Positions 1 through 64,000 of a stretch of DNA of 64,000 nucleotides are shown here, piece after piece. The DNA is from Alcanivorax jadensis T9 (GTDB lineage: Bacteria; Pseudomonadota; Gammaproteobacteria; Pseudomonadales; Alcanivoracaceae). The stretch's first letter is position 1. Every line of letters starts with the position of its first letter. The position numbers were made by a program, and so were the translations under genes. The stretch is taken from assembly GCF_000756655.1 (NCBI RefSeq), contig NZ_ARXU01000001.1, forward strand, positions 310,001 through 374,000. The letters are read 5' to 3'. Below the pieces are notes generated by a model. The model saw only the letters and a program-made list of their open reading frames with translations. It was not told where the DNA came from and made no database searches.

Positions 1-161
1 GCCAGTGACGGCGCCCAGATCAGCCAATACAGCACCACGAAAACCGCCACCCCGGCGAGCACTTTGAGTACCGTTTTTTCGCGGGCTTCTCGGCTGGCAT
101 ACCATTGCTCCAGCTGCGACCAGCGTTCGGAAGCCAGTTTCTTCAATTCAGCAGATGTCAT
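1..161 (-). CDS. gspM: Type II secretion system protein GspM (N-terminal fragment, cut by window edge)
   Basis: Only the first 53 or so codons are visible because the gene runs off the left edge. They give a short polar cytoplasmic N-terminus and then one hydrophobic segment at about residues 34-50 (VLAGVAVFVVLYWL), the layout of GspM, a single-pass inner-membrane protein that pairs with GspL in the secretion platform. The ATG at 161-159 overlaps the gspL stop codon (ATGA), which indicates translational coupling. Position right after gspL supports the call more than sequence does, because GspM is poorly conserved. It is the last visible gene of the gsp cluster; gspC, gspD and gspN would have to lie outside the window. 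Confidence 0.85.
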   Translation of the reverse strand, partial: MTSAELKKLASERWSQLEQWYASREAREKTVLKVLAGVAVFVVLYWLIWAPSL

Positions 162-1315
162 CCTGGCTGCTCCACCTTGATCCGCGCACTGACGCCCTGT
201 GCGCCGTTGCGATAATTGGCAATGGAAGCATTGCCTCCCTGCTTCCTTATGGCATTCTGCAGGGCTTCAAGCTGGGCATAATCCTTGGCACCCACATCCA
301 CCAGCAACACATTCTGACGCTGATCATACTGGAGCCGCTTGGGCTCCATTTTCATGTCCTTGAGTACCTGCGCTACCGGCGCCAGCAGCGGGAAAAAGGC
401 CGCTCCGCCACCATCAGCACCGCCACCGAGGCGGGCCAGGCGGCCCTGGAACTGGCGATTCAGTGCAGAGGTTGCCTTGTCTCCGGGAAATAACTGCTCG
501 TAACGATTCTTGGCTTGCGCCAGGGCGGCATCCGCCGCCTGCTGGTAACGCCATTGCTGCACCCAAACAGCCACTACAGCAACCAGGAAGACGGCCGCGG
601 CCAGATAGGCAACCGGACGCCAGGGCCCAAGCAGTGCACTTTCCCTGCGGGTCTGGCGTGGCATATAGGGGCCGGTAAGCAGCTCCTGGCCATGGCGATG
701 GCGCAGGTCAGTAAACAGGGCTTGCAGGTCGACCTGACGGGCCTGATCCAGGCTATCGCCTAACAGGGGAGCAAACGCTTCCTGCTGGTCTTCGTCGATG
801 ACCAGACCCTGCTCCCGGTCAATTAACAACAGTTGTTGGCCATTCCCCAGGTCTGCAGTTAAAGGCAGCATGGCCTGCAGGCAATCCGCATCGACCTGTA
901 AAGAGGCCAGGTGGGCACCGGCCTCCCCAGCCCATTGCTTGAGGTTGGTGATCAGTTCGCGACGCACCGCCGACACCTGATAGTCGTCGCCACTACCCTT
1001 GCGGGAAACGAACCAAAGGTCATCCGGATTATCGAGCAGCTGCTCTTCCAGCAAATAAGGAAGCACGCGCTGGAGGTGACGCGCCTGTTTCCGGCTGAGA
1101 GTGACATGGGTCAGCCTTGCACAGGAAACACTGACAACCACAGAGACGTTGCTGCCCTGACAGGCAGCCAGCGCCTCACCCAGCGCAAGCCATTGTACGG
1201 TTTCACCGTTGCGGGACTGGTAAAGCACCGGGTTGTCCGGTTGCCATTCGGTTTCCCCGGCGCCGGCAAGGTAAATCAAGGGAGCATCTGCCACGCTAAT
1301 CCGTCCTTCCATCAT
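158..1315 (-). CDS. gspL: Type II secretion system protein GspL
   Basis: The 385-residue protein has a cytoplasmic N-terminal domain of about 230 residues with the actin-like fold expected of GspL, one transmembrane segment at about 234-253, and a periplasmic ferredoxin-like C-terminal domain. GspL recruits the ATPase GspE to the inner membrane and contacts GspM. Two ATG codons lie at the start (1315 and 1312), so the N-terminus is uncertain by one residue. The gene is 49 bases downstream of gspK and overlaps gspM. Length matches the family. The call rests on domain layout and its fixed place between gspK and gspM. Confidence 0.93.
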   Translation of the reverse strand: MMEGRISVADAPLIYLAGAGETEWQPDNPVLYQSRNGETVQWLALGEALAACQGSNVSVVVSVSCARLTHVTLSRKQARHLQRVLPYLLEEQLLDNPDDLWFVSRKGSGDDYQVSAVRRELITNLKQWAGEAGAHLASLQVDADCLQAMLPLTADLGNGQQLLLIDREQGLVIDEDQQEAFAPLLGDSLDQARQVDLQALFTDLRHRHGQELLTGPYMPRQTRRESALLGPWRPVAYLAAAVFLVAVVAVWVQQWRYQQAADAALAQAKNRYEQLFPGDKATSALNRQFQGRLARLGGGADGGGAAFFPLLAPVAQVLKDMKMEPKRLQYDQRQNVLLVDVGAKDYAQLEALQNAIRKQGGNASIANYRNGAQGVSARIKVEQPG

Positions 1316-1364
1316 TATTCTTCAGCATGCACCACGCTCTTGCGGGGCTACATCTGGCTTCTAA

Positions 1365-2414
1365 TCAGGTACCGGCAGCATTGTAGAAGGGATTGCATGC
1401 CGGTTCGAGTGGCGTCAGCAGTGGACTGACCTGACGACTGAACACGGAGGTTGTTTTCCCTTGGCCATTGGCACGATGAAGGCGGCTGACCAGGCGACTG
1501 AGCTGGCCGTCCACTTCCACATCTACCATTACCTGAAAATACTCACTGCTGACACCCAATAGACTGGCAAGATCATTCTTCACATTGGCTGAAAGGCCAT
1601 TGAAAGCCCCCAGCTGCATCATACTGTTTATATCGGTGATGGGCTCCTCCTTGCGCGCCTGCAGTACTGCCTGTACTGCTGCGGCGCCAGCCACGTCACC
1701 AATAACGGCATCCAGCACTTGCGGCGGCGCAGTATTCACATTCAACGTGGTGCCCAAGGGTAACGCAGTGAACAGCCCCCACACCATGGCGTCCTTGGGC
1801 TGGTCTGTTAGGCGGAAACTAAGCAACGCGCGCAACTCGGATTCGTGCGCCGCCGGCATATTAGGTGTGCGGCGGCTACGGTATTCCGGATCTTCCGCCC
1901 CTTCCACATTGTCGACAATATTGTTGCTGTCCAGCCAGTCGGCCATTTCATTGGCCAGCCGCGAAGCATTGGCCTCACCGGGAAAGGTCTGCTCGATCAG
2001 GCGGGTCAATTGAGAGATGGCCTGGGGGCTGCGAATAAACTCATCACCGGAAGCAGTGATCAGCCAGTTCAGATTAAAGCGACCCTGCAGATCCTGAACG
2101 CTGGCACTGAGCATGGCATCGTCGTAGGGCGTCGGCGGCAACTGCACTGCCCACTGCTCCTCGACACAGTCGTCCACCATGGCATTGTTATTGCGATCAT
2201 CATCCAGATCATCGATCAGCCCCTGCTGGGCCACCACTTCAGCCGCCATGGCGTATTGATAGCGTTTATCCCATTGCAGCAGGTTATCTGCCCGGGTCAG
2301 GAACCGATCCTGGCGGAAGATAATTTCCAGGGTAATGGTGGTCAGAATAGCGAACAGCATCAGCACGATAATCAGTGCCACCCCCTGCTGCTTTCTTCGA
2401 GGCGTCAGGCCCAT
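1365..2414 (-). CDS. gspK: Type II secretion minor pseudopilin GspK
   Basis: With the ATG at 2414 the product has 349 residues, close to the family norm. It starts with a basic leader and the prepilin site QQG|VALIIVLMLF, cleaved after Gly11. The mature protein lacks the Glu at position 5 found in other pseudopilins, which is the hallmark of GspK, the tip subunit of the GspI-J-K complex. The frame stays open 48 codons further upstream inside gspJ, but that extension would bury the leader, so the 2414 start is preferred. It overlaps gspJ by 10 bases. An Asp/Asn-rich stretch follows the N-terminal helix (DLDDDRNNN) and could bind a metal; that is a guess. Confidence 0.93.
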   Translation of the reverse strand: MGLTPRRKQQGVALIIVLMLFAILTTITLEIIFRQDRFLTRADNLLQWDKRYQYAMAAEVVAQQGLIDDLDDDRNNNAMVDDCVEEQWAVQLPPTPYDDAMLSASVQDLQGRFNLNWLITASGDEFIRSPQAISQLTRLIEQTFPGEANASRLANEMADWLDSNNIVDNVEGAEDPEYRSRRTPNMPAAHESELRALLSFRLTDQPKDAMVWGLFTALPLGTTLNVNTAPPQVLDAVIGDVAGAAAVQAVLQARKEEPITDINSMMQLGAFNGLSANVKNDLASLLGVSSEYFQVMVDVEVDGQLSRLVSRLHRANGQGKTTSVFSRQVSPLLTPLEPACNPFYNAAGT

Positions 2415-3043
2415 GGATTCACCACCGTACGGTAAAACCGGTGAATGGTATCGCCATCTTCCAGCTCGATTTCCACCTCGATGCTTTTCGGTAACCGTTG
2501 CTGCCAGACCGGAACGGCAGCCAGGGCCACGTCCGGCCACAGTTCCAGCCATTGCCACTCGCCCTGTGGAGTCTTGTCCAGATAACGCACCGTAAAACGG
2601 GCCACGTCGTCGATCAGCACGTCTTCCTGATATTCGGTGGCCACATTGGTATCAAGCACCGGCCAGTAACGGCGATAGAGTTTGCCATCTTCCAGGGTAT
2701 AGATAACCCGCTGCATTTCGCTGCGCTGTCGCAGCCCGAAGGGGTTGGACCAACCCAGCCGGGTAAATTCCACATAATTGTCACGCCCGATGATGGCGGG
2801 CTGCGGGTCACCATAGGGGTCGCGGACCGGACGACTGATCAGCTGTTCGAAATCCAGGGTCAGGTAGGTGATGGCGCGCTGGTTGCGTTCCATGATGCTA
2901 GCGTTGGCATTGAGTTGCTCACGGCCCTGCAGCGCACTGCCGAGGAAACTGGCTACCCACACATAGATAAACGCAAAGATGGCGATAGTGACAACCATCT
3001 CCAGCAGCGTGAACCCTTTGTTCGCAGAGCGCCCTGTGATCAT
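2405..3043 (-). CDS. gspJ: Type II secretion minor pseudopilin GspJ
   Basis: The 212-residue protein begins with the prepilin leader ANKG|FTLLEMVVTIAIFAF, cleaved after Gly10 by the prepilin peptidase GspO (not in this window), with Glu5 of the mature protein present. The hydrophobic helix is followed by a globular beta-rich domain, as in GspJ. It is expected to sit with GspI and GspK at the tip of the periplasmic pseudopilus. Its start overlaps the end of gspI by four bases and its end overlaps the start of gspK, so I, J and K are translationally coupled. Confidence 0.93.
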   Translation of the reverse strand: MITGRSANKGFTLLEMVVTIAIFAFIYVWVASFLGSALQGREQLNANASIMERNQRAITYLTLDFEQLISRPVRDPYGDPQPAIIGRDNYVEFTRLGWSNPFGLRQRSEMQRVIYTLEDGKLYRRYWPVLDTNVATEYQEDVLIDDVARFTVRYLDKTPQGEWQWLELWPDVALAAVPVWQQRLPKSIEVEIELEDGDTIHRFYRTVVNPWA

Positions 3044-3420
3044 GACGCCGGCTTGCCGATCAAGCTAGCCAAGCGGTAGGCCATACCACCCTTGTCGTCA
3101 CCCTGAAGCGGGCCCACTTCGATATCCACACGCCGGGTATCCGGGTAAGGGCCTTCTGAAATGGTGGTTTCTATCCACCAGTCACGGCCGTTACGGGTGA
3201 CTTCACTGTCGGAGGTGCCCGTGGTTGGCCATTGCTGGTACACCTGCATTTCCACCAGTTTGTCAGACGCCACCAGGAACCCCAGATGGGTCTCGTTGAT
3301 ATTGGTGTAAGCCCTGGCAGTGGCGCCCATGCTCTGGCCGAGAGTGACCATAACCAGCGCCAGAATGGACACGGCGACCAGCACTTCGACCAACGTAAAA
3401 CCCCGCTGTCCACTCCTCAC
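3040..3420 (-). CDS. gspI: Type II secretion minor pseudopilin GspI
   Basis: This 126-residue minor pseudopilin has a very short leader (GQRG|FTLVEVLVAVSIL), cleaved after Gly7, and Glu5 in the mature N-terminus. The size fits GspI, the smallest of the tip pseudopilins, which nucleates the GspI-J-K complex. The start codon is GTG at 3420-3418, and it overlaps the TGA of gspH (GTGA), so translation is probably coupled. No upstream ATG in frame gives a better leader. The identification is firm from the prepilin motif plus gene order. Confidence 0.92.
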   Translation of the reverse strand: MRSGQRGFTLVEVLVAVSILALVMVTLGQSMGATARAYTNINETHLGFLVASDKLVEMQVYQQWPTTGTSDSEVTRNGRDWWIETTISEGPYPDTRRVDIEVGPLQGDDKGGMAYRLASLIGKPAS

Positions 3421-4046
3421 TGTTCGCTCTCCTCGTCATCCCTGGCGTCGGGATCACTGAACTGGCCCAGGGCGGACACACGCAAACGTTGCTCGGCTTC
3501 CAGATCATCATAGGCACGAAGCGTCAGTGTCAGCGGCGAGACCTCACCACTGGGGAAGAAAAACACCTGGGGAAAAACCGCCTCGTCCTGATCGGAGTCG
3601 TCGCTTTGTTCGCCATCAAGAAATTCCTTGCCCGACCCGGCCATCACATCGTCCTGAACCAGGTTTTCGGCCACCTCACTCAGGCTGGCCTGATCTTCAC
3701 CCAGATCATCCAGCTCCCAGACCAGTTCCAGTGAAGGCGGCAGTTTGTGAGCCTTCAGCGCCGTATCATCCACGGGCAGAAAATCACCCTCGATTCTGTC
3801 GTAGGCCAGTGGGGTCCAGCCGGTGGCTTCCAGTCGCAGGGCCAGCAATTGACCGGAGAAAAGGCTGCGCTCATTGAGTAGTGCCAAGGTGTCTTCCAGG
3901 CGGGCGGCTTCCTCCTCGAGCTGTCGGTCGTCGCTGGTCCAGTTGCCCTGGGACACCAGCACCGCCGTGAGCAGCCCCATCAGCATCACCACCACCATGA
4001 TTTCCAGCAGTGTGAATCCAGCCTGACCGACGGGGCGTAGGCGCAT
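3417..4046 (-). CDS. gspH: Type II secretion minor pseudopilin GspH
   Basis: Starting at the ATG at 4046, one base after the gspG stop, the product is 209 residues with the prepilin site GQAG|FTLLEIMVVVMLMG and Glu5. The frame is open 16 codons further upstream, but that would start inside gspG and lengthen the leader. GspH is a minor pseudopilin thought to join the tip complex to the GspG shaft. The middle of the protein carries an unusually acidic segment (around EQSDDSDQDE) not typical of the conserved core; this could be a species-specific loop. The C-terminus is also acidic (DPDARDDEESEQ). Confidence 0.9.
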   Translation of the reverse strand: MRLRPVGQAGFTLLEIMVVVMLMGLLTAVLVSQGNWTSDDRQLEEEAARLEDTLALLNERSLFSGQLLALRLEATGWTPLAYDRIEGDFLPVDDTALKAHKLPPSLELVWELDDLGEDQASLSEVAENLVQDDVMAGSGKEFLDGEQSDDSDQDEAVFPQVFFFPSGEVSPLTLTLRAYDDLEAEQRLRVSALGQFSDPDARDDEESEQ

Positions 4047-4047
4047 G

Positions 4048-4473
4048 TTACTGAATGTCGCGCCAGTTGATGTCCGCATCAGAACCTTCACCACCCTCTA
4101 CCCCATCGGCGCCAAGGGAAAGCAGATCGAAAGGCCCTTCGACACCGGGACTGATATAGACATAGTCGTTATTCCAGGCATCCTCGGGTACGCTGGACAG
4201 ATAACCACCGTCAGGCCATTTGCGGGCAGACGCCGGGCGCTCAACCAATGCATTGAGCCCTTCTTCACTGGAGGGGTAACTGCCGTTGTTGAACTTGTAG
4301 AGATCCAGCTGCTGGACAATCTTGCCCATGTTGGCCTTGGTCAAGTCCACTTTAGCCCCTTCACCCTGGCCGATAACATTGGGCACGATAACTGCGGCCA
4401 GCAGGCCGATAATGGCCACAACCACCATAATTTCCAGCAGGGTAAACCCCGACATGGCGCCTTTCGTTTTCAT
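4048..4473 (-). CDS. gspG: Type II secretion major pseudopilin GspG
   Basis: The 141-residue protein has the classical major pseudopilin features: leader with Gly9|Phe cleavage (SGFTLLEIMVVVAIIGLL), Glu5, the Pro of the N-terminal helix (VIVPNVIGQ), and a C-terminal region rich in Gly and Asp (GADGVEGGEGSDADI) that matches the calcium-binding loop of GspG. GspG polymerises into the periplasmic pseudopilus that pushes substrates through the GspD secretin. It lies 8 bases downstream of gspF. Length and motif order agree with the family. Confidence 0.97.
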   Translation of the reverse strand: MKTKGAMSGFTLLEIMVVVAIIGLLAAVIVPNVIGQGEGAKVDLTKANMGKIVQQLDLYKFNNGSYPSSEEGLNALVERPASARKWPDGGYLSSVPEDAWNNDYVYISPGVEGPFDLLSLGADGVEGGEGSDADINWRDIQ

Positions 4474-4481
4474 TCTTCCAC

Positions 4482-5702
4482 CTATCCGGCTAGTAAATTG
4501 TTCATCTGCATGATGGGCAACATGACCGACAGCACGATAAGCACCACCACACCCGCCATGAACAGCAGCATGATGGGGCCCAGCAGGCCCACCATAGTAC
4601 TGACAGTGCTACTCAGTTCCCGTTCCTGGTAATCCGCCGCCCGGGTGAGCATATGATCCAGCTCACCGCTGGCTTCGCCACTGGCAATCATCTGTACCAG
4701 CATGGGCGGAAAATACCCACTGGCATCCAGGGCCCGACTCAGGCTACCGCCCTCGCGAACCTTGGCGGCGGCATTCTTGACCGCGTTTCTTACCTCAAGG
4801 TTACCGACCACCTGGGCGGCAATAAACAGGGCATCCACCAGGGGGACCCCGGAACGACCGAGAATCCCAAGAGTGCTGGCGAGGCGGGCACTGTCGGCGG
4901 CCCTCAACATGGTGCCCACCATCGGCATGGTGACCAGCCTGCGGTGCACCCGCAAACGGAATGCGGGGTCGCGCATCGCCCGCATGAAAGCCACAATCGC
5001 GACTATAATCAGCAGCATCAGCAGCCAGCCCCAGTCGCGGGTAAAGTCGCTGAGAGCCATAACAATACGGGTCAATAACGGTAAAGACTGGTCCCGTCCT
5101 TCGAACACAGCCACCAGTTTGGGCACCACGAAGGTCATCATCAGCATGATGACAATGGTGGCAAACACCATGATAAAGGCTGGGTAGATCATCGCCTGAG
5201 CGACCGAGCGCCCGGTGTCATGGCGGGTCTCCAGGTAATCCGCCAATTGCTCAAGGACCTGTTCCAGGTGACCGCTCTGCTCGCCTGCCGCCACGGTGGC
5301 ACGGTACATTTCCGGGAAAGCTCGAGGAAAAGATTCGAAGCTGTGGGCAAGACTGAAGCCCTCGCGCACCCTGGCGCGAACCGCCAGGATGATCCGTTCG
5401 ATACGGTCATTGGCAGCCTGCTTGGCCACCGCCGAAAGGGCCTGCTCGACAGGCAGGCCGGATTTGAGAAGCGTGGCCAGTTGACGGGTCAACAATGCCT
5501 GCTCGGCGCCATTGAGCTTGCCGGAACCGGAAAAACGCCCCAGGCCGGCAGAGCTGCTGCTGTCCTGAGCCTCGTTGACCTCAATGGGAACCCAGCCCTT
5601 GTCACGGAGCTGTTGGCGTACCTGGCGAGCACTGTCGGCTTCCAGGGTGCCTTTCTTGATTTTGCCCCTGTGATCCAGGGATCGGTATTCGAATGCAGGC
5701 AT
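4482..5702 (-). CDS. gspF: Type II secretion inner-membrane protein GspF
   Basis: The 406-residue polytopic membrane protein contains two repeats of the T2SSF domain, each with cytoplasmic helices ending in a membrane helix. The N-terminus MPAFEYRSLDHRGKIKKG is the typical GspF/PilC start. Hydrophobic segments are seen around residues 170-195, 222-245 and 375-400. GspF is the platform protein that couples GspE ATP hydrolysis to pseudopilus assembly. The gene lies 15 bases after gspE and 8 before gspG. Length equals that of well-studied GspF proteins. Confidence 0.96.
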   Translation of the reverse strand: MPAFEYRSLDHRGKIKKGTLEADSARQVRQQLRDKGWVPIEVNEAQDSSSSAGLGRFSGSGKLNGAEQALLTRQLATLLKSGLPVEQALSAVAKQAANDRIERIILAVRARVREGFSLAHSFESFPRAFPEMYRATVAAGEQSGHLEQVLEQLADYLETRHDTGRSVAQAMIYPAFIMVFATIVIMLMMTFVVPKLVAVFEGRDQSLPLLTRIVMALSDFTRDWGWLLMLLIIVAIVAFMRAMRDPAFRLRVHRRLVTMPMVGTMLRAADSARLASTLGILGRSGVPLVDALFIAAQVVGNLEVRNAVKNAAAKVREGGSLSRALDASGYFPPMLVQMIASGEASGELDHMLTRAADYQERELSSTVSTMVGLLGPIMLLFMAGVVVLIVLSVMLPIMQMNNLLAG

Positions 5703-5717
5703 GGATCAGGGGTCCGG

Positions 5718-7220
5718 TCAGTCTTCGCGGGTCACACGCAATACTTCTTCGACACTGGTGTGTCCACCCAGTACTTTACGCCAGCCATCCTCGCGGATGC
5801 CACTGGTGAGGGTACGGGCGTGTCGGTTCAATGCCAGCTCGCCTGCCTGGTCATGGATCAGCTGGCGCATGGTTTCATCAATCAGTACCAACTCGTATAT
5901 ACCAGTTCGCCCACGGTAGCCCTGCTGATTACAGGCATCACAACCGTTTGGATGATAGAGCGTACAGGATTCCCCTTCCGGCAACCCTATCATTCTCAAC
6001 TCGCTAGCACTGGGCTGGTACGGCGTCTTGCAGTCATCACACAAGACCCTCACCAGCCGCTGTGCCAGCGCGCCAAGCAGGGAGCTGGAGAGCAGGAAGG
6101 GCTCGATCCCCATATCCTGCAGCCGGGTCATGGCGCCCACGGCAGTATTGGTATGTAGCGTAGAGAGCACCAGGTGACCAGTGAGTGATGCCTGCACGGC
6201 AATTTCAGCGGTTTCCAGGTCACGGATTTCACCCACCATCACCACATCCGGATCTTGGCGAAGAATCGCGCGCAGCCCGCGAGCAAAGGTCATATCCACC
6301 TTGGTGTTGACCTGAGTCTGGCCGATACCTTCGAGTTGATACTCGATGGGATCTTCCACAGTGAGAATGTTACGGGTGCTGTCGTTGAGATCCGCCAGTG
6401 AGGCGTACAGCGTGGTGGTCTTACCGGACCCGGTAGGCCCGGTGACCAGAATAATACCGTGGGGCTTGTGAATCAGCTCGCGCATGTGCTGGTCGCAGAC
6501 ATCGCCCATGCCCAGATGGGACAGCTGTAGTCGCCCTGCCTGCTTGTCGAGCAGACGCAATACCACACGCTCACCATTGCTGGAGGGCATGGTGGACACC
6601 CGCACATCCACGTCCCGGCCACCGATTCTCAGGGAGATACGGCCGTCCTGGGGAATCCGTTTCTCGGCAATGTCCAGCCGTGCCATTACCTTGATACGCG
6701 AAACCAGTAGTGGCGCGAGCTCCCGTTTCGGGGTGAGTATTTCACGCAATACCCCATCGACCCGCATGCGAACTACCAGGCGGCGCTCGAAGGTTTCAAT
6801 ATGAATATCGGAGGCATCCTCGCGGATCGCTTCCTGCAACAGGGCGTTGATCAGCCGGATAATCGGCGCATCATCTTCCTGTTCCAGCAAATCAGAGGTT
6901 TCCGGCAATGAATCCGCGAGACTGGCCAGATCCAGTCCTTCCAGATCACCGGCCGCCTCCGCGGCAGCGCCGCGCTGCTGCTCATAGGCGATGGCCATGG
7001 CAGAGGTAAAAGCAGCATCATCCATGGGTACCAGCGACGGCAGCCGACCTATATAACGCTGGACCTCACTAAGCGCGGACAGCGGCACATCCTTTCGGTA
7101 GCACAACTCGCGGTGGCCATCCTTTTCTCGCAACAGCACACCATAGCGCCGGGCAAACCCATAAGGCAGCAGCGACGGGGGAAGGTCTTTATTTTCCGGC
7201 GTCTCGATGTGCTCGCTCAT
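5718..7220 (-). CDS. gspE: Type II secretion ATPase GspE
   Basis: The 500-residue cytoplasmic ATPase powers the secretion system. Visible motifs are Walker [10 protein letters not shown] (about 261-269), an Asp box and Walker [10 protein letters not shown] (about 326-334), the His box STLHTNTA, and a zinc-binding pair of CxxC motifs (CDDC about 394-397, CDAC about 427-430). The N-terminal 80 residues form the N1E domain that binds GspL. It begins the gsp gene run and starts one base after the stop of the REC-PAS-PilZ gene, so it is very probably co-transcribed with the signalling genes upstream. There is no room for a separate promoter in that gap. Confidence 0.97.
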
Positions 7221-7221
7221 T

Positions 7222-8358
7222 TCAGTATTTGTCCATCAGATTCTCGATCACATTCGCCGTGATCTCTGTCAGTTCCATGAACTGGAAACCCACCTGGTAT
7301 TCCCCGGGAGCATCCAGAATTTCCGACCATACCACCCGGGCATCGAAGCTGATGGTGTTTACCCCGGCAATCTGATCCGGCAACACCATCCCCATATGCA
7401 ATACTTCGCCATGGGGAAGCTCCCGACGGGTAAACAGCTTGAAGCCATCCAGGCTGATATTCATCAGACGGCCCACGTTACCACCGGTACTGCGATCGAA
7501 CACCACCATTTCCCGAAACAGCTTCTTGCGCGGGTGGCGGCGATGATCCTTGCGGCTGTCTCTCACATCATTTTCGTCGTCAGCCCTACGCAACACAATG
7601 ACGACACCGGTAAAATTGCCGGAATCATCGTTGATGGCGTTGCCACGCACCGACAAGGCTACCAGTCCGTCTTCATCCTGTGTGTACAGGCTGTGTTCGT
7701 TTTTCCAGCCCTCACCTTGCTGACAGGCCTGACGCAACGGCGAGTCCTTCCACTCCCAGCGACGCTTGCCGGTATCATCATTGAAGATCAGCGCCGCAAT
7801 ATCCTTACCTACCAGTTCATCGCGAGGGCGGCGCAGCAGCGCACAGGCTGCCTCATTGCAGAAAGACACCTTGCCGCGGGCATCAGCCCCTATCAGAGCC
7901 TCGCCGAGGGCGTGTAGCAGGCGTTCGTTTTCGTCCTTCAGGCGTTTCATCTGTACCACAGCCTGCTGCAGTTTCTTTCGCTGGCGATCCAGCTCAAGAA
8001 ACACATTGACCTTGGCTTCCAGTATTTTCTGGTCGATGGGCTTGAACAGATAGTCCACCGCGCCACATTCATAGCCCTTGAACACGTATTTCTGCTCTTT
8101 GGAGAGGGCGGTAACGAAAATGATGGGGATATGGCGGGTTTTGTTGTTCTTGCGCATCAGCTCGGCGACTTCAAAGCCGTCCATATCCGGCATTTGCACA
8201 TCCAGCAACACCAGCGCGAAATCATATTTCAGAGCCAGCGAGAGAGCCTCGTTACCTGATTGTGCCATAACGAGGTTACGCCCTTCCCCATCGAGAATTG
8301 CTTCAAGGGCGATAAGATTTTCCCTGTGGTCATCCACAACCAAAATGTTTTGCTTCAT
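7222..8358 (-). CDS. Response regulator with REC, PAS and PilZ domains
   Basis: With the ATG at 8358 the protein has 378 residues. Residues 1-120 form a receiver domain with the phosphorylation site Asp53 ([11 protein letters not shown]) and the KP motif. Residues about 125-145 are a coiled coil, about 145-265 look like a PAS domain, and about 280-378 form a PilZ domain. The PilZ part shows the c-di-GMP signature: an RxxxR motif (RRHPR) followed by NISLDG. The protein therefore probably joins phosphorylation to c-di-GMP binding. The open frame extends 25 codons upstream into cheB but lacks a better start. It is 7 bases after cheB and 1 base before gspE. Its receiver is very like that at 8944-9426. 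The output target is unknown; GspE or GspL is a reasonable guess from position only. Confidence 0.85.
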
Positions 8359-8365
8359 AGGTCTA

Positions 8366-8947
8366 CTACCCTGGAACCTGTTCTGCCAGAAAGGGCCCGA
8401 TTGCTTCAAGATCGAGCACTCTGGAAACCGCACCTGTTTTTATTGCCGCTTCGGGCATGGCCGGTGCTTCTGCACTTACCGGTGACTGGGCAATGGTGAA
8501 CCCGCCACGACGGTGAATATAGTCAATTCCTTTTGCACCATCTTCATTGGCGCCGGTAAGAATAACCCCGACAAGCTGTTTTCCGTAAACCGCCCCCGCG
8601 GAAAGAAACAGCTCGTCTACCGATGGGCGAGAAAAGAGTACAGCCCTTCCAGCAGAAAAAGCCAACGTCCCATCCTCTTCTACCAGCATGTGGTACCCCG
8701 GTGGGGCCACATAGACACAACCTGGTTGTATTTCTTCCTTGTCTTCTGGCGCGATCACCGGCAGTTGGCAATAGCGGGCCAGCAACCACGGCAAACGATT
8801 TTCCGCGCTGGCATGTTGATGCTGAACCAGCAAGATCGCAGCCGGAAAGTCGGCCGGCAACGCCGACAAGATGCGAGTATACGCATTAAGGCCTCCCCAG
8901 GAGGCCCCCATGACAATCGCCTTTACCGGCCCGATTCTGTTTATCAC
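8366..8947 (-). CDS. CheB-type protein-glutamate methylesterase, stand-alone catalytic domain
   Basis: The 193-residue protein is a CheB methylesterase domain without a receiver domain. The catalytic triad is visible: Ser16 (GASWGG), His43 (VQHQH) and Asp136 (GANEDGA). The oxyanion-hole region and VYVAPPGYHM are also conserved. CheB removes methyl groups from, or deamidates, glutamates of chemoreceptors. No chemoreceptor, CheA or CheW gene is present nearby. Its start overlaps the stop of the receiver gene by four bases, so that receiver may act as its separated regulatory half. It is translated 7 bases ahead of the REC-PAS-PilZ gene. Confidence 0.92.
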   Translation of the reverse strand: MINRIGPVKAIVMGASWGGLNAYTRILSALPADFPAAILLVQHQHASAENRLPWLLARYCQLPVIAPEDKEEIQPGCVYVAPPGYHMLVEEDGTLAFSAGRAVLFSRPSVDELFLSAGAVYGKQLVGVILTGANEDGAKGIDYIHRRGGFTIAQSPVSAEAPAMPEAAIKTGAVSRVLDLEAIGPFLAEQVPG

Positions 8948-9426
8948 GATGAGTTACCGCTGCCCTCCCCGCGTTGGGTTTTTCCGGCTTCGTAGGCGGC
9001 ACGATGAGCCTGGGCTTCGCGCAGTTTCTCCTGCAATTCGCGCCGCTGTTTGTCCAGACTGAGAAAGAAATCCACTTTGCTCTTTAGGATCAATGGATCC
9101 AGGGGTTTAAACAGGTAATCCACAGCCCCAGCCTGGTAGCCCTTGAATACGTATTTCTTTTCCTTGCTGATGGCAGTCACAAAAATAATGGGGATGGTCT
9201 GCGTATCCTTGCGCTGACGCATCAATTCTGCAACTTCAAAGCCATCCATGCCTGGCATCTGCACATCCAGAAGCACCAGAGAAATATCTTCCTTAAGCAG
9301 AACCTTTAAGGCTTCCTGACCGGAATGCGCCTTGATCAGGGTGCGCCCCTCGCCTTCCAGGACTGCCTCCAGCGACACCAGGTTGGCGGGTTGGTCATCC
9401 ACGAGTAGCAGCTTCTGCACTATCAT
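8944..9426 (-). CDS. Single-domain response regulator with C-terminal coiled coil
   Basis: The 160-residue protein consists of one receiver domain (about 1-120) with acidic pocket VDD (9-11), phosphorylation site Asp54 (LLDVQMPGMDG), conserved Thr and Lys (DYLFKP), and a short charged helical tail (about 120-150) rich in Arg, Glu and Gln. There is no DNA-binding or enzymatic domain. The sequence is close to the receiver of the REC-PAS-PilZ protein, which suggests a tandem duplication with cheB placed between the copies. It follows cheR by 13 bases and overlaps cheB by 4. It may deliver phosphoryl groups from the hybrid kinase or regulate CheB. Confidence 0.88.
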   Translation of the reverse strand: MIVQKLLLVDDQPANLVSLEAVLEGEGRTLIKAHSGQEALKVLLKEDISLVLLDVQMPGMDGFEVAELMRQRKDTQTIPIIFVTAISKEKKYVFKGYQAGAVDYLFKPLDPLILKSKVDFFLSLDKQRRELQEKLREAQAHRAAYEAGKTQRGEGSGNSS

Positions 9427-9439
9427 TGGTTTTCTCTAG

Positions 9440-10303
9440 TCATGCGTGGTGAAGTAATTGACGCTTGCGGAAAATTCGCAGCGGTGTGTTGATCACATCA
9501 AAGGTCTCTTCCTGACCACTGAAACGCAGGCTTTCCTTGGTGCCGAGGCAGAGATAGCCGCCCATGTCCAGGCTGTCACTGAACAGTCGAATCACTCGGG
9601 CCTGCAGGGCGCGATCAAAGTAGATCAGCACATTGCGGCACAGGATAACGTGCATTTCACCAAAAACCTGATCCGTTGCCAGGTCATGGTCAGCAAAAAC
9701 GATATTGCGCTTGAGGCGCTGCTCCATAATCACGCTGTCATAGCGCGCGGTGAAGTAGTCAGACAGTGAGTGTCGCCCCCCTGCCCTGCGATAATTGTCA
9801 CCATACTGCTTTACCGCCTCAATGGAATAGATCCCTTTTTTGGCGGAGGCCAGCACATTCTTGTCGATATCGGTGGCATAGATCATGGCGCGGTCGTAGA
9901 GCCCTTCTTCCTCCAGAAGGATGGCCATGGAATAAATTTCCTCGCCGGTTGAGCAACCGGCATGCCATATCTTGATAAAGGGAAAGGTTTTCAATACCGG
10001 CACCACGTCCTCACGGAAGGCCCGGTAGAACTCCGGATCCCGGTACATCTCGGTCACATTGACGGTGAGATCGTTGAGCAGGGTCACGAAGAACGGCCGG
10101 TCCCGCAGTACCTTGTCGGTCATTTCCATGATCGAGGCGAAGCCGGACATGGTCATCCGATGCATGACCCGGCGACGAATGGAGGCCTTGCTGTAGGAGC
10201 GAAAATCGTACCCGTACATCTGGTAGATAGCCTCCAGCAACAGCCGGATCTCGATATCCTCCACATTGATCTCATCATCATCGATGGGGTACGGCTCAGC
10301 CAT
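9440..10303 (-). CDS. CheR-type protein-glutamate O-methyltransferase
   Basis: The 287-residue protein has the CheR N-terminal helical domain (about 15-75) and the C-terminal SAM-dependent methyltransferase domain. Motifs seen are the SAM-binding loop WHAGCSTGEE (about 113-122), ATDID, and CRNVLIYFD, which is diagnostic for CheR. It uses S-adenosylmethionine to methylate glutamates, normally in chemoreceptor coiled coils. No chemoreceptor is encoded in the window, so its substrate is unknown. The gene begins 18 bases after the hybrid kinase gene and is followed after 13 bases by the receiver gene. Confidence 0.93.
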   Translation of the reverse strand: MAEPYPIDDDEINVEDIEIRLLLEAIYQMYGYDFRSYSKASIRRRVMHRMTMSGFASIMEMTDKVLRDRPFFVTLLNDLTVNVTEMYRDPEFYRAFREDVVPVLKTFPFIKIWHAGCSTGEEIYSMAILLEEEGLYDRAMIYATDIDKNVLASAKKGIYSIEAVKQYGDNYRRAGGRHSLSDYFTARYDSVIMEQRLKRNIVFADHDLATDQVFGEMHVILCRNVLIYFDRALQARVIRLFSDSLDMGGYLCLGTKESLRFSGQEETFDVINTPLRIFRKRQLLHHA

Positions 10304-10321
10304 TTATTGATCCTCCAGGGC

Positions 10322-13300
10322 CTACTTGTGGAGCCAAACCCGCAACAGCGAGGTGAGTTTTGCCATATCAATCGGCTTGGAGCAATAATCGTTGGCGCCC
10401 GCCTGAATACATTTGGCCCGGTCGTCCTTCATGGCCTTGGCGGTGAGTGCCAGCATCGGCAGTTTCTGGAAGCGGCCCTGCTCGCGGATATGCGTCATGG
10501 CCTCATAGCCATCCATCTCCGGCATCATGATATCCATCAGCACGATATCCATATCCGGGTGCTCTTCCAGAACATCCAGTGCTTCTCGACCATTGTTGGC
10601 AATGGTGATATCGAAACCCAGCTCTTCAAGCTGGGCCGACAGCGCATAGATATTGCGCATATCATCATCCACCAGCAGTAGCTGCTTACCTTCGAAAATA
10701 TCGTCACGATGCTCGATGGCATCTGTGCTGGTGCGGCGGTTGGCCGGCAACGTGGACTCCAGCCAGTGCAGGAACAGGGACGCTTCATTCAGCAGCCGCT
10801 CATGAGAGCGCTCTGTCTTGAGAATGATCCGGTCAGCGTATTTGCGCAGCTTCGCTTCTTCTTCCCGGGTCATGTCTTTGCCGGTGTAAATGACCACCGG
10901 AACGCTGTCATAGCTTTCACTGGCATGAAGGGTTTCCAGCAGTTCGAAACCGCTCATGTCTGGCAGAGTCAAATCCAGAATCATGCAGTCGAACACGGTT
11001 TCACGCAGGGCTTTCAGCGCCTCCTCACCACTGGTTGCAGCCGTGATTTCCACCCCTTTCTGGTCAAACAGCTCGCGAATACTCTCGTGCTGGATCTCGC
11101 TGTCTTCCACCACCAGCAAACGGCGCACATTGGTTTCGATGGCACCTTCAATCTTGGCAAAGGCAGAGAGGATGTCATCCTGCTTGGCCGGCTTGGTAAG
11201 GAAATCGATGGCACCCAGTTCGAGGGCTTTCTTGCGCTCATCACGTCCCGACAGAAAATGCACAGGAATATCCTTGGTGCGCGGGTCTGCCTTGAGTTTT
11301 TCCATCACTTCCCAGCCATCAATGCCCGGCAGGCCGATATCCAGAATGATGGCACTGGGGCGGTAGTGGCTGGCGTATTCAAGTGCTGCCTCCCCGTCCG
11401 AACAGATATTCCCTTCCAGCCCATAGTCGGCGGCCAATTCCAGCAAGACATTGGCGAATTCGCTGTCATCCTCGACGATCAGTACGGTCTTTTCGCGTAC
11501 AACGAAATCATCCCGGGCTGTTTCCGCATGCGTCAGTGGTGCGGTATGCGCTTCCGCATTCGTGCCAATATCTGCTTCCTGGGTCGCACCGCTGGCTGAC
11601 GCTTCCATGGACTCCTCGGAGCCTTCTGGCAGATACAGCATGAAGGTAGAACCCGTGCCTTCCCCGTCACTGTAAAGGCTGATCTCGCCGCCCAGCAGGC
11701 GTGCCAGCTCCCGGGAAATGGTCAGCCCCAGGCCGGTACCGCCATATTTCCGGCTGGTAGTCCCATCTGCTTGCTGGAAGGCCTCGAAGATCAGCTTCTG
11801 TTTTTCCGACGCAATGCCAGTCCCAGTATCGGTCACAGCAAACTTGATCGTCTGGTCACGCAGCAACTGGCGAGAAGGCAGTGATTCGTCTTCCTCCGGG
11901 CGGGCAATGGTCAGCGTCACCGAACCTTGCTCGGTGAATTTCAGGGCGTTGGAAAGCAGATTCTTGATGATCTGCTCCAGGCGCTGACGATCGGTGTAGA
12001 AGTAATCGGGCAGGTTGTCGCCCAGATTGACGTGAAAATCCAGATTGCGACTTTCCGCCACATGGGCAAAGTTGCGCCGGAAATGCTCACTAATTTCCTG
12101 CGGTGACAGGTCATCAATGATGACATCCATCTTGCCTTCCTCGATCTTGGAAATATCGAGGATATCGTTGATCAGGCTGAGAAGATCCGAGCCGGCAGAA
12201 TGGATTACCTGGGCGTGTTCTACCTGTTTATCATCCAGATTGCCTTTCTTGTTCTGGCCCAGCGCATTGGAGAGAATCAGGATCGAGTTGAGCGGCGTCC
12301 GCAGTTCGTGGCTCATGGTGGAGAGGAACTCGGATTTGTACTTGGAGGACATTTCCAGTTCGCGGATCTTGTCTTCCAGCTCGTGGCGCAGCAGCTCAAG
12401 CTCGTCATTCTTCTGCGCCATCTCACTCTTCTGTTCAGTAAGCAAACGCGCCTGGGCTTCCAGCTCTTCGTTGGTAACGCGCAATTCTTCCTGCTGAGCC
12501 TGCAAACTCTCTTCAGACGCGCGCAAGGCCTGGGTCTGTGACTCCAGCTCCTCGTTGATCGCCTTGAGTTCTTCCTGCTGCTGCTGCAGGCGTGACTCCG
12601 AAGCAGACAGCTCCATGGCCTGCTCTTCCAGGTCTTCATTGACCTGGGCCATCTCTTCTTTCTGTCGCTCAAGAGCGACAGCCTGCTCCTGGGTCTGTTC
12701 AAGCATTTGCGCGAGACGCATGCGGCTTTGCACGCTATGCACAGACACCGCGATTACGGACACGCATTGTTCCAGGAATGTCAGGTCTTCGTCACTGAAT
12801 TCACGGAAAGCGCCGATTTCGAGCACGCCCTTGATCTCATCATCATGGACAACCGGCATCACCATCACATTGCGAGCCTGCCCGGCGCCGGTTCCGGAAG
12901 CGATACTGATGTAATCCTCCGGCACCTGCTCCAGGAGGATACTTTTGCGTTCCAGTGCGCACTGGCCAACCAAAGACTCGCCCAGCTTGAAGGTGTTGGC
13001 CAGATGCTTGCGCCGCTGCATGGCATAGGAACTACTCAGGGTGAGCTGCTCGGTGGATGGGTCGAAGCTGTAAAACGCCCCCACCTGAGCTTCCAGTACC
13101 GGCACCAGGAAACTGAGCATGTTGTTGCCCAGCTGCTCAAAGCTCATCTCACCACGCATGCGGTTGTTGAGCTCAGCCAGATGATTCTTGATGGTTTCCT
13201 GGCGGCGGTCCTCGGTGTGGCGCTTTATCAGCGAGTCACGCATCTTGCGAATGGCGTGCAGCAGGTGGCCAGTCTCGTCACGGCCTCCCTTTTCAATCTT

Positions 13301-13993
13301 GGTATCCCACTTGCCATTGGCAATATTATCGGCCGCGTTCACTGCGCCTTCCAGTGGCAAGGTAATGGCGCGTGTGACACGCAGGGCAATCAGGGCCAAT
13401 AAGGTAAAGGCAACCAGCCCAAGGAACAGGCCGATTTTCTGGGTACTGAGATTATCGGAACGACTGGAATTGAGCGTGTCGCGAAACGCTTCGTAGCGTT
13501 GCTTCTCAAACGCTTTCTGGTGGGTCTCGTAGGCATCCTGCAGGCTGCGAACATGGCTGATGCGCTGATACAGATCATCCGAAGCCGTATCGTTGTCAAT
13601 CAGGCTGCGCGCCAGAGTGGTGGCTTCACCAATGTAGGCACTGAAACTACTGCGCAAGTCTTCAACGCTGCCCGACAGGCTGGGGTCGGTGCGACGGATA
13701 TCCGCCAGCCGTTGCTCGAACTCGGCGGCACGACTCTGCGCTTCCTGTAAGAGATCCGGATCGGCCTGGGTGATGGCCGCAATAAAGGACTCACTGATGG
13801 CAATGAAATCCACATTGTTGGCGTTAACCAGCTCCAGAACCGGGAAGTCCTGACTCTCGATCCGTTTCAGATGATCAATATTGGTTTCGGCAATGTAGAA
13901 GCTGTAGGCCGCATAGACCACAAACAACACAATACCCAGTCCGGCCACAGACAGAATCTTCAGCCGCACAGACAGGTTCTGGAACCAGTTCAT
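10322..13993 (-). CDS. Membrane hybrid histidine kinase with HAMP, GAF, coiled coil and three receiver domains
   Basis: The 1223-residue protein has transmembrane helices at about 12-33 and 186-205 flanking a helical periplasmic sensor, a HAMP linker (about 206-260), a GAF domain (about 285-425), a long coiled coil (about 428-552), a HisKA domain with phospho-accepting His562 (MSHELRTPLN), an HATPase domain (N-box about 675-685, DTGTGIA 722-728, GGTGLGLT 751-758), and three receivers with Asp885, Asp1007 and Asp1154. The coiled coil repeats a QxEEL...NEELExQ pattern. It starts at ATG 13993 behind a GAGAGGG ribosome site and heads the signalling/gsp gene run. The sensed signal cannot be read from the sequence. 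Receivers may form a relay to the two separate response regulators. Confidence 0.93.
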   Translation of the reverse strand: MNWFQNLSVRLKILSVAGLGIVLFVVYAAYSFYIAETNIDHLKRIESQDFPVLELVNANNVDFIAISESFIAAITQADPDLLQEAQSRAAEFEQRLADIRRTDPSLSGSVEDLRSSFSAYIGEATTLARSLIDNDTASDDLYQRISHVRSLQDAYETHQKAFEKQRYEAFRDTLNSSRSDNLSTQKIGLFLGLVAFTLLALIALRVTRAITLPLEGAVNAADNIANGKWDTKIEKGGRDETGHLLHAIRKMRDSLIKRHTEDRRQETIKNHLAELNNRMRGEMSFEQLGNNMLSFLVPVLEAQVGAFYSFDPSTEQLTLSSSYAMQRRKHLANTFKLGESLVGQCALERKSILLEQVPEDYISIASGTGAGQARNVMVMPVVHDDEIKGVLEIGAFREFSDEDLTFLEQCVSVIAVSVHSVQSRMRLAQMLEQTQEQAVALERQKEEMAQVNEDLEEQAMELSASESRLQQQQEELKAINEELESQTQALRASEESLQAQQEELRVTNEELEAQARLLTEQKSEMAQKNDELELLRHELEDKIRELEMSSKYKSEFLSTMSHELRTPLNSILILSNALGQNKKGNLDDKQVEHAQVIHSAGSDLLSLINDILDISKIEEGKMDVIIDDLSPQEISEHFRRNFAHVAESRNLDFHVNLGDNLPDYFYTDRQRLEQIIKNLLSNALKFTEQGSVTLTIARPEEDESLPSRQLLRDQTIKFAVTDTGTGIASEKQKLIFEAFQQADGTTSRKYGGTGLGLTISRELARLLGGEISLYSDGEGTGSTFMLYLPEGSEESMEASASGATQEADIGTNAEAHTAPLTHAETARDDFVVREKTVLIVEDDSEFANVLLELAADYGLEGNICSDGEAALEYASHYRPSAIILDIGLPGIDGWEVMEKLKADPRTKDIPVHFLSGRDERKKALELGAIDFLTKPAKQDDILSAFAKIEGAIETNVRRLLVVEDSEIQHESIRELFDQKGVEITAATSGEEALKALRETVFDCMILDLTLPDMSGFELLETLHASESYDSVPVVIYTGKDMTREEEAKLRKYADRIILKTERSHERLLNEASLFLHWLESTLPANRRTSTDAIEHRDDIFEGKQLLLVDDDMRNIYALSAQLEELGFDITIANNGREALDVLEEHPDMDIVLMDIMMPEMDGYEAMTHIREQGRFQKLPMLALTAKAMKDDRAKCIQAGANDYCSKPIDMAKLTSLLRVWLHK

Positions 13994-14240
13994 TCAGATA
14001 GCCCTCTCGCCTTTCCGGCTTTTTGTTCTCAGTGCCCCCCGAAAGGGCTAAGCCTGAATCTGCGATCAGATTGCAGAAGCAGGCTAAGACTAAAGTGTGA
14101 GGCTACCAGAAAGCCTGGCAACACGACAATAAAGTGCCTGAAGTTGCGTAACCAGGTGGTTGATTTGGCTGGAATTATTTTCGACTAGCGGTGATGGCAA
14201 ATGATACTGGAGATGGAGGGTATAGCAGGAAGGGTAAAGC

Positions 14241-14326
14241 TGGTGCCCGGGGCGGGACTTGAACCCGCACGACCAAAGGTCAACGGATTTTAAGTCCGTT
14301 GCGTCTACCAATTTCGCCACCCGGGC
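14241..14326 (-). tRNA. tRNA-Leu (anticodon UAA)
   Basis: An 86-base class II tRNA with acceptor stem GCCCGGG/CCCGGGC, anticodon loop CTTAAAA (UAA), a long variable arm, T-loop GGTTCAAGTCC, and an encoded CCA end. It is the last gene of the Gly-Cys-Leu cluster and is followed downstream by the hybrid kinase gene on the same strand after about 250 bases. Confidence 0.97.
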
Positions 14327-14348
14327 GGTGACCGTGCAGGTCAATAAT

Positions 14349-14422
14349 TGGAGGCGCGGGTCGGAATCGAACCGGCGTTAACGGAGTTGCAGTCCGCTGC
14401 ATAACCACTCTGCCACCGCGCC
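14349..14422 (-). tRNA. tRNA-Cys (anticodon GCA)
   Basis: A 74-base tRNA with acceptor stem GGCGCGG/CCGCGCC, anticodon loop CTGCAAC (GCA), T-loop GGTTCGATTCC, discriminator U as usual for tRNA-Cys, and an encoded CCA end. It is the middle gene of the three-tRNA cluster. Confidence 0.97.
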
Positions 14423-14441
14423 TTTAAACTGTTTACCAAGA

Positions 14442-14468
14442 AAAAACCTCGGCGGAACCGAGGTTTTT
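14442..14468. terminator. Perfect hairpin with U-tract between tRNA-Gly and tRNA-Cys
   Basis: An 11-base perfect stem (AAAAACCTCGG / CCGAGGTTTTT) with a 5-base loop lies in the 53-base spacer between tRNA-Gly and tRNA-Cys. It has terminator form on both strands. If it works fully on the minus strand, tRNA-Cys and tRNA-Leu would get little transcription from the upstream promoter; partial termination or use as a processing signal are alternatives. Confidence 0.6.
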
Positions 14469-14475
14469 GAAAACT

Positions 14476-14551
14476 TGGAGCGGGAAACGAGATTCGAACT
14501 CGCGACCCCAACCTTGGCAAGGTTGTGCTCTACCAGCTGAGCTATTCCCGC
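14476..14551 (-). tRNA. tRNA-Gly (anticodon GCC)
   Basis: A 76-base tRNA with acceptor stem GCGGGAA/TTCCCGC, anticodon GCC within CTTGCCAAG, D-arm AGCTCAGCTGGTAGAGC, T-loop GGTTCGAAT-type, and encoded CCA. It is the first gene of the tRNA cluster, directly behind a strong promoter. The order tRNA-Gly, tRNA-Cys, tRNA-Leu after pgsA matches the glyW-cysT-leuZ locus of Escherichia coli. Confidence 0.97.
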
Positions 14552-14589
14552 TTTTTTCTGCCCCGAATCATGCGTCGTTGCGGGGAAGA

Positions 14590-14617
14590 ATTCTACTCAT
14601 CGCCCTCCCACTGTCAA
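14590..14617 (-). promoter_or_regulatory. Sigma70-type promoter of the tRNA cluster
   Basis: A consensus -35 TTGACA (14617-14612) and a -10 TAGAAT (14595-14590) are separated by 16 bases on the minus strand, followed by a GC-rich discriminator (CTTCCCCGC). This is the usual form of a stable-RNA promoter under growth-rate control. It lies about 40 bases before tRNA-Gly. Confidence 0.8.
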
Positions 14618-14713
14618 GCCGGGCCTGATTGTTTTTTCTGATTTTTCAGCACTTTGACTAAAAAATCCCCGATTCGCACCGCCCTCGGCACCAGGCAGGC
14701 TGCCACGGCCGAC

Positions 14714-15313
14714 TCAGTCCCCGCTTTTCAGTAACTCGGGGGCTGCCGCGCGCAGATAGGAGCCCATGGACCAGAGGGTCAACGCCGTAGCCAGATACAG
14801 CAGGCCATAACTGAGCCACAACCAGGGGGTCATGACGATATCGCCAAAAGCATCGAAACCAGGCTTCTGGGCCAGCAACAGGGTGATGGCTGTCATCTGG
14901 GTCACCGTCTTGATCTTGCCGAGCTGACTTACCGCCACTCTGCCCCGCTGCCCCAGTTCTGCCATCCACTCACGCAGGGCAGACACTGCAATTTCCCGGG
15001 AAACGATCACCATGGCGGGCACCGCCAGCCATGCCGTGGCATGAATCTGTACCAGCATCACCAGGGCCACGCCAACGATCAGCTTGTCCGCCACCGGGTC
15101 CAGAAAGGCCCCCAGGGGGCTGGTCTGATTCAGGCGCCGTGCCAGGTAGCCGTCCAACCAGTCGGTCACACCCGCAGCCAGAAACAGGGCCGCCGCACAC
15201 ATGTCGCTCCATTTGAACGGCAAATAGAACACCAGAACCAGAACGGGAATTGCCAATACACGAATCATGGTCAGAATATTGGGCAAATTCAGGATCGGGC
15301 TCGTTTTCTGCAT
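14714..15313 (-). CDS. pgsA: CDP-diacylglycerol--glycerol-3-phosphate 3-phosphatidyltransferase
   Basis: This integral membrane enzyme makes phosphatidylglycerol-phosphate, the committed step to phosphatidylglycerol and cardiolipin. The CDP-alcohol phosphotransferase motif is complete: DG-x2-AR-x8-G-x3-D-x3-D (from DWLDGYLARR through GAFLDPVADK). Several hydrophobic helices follow. The ATG at 15313 gives 199 residues beginning MQKTSPILNLPN, which aligns with known PgsA starts; the frame also has a TTG at 15328 that would add five residues. It lies between uvrC and the tRNA cluster, the same order as in Escherichia coli. Confidence 0.95.
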   Translation of the reverse strand: MQKTSPILNLPNILTMIRVLAIPVLVLVFYLPFKWSDMCAAALFLAAGVTDWLDGYLARRLNQTSPLGAFLDPVADKLIVGVALVMLVQIHATAWLAVPAMVIVSREIAVSALREWMAELGQRGRVAVSQLGKIKTVTQMTAITLLLAQKPGFDAFGDIVMTPWLWLSYGLLYLATALTLWSMGSYLRAAAPELLKSGD

Positions 15314-15514
15314 AGGTACTACCGCCAAAATAAGGGCCTGTTGATACGCTGCGCGGCCGTCGCATACCTGAAAAAAGCATGGGAAGCGGCACGAACGCAG
15401 GGCATGGCCAGCCTCAATACCCGCGGAACTGGAACACAGCGGGCACTAACAGGCCGAAAGGACCAGTATAACGGAAAGCCGACTGTGACTCATTGCCGAT
15501 TTTGCGACCAGCGC

Positions 15515-17338
15515 CTAGTCATGAAACCAATCGTAGAGAGTTTGCGCCATCTGGGCATTGATACCCGGCACCCGCGCCAGCTCTCCGGCGGAGGCATTGC
15601 GCAACTGTTTGAGGCCGCCAAAATGTGTCAGCAGCGCCTTGCGGCGCTTCGGGCCAATACCGGGAATCTCGTCCAGGGAGGACTGCTTGCGAGTCTTGCC
15701 GCGTCGGGCTCGATGCCCGGTTAGTGCAAACCGGTGGGCCTCATCACGGACCTGTTGCAGCAGATGCAACGCGGAATGGGATGGCCCCGGCACCAGCTCC
15801 TGCCCATCAGGCAAATACAACACTTCAAAGCCTGGCCGCCGACTGGGCCCCTTACCAATGCCCATCACCCGAACCCGGTCTTGAAGACCCAGCTCCTGCG
15901 CCACATCCCAGGCGCGCTGCATCTGCCCCTTACCACCATCGATCAGCAACAGATCCGGCAATCTGCCCTGCTCCTTGATTACCCGCTGATAGCGACGTCG
16001 CACCGCCTCTTCCAGCGCTTCATAGTCATCCCCGGCATGGGCCGGGGCCACGTTGAAGTGCCGGTAGTCGGTTTTCCTGGCTCCCTGCTGATCGAAGACA
16101 ACACAGGACGCCACCGCTTTTTCACCCTGGGTATGGCTGATATCAAAACACTCGATGCGACGCACCGGCTCATCCGCCCCAAGCAACGCTTCAAGAGACA
16201 GAAAACGCTGCTCCATGTGCTCGCGGGCCGCCAGTTCCGCTGCCAGGGATTGCTGGGCATTGGTCTGCGCCATGTCGATCCAGGCAGCCCGCTCGCCTCT
16301 TACTCGCCAGGCCAGACGAACCTTCTTGCCCCAATGGCCGCTCAAAGCCTGCTGCAACGCCTCCGCGCTGGTGGGCTCCAGACCCAGCAGGATTTCCTGA
16401 GGCTGCACCGGATCTTCCCGGTCGCCCAGGTAATACTGGGCCAGGAACGCTTCCAGAATTTCGTTTTGATCCTCTTCGCCACGGGTATCCGGCCGGAAGG
16501 TGCGGTGGCCAAGAATCCGGCCACCGCGAATCATCAACACTTCAACCACTGCCAGGCCATGACGGCTATCAATGGCCACCACATCCAGATTGCCCTGACC
16601 GGTTTCCGCGTATTGCTTCTGCTGTACAGATTGAATCGCCGCTAGCTGGTCGCGCACGATCGCGGCCCGCTCGAAATCCAGAGACTGGGACGCGGCATCC
16701 ATTTCCGCACTAAGCTGCTCGACCACTTCCCTGCTGCGGCCATCGAGGAAGTCCATGGCCAGTTTCACCTGATGGGCATAGGCTTCCTCGCTGACCAGAC
16801 CAACGCAGGGGGCGGTACAGCGATTGATCTGATGCTGCAGGCAGGGCCGTGTCCGGTTGCGGAAGTAGCTGTCGCTGCAATTGCGCACCCGAAAGACTTT
16901 TTCCACCAGGGAAAGCGCTTCCCGTACTGCACCACCACTGGGGTAAGGGCCGAAATAGTGACTGCCGCTGCGACGGCTACCTCGATGAAAGGTGATGCGC
17001 GGGAACCGGTCCGCGGAGGTGATACGAATGTAGGGATAGGATTTGTCGTCGCGCAGCAGAATGTTATAGGGCGGCCGCAGCTCCTTGATCAGCGATTGCT
17101 CCAGCAGCAAGGCTTCTGCCTCGCTGCCGGTGACCGTAGTCTGGACACTGGCAATACGGCCTACCAAAGCCCGGGTCTTCGCGCTGGTGATGTTCTTCTG
17201 GAAATAACTGCTCAGACGCGCCTGTAAATTACGCGCCTTGCCCACATAAAGGACGTCACCGCCACCATTGAGCATGCGATAGACACCCGGCTTGCGGGCA
17301 CAATGATCCAGAAAATGTTGGGGATCGAACTCTGACAA
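15515..17338 (-). CDS. uvrC: Excinuclease ABC subunit C
   Basis: The 607-residue UvrC makes the two incisions in nucleotide excision repair. Domains in order: GIY-YIG nuclease (GVYRMLNGGG then LYVGKARNLQ, about 18-45), a Cys-rich region (about 155-180), a UVR motif that binds UvrB (about 200-240), an RNase H-like nuclease domain (CFDISH about 400), and C-terminal helix-hairpin-helix motifs (IPGIGPKRRKALL). The start codon is TTG at 17338; the encoded SEFDPQHFLDHCARKPGVY agrees with the known UvrC N-terminus and there is no earlier ATG in frame. It is paired with gacA/uvrY, as in many gammaproteobacteria. Confidence 0.97.
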   Translation of the reverse strand: MSEFDPQHFLDHCARKPGVYRMLNGGGDVLYVGKARNLQARLSSYFQKNITSAKTRALVGRIASVQTTVTGSEAEALLLEQSLIKELRPPYNILLRDDKSYPYIRITSADRFPRITFHRGSRRSGSHYFGPYPSGGAVREALSLVEKVFRVRNCSDSYFRNRTRPCLQHQINRCTAPCVGLVSEEAYAHQVKLAMDFLDGRSREVVEQLSAEMDAASQSLDFERAAIVRDQLAAIQSVQQKQYAETGQGNLDVVAIDSRHGLAVVEVLMIRGGRILGHRTFRPDTRGEEDQNEILEAFLAQYYLGDREDPVQPQEILLGLEPTSAEALQQALSGHWGKKVRLAWRVRGERAAWIDMAQTNAQQSLAAELAAREHMEQRFLSLEALLGADEPVRRIECFDISHTQGEKAVASCVVFDQQGARKTDYRHFNVAPAHAGDDYEALEEAVRRRYQRVIKEQGRLPDLLLIDGGKGQMQRAWDVAQELGLQDRVRVMGIGKGPSRRPGFEVLYLPDGQELVPGPSHSALHLLQQVRDEAHRFALTGHRARRGKTRKQSSLDEIPGIGPKRRKALLTHFGGLKQLRNASAGELARVPGINAQMAQTLYDWFHD

Positions 17339-17409
17339 GGGATAGGTCTCGGCCAGTTACTGCACCAAAAGTGTAACAGTTCCGGCCGGCCTATTACTCC
17401 CTTTTGCGT

Positions 17410-18063
17410 TCAGGAAACGGTGTTCTCTACCGCATCCAGCATGCCATGGCGCACTGCCAGCAACGCCATTTCCACATCGCTGGTCACGCCCAGCTTGTCG
17501 AAAATGCGATAACGGTAAGTGTTGACAGTTTTCGGAGACAGGCAAAGTTTATCGGCCACATCCTGCACTTTGTGGCAGTTGACGATCATCATCATGATCT
17601 GCAACTCACGCTCTGAGAGCATATCCAGCAGGGATGCATCATCGCCAGTGTAAGGCTTGAGGGCCATGGTCTGGGCAATTTCCGGGCTGATATAACGTTG
17701 CCCGGTGGTGACAATCTTGATGGCGCGGACCATTTCTTCCAGGTCCGCACCCTTGGTCATATAGCCTGCGGCACCGGCTTTCATCAGGCGGGAAGGAAAG
17801 GGCTCTTCCTCACACATGGTCACGGCGATGACACGAACACCCTCGTCCACGCGCAACAATTTACGGGTTGCTTCAAGACCACCGATACCCGGCATCTTGA
17901 TGTCCATCAGCACCACATCCGGCACGGTATCCTTGGCCATCTGCACTGCCTGCTCGCCGGAGCTGGCTTCGCCAACCACCCGCAAGCCTTCCACTTCATC
18001 CAGCATTCTGGCAATGCCGGTTCTGACCAGATCATGGTCGTCCACTACCAATACTTTGATCAT
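17410..18063 (-). CDS. gacA: GacA/UvrY-family response regulator
   Basis: The 217-residue regulator has a receiver domain with Asp54 (LMDIKMPGIGG) and a LuxR-type helix-turn-helix at about 150-210 (LSERELQIMMMI, LSPKTVNTYRYRIFDKLGV). In relatives it is activated by the BarA/GacS kinase and drives small RNAs that sequester CsrA/RsmA, switching metabolism, biofilm and secretion. No small RNA with repeated GGA loops was seen nearby. Its position before uvrC is the classical uvrY-uvrC arrangement. The cognate kinase is not in the window. Confidence 0.93.
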   Translation of the reverse strand: MIKVLVVDDHDLVRTGIARMLDEVEGLRVVGEASSGEQAVQMAKDTVPDVVLMDIKMPGIGGLEATRKLLRVDEGVRVIAVTMCEEEPFPSRLMKAGAAGYMTKGADLEEMVRAIKIVTTGQRYISPEIAQTMALKPYTGDDASLLDMLSERELQIMMMIVNCHKVQDVADKLCLSPKTVNTYRYRIFDKLGVTSDVEMALLAVRHGMLDAVENTVS

Positions 18064-18379
18064 TACTGCTTCCCCCGGGTAATTCCTTTACCCACTTCTT
18101 TTTCAGTAAGGCACGAAGGGTAGCGTCTGTGCACCCGCATGCATAGGGTCTTGATATCAAACGATGACATTCCTCACGCCACCCCGGATATTTCCATTCT
18201 TGTATGCCCAGCATCCATGCAAAGCAACTATTTTCCAAATCACGACCCAGCCTCGCACAGACCCAAACCAGAACCTGTTAGCCATTGGTCGCGTTGACGC
18301 CCGGACTAAAAGCACTAACCATAGGCGTTAACCTGCGCCCCAACGGGCTACCAACAGCGACAATGACAAAGGACACCCC
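18064..18379. other. Divergent intergenic region between gacA and cstA
   Basis: These 316 bases separate two divergent genes and must hold both promoters. A TTGACG at 18294-18299 on the plus strand could be the -35 element for cstA, but its -10 partner is weak. A ribosome site AAAGGA lies just before the cstA ATG. No convincing gene or RNA was found. Confidence 0.4.
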
Positions 18380-20053
18380 ATGAGCGCAATCGTCCTGCTT
18401 CTGCTCGGCCTGGGTGGCATGGCCGCCGGCTATTTATTCTACTCCCGCTTTATCGCCACGCGCATCTACAAGCTCGACCCCAATTTTCGCACTCCGGCCC
18501 ACGAATTCGAAGACGGCGTGGATTTTGTCCCCACCAACCGCTTTGTGCTGTGGGGCCATCACTTCACCTCTGTGGCCGGGGCCGCACCGATTGTCGGGCC
18601 TGCCATCGCGGTAATCTGGGGCTGGCTGCCCGCCTTCCTGTGGGTCGTTTTCGGCACCATCTTCTTTGCCGGCGTCCACGATAGCGGCGCCCTCTGGGCC
18701 AGCGTCCGCAATCGAGCGAAATCCGTTGGCGCCCTGACTGGCGAGGTTGTCGGTCGACGCGCCCGCACCGTGTTCATGATCGTCATCTTCCTGGTGTTGC
18801 TGATGGTCAACGCCGTCTTCGGCGTGGTCATCGCCAAGCTGCTGATCAACAACCCCGGCGCCGTGGTGCCGGTGTGGGGCGCCATTGCGGTGGCACTGGT
18901 AATCGGCCAGTTGATCTACCGGCGGGTAATCGGCCTGGGTGTGGTGTCCGTGGTGGGCGTGATAGCCCTCTACAGCCTTATTTATGTGGGCCCGCAGGTC
19001 CCGGTGGAATTGCCGGAACAGGTCATGGGCCTGTCCGCCAATGCAAGCTGGATCCTGCTGCTGTTCGGCTATGCCGCCATCGCCTCCCTGCTGCCGGTGT
19101 GGGTGCTGTTGCAGCCGCGGGATTACATCAACGGTCTGCAATTGTTTGTCGGCCTGATCCTGCTCTACGGCGCCGTACTCATCGGCAACCCGCAAGTGGT
19201 GGCGCCGATGATCAATCATGATGTGCCCGCCGGCACACCTTCCCTGCTGCCTCTGTTGTTTGTCACCATCGCCTGCGGCGCCATCTCCGGCTTCCATGGC
19301 CTGGTGGCGTCCGGCACCAGCTCCAAACAGCTGGACAAAGAACCGGATGCCCGTTTTGTCGGCTATTTCGGTGCCGTGGGTGAAGGGGCCCTGGCCCTGG
19401 CAGCGATCATTGCGGCGACTGCCGGCTTCGCCACTCTAGCTGACTGGCAGGCCGTCTACACCGCCTTTGGTGATGGCAGCCTCACCGCCTTTGTTAATGG
19501 CGGCGCCAATATCCTGGCCGGCGGTACCGGCATGGATGTGGGGGTGGCGGCAACGTTATTGACCGTGATGGCTGCCCTGTTTGCCGGCACCACCATGGAT
19601 ACCGGCTTGCGGCTGCAACGCTATATCTTCCAGGAATGGGGTGAAATCTATCAGCAAAAATGGCTGACCCGCCCCCTGCCCGCCACCCTGTTGGCGGTAG
19701 CTAGCTGCCTGCTGCTGGCCTTTGGTGCCGGCGGTGCGGATGGCTCGGGGGGCCTGCTGATCTGGCCGCTTTTCGGGACCACCAACCAGTTGCTCGCCGG
19801 CCTCACACTGCTGGTGATTACCATCATGCTGGTCAAACGCGGCCGACCCGCCATTTATACCCTGGCGCCACTGGTATTCCTGCTGGTAATGACCCTGTAC
19901 GCGCTGCTGATCCAGCTGAAGAGCTTTTATGACAAGTCTGACTGGTTCCTGCTGGGTCTGGATCTGGTGGTCCTGGTGGCAGCCCTGCTGGTCACACTGG
20001 AGTGCGCCGCTGCCCTGAAACGAGCCTTCAACGCCCCACCGGAGAGAATCTGA
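18380..20053 (+). CDS. cstA: Carbon starvation protein CstA family transporter
   Basis: The 557-residue membrane protein has about 14-16 hydrophobic segments and the CstA signatures HFTSVAGAAPIVGPAIAV (about 61-78) and GVHDSGALW. CstA proteins import pyruvate or peptides and are induced on carbon limitation. It is shorter than Escherichia coli CstA (about 700 residues) because the C-terminal part is reduced, as in many pseudomonad-type members. The stop overlaps the start of the next gene (TGATG). The usual small partner YbdD is absent; instead a Cys-Cys-ending protein and an ArsA ATPase follow in the same operon. Substrate is not deducible from sequence. Confidence 0.92.
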   Translation: MSAIVLLLLGLGGMAAGYLFYSRFIATRIYKLDPNFRTPAHEFEDGVDFVPTNRFVLWGHHFTSVAGAAPIVGPAIAVIWGWLPAFLWVVFGTIFFAGVHDSGALWASVRNRAKSVGALTGEVVGRRARTVFMIVIFLVLLMVNAVFGVVIAKLLINNPGAVVPVWGAIAVALVIGQLIYRRVIGLGVVSVVGVIALYSLIYVGPQVPVELPEQVMGLSANASWILLLFGYAAIASLLPVWVLLQPRDYINGLQLFVGLILLYGAVLIGNPQVVAPMINHDVPAGTPSLLPLLFVTIACGAISGFHGLVASGTSSKQLDKEPDARFVGYFGAVGEGALALAAIIAATAGFATLADWQAVYTAFGDGSLTAFVNGGANILAGGTGMDVGVAATLLTVMAALFAGTTMDTGLRLQRYIFQEWGEIYQQKWLTRPLPATLLAVASCLLLAFGAGGADGSGGLLIWPLFGTTNQLLAGLTLLVITIMLVKRGRPAIYTLAPLVFLLVMTLYALLIQLKSFYDKSDWFLLGLDLVVLVAALLVTLECAAALKRAFNAPPERI

Positions 20054-20322
20054 TGCCAGGCAAGACGCGGCTGTTTTTCCGCCGCCTGGGAGAACTGGGC
20101 GCCCAGTACTACAACGCCCCCTACCGGGCGGCCATTGCCCGCGCCAAACGGGATGAGGAAGATCTGTTCATGTTGCTGGTATTTGCCGAAATGATGGGAG
20201 TGCCCAACCCCGCTGCCTGGAGCACCCTGGAGCTGCAACCACTGCTGATGGACCGTTTTCACGACTGGCATACCCGCATGGGCATGGAACGCTCACCGCT
20301 CGACCATTTCCGCTGCTGCTGA
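20053..20322 (+). CDS. Small protein ending in Cys-Cys (probable cory-CC-star family)
   Basis: The 89-residue soluble protein starts at ATG 20053, overlapping the cstA stop, and ends with ...DHFRCC followed directly by the stop codon. It is helical and rich in charged and aromatic residues, with the conserved-looking blocks YYNAPYRAAIARAKRDEEDL and GMERSPLDHFRCC. I recall a family named cory-CC-star after this tail; that match is from memory and needs a search. The adjacent Cys pair at the extreme C-terminus could bind a metal or form a redox or membrane-insertion signal. Its stop overlaps the start of the ArsA-type ATPase gene (TGATG), so all three genes are translationally coupled. Function is unknown. 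Confidence 0.85.
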   Translation: MPGKTRLFFRRLGELGAQYYNAPYRAAIARAKRDEEDLFMLLVFAEMMGVPNPAAWSTLELQPLLMDRFHDWHTRMGMERSPLDHFRCC

Positions 20323-21338
20323 TGCCTTCACTGAATCTAGACAAATTGCTGGCGGAAAAATCCCTGCTGATGGTCGGCGGCAAGGGCGGCGTAGGAAAGA
20401 CCACTACCGCCTCCGCCCTGGCGCTGCGCGCTGCCGAACAGGGGCGGCGCGTGCTGCTAGTGTCCACCGACCCGGCCCACAGCCTGGCCGATGCCTTCGA
20501 CCGCCCCATAGGCAACCACCCTACCCGCCTGGCCACCAACCTGGTGGCCCTGGAGATAGACCCGGACCAGGAAGTGGATGCCTACCTGGACCGGGTCAGC
20601 GCCCAGATGCGCCGTTTTGCCGGCCCGGATCAGGTGCGCGAACTGGAAAAACAGCTGCGCCTGAGCCGCCAGTCTCCCGGAGCCCAGGAAGCAGCGTTGC
20701 TGGAGCGTATCTCCCGCATCATTGACGATGACAGCCGCGACTATGATCTGCTGATTTTCGACACCGCCCCCACCGGCCACACCCTGCGCCTGCTCAGCCT
20801 GCCGGAAGTGATGGCCGCCTGGACCGATGGCCTGCTGCGACATAATGAGAAAGCTCGGACCCTGGGCAAGGTGCTCGGGCACCTGACGCCTGGCAAGGAT
20901 CTGGACAGCCCGCTGCAGGACCCCACCGAGCACGCCACCGCCGACCTGGATCCACGAAGCCGGGACGTCGCAGAGACATTAATGGCCAGACAACGCCTGT
21001 TCCACCGCACCCGCAGACAGCTCAGTGACCCCGCGCACAGCGCCTTCCTGTTTGTGCTGACACCGGAGCGCCTGCCTATTCTGGAAACCGCCCGTGCCGT
21101 AGCAACCCTGCGCGACAGCCATATCCCGGTAGCCGGGGCCATCGTCAACCGTGTGCTTGCGGATGCCGCCGACAGCGCCTTCTTCGCGGCCCGACTGGCA
21201 CGCCAGCAACGACATATGATCGAACTGGGTGACGCTCTCAAAGGGCTGCCAAGAGTCCAGTTGCCTTTGCTGGAAGATGATATTCAAGGGCTTGAGGGAC
21301 TACAGGCGTTCGCCGCCCTACTGGAACCGACGGCCTAG
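20322..21338 (+). CDS. ArsA/Get3-type ATPase
   Basis: The 338-residue protein is a single-domain ATPase of the ArsA/Get3 group of deviant Walker A proteins: GGKGGVGKTTTA (about 19-30), VSTDPAHSLADAF (about 46-58) and the switch II DTAPTGHTLRLLSLP (about 146-160). Family members either energise arsenite efflux or deliver tail-anchored membrane proteins. No arsenic resistance gene is near and the metal-site cysteines of ArsA are not evident, so arsenite efflux is unlikely. The position after cstA and the Cys-Cys protein suggests a role in making or regulating the transporter. A 46-base imperfect hairpin follows the stop. Confidence 0.88.
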   Translation: MPSLNLDKLLAEKSLLMVGGKGGVGKTTTASALALRAAEQGRRVLLVSTDPAHSLADAFDRPIGNHPTRLATNLVALEIDPDQEVDAYLDRVSAQMRRFAGPDQVRELEKQLRLSRQSPGAQEAALLERISRIIDDDSRDYDLLIFDTAPTGHTLRLLSLPEVMAAWTDGLLRHNEKARTLGKVLGHLTPGKDLDSPLQDPTEHATADLDPRSRDVAETLMARQRLFHRTRRQLSDPAHSAFLFVLTPERLPILETARAVATLRDSHIPVAGAIVNRVLADAADSAFFAARLARQQRHMIELGDALKGLPRVQLPLLEDDIQGLEGLQAFAALLEPTA

Positions 21339-21382
21339 GCGAGCAATTCATTCGACAGAGGAATGAGCGAATTTGCTCGCCT
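21337..21382 (+). terminator. Imperfect hairpin after the ArsA-type ATPase gene
   Basis: Arms AGGCGAGCAA (21337-21346) and TTGCTCGCCT (21373-21382) with an inner TTCATTC/GAATGA pairing form a long hairpin that begins at the stop codon of the ATPase gene. There is no T-tract, so it may be an RNA-stabilising structure rather than a true terminator. Confidence 0.4.
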
Positions 21383-21423
21383 GGCGTCATGACAAGCGAA
21401 ACAACAGGCCGCCCACTGAGCAT

Positions 21424-21454
21424 AAAAAAAGCCCGCACTCATTTGAGTGCGGGC
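21424..21454 (-). terminator. Rho-independent terminator of tRNA-Ser
   Basis: On the minus strand an 11-base perfect stem (GCCCGCACTCA / TGAGTGCGGGC) is followed by seven T residues, 9 bases beyond the tRNA-Ser CCA end. Confidence 0.9.
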
Positions 21455-21462
21455 TTCTTGTT

Positions 21463-21550
21463 TGGCGGAGGGGGTGGGATTTGAACCCACGGACGGTCTC
21501 CCGTCGCCGGTTTTCAAGACCGGTGCATTCGGCCACTCTGCCACCCCTCC
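21463..21550 (-). tRNA. tRNA-Ser (anticodon UGA)
   Basis: An 88-base class II tRNA with acceptor stem GGAGGGG/CCCCTCC, anticodon loop CTTGAAA (UGA), a long variable arm (CGACGGGAGACCGTCCG), T-loop GGTTCAAATCC, discriminator G and encoded CCA. It is a single-gene transcription unit with its own promoter and terminator. Confidence 0.97.
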
Positions 21551-21901
21551 GGACAGGGCAGCAATAATACATGAGCAGTAAGGTCAGTCAATCTCGGCAA
21601 GCGTAAACGGTTGAAAGTTAACCAGACTGACTCACTTAATCGCCTTCATCATTCATCAACAGGACTAAATTCGCTGATGTTTCGGTCACATAGCGTTGCC
21701 TCTGCTCTTAATGGCCGAAATTGCATGCCTGGGACGCCGCAAAGAACCTGTCAGGCGCGCCTCGGGGCTCCGGTTAAACCCTTGTTCGAGCAAAGCCGAC
21801 GAAATAGCTGACAAACCCGGTTTATCCCTTGTTTCATTGCTTGATTTTGACGCGGCCGCCCTTATGATCACAGGTACAATTCGCAGGATGAGTGCAAACA
21901 C
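21551..21901. other. Intergenic region between tRNA-Ser and yccA
   Basis: These 351 bases hold the tRNA-Ser promoter at the left and must contain the yccA promoter at the right, where TTGATT (from about 21841) and TTATGAT (about 21863) could serve as -35 and -10 with short spacing. Short open frames here have no ribosome site or family match, so no gene is called. Confidence 0.4.
21564..21591 (-). promoter_or_regulatory. Promoter of tRNA-Ser
   Basis: On the minus strand a -35 TTGACT (21591-21586) and a -10 TATTAT (21569-21564) are 16 bases apart, and the -10 lies 13 bases before the tRNA. Confidence 0.7.
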
Positions 21902-22582
21902 ATGAATAACCAGACCAACCCCTATTCCGTCTCCTCGCACGGCGCTGCCGTCACCGGAGAACGTGCGGCCCAGGTATTGAAGAACACCTACATGCTGCTG
22001 GGGCTGTCACTGATTGTCGCTACCGGTGCATCCTGGTTTGCCATGGCCAGCAACATCGGTTTCGTCAACGTATGGCTGACCCTCGGCGTCTACTTCGGCC
22101 TGCTGTTCGCCACCAATATGCTCCGCAATAGCGCCTGGGGCATCCTGGCCGTATTCGGCCTGACCGGGTGGCTGGGCTTTACCACTGGCCCGATCATCAA
22201 CATGTACGCGCAAATGCCTGGCGGCATGGAAACCGTGACCATGGCTCTGGGCGGTACTGCAGGCATCTTTGTGGCCATGTCAGCCATCGCGCTGGTGACC
22301 AAGAAAGACTTCAGCTTCATGACCAACTTCATCATGGTCGGTATTCTGGTGGCTTTTGTTGCGGCAATCGCCAATATCTTCTTCGCCATACCGGCACTGG
22401 CCCTGGCGATCTCCGCCGCTTTCGTATTGCTGTCCTCAATGCTGATCTTGTGGCAGACCAGCGCCATCATTCACGGCGGCGAGACCAACTACATCATGGC
22501 CACCGTGACCCTGTTCGTGTCCCTGTATAACCTCTTCATGTCTTTGCTGCACCTGCTCACCGCCCTCGGCGGCGACGATTGA
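21902..22582 (+). CDS. yccA: Bax inhibitor-1 family membrane protein YccA
   Basis: The 226-residue protein has seven predicted transmembrane helices and belongs to the BI-1/YccA (UPF0005) family. YccA modulates the membrane protease FtsH in Escherichia coli. The conserved C-terminal block TLFVSLYNLFMSLLHLL is typical. Its stop codon overlaps the tusD start (TGATG), so it is coupled to the tus genes, an arrangement shared with pseudomonads. Confidence 0.92.
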   Translation: MNNQTNPYSVSSHGAAVTGERAAQVLKNTYMLLGLSLIVATGASWFAMASNIGFVNVWLTLGVYFGLLFATNMLRNSAWGILAVFGLTGWLGFTTGPIINMYAQMPGGMETVTMALGGTAGIFVAMSAIALVTKKDFSFMTNFIMVGILVAFVAAIANIFFAIPALALAISAAFVLLSSMLILWQTSAIIHGGETNYIMATVTLFVSLYNLFMSLLHLLTALGGDD

Positions 22583-22941
22583 TGCGGTTTGCCCTTCTGG
22601 TCAATGCGGCGGCGGATTCCGCCGCCGCACTGACCGCTCTCCACACCGCCCAAGCCCTGCTGGGCCACTCAGATCACCAACTATATCGCCTTTTTTTCTA
22701 CCGGGATGCCGTGCACCTGGCACATCGTCATGCCTGGAGTGCCGACGGAGCCCAAGCCAATGCGGCCCAGCAATGGCAGCAATGGCTGGCTGACAACCCG
22801 CTGGACGCGGTGGTTTGTGTGGGGGCAGCACAGCGCCGGGGAGTGGTAGCGGCTACCCTGGCGGACGGTTTCTCCCTGGCCGGACTGGGCCAGTGGGCAG
22901 ATGCCCTGATTCACAGCGATCGGGTAATACAGTTTGGCTAA
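22582..22941 (+). CDS. tusD: Sulfurtransferase complex subunit TusD (DsrE family)
   Basis: The 119-residue protein aligns with TusD/DsrE. The sulfur-carrying Cys79 lies in VVCVGAAQRRGV, as in the family. TusBCD accepts persulfide sulfur from TusA and passes it on through TusE to MnmA for 2-thiolation of wobble uridine 34 in tRNA. The ATG overlaps the yccA stop. MnmA itself is encoded in this window at 45118. The TTG start of tusC lies inside the end of this gene. Confidence 0.93.
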   Translation: MRFALLVNAAADSAAALTALHTAQALLGHSDHQLYRLFFYRDAVHLAHRHAWSADGAQANAAQQWQQWLADNPLDAVVCVGAAQRRGVVAATLADGFSLAGLGQWADALIHSDRVIQFG

Positions 22942-23236
22942 TCAGATTCTCTATATCGCCAGTGGCAGCGCACCGCTGTCCAGCCAGTTTCAGGAAACCC
23001 TGGATATGCTGCTAACCGGGGCAGCCTTCGGCCAGCCCACGATCCTGTGGCTCACCGAAGTGTGCCTGCAGCAGCTGCAACTGGCTCCCAGCGATAGCCT
23101 GGCACAGTTGCCGGACTTCGGCGTACGCTGTGTCACTGACGGGCTGGCGCCAGTCGCGCCAATCCCGGTAGAGACTCTGGATTCTCAATCCTTGCAGACG
23201 CTGCGCGACCAGTGCGGTCAGGTTCTGGTGTTCTAA
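22934..23236 (+). CDS. tusC: Sulfurtransferase complex subunit TusC (DsrF family)
   Basis: The 100-residue protein has the TusC/DsrF layout and lies between tusD and tusB. The likely start is TTG at 22934, which overlaps the last codons of tusD by 8 bases; no in-frame ATG gives a full-length product. TusC is a structural subunit of the TusBCD hexamer. Residue conservation is low, so gene order carries much of the call. Confidence 0.85.
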   Translation: MANQILYIASGSAPLSSQFQETLDMLLTGAAFGQPTILWLTEVCLQQLQLAPSDSLAQLPDFGVRCVTDGLAPVAPIPVETLDSQSLQTLRDQCGQVLVF

Positions 23237-23240
23237 GGCG

Positions 23241-23492
23241 ATGATTCACCTGATTGGTTTCACCCCGGACAGCCCCCAGCGCCAGGCATTCGAAAGCCTG
23301 TATCGGGACGGCGATATCTGCGTATTCAGCGATGCGGGCCTGTTGTTTGCTTCACGGTTACCCCTGAAGGGCGACGGCTACCTGCTTCAGCATCCCGCAC
23401 TGGCCCTGCCGGACAGCCCCTTGCCTGTTATCGACCATGCCCGGCTGCTGGAGCTGGTCGCCGAGCATGGCCCTTGTACCAGTTGGTATTGA
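23241..23492 (+). CDS. tusB: Sulfurtransferase complex subunit TusB (DsrH family)
   Basis: The 83-residue protein belongs to the DsrH/TusB family, with the C-terminal ending HGPCTSWY typical of the group. It completes the TusBCD heterohexamer. It starts 4 bases after the tusC stop. The usual next gene tusE is not found in this window; a trpD2-like gene follows instead. Confidence 0.87.
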   Translation: MIHLIGFTPDSPQRQAFESLYRDGDICVFSDAGLLFASRLPLKGDGYLLQHPALALPDSPLPVIDHARLLELVAEHGPCTSWY

Positions 23493-23558
23493 TATAACGC
23501 TCACACGCAGTACGCTGCTCGCAACTTGCACTCCTGCCGGGCATCTACGAGGTTGACC

Positions 23559-24560
23559 ATGACTGAACATGCTTTTGCCCCCTTTGTACGGACGCTTGGC
23601 CGCGGCAAACGGGCCCGGCGCAGCCTCACCCGGGAGGAAGCCCGGGAGGCCATGCAAGCCATTCTGGATGGCCAGGTGGAGGATATTCAGCTTGGCGCTT
23701 TCCTGATGCTGCTACGGGTAAAGGAAGAAACCCCGGAGGAGCTGGCCGGCTTTCTGGATGCCTGCCGCCCGGTTTGTTATCAGGCACTGGAAACCCTGCC
23801 GGAAGTGCAGCTGGACTGGCCCAGCTATGCGGGCAAGAAGAAACACCACCCCTGGTACCTGCTGGCTGCCTTGTTGCTGGCCAACCAGGGCATCCGCACC
23901 CTGCTCCACGGTGGCCCCGCCCACACTCCCAACCGGGTTTACAGTGACCAGCTGCTGCCACAACTGGGGCTGCCGGTAGCTGGTTCGCCACAGGAGGCCG
24001 CCGCGCATCTGGATCAACATGGCCTGGCGTATCTGCCACTGGAGACCTTCTGCGCGCCTCTATCGCGTTTGCTGACCCTGCGCTACTTCCTGGGCCTGCG
24101 CTCCCCCATCAACACCCTGGCGCGTAGCCTCAACCCGTCCAGAGCCCCCCTGTCCATGCAGAGCGTCTTCCACCCGGCCTATATCGAGCTGCACCAGGGC
24201 GCAGCCGACCTGGCCGGCGATCAGGACCTGCTGCTGTTCAAGGGCGAAGGCGGCGAACTGGAAATCCGCCCGGACGCCCGCACCCAGATCACCGGCATCC
24301 GCCACGGTGAACATCTGGAAGGCGCAGCCGTTCTGGACAACGTCATGCCACGGCAAAGCCCCCCTGGCGAGCCGGATGCACAAACGGTGCGGGCGGTATG
24401 GCGTGGCGAGCAGAGCGATGACTATGGCGAAAATGCAGTGATCCAGACCGTAGCGGTAGCGCTATGGGGGCTGGACCGGGCGGCTTCCCTGAAGCAGGCG
24501 CAGGAGCAGGCACGTGAGTTGTGGCAAAACAGGGACAAGGGACTAATTGATAATGGATAG
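23559..24560 (+). CDS. ybiB: TrpD2/YbiB-like glycosyltransferase-family protein
   Basis: The 333-residue protein (start ATG 23559, MTEHAFAPF) has the N-terminal helical and C-terminal alpha/beta domains of anthranilate phosphoribosyltransferase relatives. It is of the TrpD2/YbiB type, which lacks a demonstrated anthranilate activity and binds nucleic acid in Escherichia coli. Recognisable blocks are REEAREAMQAILDGQ, GAFLMLLRVKEETPEEL and LRSPINTLARSLNP. The last few codons (GLIDNG) are supplied by a repeat that also overlaps the end of cysG on the other side. It follows the tus genes and is convergent with cysG. Confidence 0.88.
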   Translation: MTEHAFAPFVRTLGRGKRARRSLTREEAREAMQAILDGQVEDIQLGAFLMLLRVKEETPEELAGFLDACRPVCYQALETLPEVQLDWPSYAGKKKHHPWYLLAALLLANQGIRTLLHGGPAHTPNRVYSDQLLPQLGLPVAGSPQEAAAHLDQHGLAYLPLETFCAPLSRLLTLRYFLGLRSPINTLARSLNPSRAPLSMQSVFHPAYIELHQGAADLAGDQDLLLFKGEGGELEIRPDARTQITGIRHGEHLEGAAVLDNVMPRQSPPGEPDAQTVRAVWRGEQSDDYGENAVIQTVAVALWGLDRAASLKQAQEQARELWQNRDKGLIDNG

Positions 24561-24703
24561 TTGAGAATTGATAACTACGAATCAACGCGGCACCACCTGA
24601 AACACAAGAGGCCGCGCTCAAGCCATGAGCGCGGCCTCTTGCGTACGAGCGACTGATTCCCTCTCACGCGCCGTTATCAATTATCCATTCTCAATTATCA
24701 ATT
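24545..24703. repeat. Inverted 31-base repeats overlapping the 3' ends of trpD2 and cysG
   Basis: The left arm (24545-24575) and the reverse complement of the right arm (24673-24703) share the ends AATTGATAAT and ATTGATAAC, while the central blocks GGATA and TGAGA occur in swapped order. The stop codons of both convergent genes lie in the arms, and a 16-base hairpin sits between them. It looks like an AT-rich repeat array rather than a classical terminator. Confidence 0.75.
24605..24641. terminator. Strong hairpin between convergent trpD2 and cysG
   Basis: A 16-base perfect stem (CAAGAGGCCGCGCTCA and its complement) with a 5-base loop lies in the centre of the gap. There is no long T-tract on either strand, but its position between convergent genes suggests two-way termination. 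Confidence 0.65.
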
Positions 24704-26089
24704 GCCCTTCCCAAACCATTCAAACTGCGAATGCAGGCTCACCACGCTGCCGACAATAATCAACGTGGGTGCATGGATTTCGCGGCCTTCAATCTGATCC
24801 GGCAGGCTATCCAGGGTGCCGGTGATCACTTCCTGAAGATTGGTGGTGCCTCGGGAGACCAGCCCTATTGGCGTGTCCCCGGCGCGACCGTGTTCCATCA
24901 ACTTGCTGCAGATCTGTCGCAGACCGACCAGCCCCATGTAAAACACCACGGTTTCGGTTTCACTGACCAGGTGCGGCCAGTCCAGATCCACCGTGCCATC
25001 CTTGCGGTGGCCAGTAACGAAACGGACGGACTGGGCATGATCCCGGTGGGTAAGCGGGATACCGGCATAAGCGGCACAACCGCTGGCCGCAGTAATGCCC
25101 GGCACCACCTGAAAGTCGATGCCTTCGGCCACGATCAGGTCGATTTCCTCACCACCACGACCGAAGATAAAAGGATCACCTCCTTTAAGGCGGCACACCT
25201 TCTTGCCCTGTTTGGCGTAGTGGACCAACAGTTCGTTGATGTTGTCCTGGGGCAAGGCATGCTTGTCGCGGGCCTTGCCCACGTAGACCAGCTCCGCATC
25301 CCGACGGGCAAGATCCACAATGCCCTTACCCACCAGGCGGTCATAGAGAACCACATCCGCTTTCTGCAACAGGCGCAGAGCCCTGAAGGTGAGCAAATCC
25401 GGGTCACCGGGACCGGCACCCACCAGATACACCTCCCCTCGACTGAGTCGTGACGCATCCGCCGCCTCAATGGCCTCGGCAAGCATGACTTCCGCCTCAC
25501 TGTCCTTGCCGGCCATGACCTTCTCGACCAGCGGCCCCTCCAGGGCCTGCTCCCAGAACAGACGGCGGGCGCCCACATTGTTGAGCTTGTCCTTGAGGGG
25601 CTGGCGAAACCTGGCCATCAGGTCGGCAAGACGGCCCCAGCGAGCCGGCAACATGGACTCCAGCTGGCTGCGCAGCTTGCGCGCCAGTACCGGCGAGGCG
25701 CCAGAGGAGCTAATGCTGATCAGTACCGGCGAACGATCCACAATAGCCGGGAAAATGAAGTCACCCAGGGACGGGTTGTCCACCACATTGACCGGCAATC
25801 CCCGAGCCTGGGCCTGCTGCGCCACCGCCGCATTCACCGCCGGGTCATCGGTGGCGCAGATAACCAGTGTCTGTCCGGTCAGATCGCTACTTTCAAAGGC
25901 CCGCTCATGGATGACACCCTGGCTTTGCACCGCAATGTCGCGCAGATCCGCGCACACATCGGGAGCAACTACGCTCACCTTTGCACCGGATCGATGCAGA
26001 AGACGCCCTTTGCGCAGGGCCACTTCGCCGCCCCCCACAAGCAGGGCCGATTTGCCCTGCAGTCGCCAGCTGATTGGTAGGAATTCCAT
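24698..26089 (-). CDS. cysG: Siroheme synthase CysG (uroporphyrinogen-III methyltransferase / precorrin-2 dehydrogenase / sirohydrochlorin ferrochelatase)
   Basis: The 463-residue trifunctional enzyme makes siroheme, the cofactor of sulfite and nitrite reductases, from uroporphyrinogen III. The N-terminal half is the dehydrogenase/chelatase with NAD site [11 protein letters not shown] (about 16-26). The C-terminal half is the SAM-dependent methyltransferase with [11 protein letters not shown] (about 222-232), the P-loop-like [13 protein letters not shown] and the GITAASGC block. ATG at 26089 is preferred over a TTG one codon earlier. It is about 30 bases downstream of serS. Confidence 0.97.
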
Positions 26090-26121
26090 CAATGCTCCCG
26101 GTTTTAATGAGCAGGAGCGTG

Positions 26122-27566
<1,445 letters not shown>

Positions 27567-27585
27567 TGTATTTTTCCGGCAGTGG

Positions 27586-27978
27586 TTACTCGAAGAGCAG
27601 CCGCCCCAAGAGCAGCCCCAGCCCACCCAGGCAAAAACAGACCAGCACCGACGCCAGCCCGTAGCCCGCCGCCATGCCAAAAGCTTTCATTTCCACCAAT
27701 CGAACCAGTTCGAAAGAAAAGGTGGAAAAGGTTGTCAGGGCGCCGAGCATGCCGGTCATCAGGGCCAGGCGCCAGAGCTCCCCCACCGGCAGGCTGGCCA
27801 GTGCCACGGCCAGAAAGCCGAACAGAAAGCTGCCCACCAGATTCACCCCGAAGGTGGCCCAGGGCCAGGTCGGCATGGACGGCACGCCGATCCACAAGGT
27901 GGTGGCAAATCGCAGGCAGGCGCCAATGGCACCACCTCCGGCAACCGCCAACCAGGGCGCCAGGGTCGCCAAACTCAT
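27586..27978 (-). CDS. crcB: Fluoride exporter CrcB/Fluc
   Basis: The 130-residue membrane protein has four hydrophobic helices and the Fluc signatures GGAIGACLRF (about 15-24), NLVGSFLFGF and TTFSTFSFE. Fluc forms a dual-topology dimeric fluoride channel. The ATG at 27978 overlaps the rarA stop (ATGA), which fixes the start. No fluoride riboswitch was seen; the gene appears to depend on the rarA transcript. Confidence 0.95.
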   Translation of the reverse strand: MSLATLAPWLAVAGGGAIGACLRFATTLWIGVPSMPTWPWATFGVNLVGSFLFGFLAVALASLPVGELWRLALMTGMLGALTTFSTFSFELVRLVEMKAFGMAAGYGLASVLVCFCLGGLGLLLGRLLFE

Positions 27979-29306
27979 GGCTCCTCTCCGTAACGCTGCC
28001 AATCGCTCTCTGCATTCAGGCCGCGAAGGCGAGCCAGCTTTTCCGACACCTTGATCTCCAACCCGCGATTAACTGGTTCATATAAGCGGGTTCCACTGAG
28101 GCTAGCTGGAAAATAGTTTTCCCCGGCCACAAAGGCATCCGGAAAATCGTGGGCATAATGATACTCGGCGCCGAAGCCTTCGTCTTTCATCAACTGGGTA
28201 GGGGCGTTGCGCAGATGCAGCGGCACCTCGTCAGTGGGATGGTCGCGCACCAGTGCACGGGCCTGATTGTAGGCCTTGTAGACCGCATTGCTCTTAGGCG
28301 CCACCGCCAGGTAGGCAATGGCCTGGGCAATGGCCAACTCCCCTTCCGGGCTGCCCAGCCGCTCCTGCACATCCCAGGCCTGCAGGCACAGAGTTAGCGC
28401 TCTGGGATCGGCATTGGCCACTTCTTCACTGGCCATCCTCACTACGCGGCGGGCAATGTACAGGGGGTCACAGCCACCGTCCAGCATGCGGGCAAACCAG
28501 TACAGAGCGGCATCCGGGTCAGAGCCGCGAACGGACTTGTGTAGCGCGCTGATCTGGTCATAAAACAGATCCCCGCCCTTGTCGAAACGTCGTACCGCAT
28601 CGCGCAGTACTTCGCGCATCAGTTCTGCATCAATGACGGGCGTCTCGCCATCGGCCAGATCCGCCGCCACTTCAAGCATGTTGAGCAGGCGCCGGGCATC
28701 GCCATCAGCGTAGTTGAGCAATAACTCGCGGGCTTCATCATCAAGCTGCATGCCCTTCAGGCTTGGCTCCGCCAGAGCCCGCGCCAGCAGACCGCGCAGA
28801 TCATCCGAAGTCAGCGATCGTAGCCGGTATACCCGGGCCCGGGACAGCAAGGCGTTGTTGAGCTCGAAGGAGGGGTTTTCTGTGGTGGCACCGATAAAGG
28901 TAATGGTGCCCTCTTCCACGTGGGGCAGAAAGGCATCCTGCTGGGCCTTGTTGAAACGATGCACTTCGTCCACGAACAGCACCGTGCGGCGGCCCTGTCC
29001 CAGGCGAACCTGGGCCTGCTCCACCGCGGCACGGATATCCTTGACCCCGGACAGTACTGCAGAAAGGGTAATAAACGCCGCATCCACTGCCTGGGCCAGA
29101 ATCAGGGCCAGGGTGGTTTTGCCCGTGCCGGGCGGGCCCCACAGAATCATGGAATGCAGTTGTCCGCGCTCAAGCGCCTGCCGAAACGGCTTACCGTCGC
29201 CCACCAGATGCTGCTGGCCCACGTACTCGTCCAGCGAGGTAGGACGCAGGCGCGCCGCCAGGGGCTGGGCCTGCTGGGCAGCATCGGTGGCGAACAGGTC
29301 GTTCAT
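27975..29306 (-). CDS. rarA: Replication-associated recombination protein A (AAA ATPase)
   Basis: The 443-residue AAA+ ATPase of the RarA/MgsA/WRNIP1 family shows Walker A GPPGTGKTTLALI (about 58-70) and Walker B VLFVDEVHRF (about 109-118), sensor 1 FIGATTENPSF, and the C-terminal tetramerisation domain. It acts at stalled replication forks and interacts with SSB. It is coupled to lolA upstream by a four-base overlap and to crcB downstream. The order lolA-rarA-(crcB)-serS is typical of gammaproteobacteria. Confidence 0.96.
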   Translation of the reverse strand: MNDLFATDAAQQAQPLAARLRPTSLDEYVGQQHLVGDGKPFRQALERGQLHSMILWGPPGTGKTTLALILAQAVDAAFITLSAVLSGVKDIRAAVEQAQVRLGQGRRTVLFVDEVHRFNKAQQDAFLPHVEEGTITFIGATTENPSFELNNALLSRARVYRLRSLTSDDLRGLLARALAEPSLKGMQLDDEARELLLNYADGDARRLLNMLEVAADLADGETPVIDAELMREVLRDAVRRFDKGGDLFYDQISALHKSVRGSDPDAALYWFARMLDGGCDPLYIARRVVRMASEEVANADPRALTLCLQAWDVQERLGSPEGELAIAQAIAYLAVAPKSNAVYKAYNQARALVRDHPTDEVPLHLRNAPTQLMKDEGFGAEYHYAHDFPDAFVAGENYFPASLSGTRLYEPVNRGLEIKVSEKLARLRGLNAESDWQRYGEEP

Positions 29307-29917
29307 TGCTGTTGCTGAATGACATCCGTGCCTTCCGGCGGCACGAAGTTGAAAAGGGAGTCATCAATGCCGCTGTTAACGGTCAGATCGCGAAAATCAA
29401 TCACGGTCTGCTGACCCAGGGCATCCTGAAGGCGCATGGAGCTGGGCTGGTCGCCCTGGAAGGTCACATCCAACTGGTCAAACAACGGATCCTTGCCTTT
29501 TGGCTTCAGCCGATAGGTAATCCTTTCTGCCTCCCGGCTGCGCTCGGAAATGGTGAAGGCTTCGGCCACATCCGCGGGCTTGCCACCAAACAGCAAGGCC
29601 GGCGTCTGACCCAGATCCTGGCTGAGAGGGCGCACGACTACCTGCTCCAGATCCTGGTCATAGACCCAGACGGTATTGCCATCGGACACTGCCAGTTGCT
29701 CGAAGGGCATCTCCGTGGACCAGTAAAAGCGGTTGCCCCGGGCCACCTGAAACTCCCCTTCCGCTTCCTGCATGTGGGTGCCGCCCTGATCCAGCACCAT
29801 CTGTTCGAACTCACCCTTCATGGACTCCAGCTTCTGCAGCTTGGACAACAGTTCGTCAGTGGGTGCCGCCCACAGCAGGGTTGGCATGATCAATAGTCCG
29901 GTTACCAGATTACGCAT
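29303..29917 (-). CDS. lolA: Outer-membrane lipoprotein carrier protein LolA
   Basis: The 204-residue periplasmic chaperone carries lipoproteins from LolCDE to LolB. A signal peptide covers about residues 1-18 (MRNLVTGLLIMPTLLWA, cleaved before APTDELL), followed by the beta-sheet lipid-binding fold with the segment QAEGEFQVARGNRFYW-type seen in LolA. ATG at 29917 is chosen; a TTG one codon upstream is also open. It lies 12 bases downstream of ftsK and overlaps rarA. Confidence 0.95.
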   Translation of the reverse strand: MRNLVTGLLIMPTLLWAAPTDELLSKLQKLESMKGEFEQMVLDQGGTHMQEAEGEFQVARGNRFYWSTEMPFEQLAVSDGNTVWVYDQDLEQVVVRPLSQDLGQTPALLFGGKPADVAEAFTISERSREAERITYRLKPKGKDPLFDQLDVTFQGDQPSSMRLQDALGQQTVIDFRDLTVNSGIDDSLFNFVPPEGTDVIQQQQ

Positions 29918-29929
29918 CAAAACTCCTTG

Positions 29930-32245
29930 TTATACCGGCGGAGGTGCCAGCACTTCGCGCTGACCATTATTCCCCGCCTCAGTCACAACCCCGGCCATTT
30001 CCATGGCTTCCACCAGACGGGCGGCGCGGTTGTAGCCAATTTTCAATTTCCGCTGCACGGAAGAAATGGAGGCCCGGCGCGACTGGGTCACGTAAGCCAC
30101 CGCCTCGTCGTAAAGCGGGTCGTTTTCGTCATCACTCCCACCACCCGCACTTTCCATACCGGGCATGGGCGCATTGAGGTCGCTGCCGCCATCGAGAATT
30201 TCTTCCAGATAGTTCGGCTCACCACGCTTGCGCCAATCGTCACAGACACGGTGTACCTCTTCATCTGAGACAAAGGCACCGTGAACCCGTTCCGGAACAC
30301 TTTTGCCGCCGGGCAAATAAAGCATGTCCCCGTGGCCGAGCAGTTGCTCCGCCCCGCCCTGATCCAGCACCGTACGGGAATCAATCTTGGAGGATACCTG
30401 GAAGCCGATCCGGGACGGGACGTTGGCCTTGATCAGGCCGGTAATCACGTCCACAGACGGGCGCTGGGTGGCCAGAATCAGGTGGATGCCGGCAGCCCGG
30501 GCCTTCTGGGCGATACGGGCGATCAGCTCTTCCACCTTCTTGCCGACGATCATCATCATGTCGGCAAATTCATCGATTACGATGACGATATACGGCAAAT
30601 GCTCCGCCAGAGGGGCTTCTTCCTCCAGATTCATGGGGTCGTCGGGCTTCCAGAGCGGGTCCTTGAGAGGCTGGCCGGCCTTTTTGGCATCCGCCACCTT
30701 GCGGTTGTAGCCGGAAAGGTTACGCACGCCCATGGAGGCCATCAGGCGATAACGCCGCTCCATCTCACCAACCCCCCAGCGCAGGGCTCCGGCAGCTTCC
30801 TTCATATCGGTAACCACCGGGGTTAGCAGGTGAGGTATACCGTCGTAGACCGCCAGCTCGAGCATCTTCGGGTCAATCAGGATCAGCCGCACATCTTCCG
30901 GACTGGATTTGAACAGCATGGACAGCAACATGGCGTTCACACCCACCGACTTACCGGAGCCGGTGGTGCCCGCCACCAGCATATGGGGCATTTTCGCCAG
31001 ATCCGCCATGACCGGGTTACCAGCAATATCCTTGCCCAACGCCATAGTCAGCGGTGACTGTGACTGATCGAACATTTGTGTGCCGACCACCTCAGTAAAA
31101 CGAATCATTTCCCGCTGTTCGTTGGGAATTTCGATGCCAACCGTGGTTTTGCCGGGAATCACTTCCACCACTCGCACACTGATCACGGCCAGAGAGCGAG
31201 CCAGATCCTTGGCCAGGTTGGTAATCTTGGACACCTTGATACCCGGGGCCGGCTGGATCTCGAAACGGGTAATCACCGGCCCAGGCTGCACAGCCACTAC
31301 TTCGGCCTCGATATTGAAGTCTTTAAGCTTGATTTCCAGCAGGCGGGACATGCCCTCAAGCGCTTCCTCAGAGAAACCGCCCTTGGCCTCTTCCATCGGG
31401 TCCAGCAGCACCAACGGCGGCAGTTCGCCGCTCACTTCGGTGGTGAACAGCTTCTGCTGCTTCTCTTTATGAACTCTGGCGCTCTTCTCCACCGGCTTGG
31501 CAGGCTTGGCAATCTTCGGCGGTGTGCGGGTTTCCGCTTTCTTCTTGGCCTCGCTGATTACCTTGGCGCGCTTTTCATGGGCCTGTTTCTTCTGCTGGGC
31601 CTCTTCACGTTTCTTGCGTCGCGCCTGCCACCAGGCGGGGATTTTCTCGAACGCACCCAGCACCATGGCGCCAAGGCCTTCAGCCAGGGCAATCCACGAC
31701 AGATCGGTAAAGATGGTGACCCCGATCAGGAACAGGGCAACCATAATCAGGCTGCCGCCAAGGGGGTTGAAGCTGGCCAGCGCCGCGGCGCCGACTTCGT
31801 GGCCGAGAATCCCGCCGGCGCCTTCAGGCAGTGCATCACCCACGGTGAAGTGCATGTAAGACAACGCGGTGCCGGCCAGCATGGTCAACACGAAGCCTAC
31901 CAACCGCAGGCTGAATAGTGGCCAGCTGCCAGGCAAGCCCGCGTGACGTTCACGCAGCACCTTGGTGGCCCAGAAGCCCACCAGCACTGGAAACAGGTAC
32001 GCCATATAGCCGAACAGACCCAGCAACAGATCGGCGCTGAATGCGCCGGCACGGCCGGCAGCATTGCGCACCGCGTCAACGTTGCCCACGTAGGACCAAC
32101 CCGGATCACGGCTGTCGAAGCTGATCAGCGCCAGCAGCAGATACAGGCACAGGGCGATCAGAGCAATCACCATGCCCTCGATCAAGCCGCGCTTGAGATG
32201 GCGGGAAAACCCGGACTGTCCTTGCCCGGCAACCGTTTTACTCAC
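29930..32245 (-). CDS. ftsK: DNA translocase FtsK
   Basis: The 771-residue protein has four N-terminal transmembrane helices (about 25-190) that anchor it at the division septum, a short basic linker rich in Lys and Ala (about 205-265), and a C-terminal motor with Walker [11 protein letters not shown], Walker [12 protein letters not shown] and the winged-helix gamma domain that reads KOPS sites ([18 protein letters not shown] onwards). It moves chromosome ends for XerCD/dif resolution. The linker is much shorter than in Escherichia coli, as in Pseudomonas. It is divergent from trxB; no lrp gene lies between them. Confidence 0.97.
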
Positions 32246-33504
<1,259 letters not shown>

Positions 33505-33507
33505 GGC

Positions 33508-34230
33508 ATGGTGCCATGGCTGGAGCCGGGAACCCCGTTCCCGGATACCGACACCGCCCTGAGCGACCCGGAGGGCCTGTTGGCCGCCGGGGCCGATTTG
33601 AGCCCGGAGACGCTGCTCCGGGCTTATTCGTTGGGCATCTTTCCCTGGTATGACGCGGACTACCAGCCAATCCTGTGGTGGTCCCCTGCCCCGCGCTGCG
33701 TGATCCATCCGCACAAGATTCATGTCAGCCGTAGCCTGACCCGCCACCTGCGTCGTAGTGATTTCACCGTCACCCTGGATCGGGCTTTCGAGACTGTGAT
33801 GCGACAGTGCGCCGCTCCTCGCGCTGATGGCACGGGCACCTGGATCAGTGAGGAGATGATCGCCGCCTATGTGCGCTTGCACACCCTTGGCTACGCCCAC
33901 AGCCTGGAAATCTGGCAGGACGGGCAGATTGCCGGTGGGGTCTATGGCATCAAGCTGGGCGGGGTGTTCTTTGGCGAATCCATGGTCTCCCCTCGGCCCA
34001 ACGGTTCCAAGATGGCCTTCGCCGCTTTGCGCGCGCTGGCGCCCGCCCTTGGCATCCAGCTTATCGACGCCCAGGTCGAAAACCCGCATCTGCTGACGCT
34101 GGGCGCCGAACTCATCGACCGCCCCAGCTTCGAGGGATTGCTCAAAGCACTGATCCCTGACACGCCCACGGCCGAACGCTGGCCTGAGACCGAATGGAAC
34201 CGGTCCTTGCTTCTGACGCCTGACGCCTAG
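33508..34230 (+). CDS. aat: Leucyl/phenylalanyl-tRNA--protein transferase
   Basis: The 240-residue enzyme adds Leu or Phe to proteins with N-terminal Lys or Arg, making them ClpS/ClpAP substrates of the N-end rule. Typical blocks are LRAYSLGIFPWYD, PILWWSPAPR, GYAHSLEIW, GGVYGIKLGGVFFGESMV-type core and the C-terminal LIDAQVENPHL. The last residues LTPDA and the stop codon come from a short GACGCCT repeat. The presence of bpt, clpA and clpS nearby forms a compact N-end-rule locus. Confidence 0.97.
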   Translation: MVPWLEPGTPFPDTDTALSDPEGLLAAGADLSPETLLRAYSLGIFPWYDADYQPILWWSPAPRCVIHPHKIHVSRSLTRHLRRSDFTVTLDRAFETVMRQCAAPRADGTGTWISEEMIAAYVRLHTLGYAHSLEIWQDGQIAGGVYGIKLGGVFFGESMVSPRPNGSKMAFAALRALAPALGIQLIDAQVENPHLLTLGAELIDRPSFEGLLKALIPDTPTAERWPETEWNRSLLLTPDA

Positions 34231-34305
34231 AGAGTCCATGCCAGCTGGCATCAACGCCTTACGATGATTTCTGCTTCCTGCGTCGCGCATCTGGCGTCTG
34301 GCGTT
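34213..34305. repeat. Inverted GACGCC-type repeats between aat and bpt
   Basis: CTGACGCCTGACGCC (from 34213) at the aat stop codon is followed by CTGGCGTCTGGCGT (34291-34304) in inverted orientation. The right block also matches the sequence at 27436-27455 near serS. Confidence 0.5.
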
Positions 34306-34325
34306 ATTTCCTCTACACTTAAGGC

Positions 34326-35039
34326 ATGACCGATCTGTCCACGCTGCGATTTTTCCGCACCCCGGCCCACAGCTGCAGTTACCTGGAGGACCGCCAGGCC
34401 TCTACCCTGTTTGTGGACCCACAGGCCAAACTGTCACCAGAGCTCTATAGTGAATTGAGCTTGCTGGGGTTTCGTCGCAGCGGTGATTATCTGTATCGCC
34501 CCCACTGCGAGGGCTGCAACGCCTGCATACCGGCCCGGGTAAGGGTGGCGGATTTCCGTCCCCGTCGCCGCCACCGGCGTATCGAGAAGACCAATCAGGA
34601 TCTCGCCGTCCACCGGGAGCCGGCTCGCTACACCCGCGAGTTCTACAACCTCTATGCGGCCTACATAGATCAACGTCATGGTGACGGAGATATGTATCCC
34701 CCCTCAGAGGAGCAGTTCACCAACTTTCTGACCTGTGACTGGGCAGACACCCATTTCTACTGCTTTCGCCAGGGCGAAACCTTGCTGGCCGTGGCGGTCA
34801 CCGACCAACTGGAGGACGGCCTTTCTGCGGTCTACACCTTCTTCGATCCGCAGCTTCCTGAGCGCAGCCTGGGCGTGATGGCGCTGCTCTGGCAGATTCG
34901 CCATTGCCAGCACCTGGAACTCCCCTACCTGTATCTGGGCTACTGGATTAATCAGTGCCAGAAGATGGAATACAAGAGCCAGTACCGCCCCCTGGAAATC
35001 CTGCGAAGCGGCGCCTGGAAAGAGTTCGACCCGGACTGA
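34326..35039 (+). CDS. bpt: Aspartate/glutamate leucyltransferase (bacterial R-transferase homologue)
   Basis: The 237-residue protein belongs to the Ate1-like family. It transfers Leu from Leu-tRNA to proteins with N-terminal Asp or Glu, feeding them to ClpS/ClpAP. Diagnostic parts are the N-terminal CSYLEDRQASTLFVDP, the Cys-rich GFRRSGDYLYRPHCEGCNAC, and the C-terminal YLGYWINQCQKMEYKSQYRP. It lies between aat and infA and is about 130 bases upstream of infA. Confidence 0.95.
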   Translation: MTDLSTLRFFRTPAHSCSYLEDRQASTLFVDPQAKLSPELYSELSLLGFRRSGDYLYRPHCEGCNACIPARVRVADFRPRRRHRRIEKTNQDLAVHREPARYTREFYNLYAAYIDQRHGDGDMYPPSEEQFTNFLTCDWADTHFYCFRQGETLLAVAVTDQLEDGLSAVYTFFDPQLPERSLGVMALLWQIRHCQHLELPYLYLGYWINQCQKMEYKSQYRPLEILRSGAWKEFDPD

Positions 35040-35172
35040 ATGGCTTCTCCAGGCCCTCTCCAACGAGCCGAATAACCCGCTTTTAAACCGCTTCCCAACT
35101 TCTTTTGCAGCCAGCCGTCTTTTCCGGCACAATTGCGCCCGCTAATAGCCGGTAACCCAAGGTATTCGTTGG

Positions 35173-35391
35173 ATGGCGAAAGAAGAGCAGATTGAACTAG
35201 AAGGTGTCATCGTTGAAACCCTGCCGAACACGATGTTCCGTGTGAAGCTGGACAACGGTCATGTTATTACCGCCCATATCTCCGGGAAGATGCGTAAATT
35301 CTATATCCGCATTCTCACCGGCGACCGGGTCAAGGTGGAGATGTCCCCCTACGACCTGAGCAAGGGCCGTATTACGTTCCGCATGAAATAA
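35173..35391 (+). CDS. infA: Translation initiation factor IF-1
   Basis: The 72-residue S1-domain protein is nearly identical to other IF-1 proteins ([45 protein letters not shown]). It binds the ribosomal A site in initiation. It is followed by a strong bidirectional terminator, convergent with clpA. Confidence 0.98.
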
Positions 35392-35402
35392 GTGAAAGGC
35401 AG

Positions 35403-35430
35403 TTAACAGTTAATAAGTAACAGTTAACAG
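35403..35430. repeat. AGTTAACAG direct repeats after infA
   Basis: Two copies of AGTTAACAG flank TTAATAAGTA right after the infA stop. A related block, in inverted orientation, follows clpA on the other side of the terminator (about 35483-35503). Confidence 0.5.
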
Positions 35431-35434
35431 CTAA

Positions 35435-35480
35435 AAAATACCCCCGTCTTTTCACAGAGCCGGGGGTATTTTTGTTTTTT
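35435..35480. terminator. Bidirectional terminator between infA and clpA
   Basis: A 12-base stem (AAAATACCCCCG 35435-35446 and CGGGGGTATTTT 35461-35472) with T-rich sequence on the plus-strand side and A-rich sequence on the other can stop transcription from both convergent genes. Confidence 0.85.
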
Positions 35481-35509
35481 CTTAGCTACTAACTTTTCAC
35501 TGATTCTCT

Positions 35510-37774
35510 TTATGCTGGCTCCGGTTCCGCCGCCTTCACGGTCAGTGACAGCTGGCCATCCTTCTCGGTCACATCGACCTGGCCACCGTTCTCGGACAGC
35601 TCCCCGAACAACAATTTTTCCGCCAGCGGCTTCTTGAGCTGCTCCTGGATCAGGCGTGCCATGGGGCGGGCACCCATATCCTTGTCGTAGCCCTTGTCTG
35701 CCAGCCAGGTACGGGCGGCCTTGTCCACGTTCAGCACCACACCCTTCTCGTCCAGCTGCGCCTGCAGTTCCACCAGGAATTTGTCCACTACACCGAGGAT
35801 CACCTCGCTGGTGAGCGGCAGGAACTGGATGGTGCCATCCAGACGATTGCGGAATTCAGGCGTAAATACCTTCTTCAGCATCTCCATGCCGTCCGTGCTG
35901 TTGTCCTGCTCGGTAAAACCGATGGAACGCTTGTTGAGGACCTCTGCGCCGGCGTTGGTGGTCATGATCACAATCACGTTGCGGAAGTCCGCCTTGCGAC
36001 CGTTGTTATCAGTCAGGGTGGCGTTATCCATCACCTGCAACAGGATATTGAACACCTCCGGGTGAGCCTTCTCGATTTCGTCCAACAGCAGTACACAGTG
36101 CGGCGTCTTGGTCACGGCTTCGGTAAGCAGTCCACCCTGGTCATAGCCCACATACCCTGGCGGCGCGCCAATCAACCGGCTGACGGTGTGACGCTCCATG
36201 TACTCGGACATGTCAAACCGCACCAGCTCCACACCCAGGGCCCGGGCAAGTTGACGGCTCACTTCGGTCTTGCCCACCCCGGTGGGGCCGGCAAACATGA
36301 AACTGCCAATGGGCTTGTGTTCACCCTTGAGACCGGCACGCGATAGCTTGATGGCTGCCGAGATGGTGTCGATGGCCTCTTCCTGGCCGAACACAGTCAT
36401 CTTCAGGTCCCGCTCCAGATTGCGCAGCAGCTCCTTGTCAGACGAGGACACCTGCTTGGGAGGAATGCGGGCAATCTTGGCCACCATGTCTTCCACATCG
36501 GATTCGTCAATGGTGTGCTTGCGCTGATCTTCCGGGCGCAGGCGCTGCCAGGCGCCGACCTCGTCGATCACATCGATGGCCTTATCAGGGAGGTAGCGAT
36601 CATTGATATAACGGGCACTCAGTTCCGCCGCCGCTTTCAGGGCCGCATCGCTGTAGCTCACATCGTGGTGCTTTTCGAAGCGGCTCTTCAGCCCCTTGAG
36701 AATCCCAACGGTATCCTCTACGGAGGGTTCCACCACATCGATCTTCTGGAATCGACGAGACAAGGCACGGTCCTTCTCGAACACGCCCCGGTATTCCTGG
36801 AAGGTGGTCGAGCCCATGCACTTCAGTTCACCGCTGGCGAGCATCGGCTTGAGCAGATTGGAGGCATCCATCACGCCACCGGAAGCAGCACCCGCCCCAA
36901 TGATGGTGTGAATCTCATCGATAAAGAGAATCGAGTTCGGGTCTTTCTTCAACTCCGCCAGTACCGATTTCAGGCGCTTCTCGAAATCGCCCCGGTACTT
37001 GGTGCCAGCCAGCAACGCGCCCAGGTCCAGCGAGTAGACGGTGGCGTCCAGCAGTGGCTCCGGCACCTTCTCTTCCACGATCATGCGGGCCAGGCCTTCG
37101 GCGATGGCCGTTTTGCCGACACCGGGCTCGCCGACCAGCAGCGGGTTGTTCTTGCGGCGACGGCAAAGAATCTGCGCTGCCCGCTCAATCTCGAAAGCCC
37201 GACCCACCAGCGGATCAATGCGATCAGCACGGGCCAGTTCATTCAGGTTGCTGGCGTAGTTTTCCAGGGCACTTGCCGGCGCGCTCTCACCACCGTTCTC
37301 CATGTCCTGATCCGCCTCCATGGACGGCTCAGCGTCCTGCACCTGGGAGATGCCGTGAGCAATAAAGTTCACCACATCCAGGCGATGGATATCCTGGCAG
37401 TTGAGGAAATACACTGCCTGGCTTTCCTGCTCATTGAAGATGGCAACCACCACATTGGCGCCGGTCACTTCTTTCTTGCCCGACGACTGCACGCTGAACA
37501 CCGCACGCTGCAGCACCCGCTGGAAACCCAGGGTTGGCTGGGTATCGCGGTCAGGATCGCTTTCCGGCAGTAACGGCGTGGAATCCTCGATAAACTGGCT
37601 TAACGAATCGCGCAGTTCCTCCAGATCTGCGCTACAGGCACGCAGAACCTCGACGGCCGCCTCGTTATCCAGCAGCGCCAGCAGCAAATGCTCAACGGTC
37701 ATGAATTCATGCCGGTGGCTACGTGCGTGGCGGAACGCTTCGTTGAGCGTCATTTCCAGTTCTTTGCTGAGCAT
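35510..37774 (-). CDS. clpA: ATP-dependent Clp protease ATP-binding subunit ClpA
   Basis: The 754-residue Hsp100 unfoldase feeds substrates to ClpP. It has the N-domain that binds ClpS (about 1-145), AAA module D1 with [14 protein letters not shown] and D2 with [15 protein letters not shown], and an IGF-type loop for ClpP (RSIGF near 615-620). Length equals Escherichia coli ClpA. It is about 50 bases downstream of clpS, its adaptor gene. ClpP is not in the window. Confidence 0.97.
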
Positions 37775-37821
37775 AAGGCTACCTCACTGCAGTACCCGGA
37801 CATTCAGTTGGGGGGCCTGAA

Positions 37822-38208
37822 TCAGGCCTTCTCCACCTGACACATCAGCGGATGCTGATTTTCACGGGCATATTCCACCACCTGAGTGGCTTTCGTTTCG
37901 GCGATATCCTGGGGATAAACCCCGCACACCGCCTTTCCTTCGGTATGGACCGTGAGCATCACACGGGTTGCCTGCTCGCGGCCCAGATTGAAGAAGTCTT
38001 CCAGTATCTCTACCACAAAATCCATGGGGGTGTAGTCATCATTGAGCATCAACACCTTGTACATGGAGGGGGGCTTCAACTTCGGCCTGGCCTCCTCCAC
38101 CGCCAGATCACCATGGCGATCCGGGTCGGAGGGGGTATCTGCAGGCCCGTTACGGAGATCATCTTTTCCGTGAGCCATCACCGAGTGCCCTTGTTGTTGC
38201 CAGTTCAT
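37822..38208 (-). CDS. clpS: ATP-dependent Clp protease adaptor ClpS
   Basis: The 128-residue adaptor delivers N-end-rule substrates to ClpA. The core shows [19 protein letters not shown] (about 51-69, with the Asn-Asp-Asp that binds the N-degron), [12 protein letters not shown], and [18 protein letters not shown]. The N-terminal extension of about 45 residues is longer than usual; an alternative start at 38178 (MAHGKDD) would trim 10 residues. The first ATG has a GAGG ribosome site 4 bases before it and is kept. Confidence 0.96.
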
Positions 38209-38322
38209 AATGCCTCGAAACCGTTGTAACCCTGCTGGCGTCAGCAGGCAATGAAGAAATGATGGGCGGTAACGGATTTTTCAATCCCTAGCAGGCTGCC
38301 AGCCCATGAATATTTCACAGGC

Positions 38323-38350
38323 TTGACACCCTGCGACGCATGTTTAAAAG
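38323..38350 (+). promoter_or_regulatory. Probable cspD promoter
   Basis: A consensus -35 TTGACA (38323-38328) is followed after 16 bases by TAAAAG (38345-38350). This leaves a leader of about 90 bases before the cspD ATG. Confidence 0.45.
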
Positions 38351-38445
38351 TTGCACGATAACTCCGGTTACCAGTTTAGCGTAGCAGTCGGCCCGGGGAT
38401 AACAACAAACAATGACAGCCATTGGATAGGCAAGAGGGAAGGACC

Positions 38446-38709
38446 ATGGCAACGGGACGAGTAAAGTGGTTTAACAATGCCAAGGGGTACGGGTTTGTCA
38501 GGCCCGATGAAGGGGGGGAGGATCTGTTCGTCCACTACTCCTATATCCAGATGGAGGGCTACAAGAGCCTGAAGGCGGGCCAACCCGTGGAATACGAGGT
38601 TCAGCCGGCCAACAAGGGCTTTCACGCCGTCAATCTGCGCGCTGATGGGGAATACGTCGAAGCGGATAACGAAGAAGGCGCCGCTGAAAAACAGCCGACA
38701 CCTTCCTGA
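38446..38709 (+). CDS. cspD: Cold-shock domain protein CspD-like
   Basis: The 87-residue protein has one cold-shock domain with RNP1 KGYGFVRPD and RNP2 DLFVHYSYI, followed by an acidic tail. It is longer than CspA, like CspD, which inhibits replication in stationary phase in Escherichia coli. Start ATG 38446 follows GGGAAGGA. It is divergent from clpS, the usual cspD-clpS-clpA arrangement. Confidence 0.93.
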   Translation: MATGRVKWFNNAKGYGFVRPDEGGEDLFVHYSYIQMEGYKSLKAGQPVEYEVQPANKGFHAVNLRADGEYVEADNEEGAAEKQPTPS

Positions 38710-38736
38710 CAGTGCCATGAGCGGGTATCTGGCTGA

Positions 38737-39999
38737 TCAGATACCCATATGCTCAATCACTGCCTCACCGAATTCAGAGCACTTCAGCAAGGTGGCATCC
38801 GGCATCAGCCTCTCGAAGTCGTAGGTCACGGTCTTGGCGGCAATCGCCCCTTCCACCCCATTAATGATGAGGTCGGCAGCATCATTCCAGCCCATGTGAC
38901 GCAGCATCATTTCCGCTGACAGGATCAGGGAGCCGGGATTCACCTTGTCCTGGCCGGCGTACTTCGGTGCAGTACCGTGGGTCGCCTCGAACAGGGATAC
39001 GGAGCCGCCGATGTTGGCGCCCGGCGCGATACCGATACCGCCCACTTCCGCTGCCAGGGCATCGGAAATGTAATCACCATTCAGGTTCAGGGTGGCAATC
39101 ACACTGTAATCGGCTGGACGCATCAGGATCTGTTGCAAGAAAGCATCCGCGATCACGTCCTTGATGATGATGTCCTTGCCGGTACGCGGGTTCTTCATGG
39201 TCATCCAGGGGCCGCCATCCAGCAATTCAGCGCCGAAACGGTCCCCGGCAAGCTGATACCCCCAGTCTTTAAAGGCCCCCTCGGTGTACTTCATGATGTT
39301 GCCTTTGTGCACCAGGGTGACGGAATCCTTGTCGTTATCGATGGCGTACTGGATCGCCTTGCGAACCAGTCGCTGCGTCCCTTCACGGGACACCGGCTTG
39401 ATGCCGATACCACAGCCTTCCGGGAATCGAATCTGGGTAACGCCCATTTCCTCACGCAGAAAACGGATCAGTTTGGTCGCTTCCGGGCTGTCCGCCGCCC
39501 ATTCGATACCCGCATAGATATCTTCGGAGTTCTCGCGGAAGATGATCATGTCGGTCAGTTCGGGGTGAACCACCGGGCTTGGAACCCCTTCAAAGTAGCG
39601 TACCGGGCGCATACAGGTGTAAAGATCGAGCTCCTGACGCAGGGCCACGTTCAGAGAGCGGATGCCACCACCTACCGGGGTGGTGAGCGGTCCCTTGATA
39701 CCCACGGTGAATTCACGCAGCGCTTCCAGGGTCTCTTCGGGCAGCCATACATCGGGCCCATAGACGACGGTGGCCTTTTCCCCGGCATAGACTTCCATCC
39801 AGGTAATGCCACGCTTGGTTCCATAGGCTTTTTCGATTGCGGCATTCACCACGTTCATCATCACTGGTGAGATATCAACACCAATGCCGTCCCCTTCGAT
39901 ATAAGGAATAATCGGGTGGTTGGGGACATTCAGGGACAGGTCCGCATTGACTGTGATTTTGTCACCGTCTGCGGGGACCGTGATCTTTTGGTATCCCAT
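38737..39999 (-). CDS. icd: Isocitrate dehydrogenase (NADP), homodimeric type
   Basis: The 420-residue TCA enzyme oxidises isocitrate to 2-oxoglutarate. Conserved parts are PYIEGDGIG, the isocitrate-binding [13 protein letters not shown] (Ser115, the residue phosphorylated by AceK in Escherichia coli), [16 protein letters not shown], and [11 protein letters not shown] for NADP. A hairpin (GGGTATCTG / CAGATACCC, 38723-38746) spans its stop codon. A 17-base promoter block upstream is shared exactly with idh. With malate synthase G in the window, control of the isocitrate branch point by AceK is plausible. Confidence 0.97.
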
Positions 40000-40041
40000 C
40001 TACACTACTCCCTCTGAATAAAAGCGAATTAGGCGCCTGTC

Positions 40042-40058
40042 GGCGAGTATAGCACCGA
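40042..40058 (-). promoter_or_regulatory. Extended -10 promoter block of icd, shared with idh
   Basis: On the minus strand the block reads TCGGTGCTATACTCGCC and contains an extended -10 (TGCTATACT). The same 17 bases occur at 42647-42663 upstream of idh. It lies about 45 bases before the icd ATG. Confidence 0.65.
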
Positions 40059-40257
40059 GATGAAGCTCGCGGACATCAGGGGCAAACCCGGGTTCACCGT
40101 GATTCTACCCTCCTCTGCGGCTCCTCAGATCATTCAGATCCCCTTCCACAGAAGCGAAATCACCGCAATGGTGCTCAGAAGTACCAGCATGCCCGGAGTG
40201 GGCAAACAGGGACAAGCTCAGCAATGCGAGCACCGCATAACGGGTATCGCCTGACAG

Positions 40258-40286
40258 AAAAAAACCGGCTTTCGCCGGCTTTTTTC
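40258..40286 (-). terminator. Rho-independent terminator of idh
   Basis: A CCGGC/GCCGG stem with loop TTTC, extended by A-T pairs, lies 15 bases after the idh stop and is followed on the minus strand by seven T residues. Confidence 0.85.
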
Positions 40287-40300
40287 GTTGCGTCTGACGC

Positions 40301-42586
<2,286 letters not shown>

Positions 42587-42646
42587 TCAGATCAGCGAGA
42601 CCGAACAGGAGTGCTCCCTCCAGATAAACCGTATTCTGCATCAGCT

Positions 42647-42663
42647 GGCGAGTATAGCACCGA
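42647..42663 (-). promoter_or_regulatory. Extended -10 promoter block of idh, shared with icd
   Basis: The 17-base block (minus strand TCGGTGCTATACTCGCC) is identical to that at 40042-40058 and contains TGCTATACT as an extended -10 box. Confidence 0.65.
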
Positions 42664-42741
42664 CCGCCTACCCTTGTTAGCGTAGCCACCCGGTAACGCG
42701 ACTCAAATCATCAATGACAGCCATCAGGAATGTCAGGCCAT

Positions 42742-43365
42742 ATGGCGCAACTGATTTTGCTCAACAAACCCTTTCAGGTCCTTTCCCAGTTCAGCGACGA
42801 TCAGGGGCGCCGAACGTTGCGGGAGTTCGTGCCAGTACCCGGTGTGTACCCGGCCGGGCGGCTGGACTGGGATTCTGAAGGGCTGCTGTTGCTAACCGAT
42901 GACGGTCCCCTGCAGGCACGCATCAGCCAGCCGCGCTTTCATCTGCCCAAGACCTATCTGGTGCAGGTGGAAGGTACGCCCGGGGAGCAGGAACTGCAAA
43001 AACTGCGCCAGGGGATCACTCTCAAGGACGGTCCCTGTCGGCCAGCCAAGGTGGAAGCCATCCCGGCACCCGATCTATGGCCGCGCCACCCCCCGGTCAG
43101 GACTCGTAAAACGGTAACGGATAGCTGGCTGAAACTCACCATAGACGAAGGTCGAAACCGGCAGGTACGACGCATGACGGCGGCCATTGGCTACCCCACC
43201 CTGCGCCTGGTTCGCTGGCAGATCGGCGACTGGGACTTGACCGGCCTGGCTCCCGGAAAATGGCACTCTACGGCAATTCATGCCCCGAAAGCCCCTGCAG
43301 CCAGGCGGCCGCGGCCTCGGCATCCCGCTCGCGGGCCTCGACCCAAAACCAGCGGCCGCCGATAA
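42742..43365 (+). CDS. rluE: 23S rRNA pseudouridine synthase RluE-type
   Basis: The protein of 207 residues (start ATG 42742, [10 protein letters not shown]) is of the RsuA/RluB/C/E/F group: catalytic [19 protein letters not shown] with Asp about 39, KTYLVQVEG, and [21 protein letters not shown]. RluE modifies U2457 of 23S rRNA. The last 30 or so residues (from [14 protein letters not shown]) are basic, low complexity, and lie antisense to the end of moaE, with a 98-base tail-to-tail overlap. They may be a read-out extension rather than a functional domain. ATG codons at 42730 and 42742 are both possible. Confidence 0.92.
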
Positions 43366-43741
43366 GCTCTTTCTTCCAGAATGGTGCCCGGGTTTTCAGC
43401 AAATCCATGATAAACGCACAGGCCTCGAAGGCGGCCTGTCTGTGAGCGGCACTCACCGCTACCTGAACGATGTCATCACCAGGCGATATCGTGCCAACCC
43501 GGTGCACCACCCAGGCACCATTAAGGTGCCACTGCGTTGCGGCCTGCTCGACAATGGTGCTCAGCACCGACTCTGTCATCCCCGGATAATGCTCCAGATG
43601 GAGCGCTTCCACCCTGCCCTGCTCATCGCGCACCTGCCCGGCAAACTGCACCTGGGCACCGCTGAGGCCGGCATCACCCAGCCATGCGGCCGGCTCGGTA
43701 CTATCCAGTGGGCCATTACGAATCTCGATACGGGTTTTCAT
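43268..43741 (-). CDS. moaE: Molybdopterin synthase catalytic subunit MoaE
   Basis: The 157-residue subunit converts precursor Z (cPMP) to molybdopterin with MoaD thiocarboxylate. Conserved parts are [23 protein letters not shown] and the catalytic lysines in APFWKKE. It overlaps moaD by four bases at its start, and its last 98 bases lie under the convergent rluE gene. The cluster here is moaC-moaD-moaE; moaA and moaB are not in the window. Confidence 0.96.
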
Positions 43742-43992
43742 CCGCCGGTCACCGGAGGGAACAGGGCCACCACATCACCGTCACAAATCGCCGCATCCTC
43801 GGTAGCCAGCACCTCATTCACTGCCACCATACGCCGCGGCGTAGCGGCCAGCGCCTGAGCGACTCGCGGGTCCTGTTCTGTCAGCCAGTCCGCCAGCTTT
43901 GCTACTGTATTAACCGCCTCCGGTGGGGATACTGTCATATTGTCGTTGCCGACCCGCTCGCGCAGGGCGGCAAAAAAACGCACTTCTATCAT
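43738..43992 (-). CDS. moaD: Molybdopterin synthase sulfur carrier subunit MoaD
   Basis: The 84-residue ubiquitin-like protein begins [12 protein letters not shown] and ends with the essential Gly-Gly (PPVTGG). MoeB adenylates this tail before sulfur transfer. ATG at 43992 overlaps the moaC stop; the frame is open seven codons earlier but without need. It is coupled to moaC and moaE. Confidence 0.95.
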
Positions 43993-44492
43993 CGCTCGTC
44001 GTCCAGTTCGCAATCCTCTCGCTGGTAATGGCCACTGCGACCACCGCTCTTCTCCAGCAAACAGATCTCTTCAATCACCATGCCACGATCCACTGCCTTG
44101 CACATGTCATAGAGTGTCAGTGCGGCCACCGAGGCCGCCGTAAGCGCCTCCATTTCCACACCAGTCACCCCCTTGAGCTTGCAGGTGGTGAGAATTTCCA
44201 GGCCATCTTGCCCCGCTTCTTCAATCGCAACCGTCACCTTGCTAAGCAACAGGGGGTGACACATGGGGATCAGATCCCAGGTTTTCTTGGCCGCCTGGAT
44301 CCCGGCGATACGAGCGGTGGCAATCACATCCCCCTTGGGATGCCGCTTATCGCGGATCATTGCCAGGGTTTGCGGCTGCATGCGGATACGCGCACGGGCG
44401 GTCGCCTCTCGCTGCGTTTGCGCCTTGTCGGTCACGTCCACCATCTGGGCGCGTCCCTGGTCATCCAGGTGGGTAAACCGGTCACCGGGCAT
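43989..44492 (-). CDS. moaC: Cyclic pyranopterin monophosphate synthase MoaC
   Basis: The 167-residue enzyme completes cPMP formation after MoaA. It shows [26 protein letters not shown] and [23 protein letters not shown] with the catalytic lysine just after (Lys in MCKAVD). It is first in the moaC-D-E operon and divergent from nudJ. No molybdenum-cofactor riboswitch is evident in the 142-base gap. Confidence 0.96.
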
Positions 44493-44634
44493 TGATCACT
44501 CCTGTTGTCTGTGGCGCTGCTGCGCTACCATTCCCGCCTTTATTGTCCGTCTGAATCCATGGATCCATGGTGACAGAACGGATTGCGTTATTATTGTGCC
44601 CCATTTGGACGGGGCCAGTACCGGTAGGGTTGCT

Positions 44635-45102
44635 ATGAACAGCTTTGAGCCGCACATTACTGTGGCCTGTGTGGTGGAACAAGACGGGCGCTTCCTCTTT
44701 GTTCGGGAAATGAGCAAGGGCAAGGAAGTGCTGAACCAGCCCGCCGGGCATGTGGAATTCGGTGAAAACCTGATGCAGGCGGCCTACCGGGAAACCCTGG
44801 AAGAAACCGCCTGGCAGGTGGAAATCACCGACCTGCTGGGCTGGTATATCTTTCAGCCCTTCCGCGGTGCCGGGGTCTACTACCGCACCTGTTTCGTGGC
44901 CAGGCCGGTCAGCCATGATCCGGGCCAGAAGCTGGATACCGGTATTCTCGGCGCCGAATGGCTGACACCGGACGAACTGCGCAACCGTCGCCCTCAACAC
45001 CGTAGCGCCCTGGTGGAAAAATGCCTGGACGACTATCTGTCAGGTCGGCGCCTGCCACTGGACACCATCTATCAGCACCCCTGGCCGCTGCAGCGCGGCT
45101 GA
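44635..45102 (+). CDS. nudJ: Nudix hydrolase NudJ-type
   Basis: The 155-residue phosphatase begins MNSFEPHITVACVVEQDGRF and contains a full Nudix box (GHVEFGENLMQAAYRETLEE then T). NudJ of Escherichia coli hydrolyses HMP-PP and nucleoside diphosphates. The frame is open far upstream, but ATG 44635 matches family starts. It lies 15 bases upstream of mnmA, the common nudJ-mnmA-hflD-purB order. Confidence 0.93.
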   Translation: MNSFEPHITVACVVEQDGRFLFVREMSKGKEVLNQPAGHVEFGENLMQAAYRETLEETAWQVEITDLLGWYIFQPFRGAGVYYRTCFVARPVSHDPGQKLDTGILGAEWLTPDELRNRRPQHRSALVEKCLDDYLSGRRLPLDTIYQHPWPLQRG

Positions 45103-45117
45103 CATGAAGGCAGCACC

Positions 45118-46224
45118 ATGAGCCAAGTTTCTGCAAAAGCCCCACAAGACACCCATGTGATCGTCGGCATGTCCGGCGGTGTTGATTCCTCGGTGGCCGC
45201 TGCGCGGCTGCTGGATGCGGGTTATCACGTCGAAGGCCTGTTCATGAAGAACTGGGATGAAGACGATGGCACCGACTACTGCACCGCCCGGGAAGACCTG
45301 ATGGATGCCATGCAGGTAGCGGGCGTACTGGGTATCGAGCTACATACGGCCAATTTTGCTGCGGAGTACTGGGACCGGGTATTCGAACATTTTCTGGCTG
45401 AATACAAGGCCGGTCGCACCCCCAACCCGGACATCCTCTGCAACAAGGAAATCAAATTCCAGGCGTTTCTGGACCACGCTATCACCCTGGGCGCGGACTA
45501 TATTGCTACCGGCCACTATTCCCAGGTGAGCCACGACGGTAAGGGGCGCCTGATGCGGGCCGTGGATACCAACAAGGACCAGACCTACTTCCTCCACGCC
45601 GTGGATCACCACAAGTTCGAGCGCACCCTGTTCCCACTGGGTGACCTGGAAAAGCCGGAAGTGCGTCGCATCGCCGAAGAAAAGGGCTTTGCCAACCACA
45701 AGAAGAAGGACTCCACCGGGATCTGCTTTATCGGCGAGCGCCGATTCAAGGATTTTCTTGAGCAGTACCTGCCCGCCCAGCCTGGCAAGATCGAAGACGA
45801 CCATGGCAATGTGATCGGCGACCACGATGGTCTCATGTATTACACCCTGGGCCAGCGCCAGGGCCTGGGCATTGGTGGTCGCGCCAACGCCGGCGATGCG
45901 CCCTGGTACGTGGCCGGCAAGGACCTTGAGCGAAATGTGCTGGTCGCCGTCCAGGGCACGGATCACCCGCTGCTCTACAGCCGCGAACTGACCAGCGCCC
46001 CCATGCAGTGGGTCGCCCTGGCACCGCCGACCCTGCCCGCCCGGCTCACCGCCAAGACCCGCTACCGGCAACCGGACCAGGCCTGCACCGTCAGCGACGC
46101 CGGGGATGGCCGTGTTCAGGTGGTATTTGCCGAACCCCAGCGGGCCGTGACACCCGGCCAGTCCGTGGTGTTCTATGATGGGCCCGTATGCCTGGGCGGC
46201 GCAGTGATAGAGGAGACCGCATGA
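45118..46224 (+). CDS. mnmA: tRNA-specific 2-thiouridylase MnmA
   Basis: The 368-residue enzyme inserts sulfur at U34 of tRNA for Lys, Glu and Gln. The PP-loop GMSGGVDSS (about 17-25), the first catalytic Cys in [13 protein letters not shown], and the second in [11 protein letters not shown] are all present. It receives sulfur from the Tus relay, whose tusD-C-B genes are at 22582-23492. Its stop overlaps the hflD start (ATGA). Confidence 0.97.
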
Positions 46225-46859
46225 GCGAACGCTTCAGCCCGCAACAGCAGCAGCTACTGGCTCTGGCAGCCGTCTTCCAGGCCGCCCAGCTGGCCGACGA
46301 CATTGCTCTTCGCGGCGATTGTGATCCACGGGCTTTCGAGGCCCTGATGCAGGGCGTCATGGCTCTGGATGCAGAAAGTTTTGACACCATTTACTCACAA
46401 CCGGCCCTGCTCCGTGATGGCGTCAGCCTGCTCAACCGCAGCCTTAACCGGGATTCAGCCGGCGGCAACCTGCGCCCGCTCAATTACGGCCTGGCGTTGC
46501 TGCACCTGGCAGCCAAATTGCGCAAGAACGATGACACCGTGAACATCCTGCGCCACCGCCTCAAGGCCCTAGATGGCCAGCAGGCCCATTTCAGCAGTGT
46601 TCGAGACGACGCCTTTTGCCACCGGCTGGGCGGTATTTATGTGGACACCCTGGGCACCTTCCGTTTTCGTATCCAGGTAAAAGGCGAACCGGCCCACCTG
46701 CAGGACGAAAACAAGGCCGCCCGGGTCCGGGCACTGTTCCTGGCCGGCGTCCGCGCCGCCTTCCTCTGGCACCAGCTCGGCGGCCGCCGCTGGCAACTTC
46801 TGTTCCAGAGAAAGCGACTTTTGACTGCTATAGAATCTATAGATATCAATAACTTGTAA
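46221..46859 (+). CDS. hflD: High-frequency lysogenization protein HflD homologue
   Basis: The 212-residue helical protein of the HflD (UPF0274) family starts at ATG 46221, coupled to mnmA. It includes [27 protein letters not shown] and [18 protein letters not shown]. HflD destabilises phage lambda CII in Escherichia coli; its normal cell role is not established. A REP-like element follows, before purB. Confidence 0.93.
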
Positions 46860-46878
46860 TGCTTACCTAAAGTCACCT

Positions 46879-47040
46879 GTAGGAGCGGCGCTTGAGCCGC
46901 GAACCCCGCGGTAACGCGATAATCGACCGAAGGGCGATCAGGCGAATCAGAACCCTGCACATCTCCTGAAACGCTTGCCGCAGCCATCACGCTCTGTCGT
47001 CTCGCTTCGCTCGGTTCGCCCCTCAAGCGGGGCTCCTACG
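46879..47040. repeat. REP-like inverted repeat between hflD and purB
   Basis: Left end GTAGGAGCGGCGCTTGAGCC (46879-46898) pairs imperfectly with the right end GGGCTCCTAC block (47013-47039); the arms share GTAGGAGC and CTTGAG. The interior includes GCGATCAGGCG-type and CTTCGCTC sequence. It is kin to the elements at 27485, 52228 and 56774. Confidence 0.8.
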
Positions 47041-47055
47041 GGTGGCATCCGCTAA

Positions 47056-48512
<1,457 letters not shown>

Positions 48513-48513
<1 letters not shown>

Positions 48514-49646
48514 TGAGCGACGCTCCGGGCCTGCCCACCTTCACGCTGCCGCTCACCCCGGCAGCGTTTTTGCGTGATTACTGGCAGAAAAAGCCACTGT
48601 TCATGCCCGGCGCTGCCAGCGGCCTGGATGAACCTGACGCGGACACCCTGGCCGGGCTGGCGCTGGAAGAAAACGTGGAAGCCCGCATTATTCGCGGCAC
48701 TGCTGGCAGCAACTGGGAGCTCAAACAGGGGCCATTCGAGGAAACCGTGTTTGCCGAGGTGGGCGAGCGGGACTGGACCTTGCTGGTGCAGTCCGTGGAC
48801 CATTATCTGACCGATGTTTCCCTGCTGCTGGACAGCTTTGCCTTCCTGCCCAACTGGCGGCTGGAAGACATCATGATGAGCTATGCCGCCAAGGGTGGCA
48901 GCGTCGGCCCCCATTTCGACCGCTATGACGTTTTCCTGATCCAGGCCGCCGGCAGCCGCCGCTGGCAGATCGGTGATGTCTGCGACGAAAAAACGCCGAA
49001 ATTGCCACACCCTGACCTGAAGCTGGTGGCCGACATGCCGGTGCGCGAAGAGTTCGTGGCAAACCCTGGCGATGTGCTCTACCTGCCCCCCGGCATGGCC
49101 CACCATGGTGTCGCCGAAGACAGCGACTGCATCACCTGGTCGGTGGGTTTCCGGGCCCCGGATTACCAGATGCTGATGGCGGAAATCGCCGGCGAATGCC
49201 TGGCCGATGCGGACAGCGAGCTGTTTACCGACGCGGACCGGCAGGTGCCCAAGGATCCGGCGGTACTGGCCGATGCAGACCGGCAGCAACTGGTTCGCGG
49301 CGCCCTGGACCTGCTCAACCCGGCGGCGATAGAGCGGGCAGTTTATCGCTGGCTGTCCACTCCCCGGCTGGATGGACTTGAATTTGCCGTCGATGATGCC
49401 CATATTCGCCAGCGCGATCCTTCGATCGCCCTGGTCCGCCATGGTAGTGTGCGCCTGATTTTGCAGGGCAACATTGCCTGGCTAAACGGTGAGCCCTACT
49501 CACTGACAGAACAACAACGACCACTGGTACAGCTGCTGGCCCGCCAGCGCTGCTATACCCAGGAAGCGCTGGATGCCGTACTGCAGCCAGCCGGGAGTGA
49601 ATTGCTACATGACTGGATTGAACAGGGCTACTTCGCCCAACTATAA
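48513..49646 (+). CDS. roxA: Ribosomal protein uL16 3-hydroxylase (YcfD/RoxA)
   Basis: The 377-residue JmjC-fold oxygenase hydroxylates an arginine of ribosomal protein uL16 with Fe(II) and 2-oxoglutarate. The iron triad is visible as His134-x-Asp136 (HFDRYD) and the later His at about 197 (LPPGMAHHG). The N-terminal YWQKKPLFMPGA is typical of YcfD. It is coupled to purB and lies 10 bases before the GNAT gene. Confidence 0.94.
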
Positions 49647-49656
49647 CGAGACCCCT

Positions 49657-50082
49657 ATGGCTATCAGCATTATCGAGACCCGCTGGGACGAAAACGACAC
49701 CGCCCTGCGAGCCCTTCGCCAGAAGGTCTTCATCAACGAACAGCACGTCCCCGAAGAGCTGGAGTGGGATGGCGAAGATGACAAGGCCATCCATTTTCTG
49801 GCCCTGGACCGGGAGCAGAATCCGGTCGGTTGTATTCGCCTTCTTCCCAGCGGCCAGATCAGCCGACTGTGCGTCCTTTCCGAGCAGCGCAACAATGGTG
49901 TCGGCAGCTCCCTGCTAGTAGCCGCGGAAGAAGCCGCCCGGGCCAAGGGCATGGAAGAAATCTTCCTGCACGCCCAGACCCACGCCACCAGCTTTTACGA
50001 AGCGGCCGGCTTTGCGGTGTCCGGTGGCATCTTCATGGATGCCAACATCCCCCACCGGCAGATGTTCAAACCCCTCGCCTGA
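49657..50082 (+). CDS. GNAT family N-acetyltransferase
   Basis: The 141-residue acetyltransferase resembles the ElaA/YjcF-type GNATs (VFINEQHVPEELEWDGEDD, then the acetyl-CoA loop QRNNGVGSSLL and HAQTHATSFYEAAGF). The substrate is unknown. Start ATG 49657 is 10 bases after roxA. The stop overlaps the next gene's start (TGATG), so it is coupled to the protein at 50082. Confidence 0.9.
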   Translation: MAISIIETRWDENDTALRALRQKVFINEQHVPEELEWDGEDDKAIHFLALDREQNPVGCIRLLPSGQISRLCVLSEQRNNGVGSSLLVAAEEAARAKGMEEIFLHAQTHATSFYEAAGFAVSGGIFMDANIPHRQMFKPLA

Positions 50083-50579
50083 TGCCTTTTGTCATCGGTG
50101 ACGACGACACCCTGCTCCATCCTGAATTCGGCGAGGCCGGCGCTGCACTCGCTTCGCTGATTTCCGCCTGCCGTCGCAGCCTCTGGCTGCGGGTCCCGGA
50201 GCTGGACGCCCTGACCGCCGACAGCGCTGTTTGCGATGCCCTCAAGCGCCTGGCCCTGCGCAGCGCAAAAACCGATATCCGCATTCAGTACGACAGCCAG
50301 GACAAGGCCGTGCGTAACGGACATCGCCTGGTCCATCTGGCCCGCCGGCTTCCCTCTCGCATACAGATGCGCCAGTGCCAGGATGATGACCGTGACAACC
50401 AGCTCTGCTTTGCTATCGGCGATGGGACCGGACTGTTCGAAGCTGCGGGCTGGCCACGGCCCGGCCGACTCGACCTGTGCGGCCATCGTCTTCCCCGCGC
50501 GCCACGTCTGTCCAGACAGTTTCAGGAACACTGGGAACGGGCAGCCTCCTCAATAGAGTTGCGAGAGCTGCGTTTATAG
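50082..50579 (+). CDS. Uncharacterised protein coupled to the GNAT gene
   Basis: The 165-residue protein starts MPFVIGDDDTLL at ATG 50082, overlapping the GNAT stop. The block RRSLWLRVPELDALTADSAVCDAL followed by RIQYDSQDKAVRNGHRLVHLARRL resembles a phospholipase-D-like half domain without the HKD residues (split here only for description; each is a separate segment). I think it belongs to a DUF found beside or fused to GNAT domains in pseudomonads, but I cannot confirm the family. It could help the acetyltransferase to pick its substrate. Confidence 0.8.
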   Translation: MPFVIGDDDTLLHPEFGEAGAALASLISACRRSLWLRVPELDALTADSAVCDALKRLALRSAKTDIRIQYDSQDKAVRNGHRLVHLARRLPSRIQMRQCQDDDRDNQLCFAIGDGTGLFEAAGWPRPGRLDLCGHRLPRAPRLSRQFQEHWERAASSIELRELRL

Positions 50580-50585
50580 AATCTT

Positions 50586-50647
50586 GTAGGGTGGAAAGTC
50601 TGGCACCAGGAATCTGGTGGATTACGCCTTCGGCTAATCCTCCCTAC
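50586..50647. repeat. Intergenic palindrome GTAGGGTGGA...TCCCTAC
   Basis: The 62-base element starts GTAGGGTGGAA and ends CTAATCCTCCCTAC, with GGTGGATTACGCC inside. Such elements are common between genes in gammaproteobacteria. It lies between the convergent uncharacterised gene and the TrmB-like gene and may act as a terminator. Confidence 0.6.
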
Positions 50648-50655
50648 CCGCCGCG

Positions 50656-51324
50656 TTACAGAGTCGCTGTCAGCTGCCAGTTCACCTGACCGCTGGCCTG
50701 GTATTTCTCCTCGAAATCCGTCAACGGTTCGCTTTGCAGCGGCAGTTCCGACAGCGCCGCATCAATGCCACTGATCGCCAGCGCGTCCCGCACCTCCTGC
50801 AGGTACAGCAACCAGTTACTGCGCATTTCCAGCACGCCACCCAGCGACAACATCGTGGGCCACACCGGATGACCGTGCCAGCGCCGCTTCAGATGTGCGC
50901 TTTTCGGCCAGGGATTCGGATAAAGAATCTGATGGCGCAGGAGTTGCCGGCCTTCCCCGGCCATCAGCCGCCACAAACCCGCGCAATCCGCCCGCAAGAG
51001 CAAAAGATTGTCCGGCAGTGCCTGAAAACGCCTGCCGGCACGCTCCAGGCGGGCAGCGGACTGATCCACCCCCACCACCAGAGCCTCCGGGTGCTGGCTG
51101 GCAAGCAGCAAGGAAGAGCGCCCGGTGCCACAGCCGGAATCCAGCATCAGCGGTCGCTCAGCGCCTTGCGCTTGCCGCCACTGCTGCAATTGCGCAAACG
51201 CCTGAGCATCATGGTCCGCAATAGGCGCCTGCCAGGGACTTTGCAGATGGCGACGGACCACCCGCTCCAGGTCATTGTGGATTCCGGTCTGATTCGAGGT
51301 AACGCTACGGCTGTTGGCAAACAT
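50656..51324 (-). CDS. TrmB-like tRNA (guanine-N7) methyltransferase family protein
   Basis: The 222-residue SAM-dependent methyltransferase begins with the TrmB hallmark NSRSVTSNQTGIH. It then shows the SAM site MLDSGCGTGRSSLLLA (about 60-75) and the TrmB-type YPNPWPKSAHLKRRWHGHP. It is shorter than canonical TrmB and its catalytic block lacks the usual DPWPKKRH form, having NPWPKSAH instead. It may be a paralogue with a changed substrate. It is divergent from the secretin-like gene. Confidence 0.87.
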   Translation of the reverse strand: MFANSRSVTSNQTGIHNDLERVVRRHLQSPWQAPIADHDAQAFAQLQQWRQAQGAERPLMLDSGCGTGRSSLLLASQHPEALVVGVDQSAARLERAGRRFQALPDNLLLLRADCAGLWRLMAGEGRQLLRHQILYPNPWPKSAHLKRRWHGHPVWPTMLSLGGVLEMRSNWLLYLQEVRDALAISGIDAALSELPLQSEPLTDFEEKYQASGQVNWQLTATL

Positions 51325-51431
51325 GGCAACTCTGGGGCAACTTCAGGCGGACGCCATTATGCCTGTGATCCTGTAGAGATGCGTAATGCAGCGGCCATGA
51401 TAGAGTGAGAAAAAGCCTGCCGGAGTCGATC

Positions 51432-52208
51432 ATGATGCAACGACGAATACACCGCTGCCGACATCTCGTTCTGCTGCTCAGCCTGCTTCTGGGGATGATC
51501 GGCCAGGCCATGGCAGACTCCATGCGCATCCACGTATTACCCCGCCCGGATGCCCCGGCACTGGTGTCGGTGATCGAACCCCTACTGGCCCCCGGCGGCA
51601 GCGTCCGGGCCTATCAGGGCAAATTGATCATCCGCACCACCGACAGCAATATGGCTGAACTGGAAGGTGCGCTGGGCAGCCTGGAAGCCGCACCCAGCGC
51701 TCTGGTTGTTCATCTTCGTCGTCAAGGTACCAGCAGCGGCCAGCGTAGCGGAGTGGATACCCGTATCCAGGGCCGCATTCCCGGCGGGGTCTCCGGTGAC
51801 ATCCGCATTGAACAAAGCCGGCAGCACAGCAGCCTGCAGGACCATTACCAGATTCGCACCCTCAGCGGTTACCCAGCCCATATCAGCCAGGGCACCCTGC
51901 TCGCCCTCGGCGGCGGTTATTACGGCACCGTGCTTGCTGAGCTACAACAGGGTATCCAGGTAATCCCGCAACTGACCCCGGACGGCAGCGTGGTGCTACA
52001 GGTCAGCCAACGTTATGACCAAACTGGCGGCCCGGGACTGGCACAGACCCAGTCCAGCGGCACCACCCTGAGAGTACAGCCCGGGGTCTGGCAGCCCATG
52101 GGCAGCATCCGCGTAGACCGCAAACAGGACCAGCGTGGTTTTGGCGGGGTGCAGAGCAGCAGCCAGCAGTTCAATCTGCCGTTGGAGGTGATGGTGGAAA
52201 AGGAATAG
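51432..52208 (+). CDS. Secretin-like periplasmic protein (short, NolW-like)
   Basis: The 258-residue protein has a signal peptide (hydrophobic LVLLLSLLLGMIGQAMA, cleaved before DSMR), then a NolW/N-domain-like repeat (HVLPRPDAPALVSVIEPLLA; GKLIIRTTDSNMAELEGALG). Its C-terminal half resembles strands of the secretin domain (GIQVIPQLTPDGSVVLQVS; TTLRVQPGVWQPMG). It is far too short for a full secretin gate and no lipobox is seen. It could be a periplasmic accessory of a secretin. ATG 51432 or 51435 are both usable. It is monocistronic. Confidence 0.8.
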   Translation: MMQRRIHRCRHLVLLLSLLLGMIGQAMADSMRIHVLPRPDAPALVSVIEPLLAPGGSVRAYQGKLIIRTTDSNMAELEGALGSLEAAPSALVVHLRRQGTSSGQRSGVDTRIQGRIPGGVSGDIRIEQSRQHSSLQDHYQIRTLSGYPAHISQGTLLALGGGYYGTVLAELQQGIQVIPQLTPDGSVVLQVSQRYDQTGGPGLAQTQSSGTTLRVQPGVWQPMGSIRVDRKQDQRGFGGVQSSSQQFNLPLEVMVEKE

Positions 52209-52227
52209 CGTCGCACTCGAAGCTGCT

Positions 52228-52472
52228 GTAGGAGCGGCGCTTGAGCCGCGAACCGCGAACCGCGCGGAGCGCGGAATCGCCTGCAGGGCGATCAAGCATG
52301 GCAGTCTCAGGCAAACGCAGTAACACGCTCCCGGTCACGTTTCCCGCACCGTTATCGGGGACCATGCAGGCGCCGCACACAGTGCAGAAACCTGTCGAGC
52401 TCTGGGAGCCCTGATCGCCCTACGGGCGACTTCCTTGCTGCGCAAGGTTCGTGGCTCAAGCGCCGCTCCTAC
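52228..52472. repeat. Long REP-like inverted element upstream of the glcB 3' end
   Basis: The left end GTAGGAGCGGCGCTTGAGCC (52228-52247) and the right end GGCTCAAGCGCCGCTCCTAC (52453-52472) are perfect complements over 20 bases. The interior contains a second nested pairing (GCAGGGCGATCA at about 52277 with TGATCGCCCTAC at about 52412). Confidence 0.85.
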
Positions 52473-52517
52473 AGTAGCTTCGTAGAAAGCATTTCCAGCG
52501 AAGCGTAGCTTGTAGCG

Positions 52518-52546
52518 AAAAAAAGCCCCGCGGTGCGGGGCTTTTT
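52518..52546 (-). terminator. Rho-independent terminator of glcB
   Basis: An 11-base stem (AAAAGCCCCGC / GCGGGGCTTTT) with a 3-base loop is followed on the minus strand by seven T residues, right after the glcB stop. Confidence 0.9.
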
Positions 52547-52549
52547 GTC

Positions 52550-54709
52550 TTACTGGGCTTTCAGCTCACGGCGACGACGGTGCAGGACCGGCTCGGTGTA
52601 GCCGCTGGGCTGGGAGCAGCCCTCGAACACCAGCTCCATCGCTGCCTGGAAGGCCACGGAGTTGTCAAAATCCTTGGCCATGGGCACGTAGGTGGGGTCG
52701 TTGGCGTTCTGACGATCTACCACTTCTGCCATGCGCTTCAGGGTTTCGGTCACCTGCTCTTGATTGGTGATGCCGTGGTGCAACCAGTTGGTTACGTGCT
52801 GGCTGGAAATCCGCAGGGTGGCGCGGTCTTCCATCAGGCCCACATCATTGATGTCCGGCACCTTGGAGCAACCCACGCCACTGTCGATCCAGCGAACCAT
52901 GTAACCCAGAATGCCCTGCGCGTTGTTGTCCAGCTCCTGCTGGATTTCTTCGGCGGACAGCTCACGGGTCAGCAACGGCACGGTGAGGATATCGTCCAGG
53001 GAGGCACGCTTGCGGTTAGCCAGCTCTTTCTGGACTTCTGCCACGTTAATCTCGTGATAGTGGGTAACGTGCAGGGTCGCAGCCGTCGGGGACGGCACCC
53101 AGGCACAGTTGGCACCGGCTTTCGGGTGACCGGCTTTGGTGGCCATCATTTCGGCCATTTCGTCTGGCTTGGGCCACATGCCCTTACCGATCTGGGCGTG
53201 ACCCGGCAGACCACATTCCAGACCGATGTCCACATTCCAGTCTTCGTAGGCATTGATCCACGGCAGGGCTTTCATGTCGCCCTTACGCGCCATGGGGCCT
53301 GCTTCCATGGAAGTGTGCATTTCGTCACCGGTGCGGTCCAGGAAGCCGGTGTTGATGAAGATCACACGCTCTTTCGCCTGACGGATACACTCTTTCAGGT
53401 TCACGGTAGTGCGGCGCTCTTCATCCATGATGCCGATCTTCAGGCTGTTCTTTTCCAGGCCCAGGGCCTTCTCGACACGCTCGAACAGCTCAACAGCGAA
53501 GGCCACTTCTTCCGGACCGTGCATCTTCGGCTTCACGATGTACATGGAGCCGGTGCGGCTGTTGCTCAGCTTGTTGAGTTTCTTCAGGTCATGAATGCCG
53601 GCCAGCACGGTGATCATGCCGTCCATGATGCCTTCCGGGGTTTCCTCGCCATTGAGCAGGATAGCCGGGTTGGTCATCAGGTGGCCCACGTTCCGCACCA
53701 GCAACAGGGAGCGGCCGTGCAGGGTCAGGGTGCCGCCGTCCAGCGCGGTGTACTCGCGATCCGGATTCATGGCGCGGGTCATGGTCTTGCCGCCCTTCTG
53801 GAAGCTTTCCTGCAGGTCGCCCTTCATCAGGCCGGCCCAGTTGCGATACACCTCGACTTTGTCTTCCGCATCCACGGCGGCTACGGAGTCTTCGCAGTCC
53901 TGGATGGTGGTGATGGCAGATTCCAGCAGCACATCTTTCATGTTGGCAGCGTCGTCGGTGCCAATCGGGTGGCTGGCATCGATCTGGATTTCTGCATGCA
54001 GGTTGTTGTGCTTGAGCAGGATACCGGATGGGGCAGAGGCCTCGCCCACATAACCCTGCAGCTGGCCTTCGTCTTTCAGGCCGGATTTTTCAGCGCCCAG
54101 GGACACTTCCAGTTTGCCATCAACAATGGCGTAACCGGTGCTGTCTTTATGGGAGCCGGAGGCCAGCGGGAAGTAGCGGTCCAGGAAGTTACGGGCCCAG
54201 GCAATCACCTTGGCGCCACGCTTGGGGTTATAAGCCCCGCCTTTCTCGGCGCCGCCTTCGTCAGAAATCACGTCGGTGCCGTAGAGGGCGTCATACAGGC
54301 TGCCCCAACGCGCATTGGCGGCGTTCAGGGCGAAACGGGCATTTTTCACCGGTACCACCAGCTGCGGCCCAGCGATGGTGCCGATCTCGTCATCCACATT
54401 CTCGGTGGTAACGTTGAAGTCCTCGCCTTCCGGCAGCAGGTAACCGATCTCGGTCAGGAACTGCTTGTACTCAGCCATGTCGATGGCCTGGCCTTTACGG
54501 GCCTTGTACCACTCGTCCAGCTGCGCCTGGATGGTTTCACGCTTTTCCAGCAGCGCCTTGTTCTTGGGCGCCAGGTCCTTGAGGATGCTTTCCAGCTCGG
54601 CCCAGAAGTGTTCCGGGTCCACGCCGGTACCCGGCGCAATCTCGTTGACTACCAGATCATGGAGTTCGGCAGCGATTTCAAGGCTACCCTTCTGAATACG
54701 ATCGGTCAT
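52550..54709 (-). CDS. glcB: Malate synthase G
   Basis: The 719-residue enzyme condenses glyoxylate with acetyl-CoA to malate. It has the large TIM-barrel form of isoform G, with [49 protein letters not shown], and the acetyl-CoA region [16 protein letters not shown]. Length equals Escherichia coli GlcB. It is needed with isocitrate lyase (not in the window) for growth on acetate or alkanes. It stands alone with its own terminator. Confidence 0.97.
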
Positions 54710-54935
54710 GGTGCTCCTACCCTTCTGGTCGAGAGAGTCTTGGTTAATCGGGACATTCGGCGAAAACCCAAGGGTCGACCCCGCTTGAAGGGGGTCGGAG
54801 GAAGTCGCAGAAGCCCGGGGAAACGGTTACATGGCGGCCTGACAGACCGCACCGCAAAAAGGCGCGGGTATTTTACCGGAAACGGCGCCGTGAATCATGT
54901 TTAGTGGCAAAATCGCCGAAACGATGCTTTTTTGA

Positions 54936-55787
54936 TCAGCCGAACAGGTTGACCACGTCCAGTCGGTGAGCCTGCTCACCGCCCTGCTGCTGGCCGTCTT
55001 CCAGATTTTCGAAGTCGAACAGGCGCGTATCGGCCAGTTGCGAGGGGGCAATATTCTGGATGGCAGCAAAGATGTTCTCGATGCGCCCTGGCTGATCCCG
55101 GTCCCACTTGTTGAGCATCTCCTTGATCACCTGGCGTTGCAGGTTCTCCTGAGAGCCACACAGGTTGCAGGGGATGATCGGGAAATCCTTGAAGTTGGAG
55201 AACTCGATGATGTCCTTCTCGCGGCTGTAAGCGAGAGGACGGATAACAATATTGCGGTTATCGTCGCTGCGCAGCTTGGGCGGCATGGCCTTCATCTTGC
55301 CGCCAAAGAACATGTTCAGAAACAGGGTCTCGACGATGTCATCGCGGTGGTGGCCCAGGGCGATCTTGGTGGCGCCGATCTCTTCGGCAAAGCCATAGAG
55401 GCTACCGCGACGCAGCCGTGAACACAGCCCACAGGTGGTTTTCCCCTCCGGCACCTTCTCCTTGACGATGGAATAGGTGTCCTTCTCGAGGATGTGATAG
55501 GCCACCCCTTCCCGCTCCAGGTACTCCGGCAGTACATGCTCCGGGAACCCCGGCTGCTTCTGGTCCAGGTTCACCGCCACCAGCTCGAAATTCACCGGCG
55601 CCGAATGCTGCAGATTGCGCAGGATTTCCAGCATGGTGTAGGAATCCTTGCCGCCAGACAGGCACACCATCACCTTGTCGCCCTCACTGATCATATTGAA
55701 ATCAGCAATGGCACGACCGACCTCGCGCCGCAGCTTCTTCTGCAGCTTGTTGAGGCGAGTCCGTTGTTTGGCGTCCAGCGTGTCCAT
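54936..55787 (-). CDS. ttcA: tRNA 2-thiocytidine biosynthesis protein TtcA
   Basis: The 283-residue enzyme thiolates C32 of tRNA. It has the PP-loop SGGKDS (about 44-49) and the two CxxC motifs for its 4Fe-4S cluster (Cys119/Cys122 in TCGLC and Cys207/Cys210 in PCNLC), and [13 protein letters not shown] 55787 follows AAAGGG and matches the family; the open frame reaches 55850. Unlike MnmA it does not need the Tus relay. Confidence 0.96.
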
Positions 55788-55878
55788 GGGAACCCTTTCT
55801 CTCTCTGTGTAACAGCCACCACGCTTCACGCAACAGCAATGGCGCAACAAGCAGATTTTGCGTGAAGCGTGTGGGCGA

Positions 55879-56676
55879 TTATGTGACCTTCATTTTGCGG
55901 ATCAATCGGCGGTACAGCGCGGGGCTCCAGCGTTTCAGGTAGATACCGGCACCCTCGCGGCCGGCGATGATAACCTGATCGCGGCCTTGCTGCACGGCCT
56001 TCACCATCCGTTTGGCGCATTCGTCAGGGGCAATACCGGCTTCCTGAGCCTCATCCATACTGCCCTGGGCAGAGCCATCGGCGGTGAGCGCGTTGAGGGA
56101 GACCTGGGTGCGGATAAAGCCGGGCATCACCAGGGTCACCCGGATACCAGCATCGTATTCCTCGGCACGCAAGGATTCGAAGAAACCGTGCAGAGCGTGC
56201 TTGCTGGCGCTGTAGGCACTGCGCAAAGGCGTGGGCAGCTCACCGACCAGCGAGGTCACCACCACAAACCGGCCTCGGCCCTGCTCTTTCAGCCAGGGCA
56301 ATACCGCCTTGGTCAGCGCCACGGTGCCAAAGAAATTCACCTCCATGATTCGCCGATCCACCGCCAAATCGGTGTCGGCCACCAGGGAGCGCTGGGAAAT
56401 GCCGCCGTTGTGGACCACCTGATCAAGACGATCAAAACGCTGCCGCACCGCCGCCACGGCAGCAGGCATGGCTTCGACTTCCGTCAGATCCAGCGGCAAC
56501 ACTAGATGGTCATCACCGTTGACCAGACCCTCCTGGACCCGCTTCAGCTCCTCTTCCCGACGGGCGGAGAGCACCAGGGTTGCGCCCCGGCGCGCATATT
56601 CCTTCGCCAACGCCTCGCCAATCCCGGAGGAGGCCCCGGTAATCCACACCACCTTGCCAGCCAGCGTTTCGGCCAT
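55879..56676 (-). CDS. Short-chain dehydrogenase/reductase
   Basis: The 265-residue classical SDR has the cofactor motif [12 protein letters not shown] (about 14-25), NNGG-type VVHNGGIS, catalytic Ser and Tyr-x3-Lys ([21 protein letters not shown]). Arg residues after strand 2 ([10 protein letters not shown]) suggest NADP. The overall pattern is that of DHRS7-like membrane-associated SDRs, but the substrate is unknown. It lies about 90 bases upstream of ttcA on the same strand. Confidence 0.92.
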
Positions 56677-57006
56677 CTCACACGCTCCTTGAAGTCAAAG
56701 ACACCGCAAGGGTAATGCCATGGCCGGGAAATCCAAAGGCTGAAACAGCAAATACGCCAACTACGCAGCCGCTGTAGGAGCGCCTCTCGAGGCGCGAACT
56801 GGCCGTGGCAAGTTGCCTTCTAGCTTACAGACTAACCTCCATACAACTGGCGAGCCCTGAAACTCCTGATCGTCCTGCGGACGATTTCCGCGCAAGCGCG
56901 GTTCGCGCCTCGAGAGGCATTATTCGCTTCGCTCACCCTTAGGGCCGCACGGAACTACGTGCGTTACTCCACTACGCTCCGTTCCTACAGCGGCCTTGTC
57001 GACATA
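56677..57006. other. Intergenic region between an acyl-CoA dehydrogenase gene and the SDR gene
   Basis: These 330 bases are mostly occupied by a composite REP-like element (56774-56988). The rest must hold the SDR promoter. No gene is seen. Confidence 0.5.
56774..56988. repeat. Composite REP-like element
   Basis: The left arm GTAGGAGCGCCTCTCGAGGC (56774-56793) pairs with GCCTCGAGAGGC (56907-56918), but the expected terminal GCTCCTAC is displaced to about 56976-56987 (GCTCCGTTCCTAC). About 60 bases with their own CTACGTGCG/CACTACG-like sequence lie between. It looks like one element interrupted or extended on its right side. Confidence 0.75.
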
Positions 57007-58200
57007 TTATTTCAGCTCTCTGGACGACAGCCCCAGCAGGTGCCGTGCCACGATCAGTTGCTGGATCTGCTGGGTGCCCTCGAAGATGTCGATGATCTTT
57101 GAATCCCGAGCCAGCTTTTCCAGCAACGTCCGCTCGGAATAGCCCAGCTCGCCGCATAGGGCCACGCACTTGAGGGTTACCTCATTGCCCATGCGCCCGG
57201 CCTTGGCCTTGCACATGGAGGCTTCTTTGGAATTGGGCTGGCCATTGTCTGCCATCCAGGCGGCTTTCAGGGTCATCAGGCGGGCGGCTTCCAGGTCCGC
57301 TTCCAGCCGGTACAGCTCCAGCTCCCGCGCCGTAGAATTATAAGGTTGTTTCGAGAAATCAGCCTCAACCCCTTCTTTTTCCAATATTTCTCTGGTTATC
57401 TCTAGTGCCGCACGGGCCACGCCCAATGCCATGGCTGCCACCTGGGGACGGGTATTATCAAAGGTCTGCATCACCCCGCCGAAGGCCTTTTTGCGGGCCT
57501 CTTCGGTATCGCCAATTTCTGCCGAACCAAGGATATGGTCCTTGGGGATTCGGCAGTTGTTGAACGACAGGGCCGCCGTATCTGACACGCGCAGGCCCAT
57601 CTTGTCTTCCACGCGCACCAGCTGCAGGCCGGGGTTATCGCGAGGAACGATGAATGACTTGATCGCCGCCTTGCCCAATGACTTGTCCAGGGTCGCCCAG
57701 ACCACCACCGCATCACAGCGCTGGCCCGCGGTGCAGTAGATTTTCTCACCGTTGAGCACCCACTCATCACCGTCCAGTTCAGCGGTGGTACTGACCGCAG
57801 CGGAATCCGAACCCGCGCCGGGCTCGGTAATCGCCATGGCACAGTAGAGCTTGCCATACTTCTCTTTCTGCTCCGGGGTGCCCACGGCCATCACCGCCGC
57901 ATTGCCCAGCCCGGAGCCGGGAATGGAGAGCATCAACCCCACATCGCCCCAGCACATGGCTTCCACCGCCAGGATGCCGGTCATGTTGCTACCGTTCTTG
58001 ATCTCGTCACTGGCACCCTTTTTCCCACCGCCGCGGGGCATGGCTGCCATCATCTGCGCCACCGGCTTCAGCTCCTCCGGGGTATCGCAGTGTTCGATGG
58101 CGTCGTATTTGCGGGCAATGGGGCGAAACACTCCCGCTGCCAGTTGCTGGGCCATCTGCTGGACCTGTTCGAGCTTGGCCGGAATTTCCAGATTGATCAT
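57007..58200 (-). CDS. Acyl-CoA dehydrogenase with catalytic glutamate
   Basis: The 397-residue flavoprotein has the acyl-CoA dehydrogenase signature AITEPGAGSDSAAV (about 122-135) and the catalytic base Glu374 in IFEGTQQIQ, as in medium-chain enzymes. It would oxidise an acyl-CoA to the 2-enoyl-CoA and pass electrons to ETF. It lies 9 bases downstream of a second acyl-CoA dehydrogenase gene that lacks this glutamate. The substrate is unknown. Confidence 0.94.
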   Translation of the reverse strand: MINLEIPAKLEQVQQMAQQLAAGVFRPIARKYDAIEHCDTPEELKPVAQMMAAMPRGGGKKGASDEIKNGSNMTGILAVEAMCWGDVGLMLSIPGSGLGNAAVMAVGTPEQKEKYGKLYCAMAITEPGAGSDSAAVSTTAELDGDEWVLNGEKIYCTAGQRCDAVVVWATLDKSLGKAAIKSFIVPRDNPGLQLVRVEDKMGLRVSDTAALSFNNCRIPKDHILGSAEIGDTEEARKKAFGGVMQTFDNTRPQVAAMALGVARAALEITREILEKEGVEADFSKQPYNSTARELELYRLEADLEAARLMTLKAAWMADNGQPNSKEASMCKAKAGRMGNEVTLKCVALCGELGYSERTLLEKLARDSKIIDIFEGTQQIQQLIVARHLLGLSSRELK

Positions 58201-58209
58201 GACTCTCTC

Positions 58210-59304
58210 CTATACCATCAGGCTGCCGTGCAACACGGCAATGCTGCGCAGGTTGCGGTACCACATTTCCAGCGGGTAATCGCGCACAAAGCCGGCGCCA
58301 CCAAACAGCTGGATACCGTTGGTGCCGATCTCCATGGCTTTTTCCATGCACTGCAACTGGGCCAGATAGGCGTCCTTGTGGAAATCCAGGCCCTGCTCCG
58401 CCCGGCTGGCAGCGCGCAGCATCATCAGGCGCATGCCTTCAATTTCGATACCCATGTTGGCCACCATGAAGGCCACGGACTGACGCCAGGCAATAGGCTC
58501 CCCGAACGCCTTGCGCTCTTTCACGTAGGGGATGCTGTATTCCAGCACCGCCTGACAGCAGCCCACCGCCAGGGCGCATTGGCCGATACGGCTGAGGCCC
58601 AGCAGACGATTCAGGTCGAAGCGCGGTAACCGGTCACGGGCCGGGATGGCCACGTTTTCCAGGGTCAGCGTCGCCATGTTGGCACTACGCAACCCCATGT
58701 ACGGCTCGGACTCAATGGTCAACCCTTCCGCCTCCGCCGGCACCACAAAGCCCGCCACCTCGCCATCGATAGCAGCCACCACTACAAACCACTCACATTG
58801 GGCAGCCATGGGGACCAGACTTTTCACGCCGTTGAGGGTGTAGGTGTCGCCGTCTTGGCTGGCCATGGTGGCCGGCGCAGCAGGCTCGAAGGTGGCACGG
58901 GGCTCGTTGACCGCCAACGCTGCACCAGTAAAGGTCTCCGCCGCCAAGACTGGGAGCCACCGTTCCTGTTGCTGCTCGTCACCGAAATCCATCAGTGCAT
59001 TCACTGCAGCCATCGGTTGCAGTGCGGCCAGGGTATGGGACATGTCTCCCTGGGCCAGATCTTCCACGGCCAGGGCATTGGATAACGGCGAACGAGGCAT
59101 GGCAACGCCACCTAGGGCTTCCGGCATGGGCATCAAGGCCAGGCCGAAACCACTAATGGCATCCAGTAGCGCCGGATTGGCCTGCGCCGCATCGTCAGCA
59201 GCTCGGGCCTGGGACGACAGGGAATCGCGGGCAAGACGTCGCATGCTCTCGCGGGTAATGCGCTGCTCTTCGGTGAGCGTGAGATCAAACAGGGGGGTCG
59301 ACAT
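58210..59304 (-). CDS. Acyl-CoA dehydrogenase-like protein lacking the catalytic glutamate
   Basis: The 364-residue protein has the fold of acyl-CoA dehydrogenases (N-terminal helical, middle beta, C-terminal helical domain with YVKERKAFGEPIAWRQSVAF and GGAGFVRDYPLEMWYRN). At the place of IYEGT it has VLHGS (His359), and the alternative helix-G glutamate of isovaleryl-CoA dehydrogenase is also absent (LSRIGQCALAVG). It may be a non-catalytic partner subunit of the downstream enzyme. The two genes are 9 bases apart. It is divergent from the diguanylate cyclase gene. Confidence 0.92.
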   Translation of the reverse strand: MSTPLFDLTLTEEQRITRESMRRLARDSLSSQARAADDAAQANPALLDAISGFGLALMPMPEALGGVAMPRSPLSNALAVEDLAQGDMSHTLAALQPMAAVNALMDFGDEQQQERWLPVLAAETFTGAALAVNEPRATFEPAAPATMASQDGDTYTLNGVKSLVPMAAQCEWFVVVAAIDGEVAGFVVPAEAEGLTIESEPYMGLRSANMATLTLENVAIPARDRLPRFDLNRLLGLSRIGQCALAVGCCQAVLEYSIPYVKERKAFGEPIAWRQSVAFMVANMGIEIEGMRLMMLRAASRAEQGLDFHKDAYLAQLQCMEKAMEIGTNGIQLFGGAGFVRDYPLEMWYRNLRSIAVLHGSLMV

Positions 59305-59413
59305 GATCGGGCCTCAGGAGGTCGAATTAACACAACCAATCAAACGATTGTTTCACTCGAGACAGTTTGTCAGGCCCTGTCTACCTCTCACAATGACATC
59401 CCTGTGACCTGGA

Positions 59414-60571
59414 ATGAGAAAAACGGTAAAGTTGACCAAAAAGCCAGCAGGCAACCTACAGGATCCGATTACCTACGTGCTTACCCTGATTCCCGCCGAA
59501 CCGCCGGAGCGCGCCATCCGCCTCCGCCGCCAGATCATGGCCGTTTACTCCTATTGCCTGCTATGGGTGGGCACCATCCTCGGCGTCGAGCTCAGTGCCT
59601 TTGCGCCCAATACACCGCACCTGATGATGTTCTCGGTGCTATTTGCCATCAACCTGGTGTTCTTTCTGCTCATCCGTAGTGGTCTCAGCGAACGCCTCGG
59701 CGACCCCAGCCTGACCATTTTGCAGATGGCCACCGGCATCATCCTGACCACGGTGATCCTGCATTATACCCGCGAGCTACGTGGCGCCATGCTGAGCATC
59801 TACTTCATGGTGATGACGTTTGGCATTTTTGCCCTGGACAGGCGCCGGCAAATGGCCATGGCCGGCTTTACCCTTTTCTGCTTCACCACGTTGCAGGTAT
59901 ACGAGTGGCTGGAAACCCCCCAACAGGCGATCTTTTCGTTTCTGATCGGGCACTGGATCATTCTTGCCCTGATCCTCTGCTGGTTTATCTATATGGGGGG
60001 CTACATCCACAACTTGCAGAACCGGGTCAGGGATCAACGTGAAAACCTGCGTGATGCCCACTCTCGCCTGGAAGCCATTGCGGTGCGCGATGATCTTACC
60101 GGGCTGTATAACCGCCGCCATTTTCTCGAACGACTGGAGGAAGAGCTTTCCCTCGCCAACCGCAACCACACCCCCCTTTATCTGGCGATTATCGATCTGG
60201 ACCATTTCAAGCGGGTCAATGATAACTACGGCCATCATAGTGGCGACGAAGTGCTCAGCCGCTTTGCCCGCATTGCCAGCCAGGGCCTGCGCAAATCGGA
60301 CCTGTTGGCCCGCTACGGTGGTGAGGAATTCGTGGTGCTGTTTCCCCATGCCACGGAAGCCGCCTGCGAAGCCGCTCTGGAACGCCTGCGCAGGCGCTTC
60401 GCCGAACAGGGTTATTCCTTTGCCAGTGACATCAAAACCACTTTCTCTGCCGGTTTGACCGCCTTCCAGCCCGGGGAAACGGCGGACCAGTTGATCAAGC
60501 GGGCTGATAGCGCACTGTATGGAGCCAAATCCCGGGGCCGGAACCAGGTGGTCCAGCTGCCGTTGAGCTGA
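59414..60571 (+). CDS. Membrane diguanylate cyclase
   Basis: The 385-residue protein has six hydrophobic helices (about 43-200), a short coiled coil (about 200-222), and a GGDEF domain with active site RYGGEEFVVLF (GGEEF at 302-306). The inhibitory I-site RKSD (293-296) lies the canonical five residues upstream. It would make c-di-GMP from GTP with product inhibition. The sensor resembles MASE-type membrane domains, with unknown ligand. C-di-GMP from enzymes like this could reach the PilZ protein at 7222. Confidence 0.93.
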   Translation: MRKTVKLTKKPAGNLQDPITYVLTLIPAEPPERAIRLRRQIMAVYSYCLLWVGTILGVELSAFAPNTPHLMMFSVLFAINLVFFLLIRSGLSERLGDPSLTILQMATGIILTTVILHYTRELRGAMLSIYFMVMTFGIFALDRRRQMAMAGFTLFCFTTLQVYEWLETPQQAIFSFLIGHWIILALILCWFIYMGGYIHNLQNRVRDQRENLRDAHSRLEAIAVRDDLTGLYNRRHFLERLEEELSLANRNHTPLYLAIIDLDHFKRVNDNYGHHSGDEVLSRFARIASQGLRKSDLLARYGGEEFVVLFPHATEAACEAALERLRRRFAEQGYSFASDIKTTFSAGLTAFQPGETADQLIKRADSALYGAKSRGRNQVVQLPLS

Positions 60572-60625
60572 ATACCTGGAGACCGCCGATAACTCCCGGT
60601 ATGCTTGCCGGCAGCGGAGGACTCC

Positions 60626-61180
60626 ATGTCAGACATTACCAATCCCAGCCTGAAAAACACCGTTCGCCAGTACTTCCAGGACCTTGGCGAAGACGCCCCT
60701 ACCTGGACGGAAATCCATGGCATGCTCTGTGCCCTGGCCGTCGGGCCAGACGTGGAAACGGTGGACTACAGCGAAGAGCTGGAAATGCCGGTTCCCGAGG
60801 ACGTCACTGATGCTCTCAACCGGCTGCGCGAACGACTGGTAACACAGTTACTCGGTGGCGACGCCGTCAACCTGCCCTGCCTGCTTGACCCTTATCAGGA
60901 AGATGACGGCCAGGATCTGGCAAGCTGGTGTGCCGGTTTCATGACCGGCGTCTTTGTGGCCGAAGAAAACTGGTATCAGGATGATGAAGAACAGATGGCG
61001 CAAATGCTGCTGCCCTTCATCCTGATTTCAGGGGTGGATGATGACGAAGCCCTGGACACGCTCTGGGACAACAGTCAGGTGGTACGGCAAATGGCCCTGA
61101 GCATTCCGGAAATACTGGAAGAGCTCTACCTGGCGTTCCATGGTCCGGATCAGGGTGATGAATCCGCCTCGGCAGACTGA
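60626..61180 (+). CDS. YecA/YgfB family (UPF0149) protein
   Basis: The 184-residue acidic protein (start ATG 60626, MSDITNPSL) matches the YgfB/YecA family: TEIHGMLCALAVGPD, DLASWCAGFMTGVF, then a run of Asp/Glu-rich segments. There is no C-terminal SEC-C zinc motif. Relatives include YgfB, which modulates antibiotic-response gene expression in Pseudomonas. It follows the cyclase gene by about 55 bases. Confidence 0.9.
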   Translation: MSDITNPSLKNTVRQYFQDLGEDAPTWTEIHGMLCALAVGPDVETVDYSEELEMPVPEDVTDALNRLRERLVTQLLGGDAVNLPCLLDPYQEDDGQDLASWCAGFMTGVFVAEENWYQDDEEQMAQMLLPFILISGVDDDEALDTLWDNSQVVRQMALSIPEILEELYLAFHGPDQGDESASAD

Positions 61181-61326
61181 TTGTCTTTACCCGAATGTTC
61201 ACCGCTAACGTGACGCAGTTCTGCGCGTTGTTGCCGCTGTGCCACTAGTCTTGTTGTAGATGCTGCCGCTATCCAAAAACTATCCAGACAAAAGCGGCAG
61301 CCGGACAACATTCTGGGGGTATCAAG

Positions 61327-62178
61327 GTGCGTATCTGCATTGTCACCGGCCTGCTGATTCCGGCATTGGCCTTCGCTGAAACTGCCACCGACAACTCGTG
61401 CCCGACATTGGTCAGTGCCGCTTTCACCACTGCAGTGGAAGAACGGGAACCGCTCGCTCAGCTCACAACCGCCCCACTCTCAGTCAATGAGCTACTGTTC
61501 TTTACCGCCATCCAGGATGGTAATGGCGAGCAGCTGCACCATACCTGGTCCTACAACGGTGAACCCATTGTTGATGTGCCGCTGGCGGTGGGCTCGGATT
61601 ACTGGCGCACCTGGTCGTCGAAAACCTTTGCCGGCCTTGATCTGGCTCCCGGAGGCCAGTGGCAGGTAAACGTCAGCACAGAAAGTGGCTGTGAGCTGGG
61701 CAACTGGACGTTGACGCTCACCGATGATAACGCGGCTACTCAGTCGCCAGCCCCTGCAGCATCCACGCCACCGGCGTCTGAAAAAACCTCAGAAACGCCC
61801 CTGAAAACGCCGCCGGAAAAAGCCAAGGGTGACGCGGTGGATCTCAGTGAAAATTACGCGGTGATTCGCCAGTTACTTGATCTGGGCGATACCCGCGCGG
61901 CCAAGGTGGCGATACGCCGTGCTCGCCAGCTCACCGCCAATCCGCAACAACTGGCTGAGCTGGATACCCTGGCCGCAGATAACGAGGCCTTTGCCCAACT
62001 GGACAAACTGATACGCCAGCGGGATGTGCACGGTGCCCGTGAACTAATGCAAACGCTGGTGATTTCCATCTCCCCCGACAGCCCGGTTTACCCGGCACTG
62101 CAAAGCCGCCACCGGCTACTGAAGCGCCTGGAAGGCAACGAGCGGGACACCGTATTCCAGGCCGCATCCAGCCCCTGA
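61327..62178 (+). CDS. Exported protein with DUF2914-like domain
   Basis: The 283-residue protein starts at GTG 61327 with a signal peptide (ICIVTGLLIPALAFA) and a DUF2914-like domain (about 40-130), shown by LLFFTAIQDGNGEQLHHTW, SDYWRTWSSKTFAG and GGQWQVNVS. Next come a Pro/Thr-rich linker (about 137-165) and a C-terminal helical region (about 170-270) that looks TPR-like. The function is unknown. An inverted repeat CTGCCGCT/AGCGGCAG (61263-61300) lies just upstream and may be an operator. Confidence 0.8.
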   Translation: MRICIVTGLLIPALAFAETATDNSCPTLVSAAFTTAVEEREPLAQLTTAPLSVNELLFFTAIQDGNGEQLHHTWSYNGEPIVDVPLAVGSDYWRTWSSKTFAGLDLAPGGQWQVNVSTESGCELGNWTLTLTDDNAATQSPAPAASTPPASEKTSETPLKTPPEKAKGDAVDLSENYAVIRQLLDLGDTRAAKVAIRRARQLTANPQQLAELDTLAADNEAFAQLDKLIRQRDVHGARELMQTLVISISPDSPVYPALQSRHRLLKRLEGNERDTVFQAASSP

Positions 62179-62197
62179 TGCCACAACAGCACGGGCG

Positions 62198-62764
62198 TCA
62201 GTCGTCTTTCAGCGACAGATGGCTGATGTCCGGTGCCACCGGCATTTCCTCCGCTTTTTTCTGCCCCAGCACTTCCCCCGGCTGAGCCATAGTCAAGTGA
62301 TCCACGTCCGGCGCAGGCGGAGGAGCGACCTTTTCCCTGTTATCAATTTCCGCCCCCACTTCCGCCACCGAGAAGGCCCCGGAAAAACCGGTTCCCCCGG
62401 TGCGGATGGTGCCCACCGTTTCCAGCTCGCCAGACGAGGGTTCTGTCGGTTCGCGACTGTCCGGGGCCGGAGACGCTGCGCGGGATTCGGGTGCCGGCGC
62501 AGATGCACCAGCGGATGCCTGGACGGGATCGGCTACCGGCCGCAGTTCACACTCTGCGCCGGCCTGTTTCAGCACTGCGCGGAATTTCATGGCGGTGGCC
62601 TGGTCGGCATCTTTCTTTAACACCACCGGCTGCCCGGAAAACAATTTCTCCACCCGGGCGGCATCCATCTTGAAGATTTTTCCCAGGTTGCTTTTTACCG
62701 TCGCAAGGTCCGACCCTTTCACCAGCTGACCGGTAAAGACGATATGGAAACGGGCATCGGCCAT
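62198..62764 (-). CDS. Uncharacterised protein with conserved N-terminal domain and Pro/Ala-rich tail
   Basis: The 188-residue protein has a conserved-looking N-terminal domain of about 75 residues (FHIVFTGQLVKGSDLATVKS; KLFSGQPVVLKKDADQATAM). I have seen this at the N-terminus of various proteobacterial membrane proteins but cannot name it. The rest is Pro, Ala and Glu rich and disordered, with two DHL-containing short motifs near the end (PDVDHLTMAQPGE and PDISHLSLKD). No membrane segment. It is convergent with the DUF2914 gene. Confidence 0.8.
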   Translation of the reverse strand: MADARFHIVFTGQLVKGSDLATVKSNLGKIFKMDAARVEKLFSGQPVVLKKDADQATAMKFRAVLKQAGAECELRPVADPVQASAGASAPAPESRAASPAPDSREPTEPSSGELETVGTIRTGGTGFSGAFSVAEVGAEIDNREKVAPPPAPDVDHLTMAQPGEVLGQKKAEEMPVAPDISHLSLKDD

Positions 62765-62898
62765 TATGGATTCCTCTCTGATTCTCTACTGACTACCAAG
62801 GTATCGTAGCCGCCAATGAGCAGCACGCCTGTCTTGCTGAAAACCCGCAAAATGCACGGTGTTCCGTCTCGCATAAAGTATGTGGCATGAAGCGAACC

Positions 62899-64000
62899 TC
62901 AACCCATTTCACTGGCGGCATACTCGGCCAGTGCGGCGATGGTCCGTGACGGGTTCAAACCCAGCGCCCGTGGCACCATGGCGCCATCAATCACAAACAG
63001 ATTGGGATAGTTGAACACTTCTCCCCGGTGGTCTACCACGCCCTGCTCCACAGAATCTGCCATATTGCAGCCGCCCAGCGGGTGCGGGGTCACCAAATCC
63101 TTGAACCAGTCCCAGGTGGCCGGCGTCATCGGATCACCGCCGGTCGCAGCGGTCAGCGACAGATGGCGGTCTGCCAGGCCCTGTACCGCCTTTTCCGCCT
63201 TGCGATAGTCCCAATCCAGTTTCAAGCGGTCTTTCTTCCAGGGCCAGTACCAGCGACGGCCCAGATAGAAACGGCCACCGGGATCGTCCATGGCCTGCCC
63301 GAACCAGGGCATCATCCTGGCAAAGGGATCACTGCTCTCTCCATACTTGAGCATGGCAGCACCCAGCCGAGTATTGGCGAAGCGGGGATCCTTGCCCAGT
63401 CGCTCCATCCAGCTGCCGAGAATATCGGGCACGCCGCCATCTTCCACAAAATAACGAGCGCCACCATCTTCACCATCCAGGTAATCAATGGCGCTGGTAA
63501 TGGTCGGCCCCCGTGTGGGAGAAATCTGGCGCTCCTCATAAAATGCCATGGTGGCGAAGTCACCATTGCAGGACCAGTTGTGGCCAAGCTTGCGACTCAG
63601 TTTCGGCAGGGTCTTGTACTGATCCCGGCAGCGCAGTAACAGTTCAGTAGAGCCCATGGAACCGGCAGCCACGATCACCTTTTCCGCCTTGAAACGGCGC
63701 CAGCAATGGCTGTCCAGGTCCCTGGCCAGCACTTCATAACCGCCGCCTTCCAGGGCACGAATGGTGCGCACATGATGCAGGGGACGGACATCAGCACCGG
63801 CATTCTCCGCCGCCGCCAAGTAATTCAGATCTAGGGTATTCTTGGCCTGCACCGGGCAGCCCAGATCGCAGTTACCACAATGCACGCAGGTGCCCTGGGT
63901 TTTGCCCTGAGGGTTTACCCAGGTCTGGCTGTGGCCATAGGAGTATGGATCATCCCGTTGTGGGCTCCAGTCGGGATCAAAGGTGATCGCCTGGGGCACA
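62899..64000 (-). CDS. GMC-family oxidoreductase (C-terminal part, cut by window edge)
   Basis: The gene enters from the right edge; about 366 residues of its C-terminal part are visible. It is of the cholesterol-oxidase-like GMC group: CVHCGNCDLGCPVQAKNTLD, KVIVAAGSMGSTELLLR, and the C-terminal HPLGGCNMADS with the active-site His and NPSRTIAALAEYAA. The four cysteines (C-x2-C-x2-C-x3-C-P) look like a ferredoxin site and are common in this subgroup. It may act on sterols or other alcohols; the substrate is uncertain. Confidence 0.88.
   Translation of the reverse strand, partial: VPQAITFDPDWSPQRDDPYSYGHSQTWVNPQGKTQGTCVHCGNCDLGCPVQAKNTLDLNYLAAAENAGADVRPLHHVRTIRALEGGGYEVLARDLDSHCWRRFKAEKVIVAAGSMGSTELLLRCRDQYKTLPKLSRKLGHNWSCNGDFATMAFYEERQISPTRGPTITSAIDYLDGEDGGARYFVEDGGVPDILGSWMERLGKDPRFANTRLGAAMLKYGESSDPFARMMPWFGQAMDDPGGRFYLGRRWYWPWKKDRLKLDWDYRKAEKAVQGLADRHLSLTAATGGDPMTPATWDWFKDLVTPHPLGGCNMADSVEQGVVDHRGEVFNYPNLFVIDGAMVPRALGLNPSRTIAALAEYAASEMG

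Follow-up and report, generated by a model that had tools for sequence, protein, structure and literature searches.

A conserved signalling gene set with CheR, CheB and a REC-PAS-PilZ protein lies directly upstream of gspE in Alcanivorax jadensis T9 and its family

Gene content and layout of the locus

The window, a 64,000-nucleotide stretch of the oil-degrading bacterium Alcanivorax jadensis T9, carries on its minus strand the annotated genes for a hybrid kinase, CheR, a lone receiver, CheB and a REC-PAS-PilZ protein (RPZ), in that order, followed by gspE (Table 1). In CheR, identity to the nearest named Alcanivorax records is 98-100%. The earlier note had read this as a five-gene run with gaps of 18, 13, -4, 7 and 1 bases from kinase to gspE, and every gene and gap was recovered when we recomputed them from the coordinates. 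These figures presuppose that RPZ starts at an internal ATG at 8358; the mechanical ORF extends to 8433. The cheB start overlaps the lone receiver gene by 4 bases, and the junction of RPZ with gspE reads TGA-A-ATG.

Table 1. Features of the locus, in window coordinates
Feature	Position	Strand	Basis or remark
gspL	158..1315	-	TIGR01709
gspK (listed ORF; true start probably further in)	1365..2558	-	Pfam T2SSK
gspJ	2405..3043	-	TIGR01711
gspI	3040..3420	-	TIGR01707
gspH (listed ORF; true start probably further in)	3417..4094	-	TIGR01708
gspG, major pseudopilin	4048..4473	-	Pfam T2SSG
gspF	4482..5702	-	Pfam T2SSF
gspE, type II secretion ATPase	5718..7220	-	TIGR02533; Pfam GSPE_N1E
RPZ, 378 aa, proposed output regulator	7222..8358	-	Pfam
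CheB methylesterase domain alone, no receiver, 193 aa	8366..8947	-	Pfam
Lone receiver, 160 aa, with a helical tail	8944..9426	-	Pfam
CheR-type protein-glutamate methyltransferase, no receiver, 287 aa	9440..10303	-	Pfam CheR and CheR_N; conserved motif columns
Hybrid histidine kinase, 1223 aa	10322..13993	-	Pfam
Core of the kinase coil (residues 458-516), putative site of methylation by CheR/CheB	12446..12622	-	Conservation
Candidate promoter/operator of whole operon	14084..14133	-	Upstream of hybrid kinase; putative function
tRNA-Gly, tRNA-Cys, tRNA-Leu	14241..14551	-	ARAGORN; upstream boundary, outside unit

The last gap had been said to leave no room for a separate promoter. This holds in the window's genus, where the distance between RPZ and gspE is -1 to 3 bases in 17/17 loci. 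In other genera it reaches up to 116 bases and exceeds 60 in 5/27; a promoter could therefore fit there, which speaks against a strict one-unit version of the proposal. The predicted list has no promoter-like site on the minus strand from 8433 to 7220, and a single weak terminator-like stem is predicted on that strand within cheB (8664-8641). Positions 1-15600 of the window hold 9 such sites, against a shuffle mean of 14.2. Scanning positions 1-22000 against Rfam, with gathering thresholds applied, gave no riboswitch or other leader RNA, the tRNAs being the sole matches. The candidate promoter/operator block is largely conserved in 17 aligned loci of the genus (TTTATTG..G ... TTTCTG.TAGCCTCA...TTTAGTCTTAG). 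The five signalling genes and gspE are probably co-transcribed.

Downstream lies a type II secretion operon, in which a GspE equivalog is followed by F, G, H, I, J, K and L in order. Many gspK translations from the relatives, spoiled by the choice of start, were left out of the comparisons. The gspE product scores 705 bits against TIGR02533 (cut-off 630), and its best solved relative is 4pht, General secretory pathway protein E. Pfam lists only GSPE_N1E, T2SSE and two weak NTPase matches in it; T2SSE_N/MshEN is absent from the list. Therefore, any c-di-GMP input to this ATPase would need to arrive in trans.

The kinase consists of an N-terminal four-helix-bundle sensor, HAMP, GAF, a long coil, HisKA, HATPase and three receivers, and the Pfam scan placed no Hpt domain in it. 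A predicted model of residues 1-300 has as its best fold matches an E. coli chemoreceptor unit and NarQ. H562 of HisKA and D885, D1007 and D1154 of the receivers are kept in 42/42 full kinases (L160, whose kinase is cut, is omitted from the kinase statistics). The lone receiver has D10, D11, D54, T84 and K107 in 43/43 rows, L147 being left out as an extraction artefact. CheB keeps S16, H43 and D136, which we take to be the catalytic triad, in 44/44. RPZ has D53, R273, R277, N300 and G305 in 44/44 and S302 in 42/44. Both of the motifs presumed to mark a PilZ c-di-GMP receptor, RxxxR and [D/N]xSxxG, are thus kept, and c-di-GMP binding by RPZ is predicted. The structure model of RPZ (mean pLDDT 84.5, pTM 0.43) drew mostly receiver domains and a few PAS domains among its best 50 Foldseek rows, with no PilZ-named match there; phmmer against solved structures gave receiver matches in the best 60 of 280 rows. 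Site residues for phosphorelay, methylation and c-di-GMP are all intact across relatives. This partly supports the earlier note's suggestion that the three jointly control pseudopilus assembly or ATPase activity, with GspE or the pseudopilus as a putative target. A chemotaxis cluster is ruled out: Pfam finds no CheA, CheW or MCP domain in the five proteins, a methyl-accepting receptor is missing from the set, and the kinase is of the HisKA type.

Conservation beside gspE within and outside the family

The earlier note had proposed looking for conserved adjacency of the set with gspE. We found cheR, the receiver gene, cheB and RPZ directly upstream of gspE in 44/46 family genomes, which rules out a set peculiar to one strain. 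The kinase is also present in 43 of these 44 (in one it is cut by the contig end); in the 44th its site is off the contig. As a control, a CheB domain lies within 10 kb of a GspE-grade match on the same contig in 0/18 one-per-family genomes of the order. These are 21 such genomes minus G036, G037 and G049, which have no GspE-grade match; the count excludes 7 genomes chosen for other reasons, and some GspE-grade matches are close to contig ends. Therefore, the association of the module with gspE exceeds chance.

The two exceptional family genomes retain gspE, F and G, which suggests that the module is an accessory controller. The whole set is absent from the fetched 19 kb and no RPZ-grade match occurs genome-wide (RPZ was sought genome-wide, the other four genes in the 19 kb; one of the two, G023, is 86% complete). 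Two GspE positions are constant in the 44 module-bearing genomes and altered in both module-less ones, more than in >95% of module-bearing pairs (median 0, 95th percentile 0, maximum 6), in a comparison that leaves shared ancestry uncontrolled.

The junction of module and gspE is intact in 37/37 testable loci. In 12/37 the upstream neighbourhood, which in the window holds the tRNA genes, has been replaced. Contiguity persists at identities to the window's proteins down to 50% (CheB) and 65% (kinase). These observations bear on the possibility that the link is historical, with one landing upstream of gspE followed by vertical descent and promoter sharing, and no functional tie. That gsp-linked modules from three families form a single clade (support 97) favors such a history, as does gspE in the two module-less genomes. 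We consider it improbable, because contiguity has outlasted such divergence, rearrangement is confined to the upstream side, and the key residues are retained in the rows examined.

The order search, run at E 1e-55 with scores for four candidates in each genome, covered 390 genomes sampled from a larger group and returned G070, G080, G102 and G161, with G186 as a possible fifth whose REC-PAS match is cut at a contig end. In the f36 relative, two opposite-strand genes, one of them an MscS channel, intervene between the module and the gsp genes, and no stand-alone receiver ORF was found. The f17 relatives have a REC-PAS-PilZ module without any gsp gene in the fetched stretch. In the outgroup L066, genes for REC-PAS-PilZ, REC-PAS-GGDEF-EAL (with GGDEF and EAL motifs present) and gspE are consecutive. 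FimX has the domain order REC-PAS-GGDEF-EAL, and this gene row recalls PilB-PilZ-FimX; the ATPases share a superfamily.

In most related modules among the order loci examined, the output protein is a REC-PAS-GGDEF(-EAL). Those in L169-L172 and L174 share the order of kinase, CheR, CheB and REC-PAS output; cheB was not seen in L175. The present set differs from them in that a PilZ receptor replaces the enzyme, a lone receiver is added and the gsp genes are linked. Related modules without gsp genes occur in many taxa among the loci listed. The module might therefore govern a different process at the surface, be it type IV pili, adhesion, biofilm or c-di-GMP pools, and share the gsp operon only for co-timing. 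The genome has two more ATPases of the GspE/PilB superfamily besides GspE, and the retention of gspE, F and G without the module fits this alternative too. We regard it as rather unlikely though far from negligible, given that the junction with gspE survives rearrangement of the opposite side and that gsp linkage or close neighbourhood is seen in three families. Near-universal retention beside gspE in the sampled family members suggests tuning of export in response to a sensed signal.

The kinase coil and its likeness to RsbK

The coil core has a major-residue fraction of 0.972 in the 42 full kinases, with 43/59 positions invariant, compared with 0.762 and 0.807 in the flanking coil and 0.962 in HisKA. 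Residues 474-513 are the second most conserved 40-aa block of the kinase, and the core has no second strong match within its own genome. This exceptional conservation suggests, from sequence, a methylated kinase of the RsbK/RsbM kind that has gained a CheB, in which the coil between GAF and HisKA would be the methylated region.

In Bacillus cereus, the hybrid kinase RsbK is methylated on its S-helix, and rsbM is the gene for a methyltransferase; as far as the available part of that report goes, RsbM has no paired methylesterase (PMC4574943). Like RsbK-RsbM(-RsbY), the present set has a HAMP-GAF-coil-HisKA-HATPase-REC kinase beside CheR, with no CheA or CheW. However, it departs from the pattern of no methylesterase and a sigma-B output, since CheB is present and the neighbours are gsp genes. 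It also differs in its lone receiver, its REC-PAS-PilZ output, its three kinase receivers and its longer coil.

The relatives recovered include Neobacillus loci in which a kinase gene adjoins cheR, and these pairs are probably RsbK/RsbM orthologues. Their CheR-linked kinases have a 99-residue coil of different sequence, against 92 residues in a kinase without a nearby CheR. The exact EELxxxNEELE motif occurs in the kinase ORF at 27/62 loci scanned; the Neobacillus loci, though they bear CheR, are without it. With a coil that is dissimilar and barely longer than that of the CheR-less kinase, the link between coil and CheR is not clean.

This difference favors a rival reading, in which CheR and CheB would modify ordinary chemoreceptors elsewhere in the cell, and not the hybrid kinase. 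Two more CheR and two more CheB loci show that other chemosensory genes exist in the genome. However, these loci are separate from the module, and CheR adjoins hybrid kinases in distant taxa (among the loci listed). Together with the exact motif and the exceptional conservation of the coil across the family, this makes the chemoreceptors very unlikely targets, and we favor the kinase coil.

Proposed control of type II secretion

We suggest that an adapting kinase controls a c-di-GMP-reading REC-PAS-PilZ regulator that acts on type II secretion, and we put the probability of this reading at about 0.5. It builds on gene content and order, their conservation, the active-site residues, the conserved coil, the losses and the relatives, which are directly supported. 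The membrane-bound kinase, with its chemoreceptor-like four-helix sensor, would sense a signal that is chemical or that comes from the envelope or a surface. CheR would add and CheB remove methyl groups on the GAF-HisKA coil, so that the kinase set-point adapts; this step is modelled on the S-helix methylation that sets RsbK in B. cereus. Phosphate from the kinase would pass to the REC domain of RPZ, and the lone receiver may be a competitor, a shuttle or a feedback element. RPZ would then integrate phosphorylation, PAS input and c-di-GMP, and act on the adjacently encoded machine, most likely on GspE/GspL or on machine assembly. One transcript, coil methylation, phosphotransfer, c-di-GMP binding and the target of the regulator would all be parts of this scheme. 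Several findings weigh against it: gspE, F and G persist in two genomes that lack the module beside them, the f17 and f36 relatives break the link to gsp genes, some genera have wider RPZ-gspE gaps, GspE of this type has no ND0, coil and CheR are not cleanly linked, and the Pfam scan of the kinase gave no Hpt domain.

Two known systems offer partial parallels. In the type IV pili of Xanthomonas citri, a PilZ protein and FimX are tied to the PilB assembly ATPase; in the available part of the source, every PilB that partners PilZ has ND0 in addition to ND1, and the PilZ interface is on ND1 (PMC8389850). Unlike these partners as described there, GspE of the present type has ND1 and no ND0. The PilZ domain differs as well: it is fused to REC-PAS and has the c-di-GMP motif, whereas the X. 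citri system, so far as that source describes it, has a stand-alone PilZ of the PA2960/XAC1133 group and an ND0-ND1 ATPase. Here the ATPase is an N1E-only GspE, and the proposed partner is the T2SS. The second parallel is MshE and PA14_29490, ATPases that, in the accessible text, bind c-di-GMP through their own T2SSE_N domain (PMC4624772). The shared idea is a c-di-GMP input to a T2SS/T4P-type ATPase, but GspE here has no match to that domain.

A more specific version, which we advance tentatively and hold to be doubtful, is that the T2SS has its own array-free adaptive sensor, in which methylation through CheR and CheB resets the gain of the kinase and a phosphorylation-gated PilZ protein couples c-di-GMP to a GspE unable to bind it. 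To our knowledge, the control of T2SS activity after assembly is poorly understood. If the T2SS does have its own adapting sensor, secretion would follow changes in the signal and not its level. With a dedicated adaptive module in its apparent operon, the T2SS would have a control system that is defined and testable. CheR and CheB would, in addition, both be acting on a histidine kinase, and PilZ control, familiar from type IV pili, would extend to a homologous secretion machine. A search of published titles and abstract openings, with subscription journals outside its scope, found no description of this gene set. In a small-RNA study of A. dieselolei, the available part of the source treats gspE-gspF as an alkane-metabolism-related operon (PMC9788540); this tie makes oil contact a candidate for the signal.

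Arrangement of the signaling genes before gspE

We recomputed the spacing from the hybrid kinase gene through gspE and obtained the gaps claimed in the earlier note, 18, 13, -4, 7, and 1 bases. The junction between gspE and the gene for the REC-PAS-PilZ protein (RPZ) reads TGA-A-ATG, with a 1-base gap. No promoter-like sites were listed on the minus strand from 8433 to 7220, and no terminator-like site was listed between tRNA-Leu and the kinase gene. Over 1-15600, terminator-like sites were fewer than in shuffled sequence. Separately, a strong sigma-70-like site (11/12) lies at 14590-14617, just ahead of the three tRNA genes.

Order of features at the locus, 5' to 3'
Feature	Placement	Strand
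tRNA-Gly, -Cys, -Leu	first	minus
50-base block, largely conserved	between tRNAs and kinase gene	minus
Hybrid kinase, 1223 residues	after 50-base block	minus
CheR	after hybrid kinase	minus
Lone receiver (REC)	after CheR	minus
CheB without receiver	after lone receiver	minus
RPZ	after CheB	minus
gspE, F, G, H, I, J, K, L	in this order after RPZ	minus

The nearest named relatives of this CheR are from Alcanivorax (98 to 100% identity), which places the window in an Alcanivorax genome, and named records among the CheR relatives identified the family as Alcanivorax/Alloalcanivorax. A search of the family retrieved 46 genomes, each with gspE, and we fetched every gspE neighborhood and mapped its genes. 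The adjacency noted earlier in this strain extends well beyond it: cheR-REC-cheB-RPZ directly precedes gspE in 44 of the 46. The kinase was also seen in 43 of these, cut at the contig end in one (L160); in the remaining locus (L156), the contig stops inside cheR. RPZ and gspE are separated by -1 to 3 bases in 17/17 loci of the window's genus, and by 1 to 116 in the family's other genera (60 or less in 22/27). We then compared the 37 loci that have the kinase and at least 1.9 kb of upstream sequence. The tRNA/pgsA/uvrC neighborhood was missing upstream in 12 of them (three genera), and the module-gspE junction was intact in all 37, including those with a changed upstream side. The upstream side is an internal control for conservation of the junction. 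The observation that a five-gene set heads the gsp genes stands and is strengthened.

Genomes lacking the module and relatives outside the family

None of the five signaling genes was found in the fetched 19 kb of two family genomes, G023 (86% complete) and G033 (99% complete). RPZ, the only module gene sought genome-wide, gave best E-values of 5.6e-14 and 1.3e-15, respectively, far weaker than in module-bearing genomes. G033 retains uvrC, pgsA, and the tRNA trio, and its gspE lies about 0.4 kb past tRNA-Leu. This arrangement amounts to block loss of the module. In G023, prpF and aconitase genes precede the gsp genes (L145:9710-13612), a different type II secretion (T2SS) neighborhood. Both genomes keep GspE, GspF, and GspG, with further open reading frames of fitting size downstream in G033. 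Therefore, the module behaves as one unit, and the gsp genes persist without it.

Among 390 sampled genomes of the order, full-length RPZ outside the family was listed only in G070, G080, G102, and G161; a match in G186 is cut by the contig end. G070, whose locus matches the named record L066 from a gammaproteobacterial MAG, has the order kinase-cheR-REC-cheB-RPZ, then a REC-PAS-GGDEF-EAL gene of FimX-like domain order with both GGDEF and EAL motifs (L066:13154-15274), then gspE, 115 bases on, and gspF. The G080 module has no lone receiver, and between it and gspE lie two genes on the opposite strand, one of which encodes an MscS channel. No gsp genes were found in the fetched stretches beside the G102 and G161 modules. 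In five other loci of the order (L169-L172 and L174), none with gsp genes, the gene after kinase-cheR-cheB encodes REC-PAS-GGDEF or REC-PAS-GGDEF-EAL. In 18 order genomes with a GspE-grade hit, one per family, no CheB domain lay within 10 kb of that hit. The main alternative, which we consider less likely, is that the module controls another surface process and merely shares an operon with the gsp genes. Our preferred reading, control of secretion, has a probability of about one-half.

We built a midpoint-rooted tree from the CheR and kinase sequences of 17 loci in the family and 11 outside it. The gsp-linked modules of three families formed one clade (support, 97), with G080 on a long branch and the modules of another family (f17) beside the clade. 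This grouping fits a single origin of the linkage, predating the family's divergence. Among more distant relatives, records from Pseudomonas, Rhizobium, and Desulfobulbaceae contain kinase-CheR-CheB-REC sets, and those from Neobacillus contain kinase-CheR pairs. G102 also carries a PilZ/FimX-like pair (L166:8360-11112), in which a gene for PilZ alone is immediately followed by a REC-PAS-GGDEF-EAL gene.

The hybrid kinase and its coil

Kinase residues 1 to 300 were modeled as long helices, with a four-helix bundle sensor and a HAMP domain (mean pLDDT, 80.2; pTM, 0.54). Fold comparison matched this model best to an E. coli chemoreceptor unit (E-value, 4e-4) and to NarQ (6e-4), both modest values. 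H562 and three receiver aspartates are invariant in 42/42 full kinases; the domain scan listed no Hpt domain.

The coil between GAF and HisKA stands out: its residues 458 to 516 have a major-residue fraction of 0.972, compared with 0.762 and 0.807 for the flanking coil and 0.962 for HisKA. Among 40-residue blocks of the protein, residues 474 to 513 rank second in conservation, and the conserved coil contains two copies of a QQEEL..NEELE repeat. Since coils usually tolerate substitution, this constancy points to specific recognition. CheR and CheB may act on this coil, and CheB residues S16, H43, and D136 are kept in 44/44. There is precedent for coil methylation in RsbK, whose S-helix RsbM methylates; according to the authors, RsbM lacks a methylesterase partner (PMC4574943). 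The module would work like RsbK-RsbM but with an added CheB, and it was not a member of that system by the tests made.

Among order relatives, the coil seems to grow or shrink mostly by 28 residues, or four heptads (148, 120, 92, and 64, with one at 155). Coils of the two kinases without a neighboring CheR measure 92 and 64 residues, which is only suggestive of a tie between coil length and CheR: just two kinases are involved, one of them on a 4.4-kb contig, and the coils of CheR-linked Neobacillus kinases are hardly longer, at 99 residues. On that 4.4-kb contig (L168:65-3989), which shows no cheR or cheB, the gene of the 64-residue-coil kinase is followed directly by a REC-PAS-GGDEF gene.

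RPZ, the proposed output, and GspE

The RPZ receiver aspartate is kept in 44/44, the PAS domain is variable, and the PilZ motifs RxxxR and NxSxxG are kept in 42 to 44 of 44. In the RPZ model (mean pLDDT, 84.5; pTM, 0.43), a long helix lies between REC and PAS, and the C-terminal domain is rich in strands. The window's GspE has an N1E domain, and the domain scan gave no match to T2SSE_N/MshEN, the c-di-GMP-binding domain in MshE (PMC4624772). A PilZ protein acting in trans would therefore be a reasonable c-di-GMP input. The PilZ of X. citri binds PilB at ND0-ND1; the described interface is on ND1, which GspE proteins have, but ND0 is absent from Vibrio GspE/EpsE and present in all PilB proteins of that paper's list (PMC8389850). 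RPZ may dock on GspE as PilZ does on PilB, or alternatively on GspL or the platform. The module would resemble PilZ/FimX control of an assembly ATPase, although by the tests made it was not a member of that system.

Among the titles and abstract openings listed by literature searches outside subscription journals, none describes this gene set. A small-RNA study of A. dieselolei names gspE-gspF an alkane-metabolism-related operon (PMC9788540), so alkane contact is a candidate signal for the module and worth testing. A second, receiver-only match, with 53% identity to the REC of RPZ, lies at G000:C1:49110-49550, and many family genomes list similar matches.
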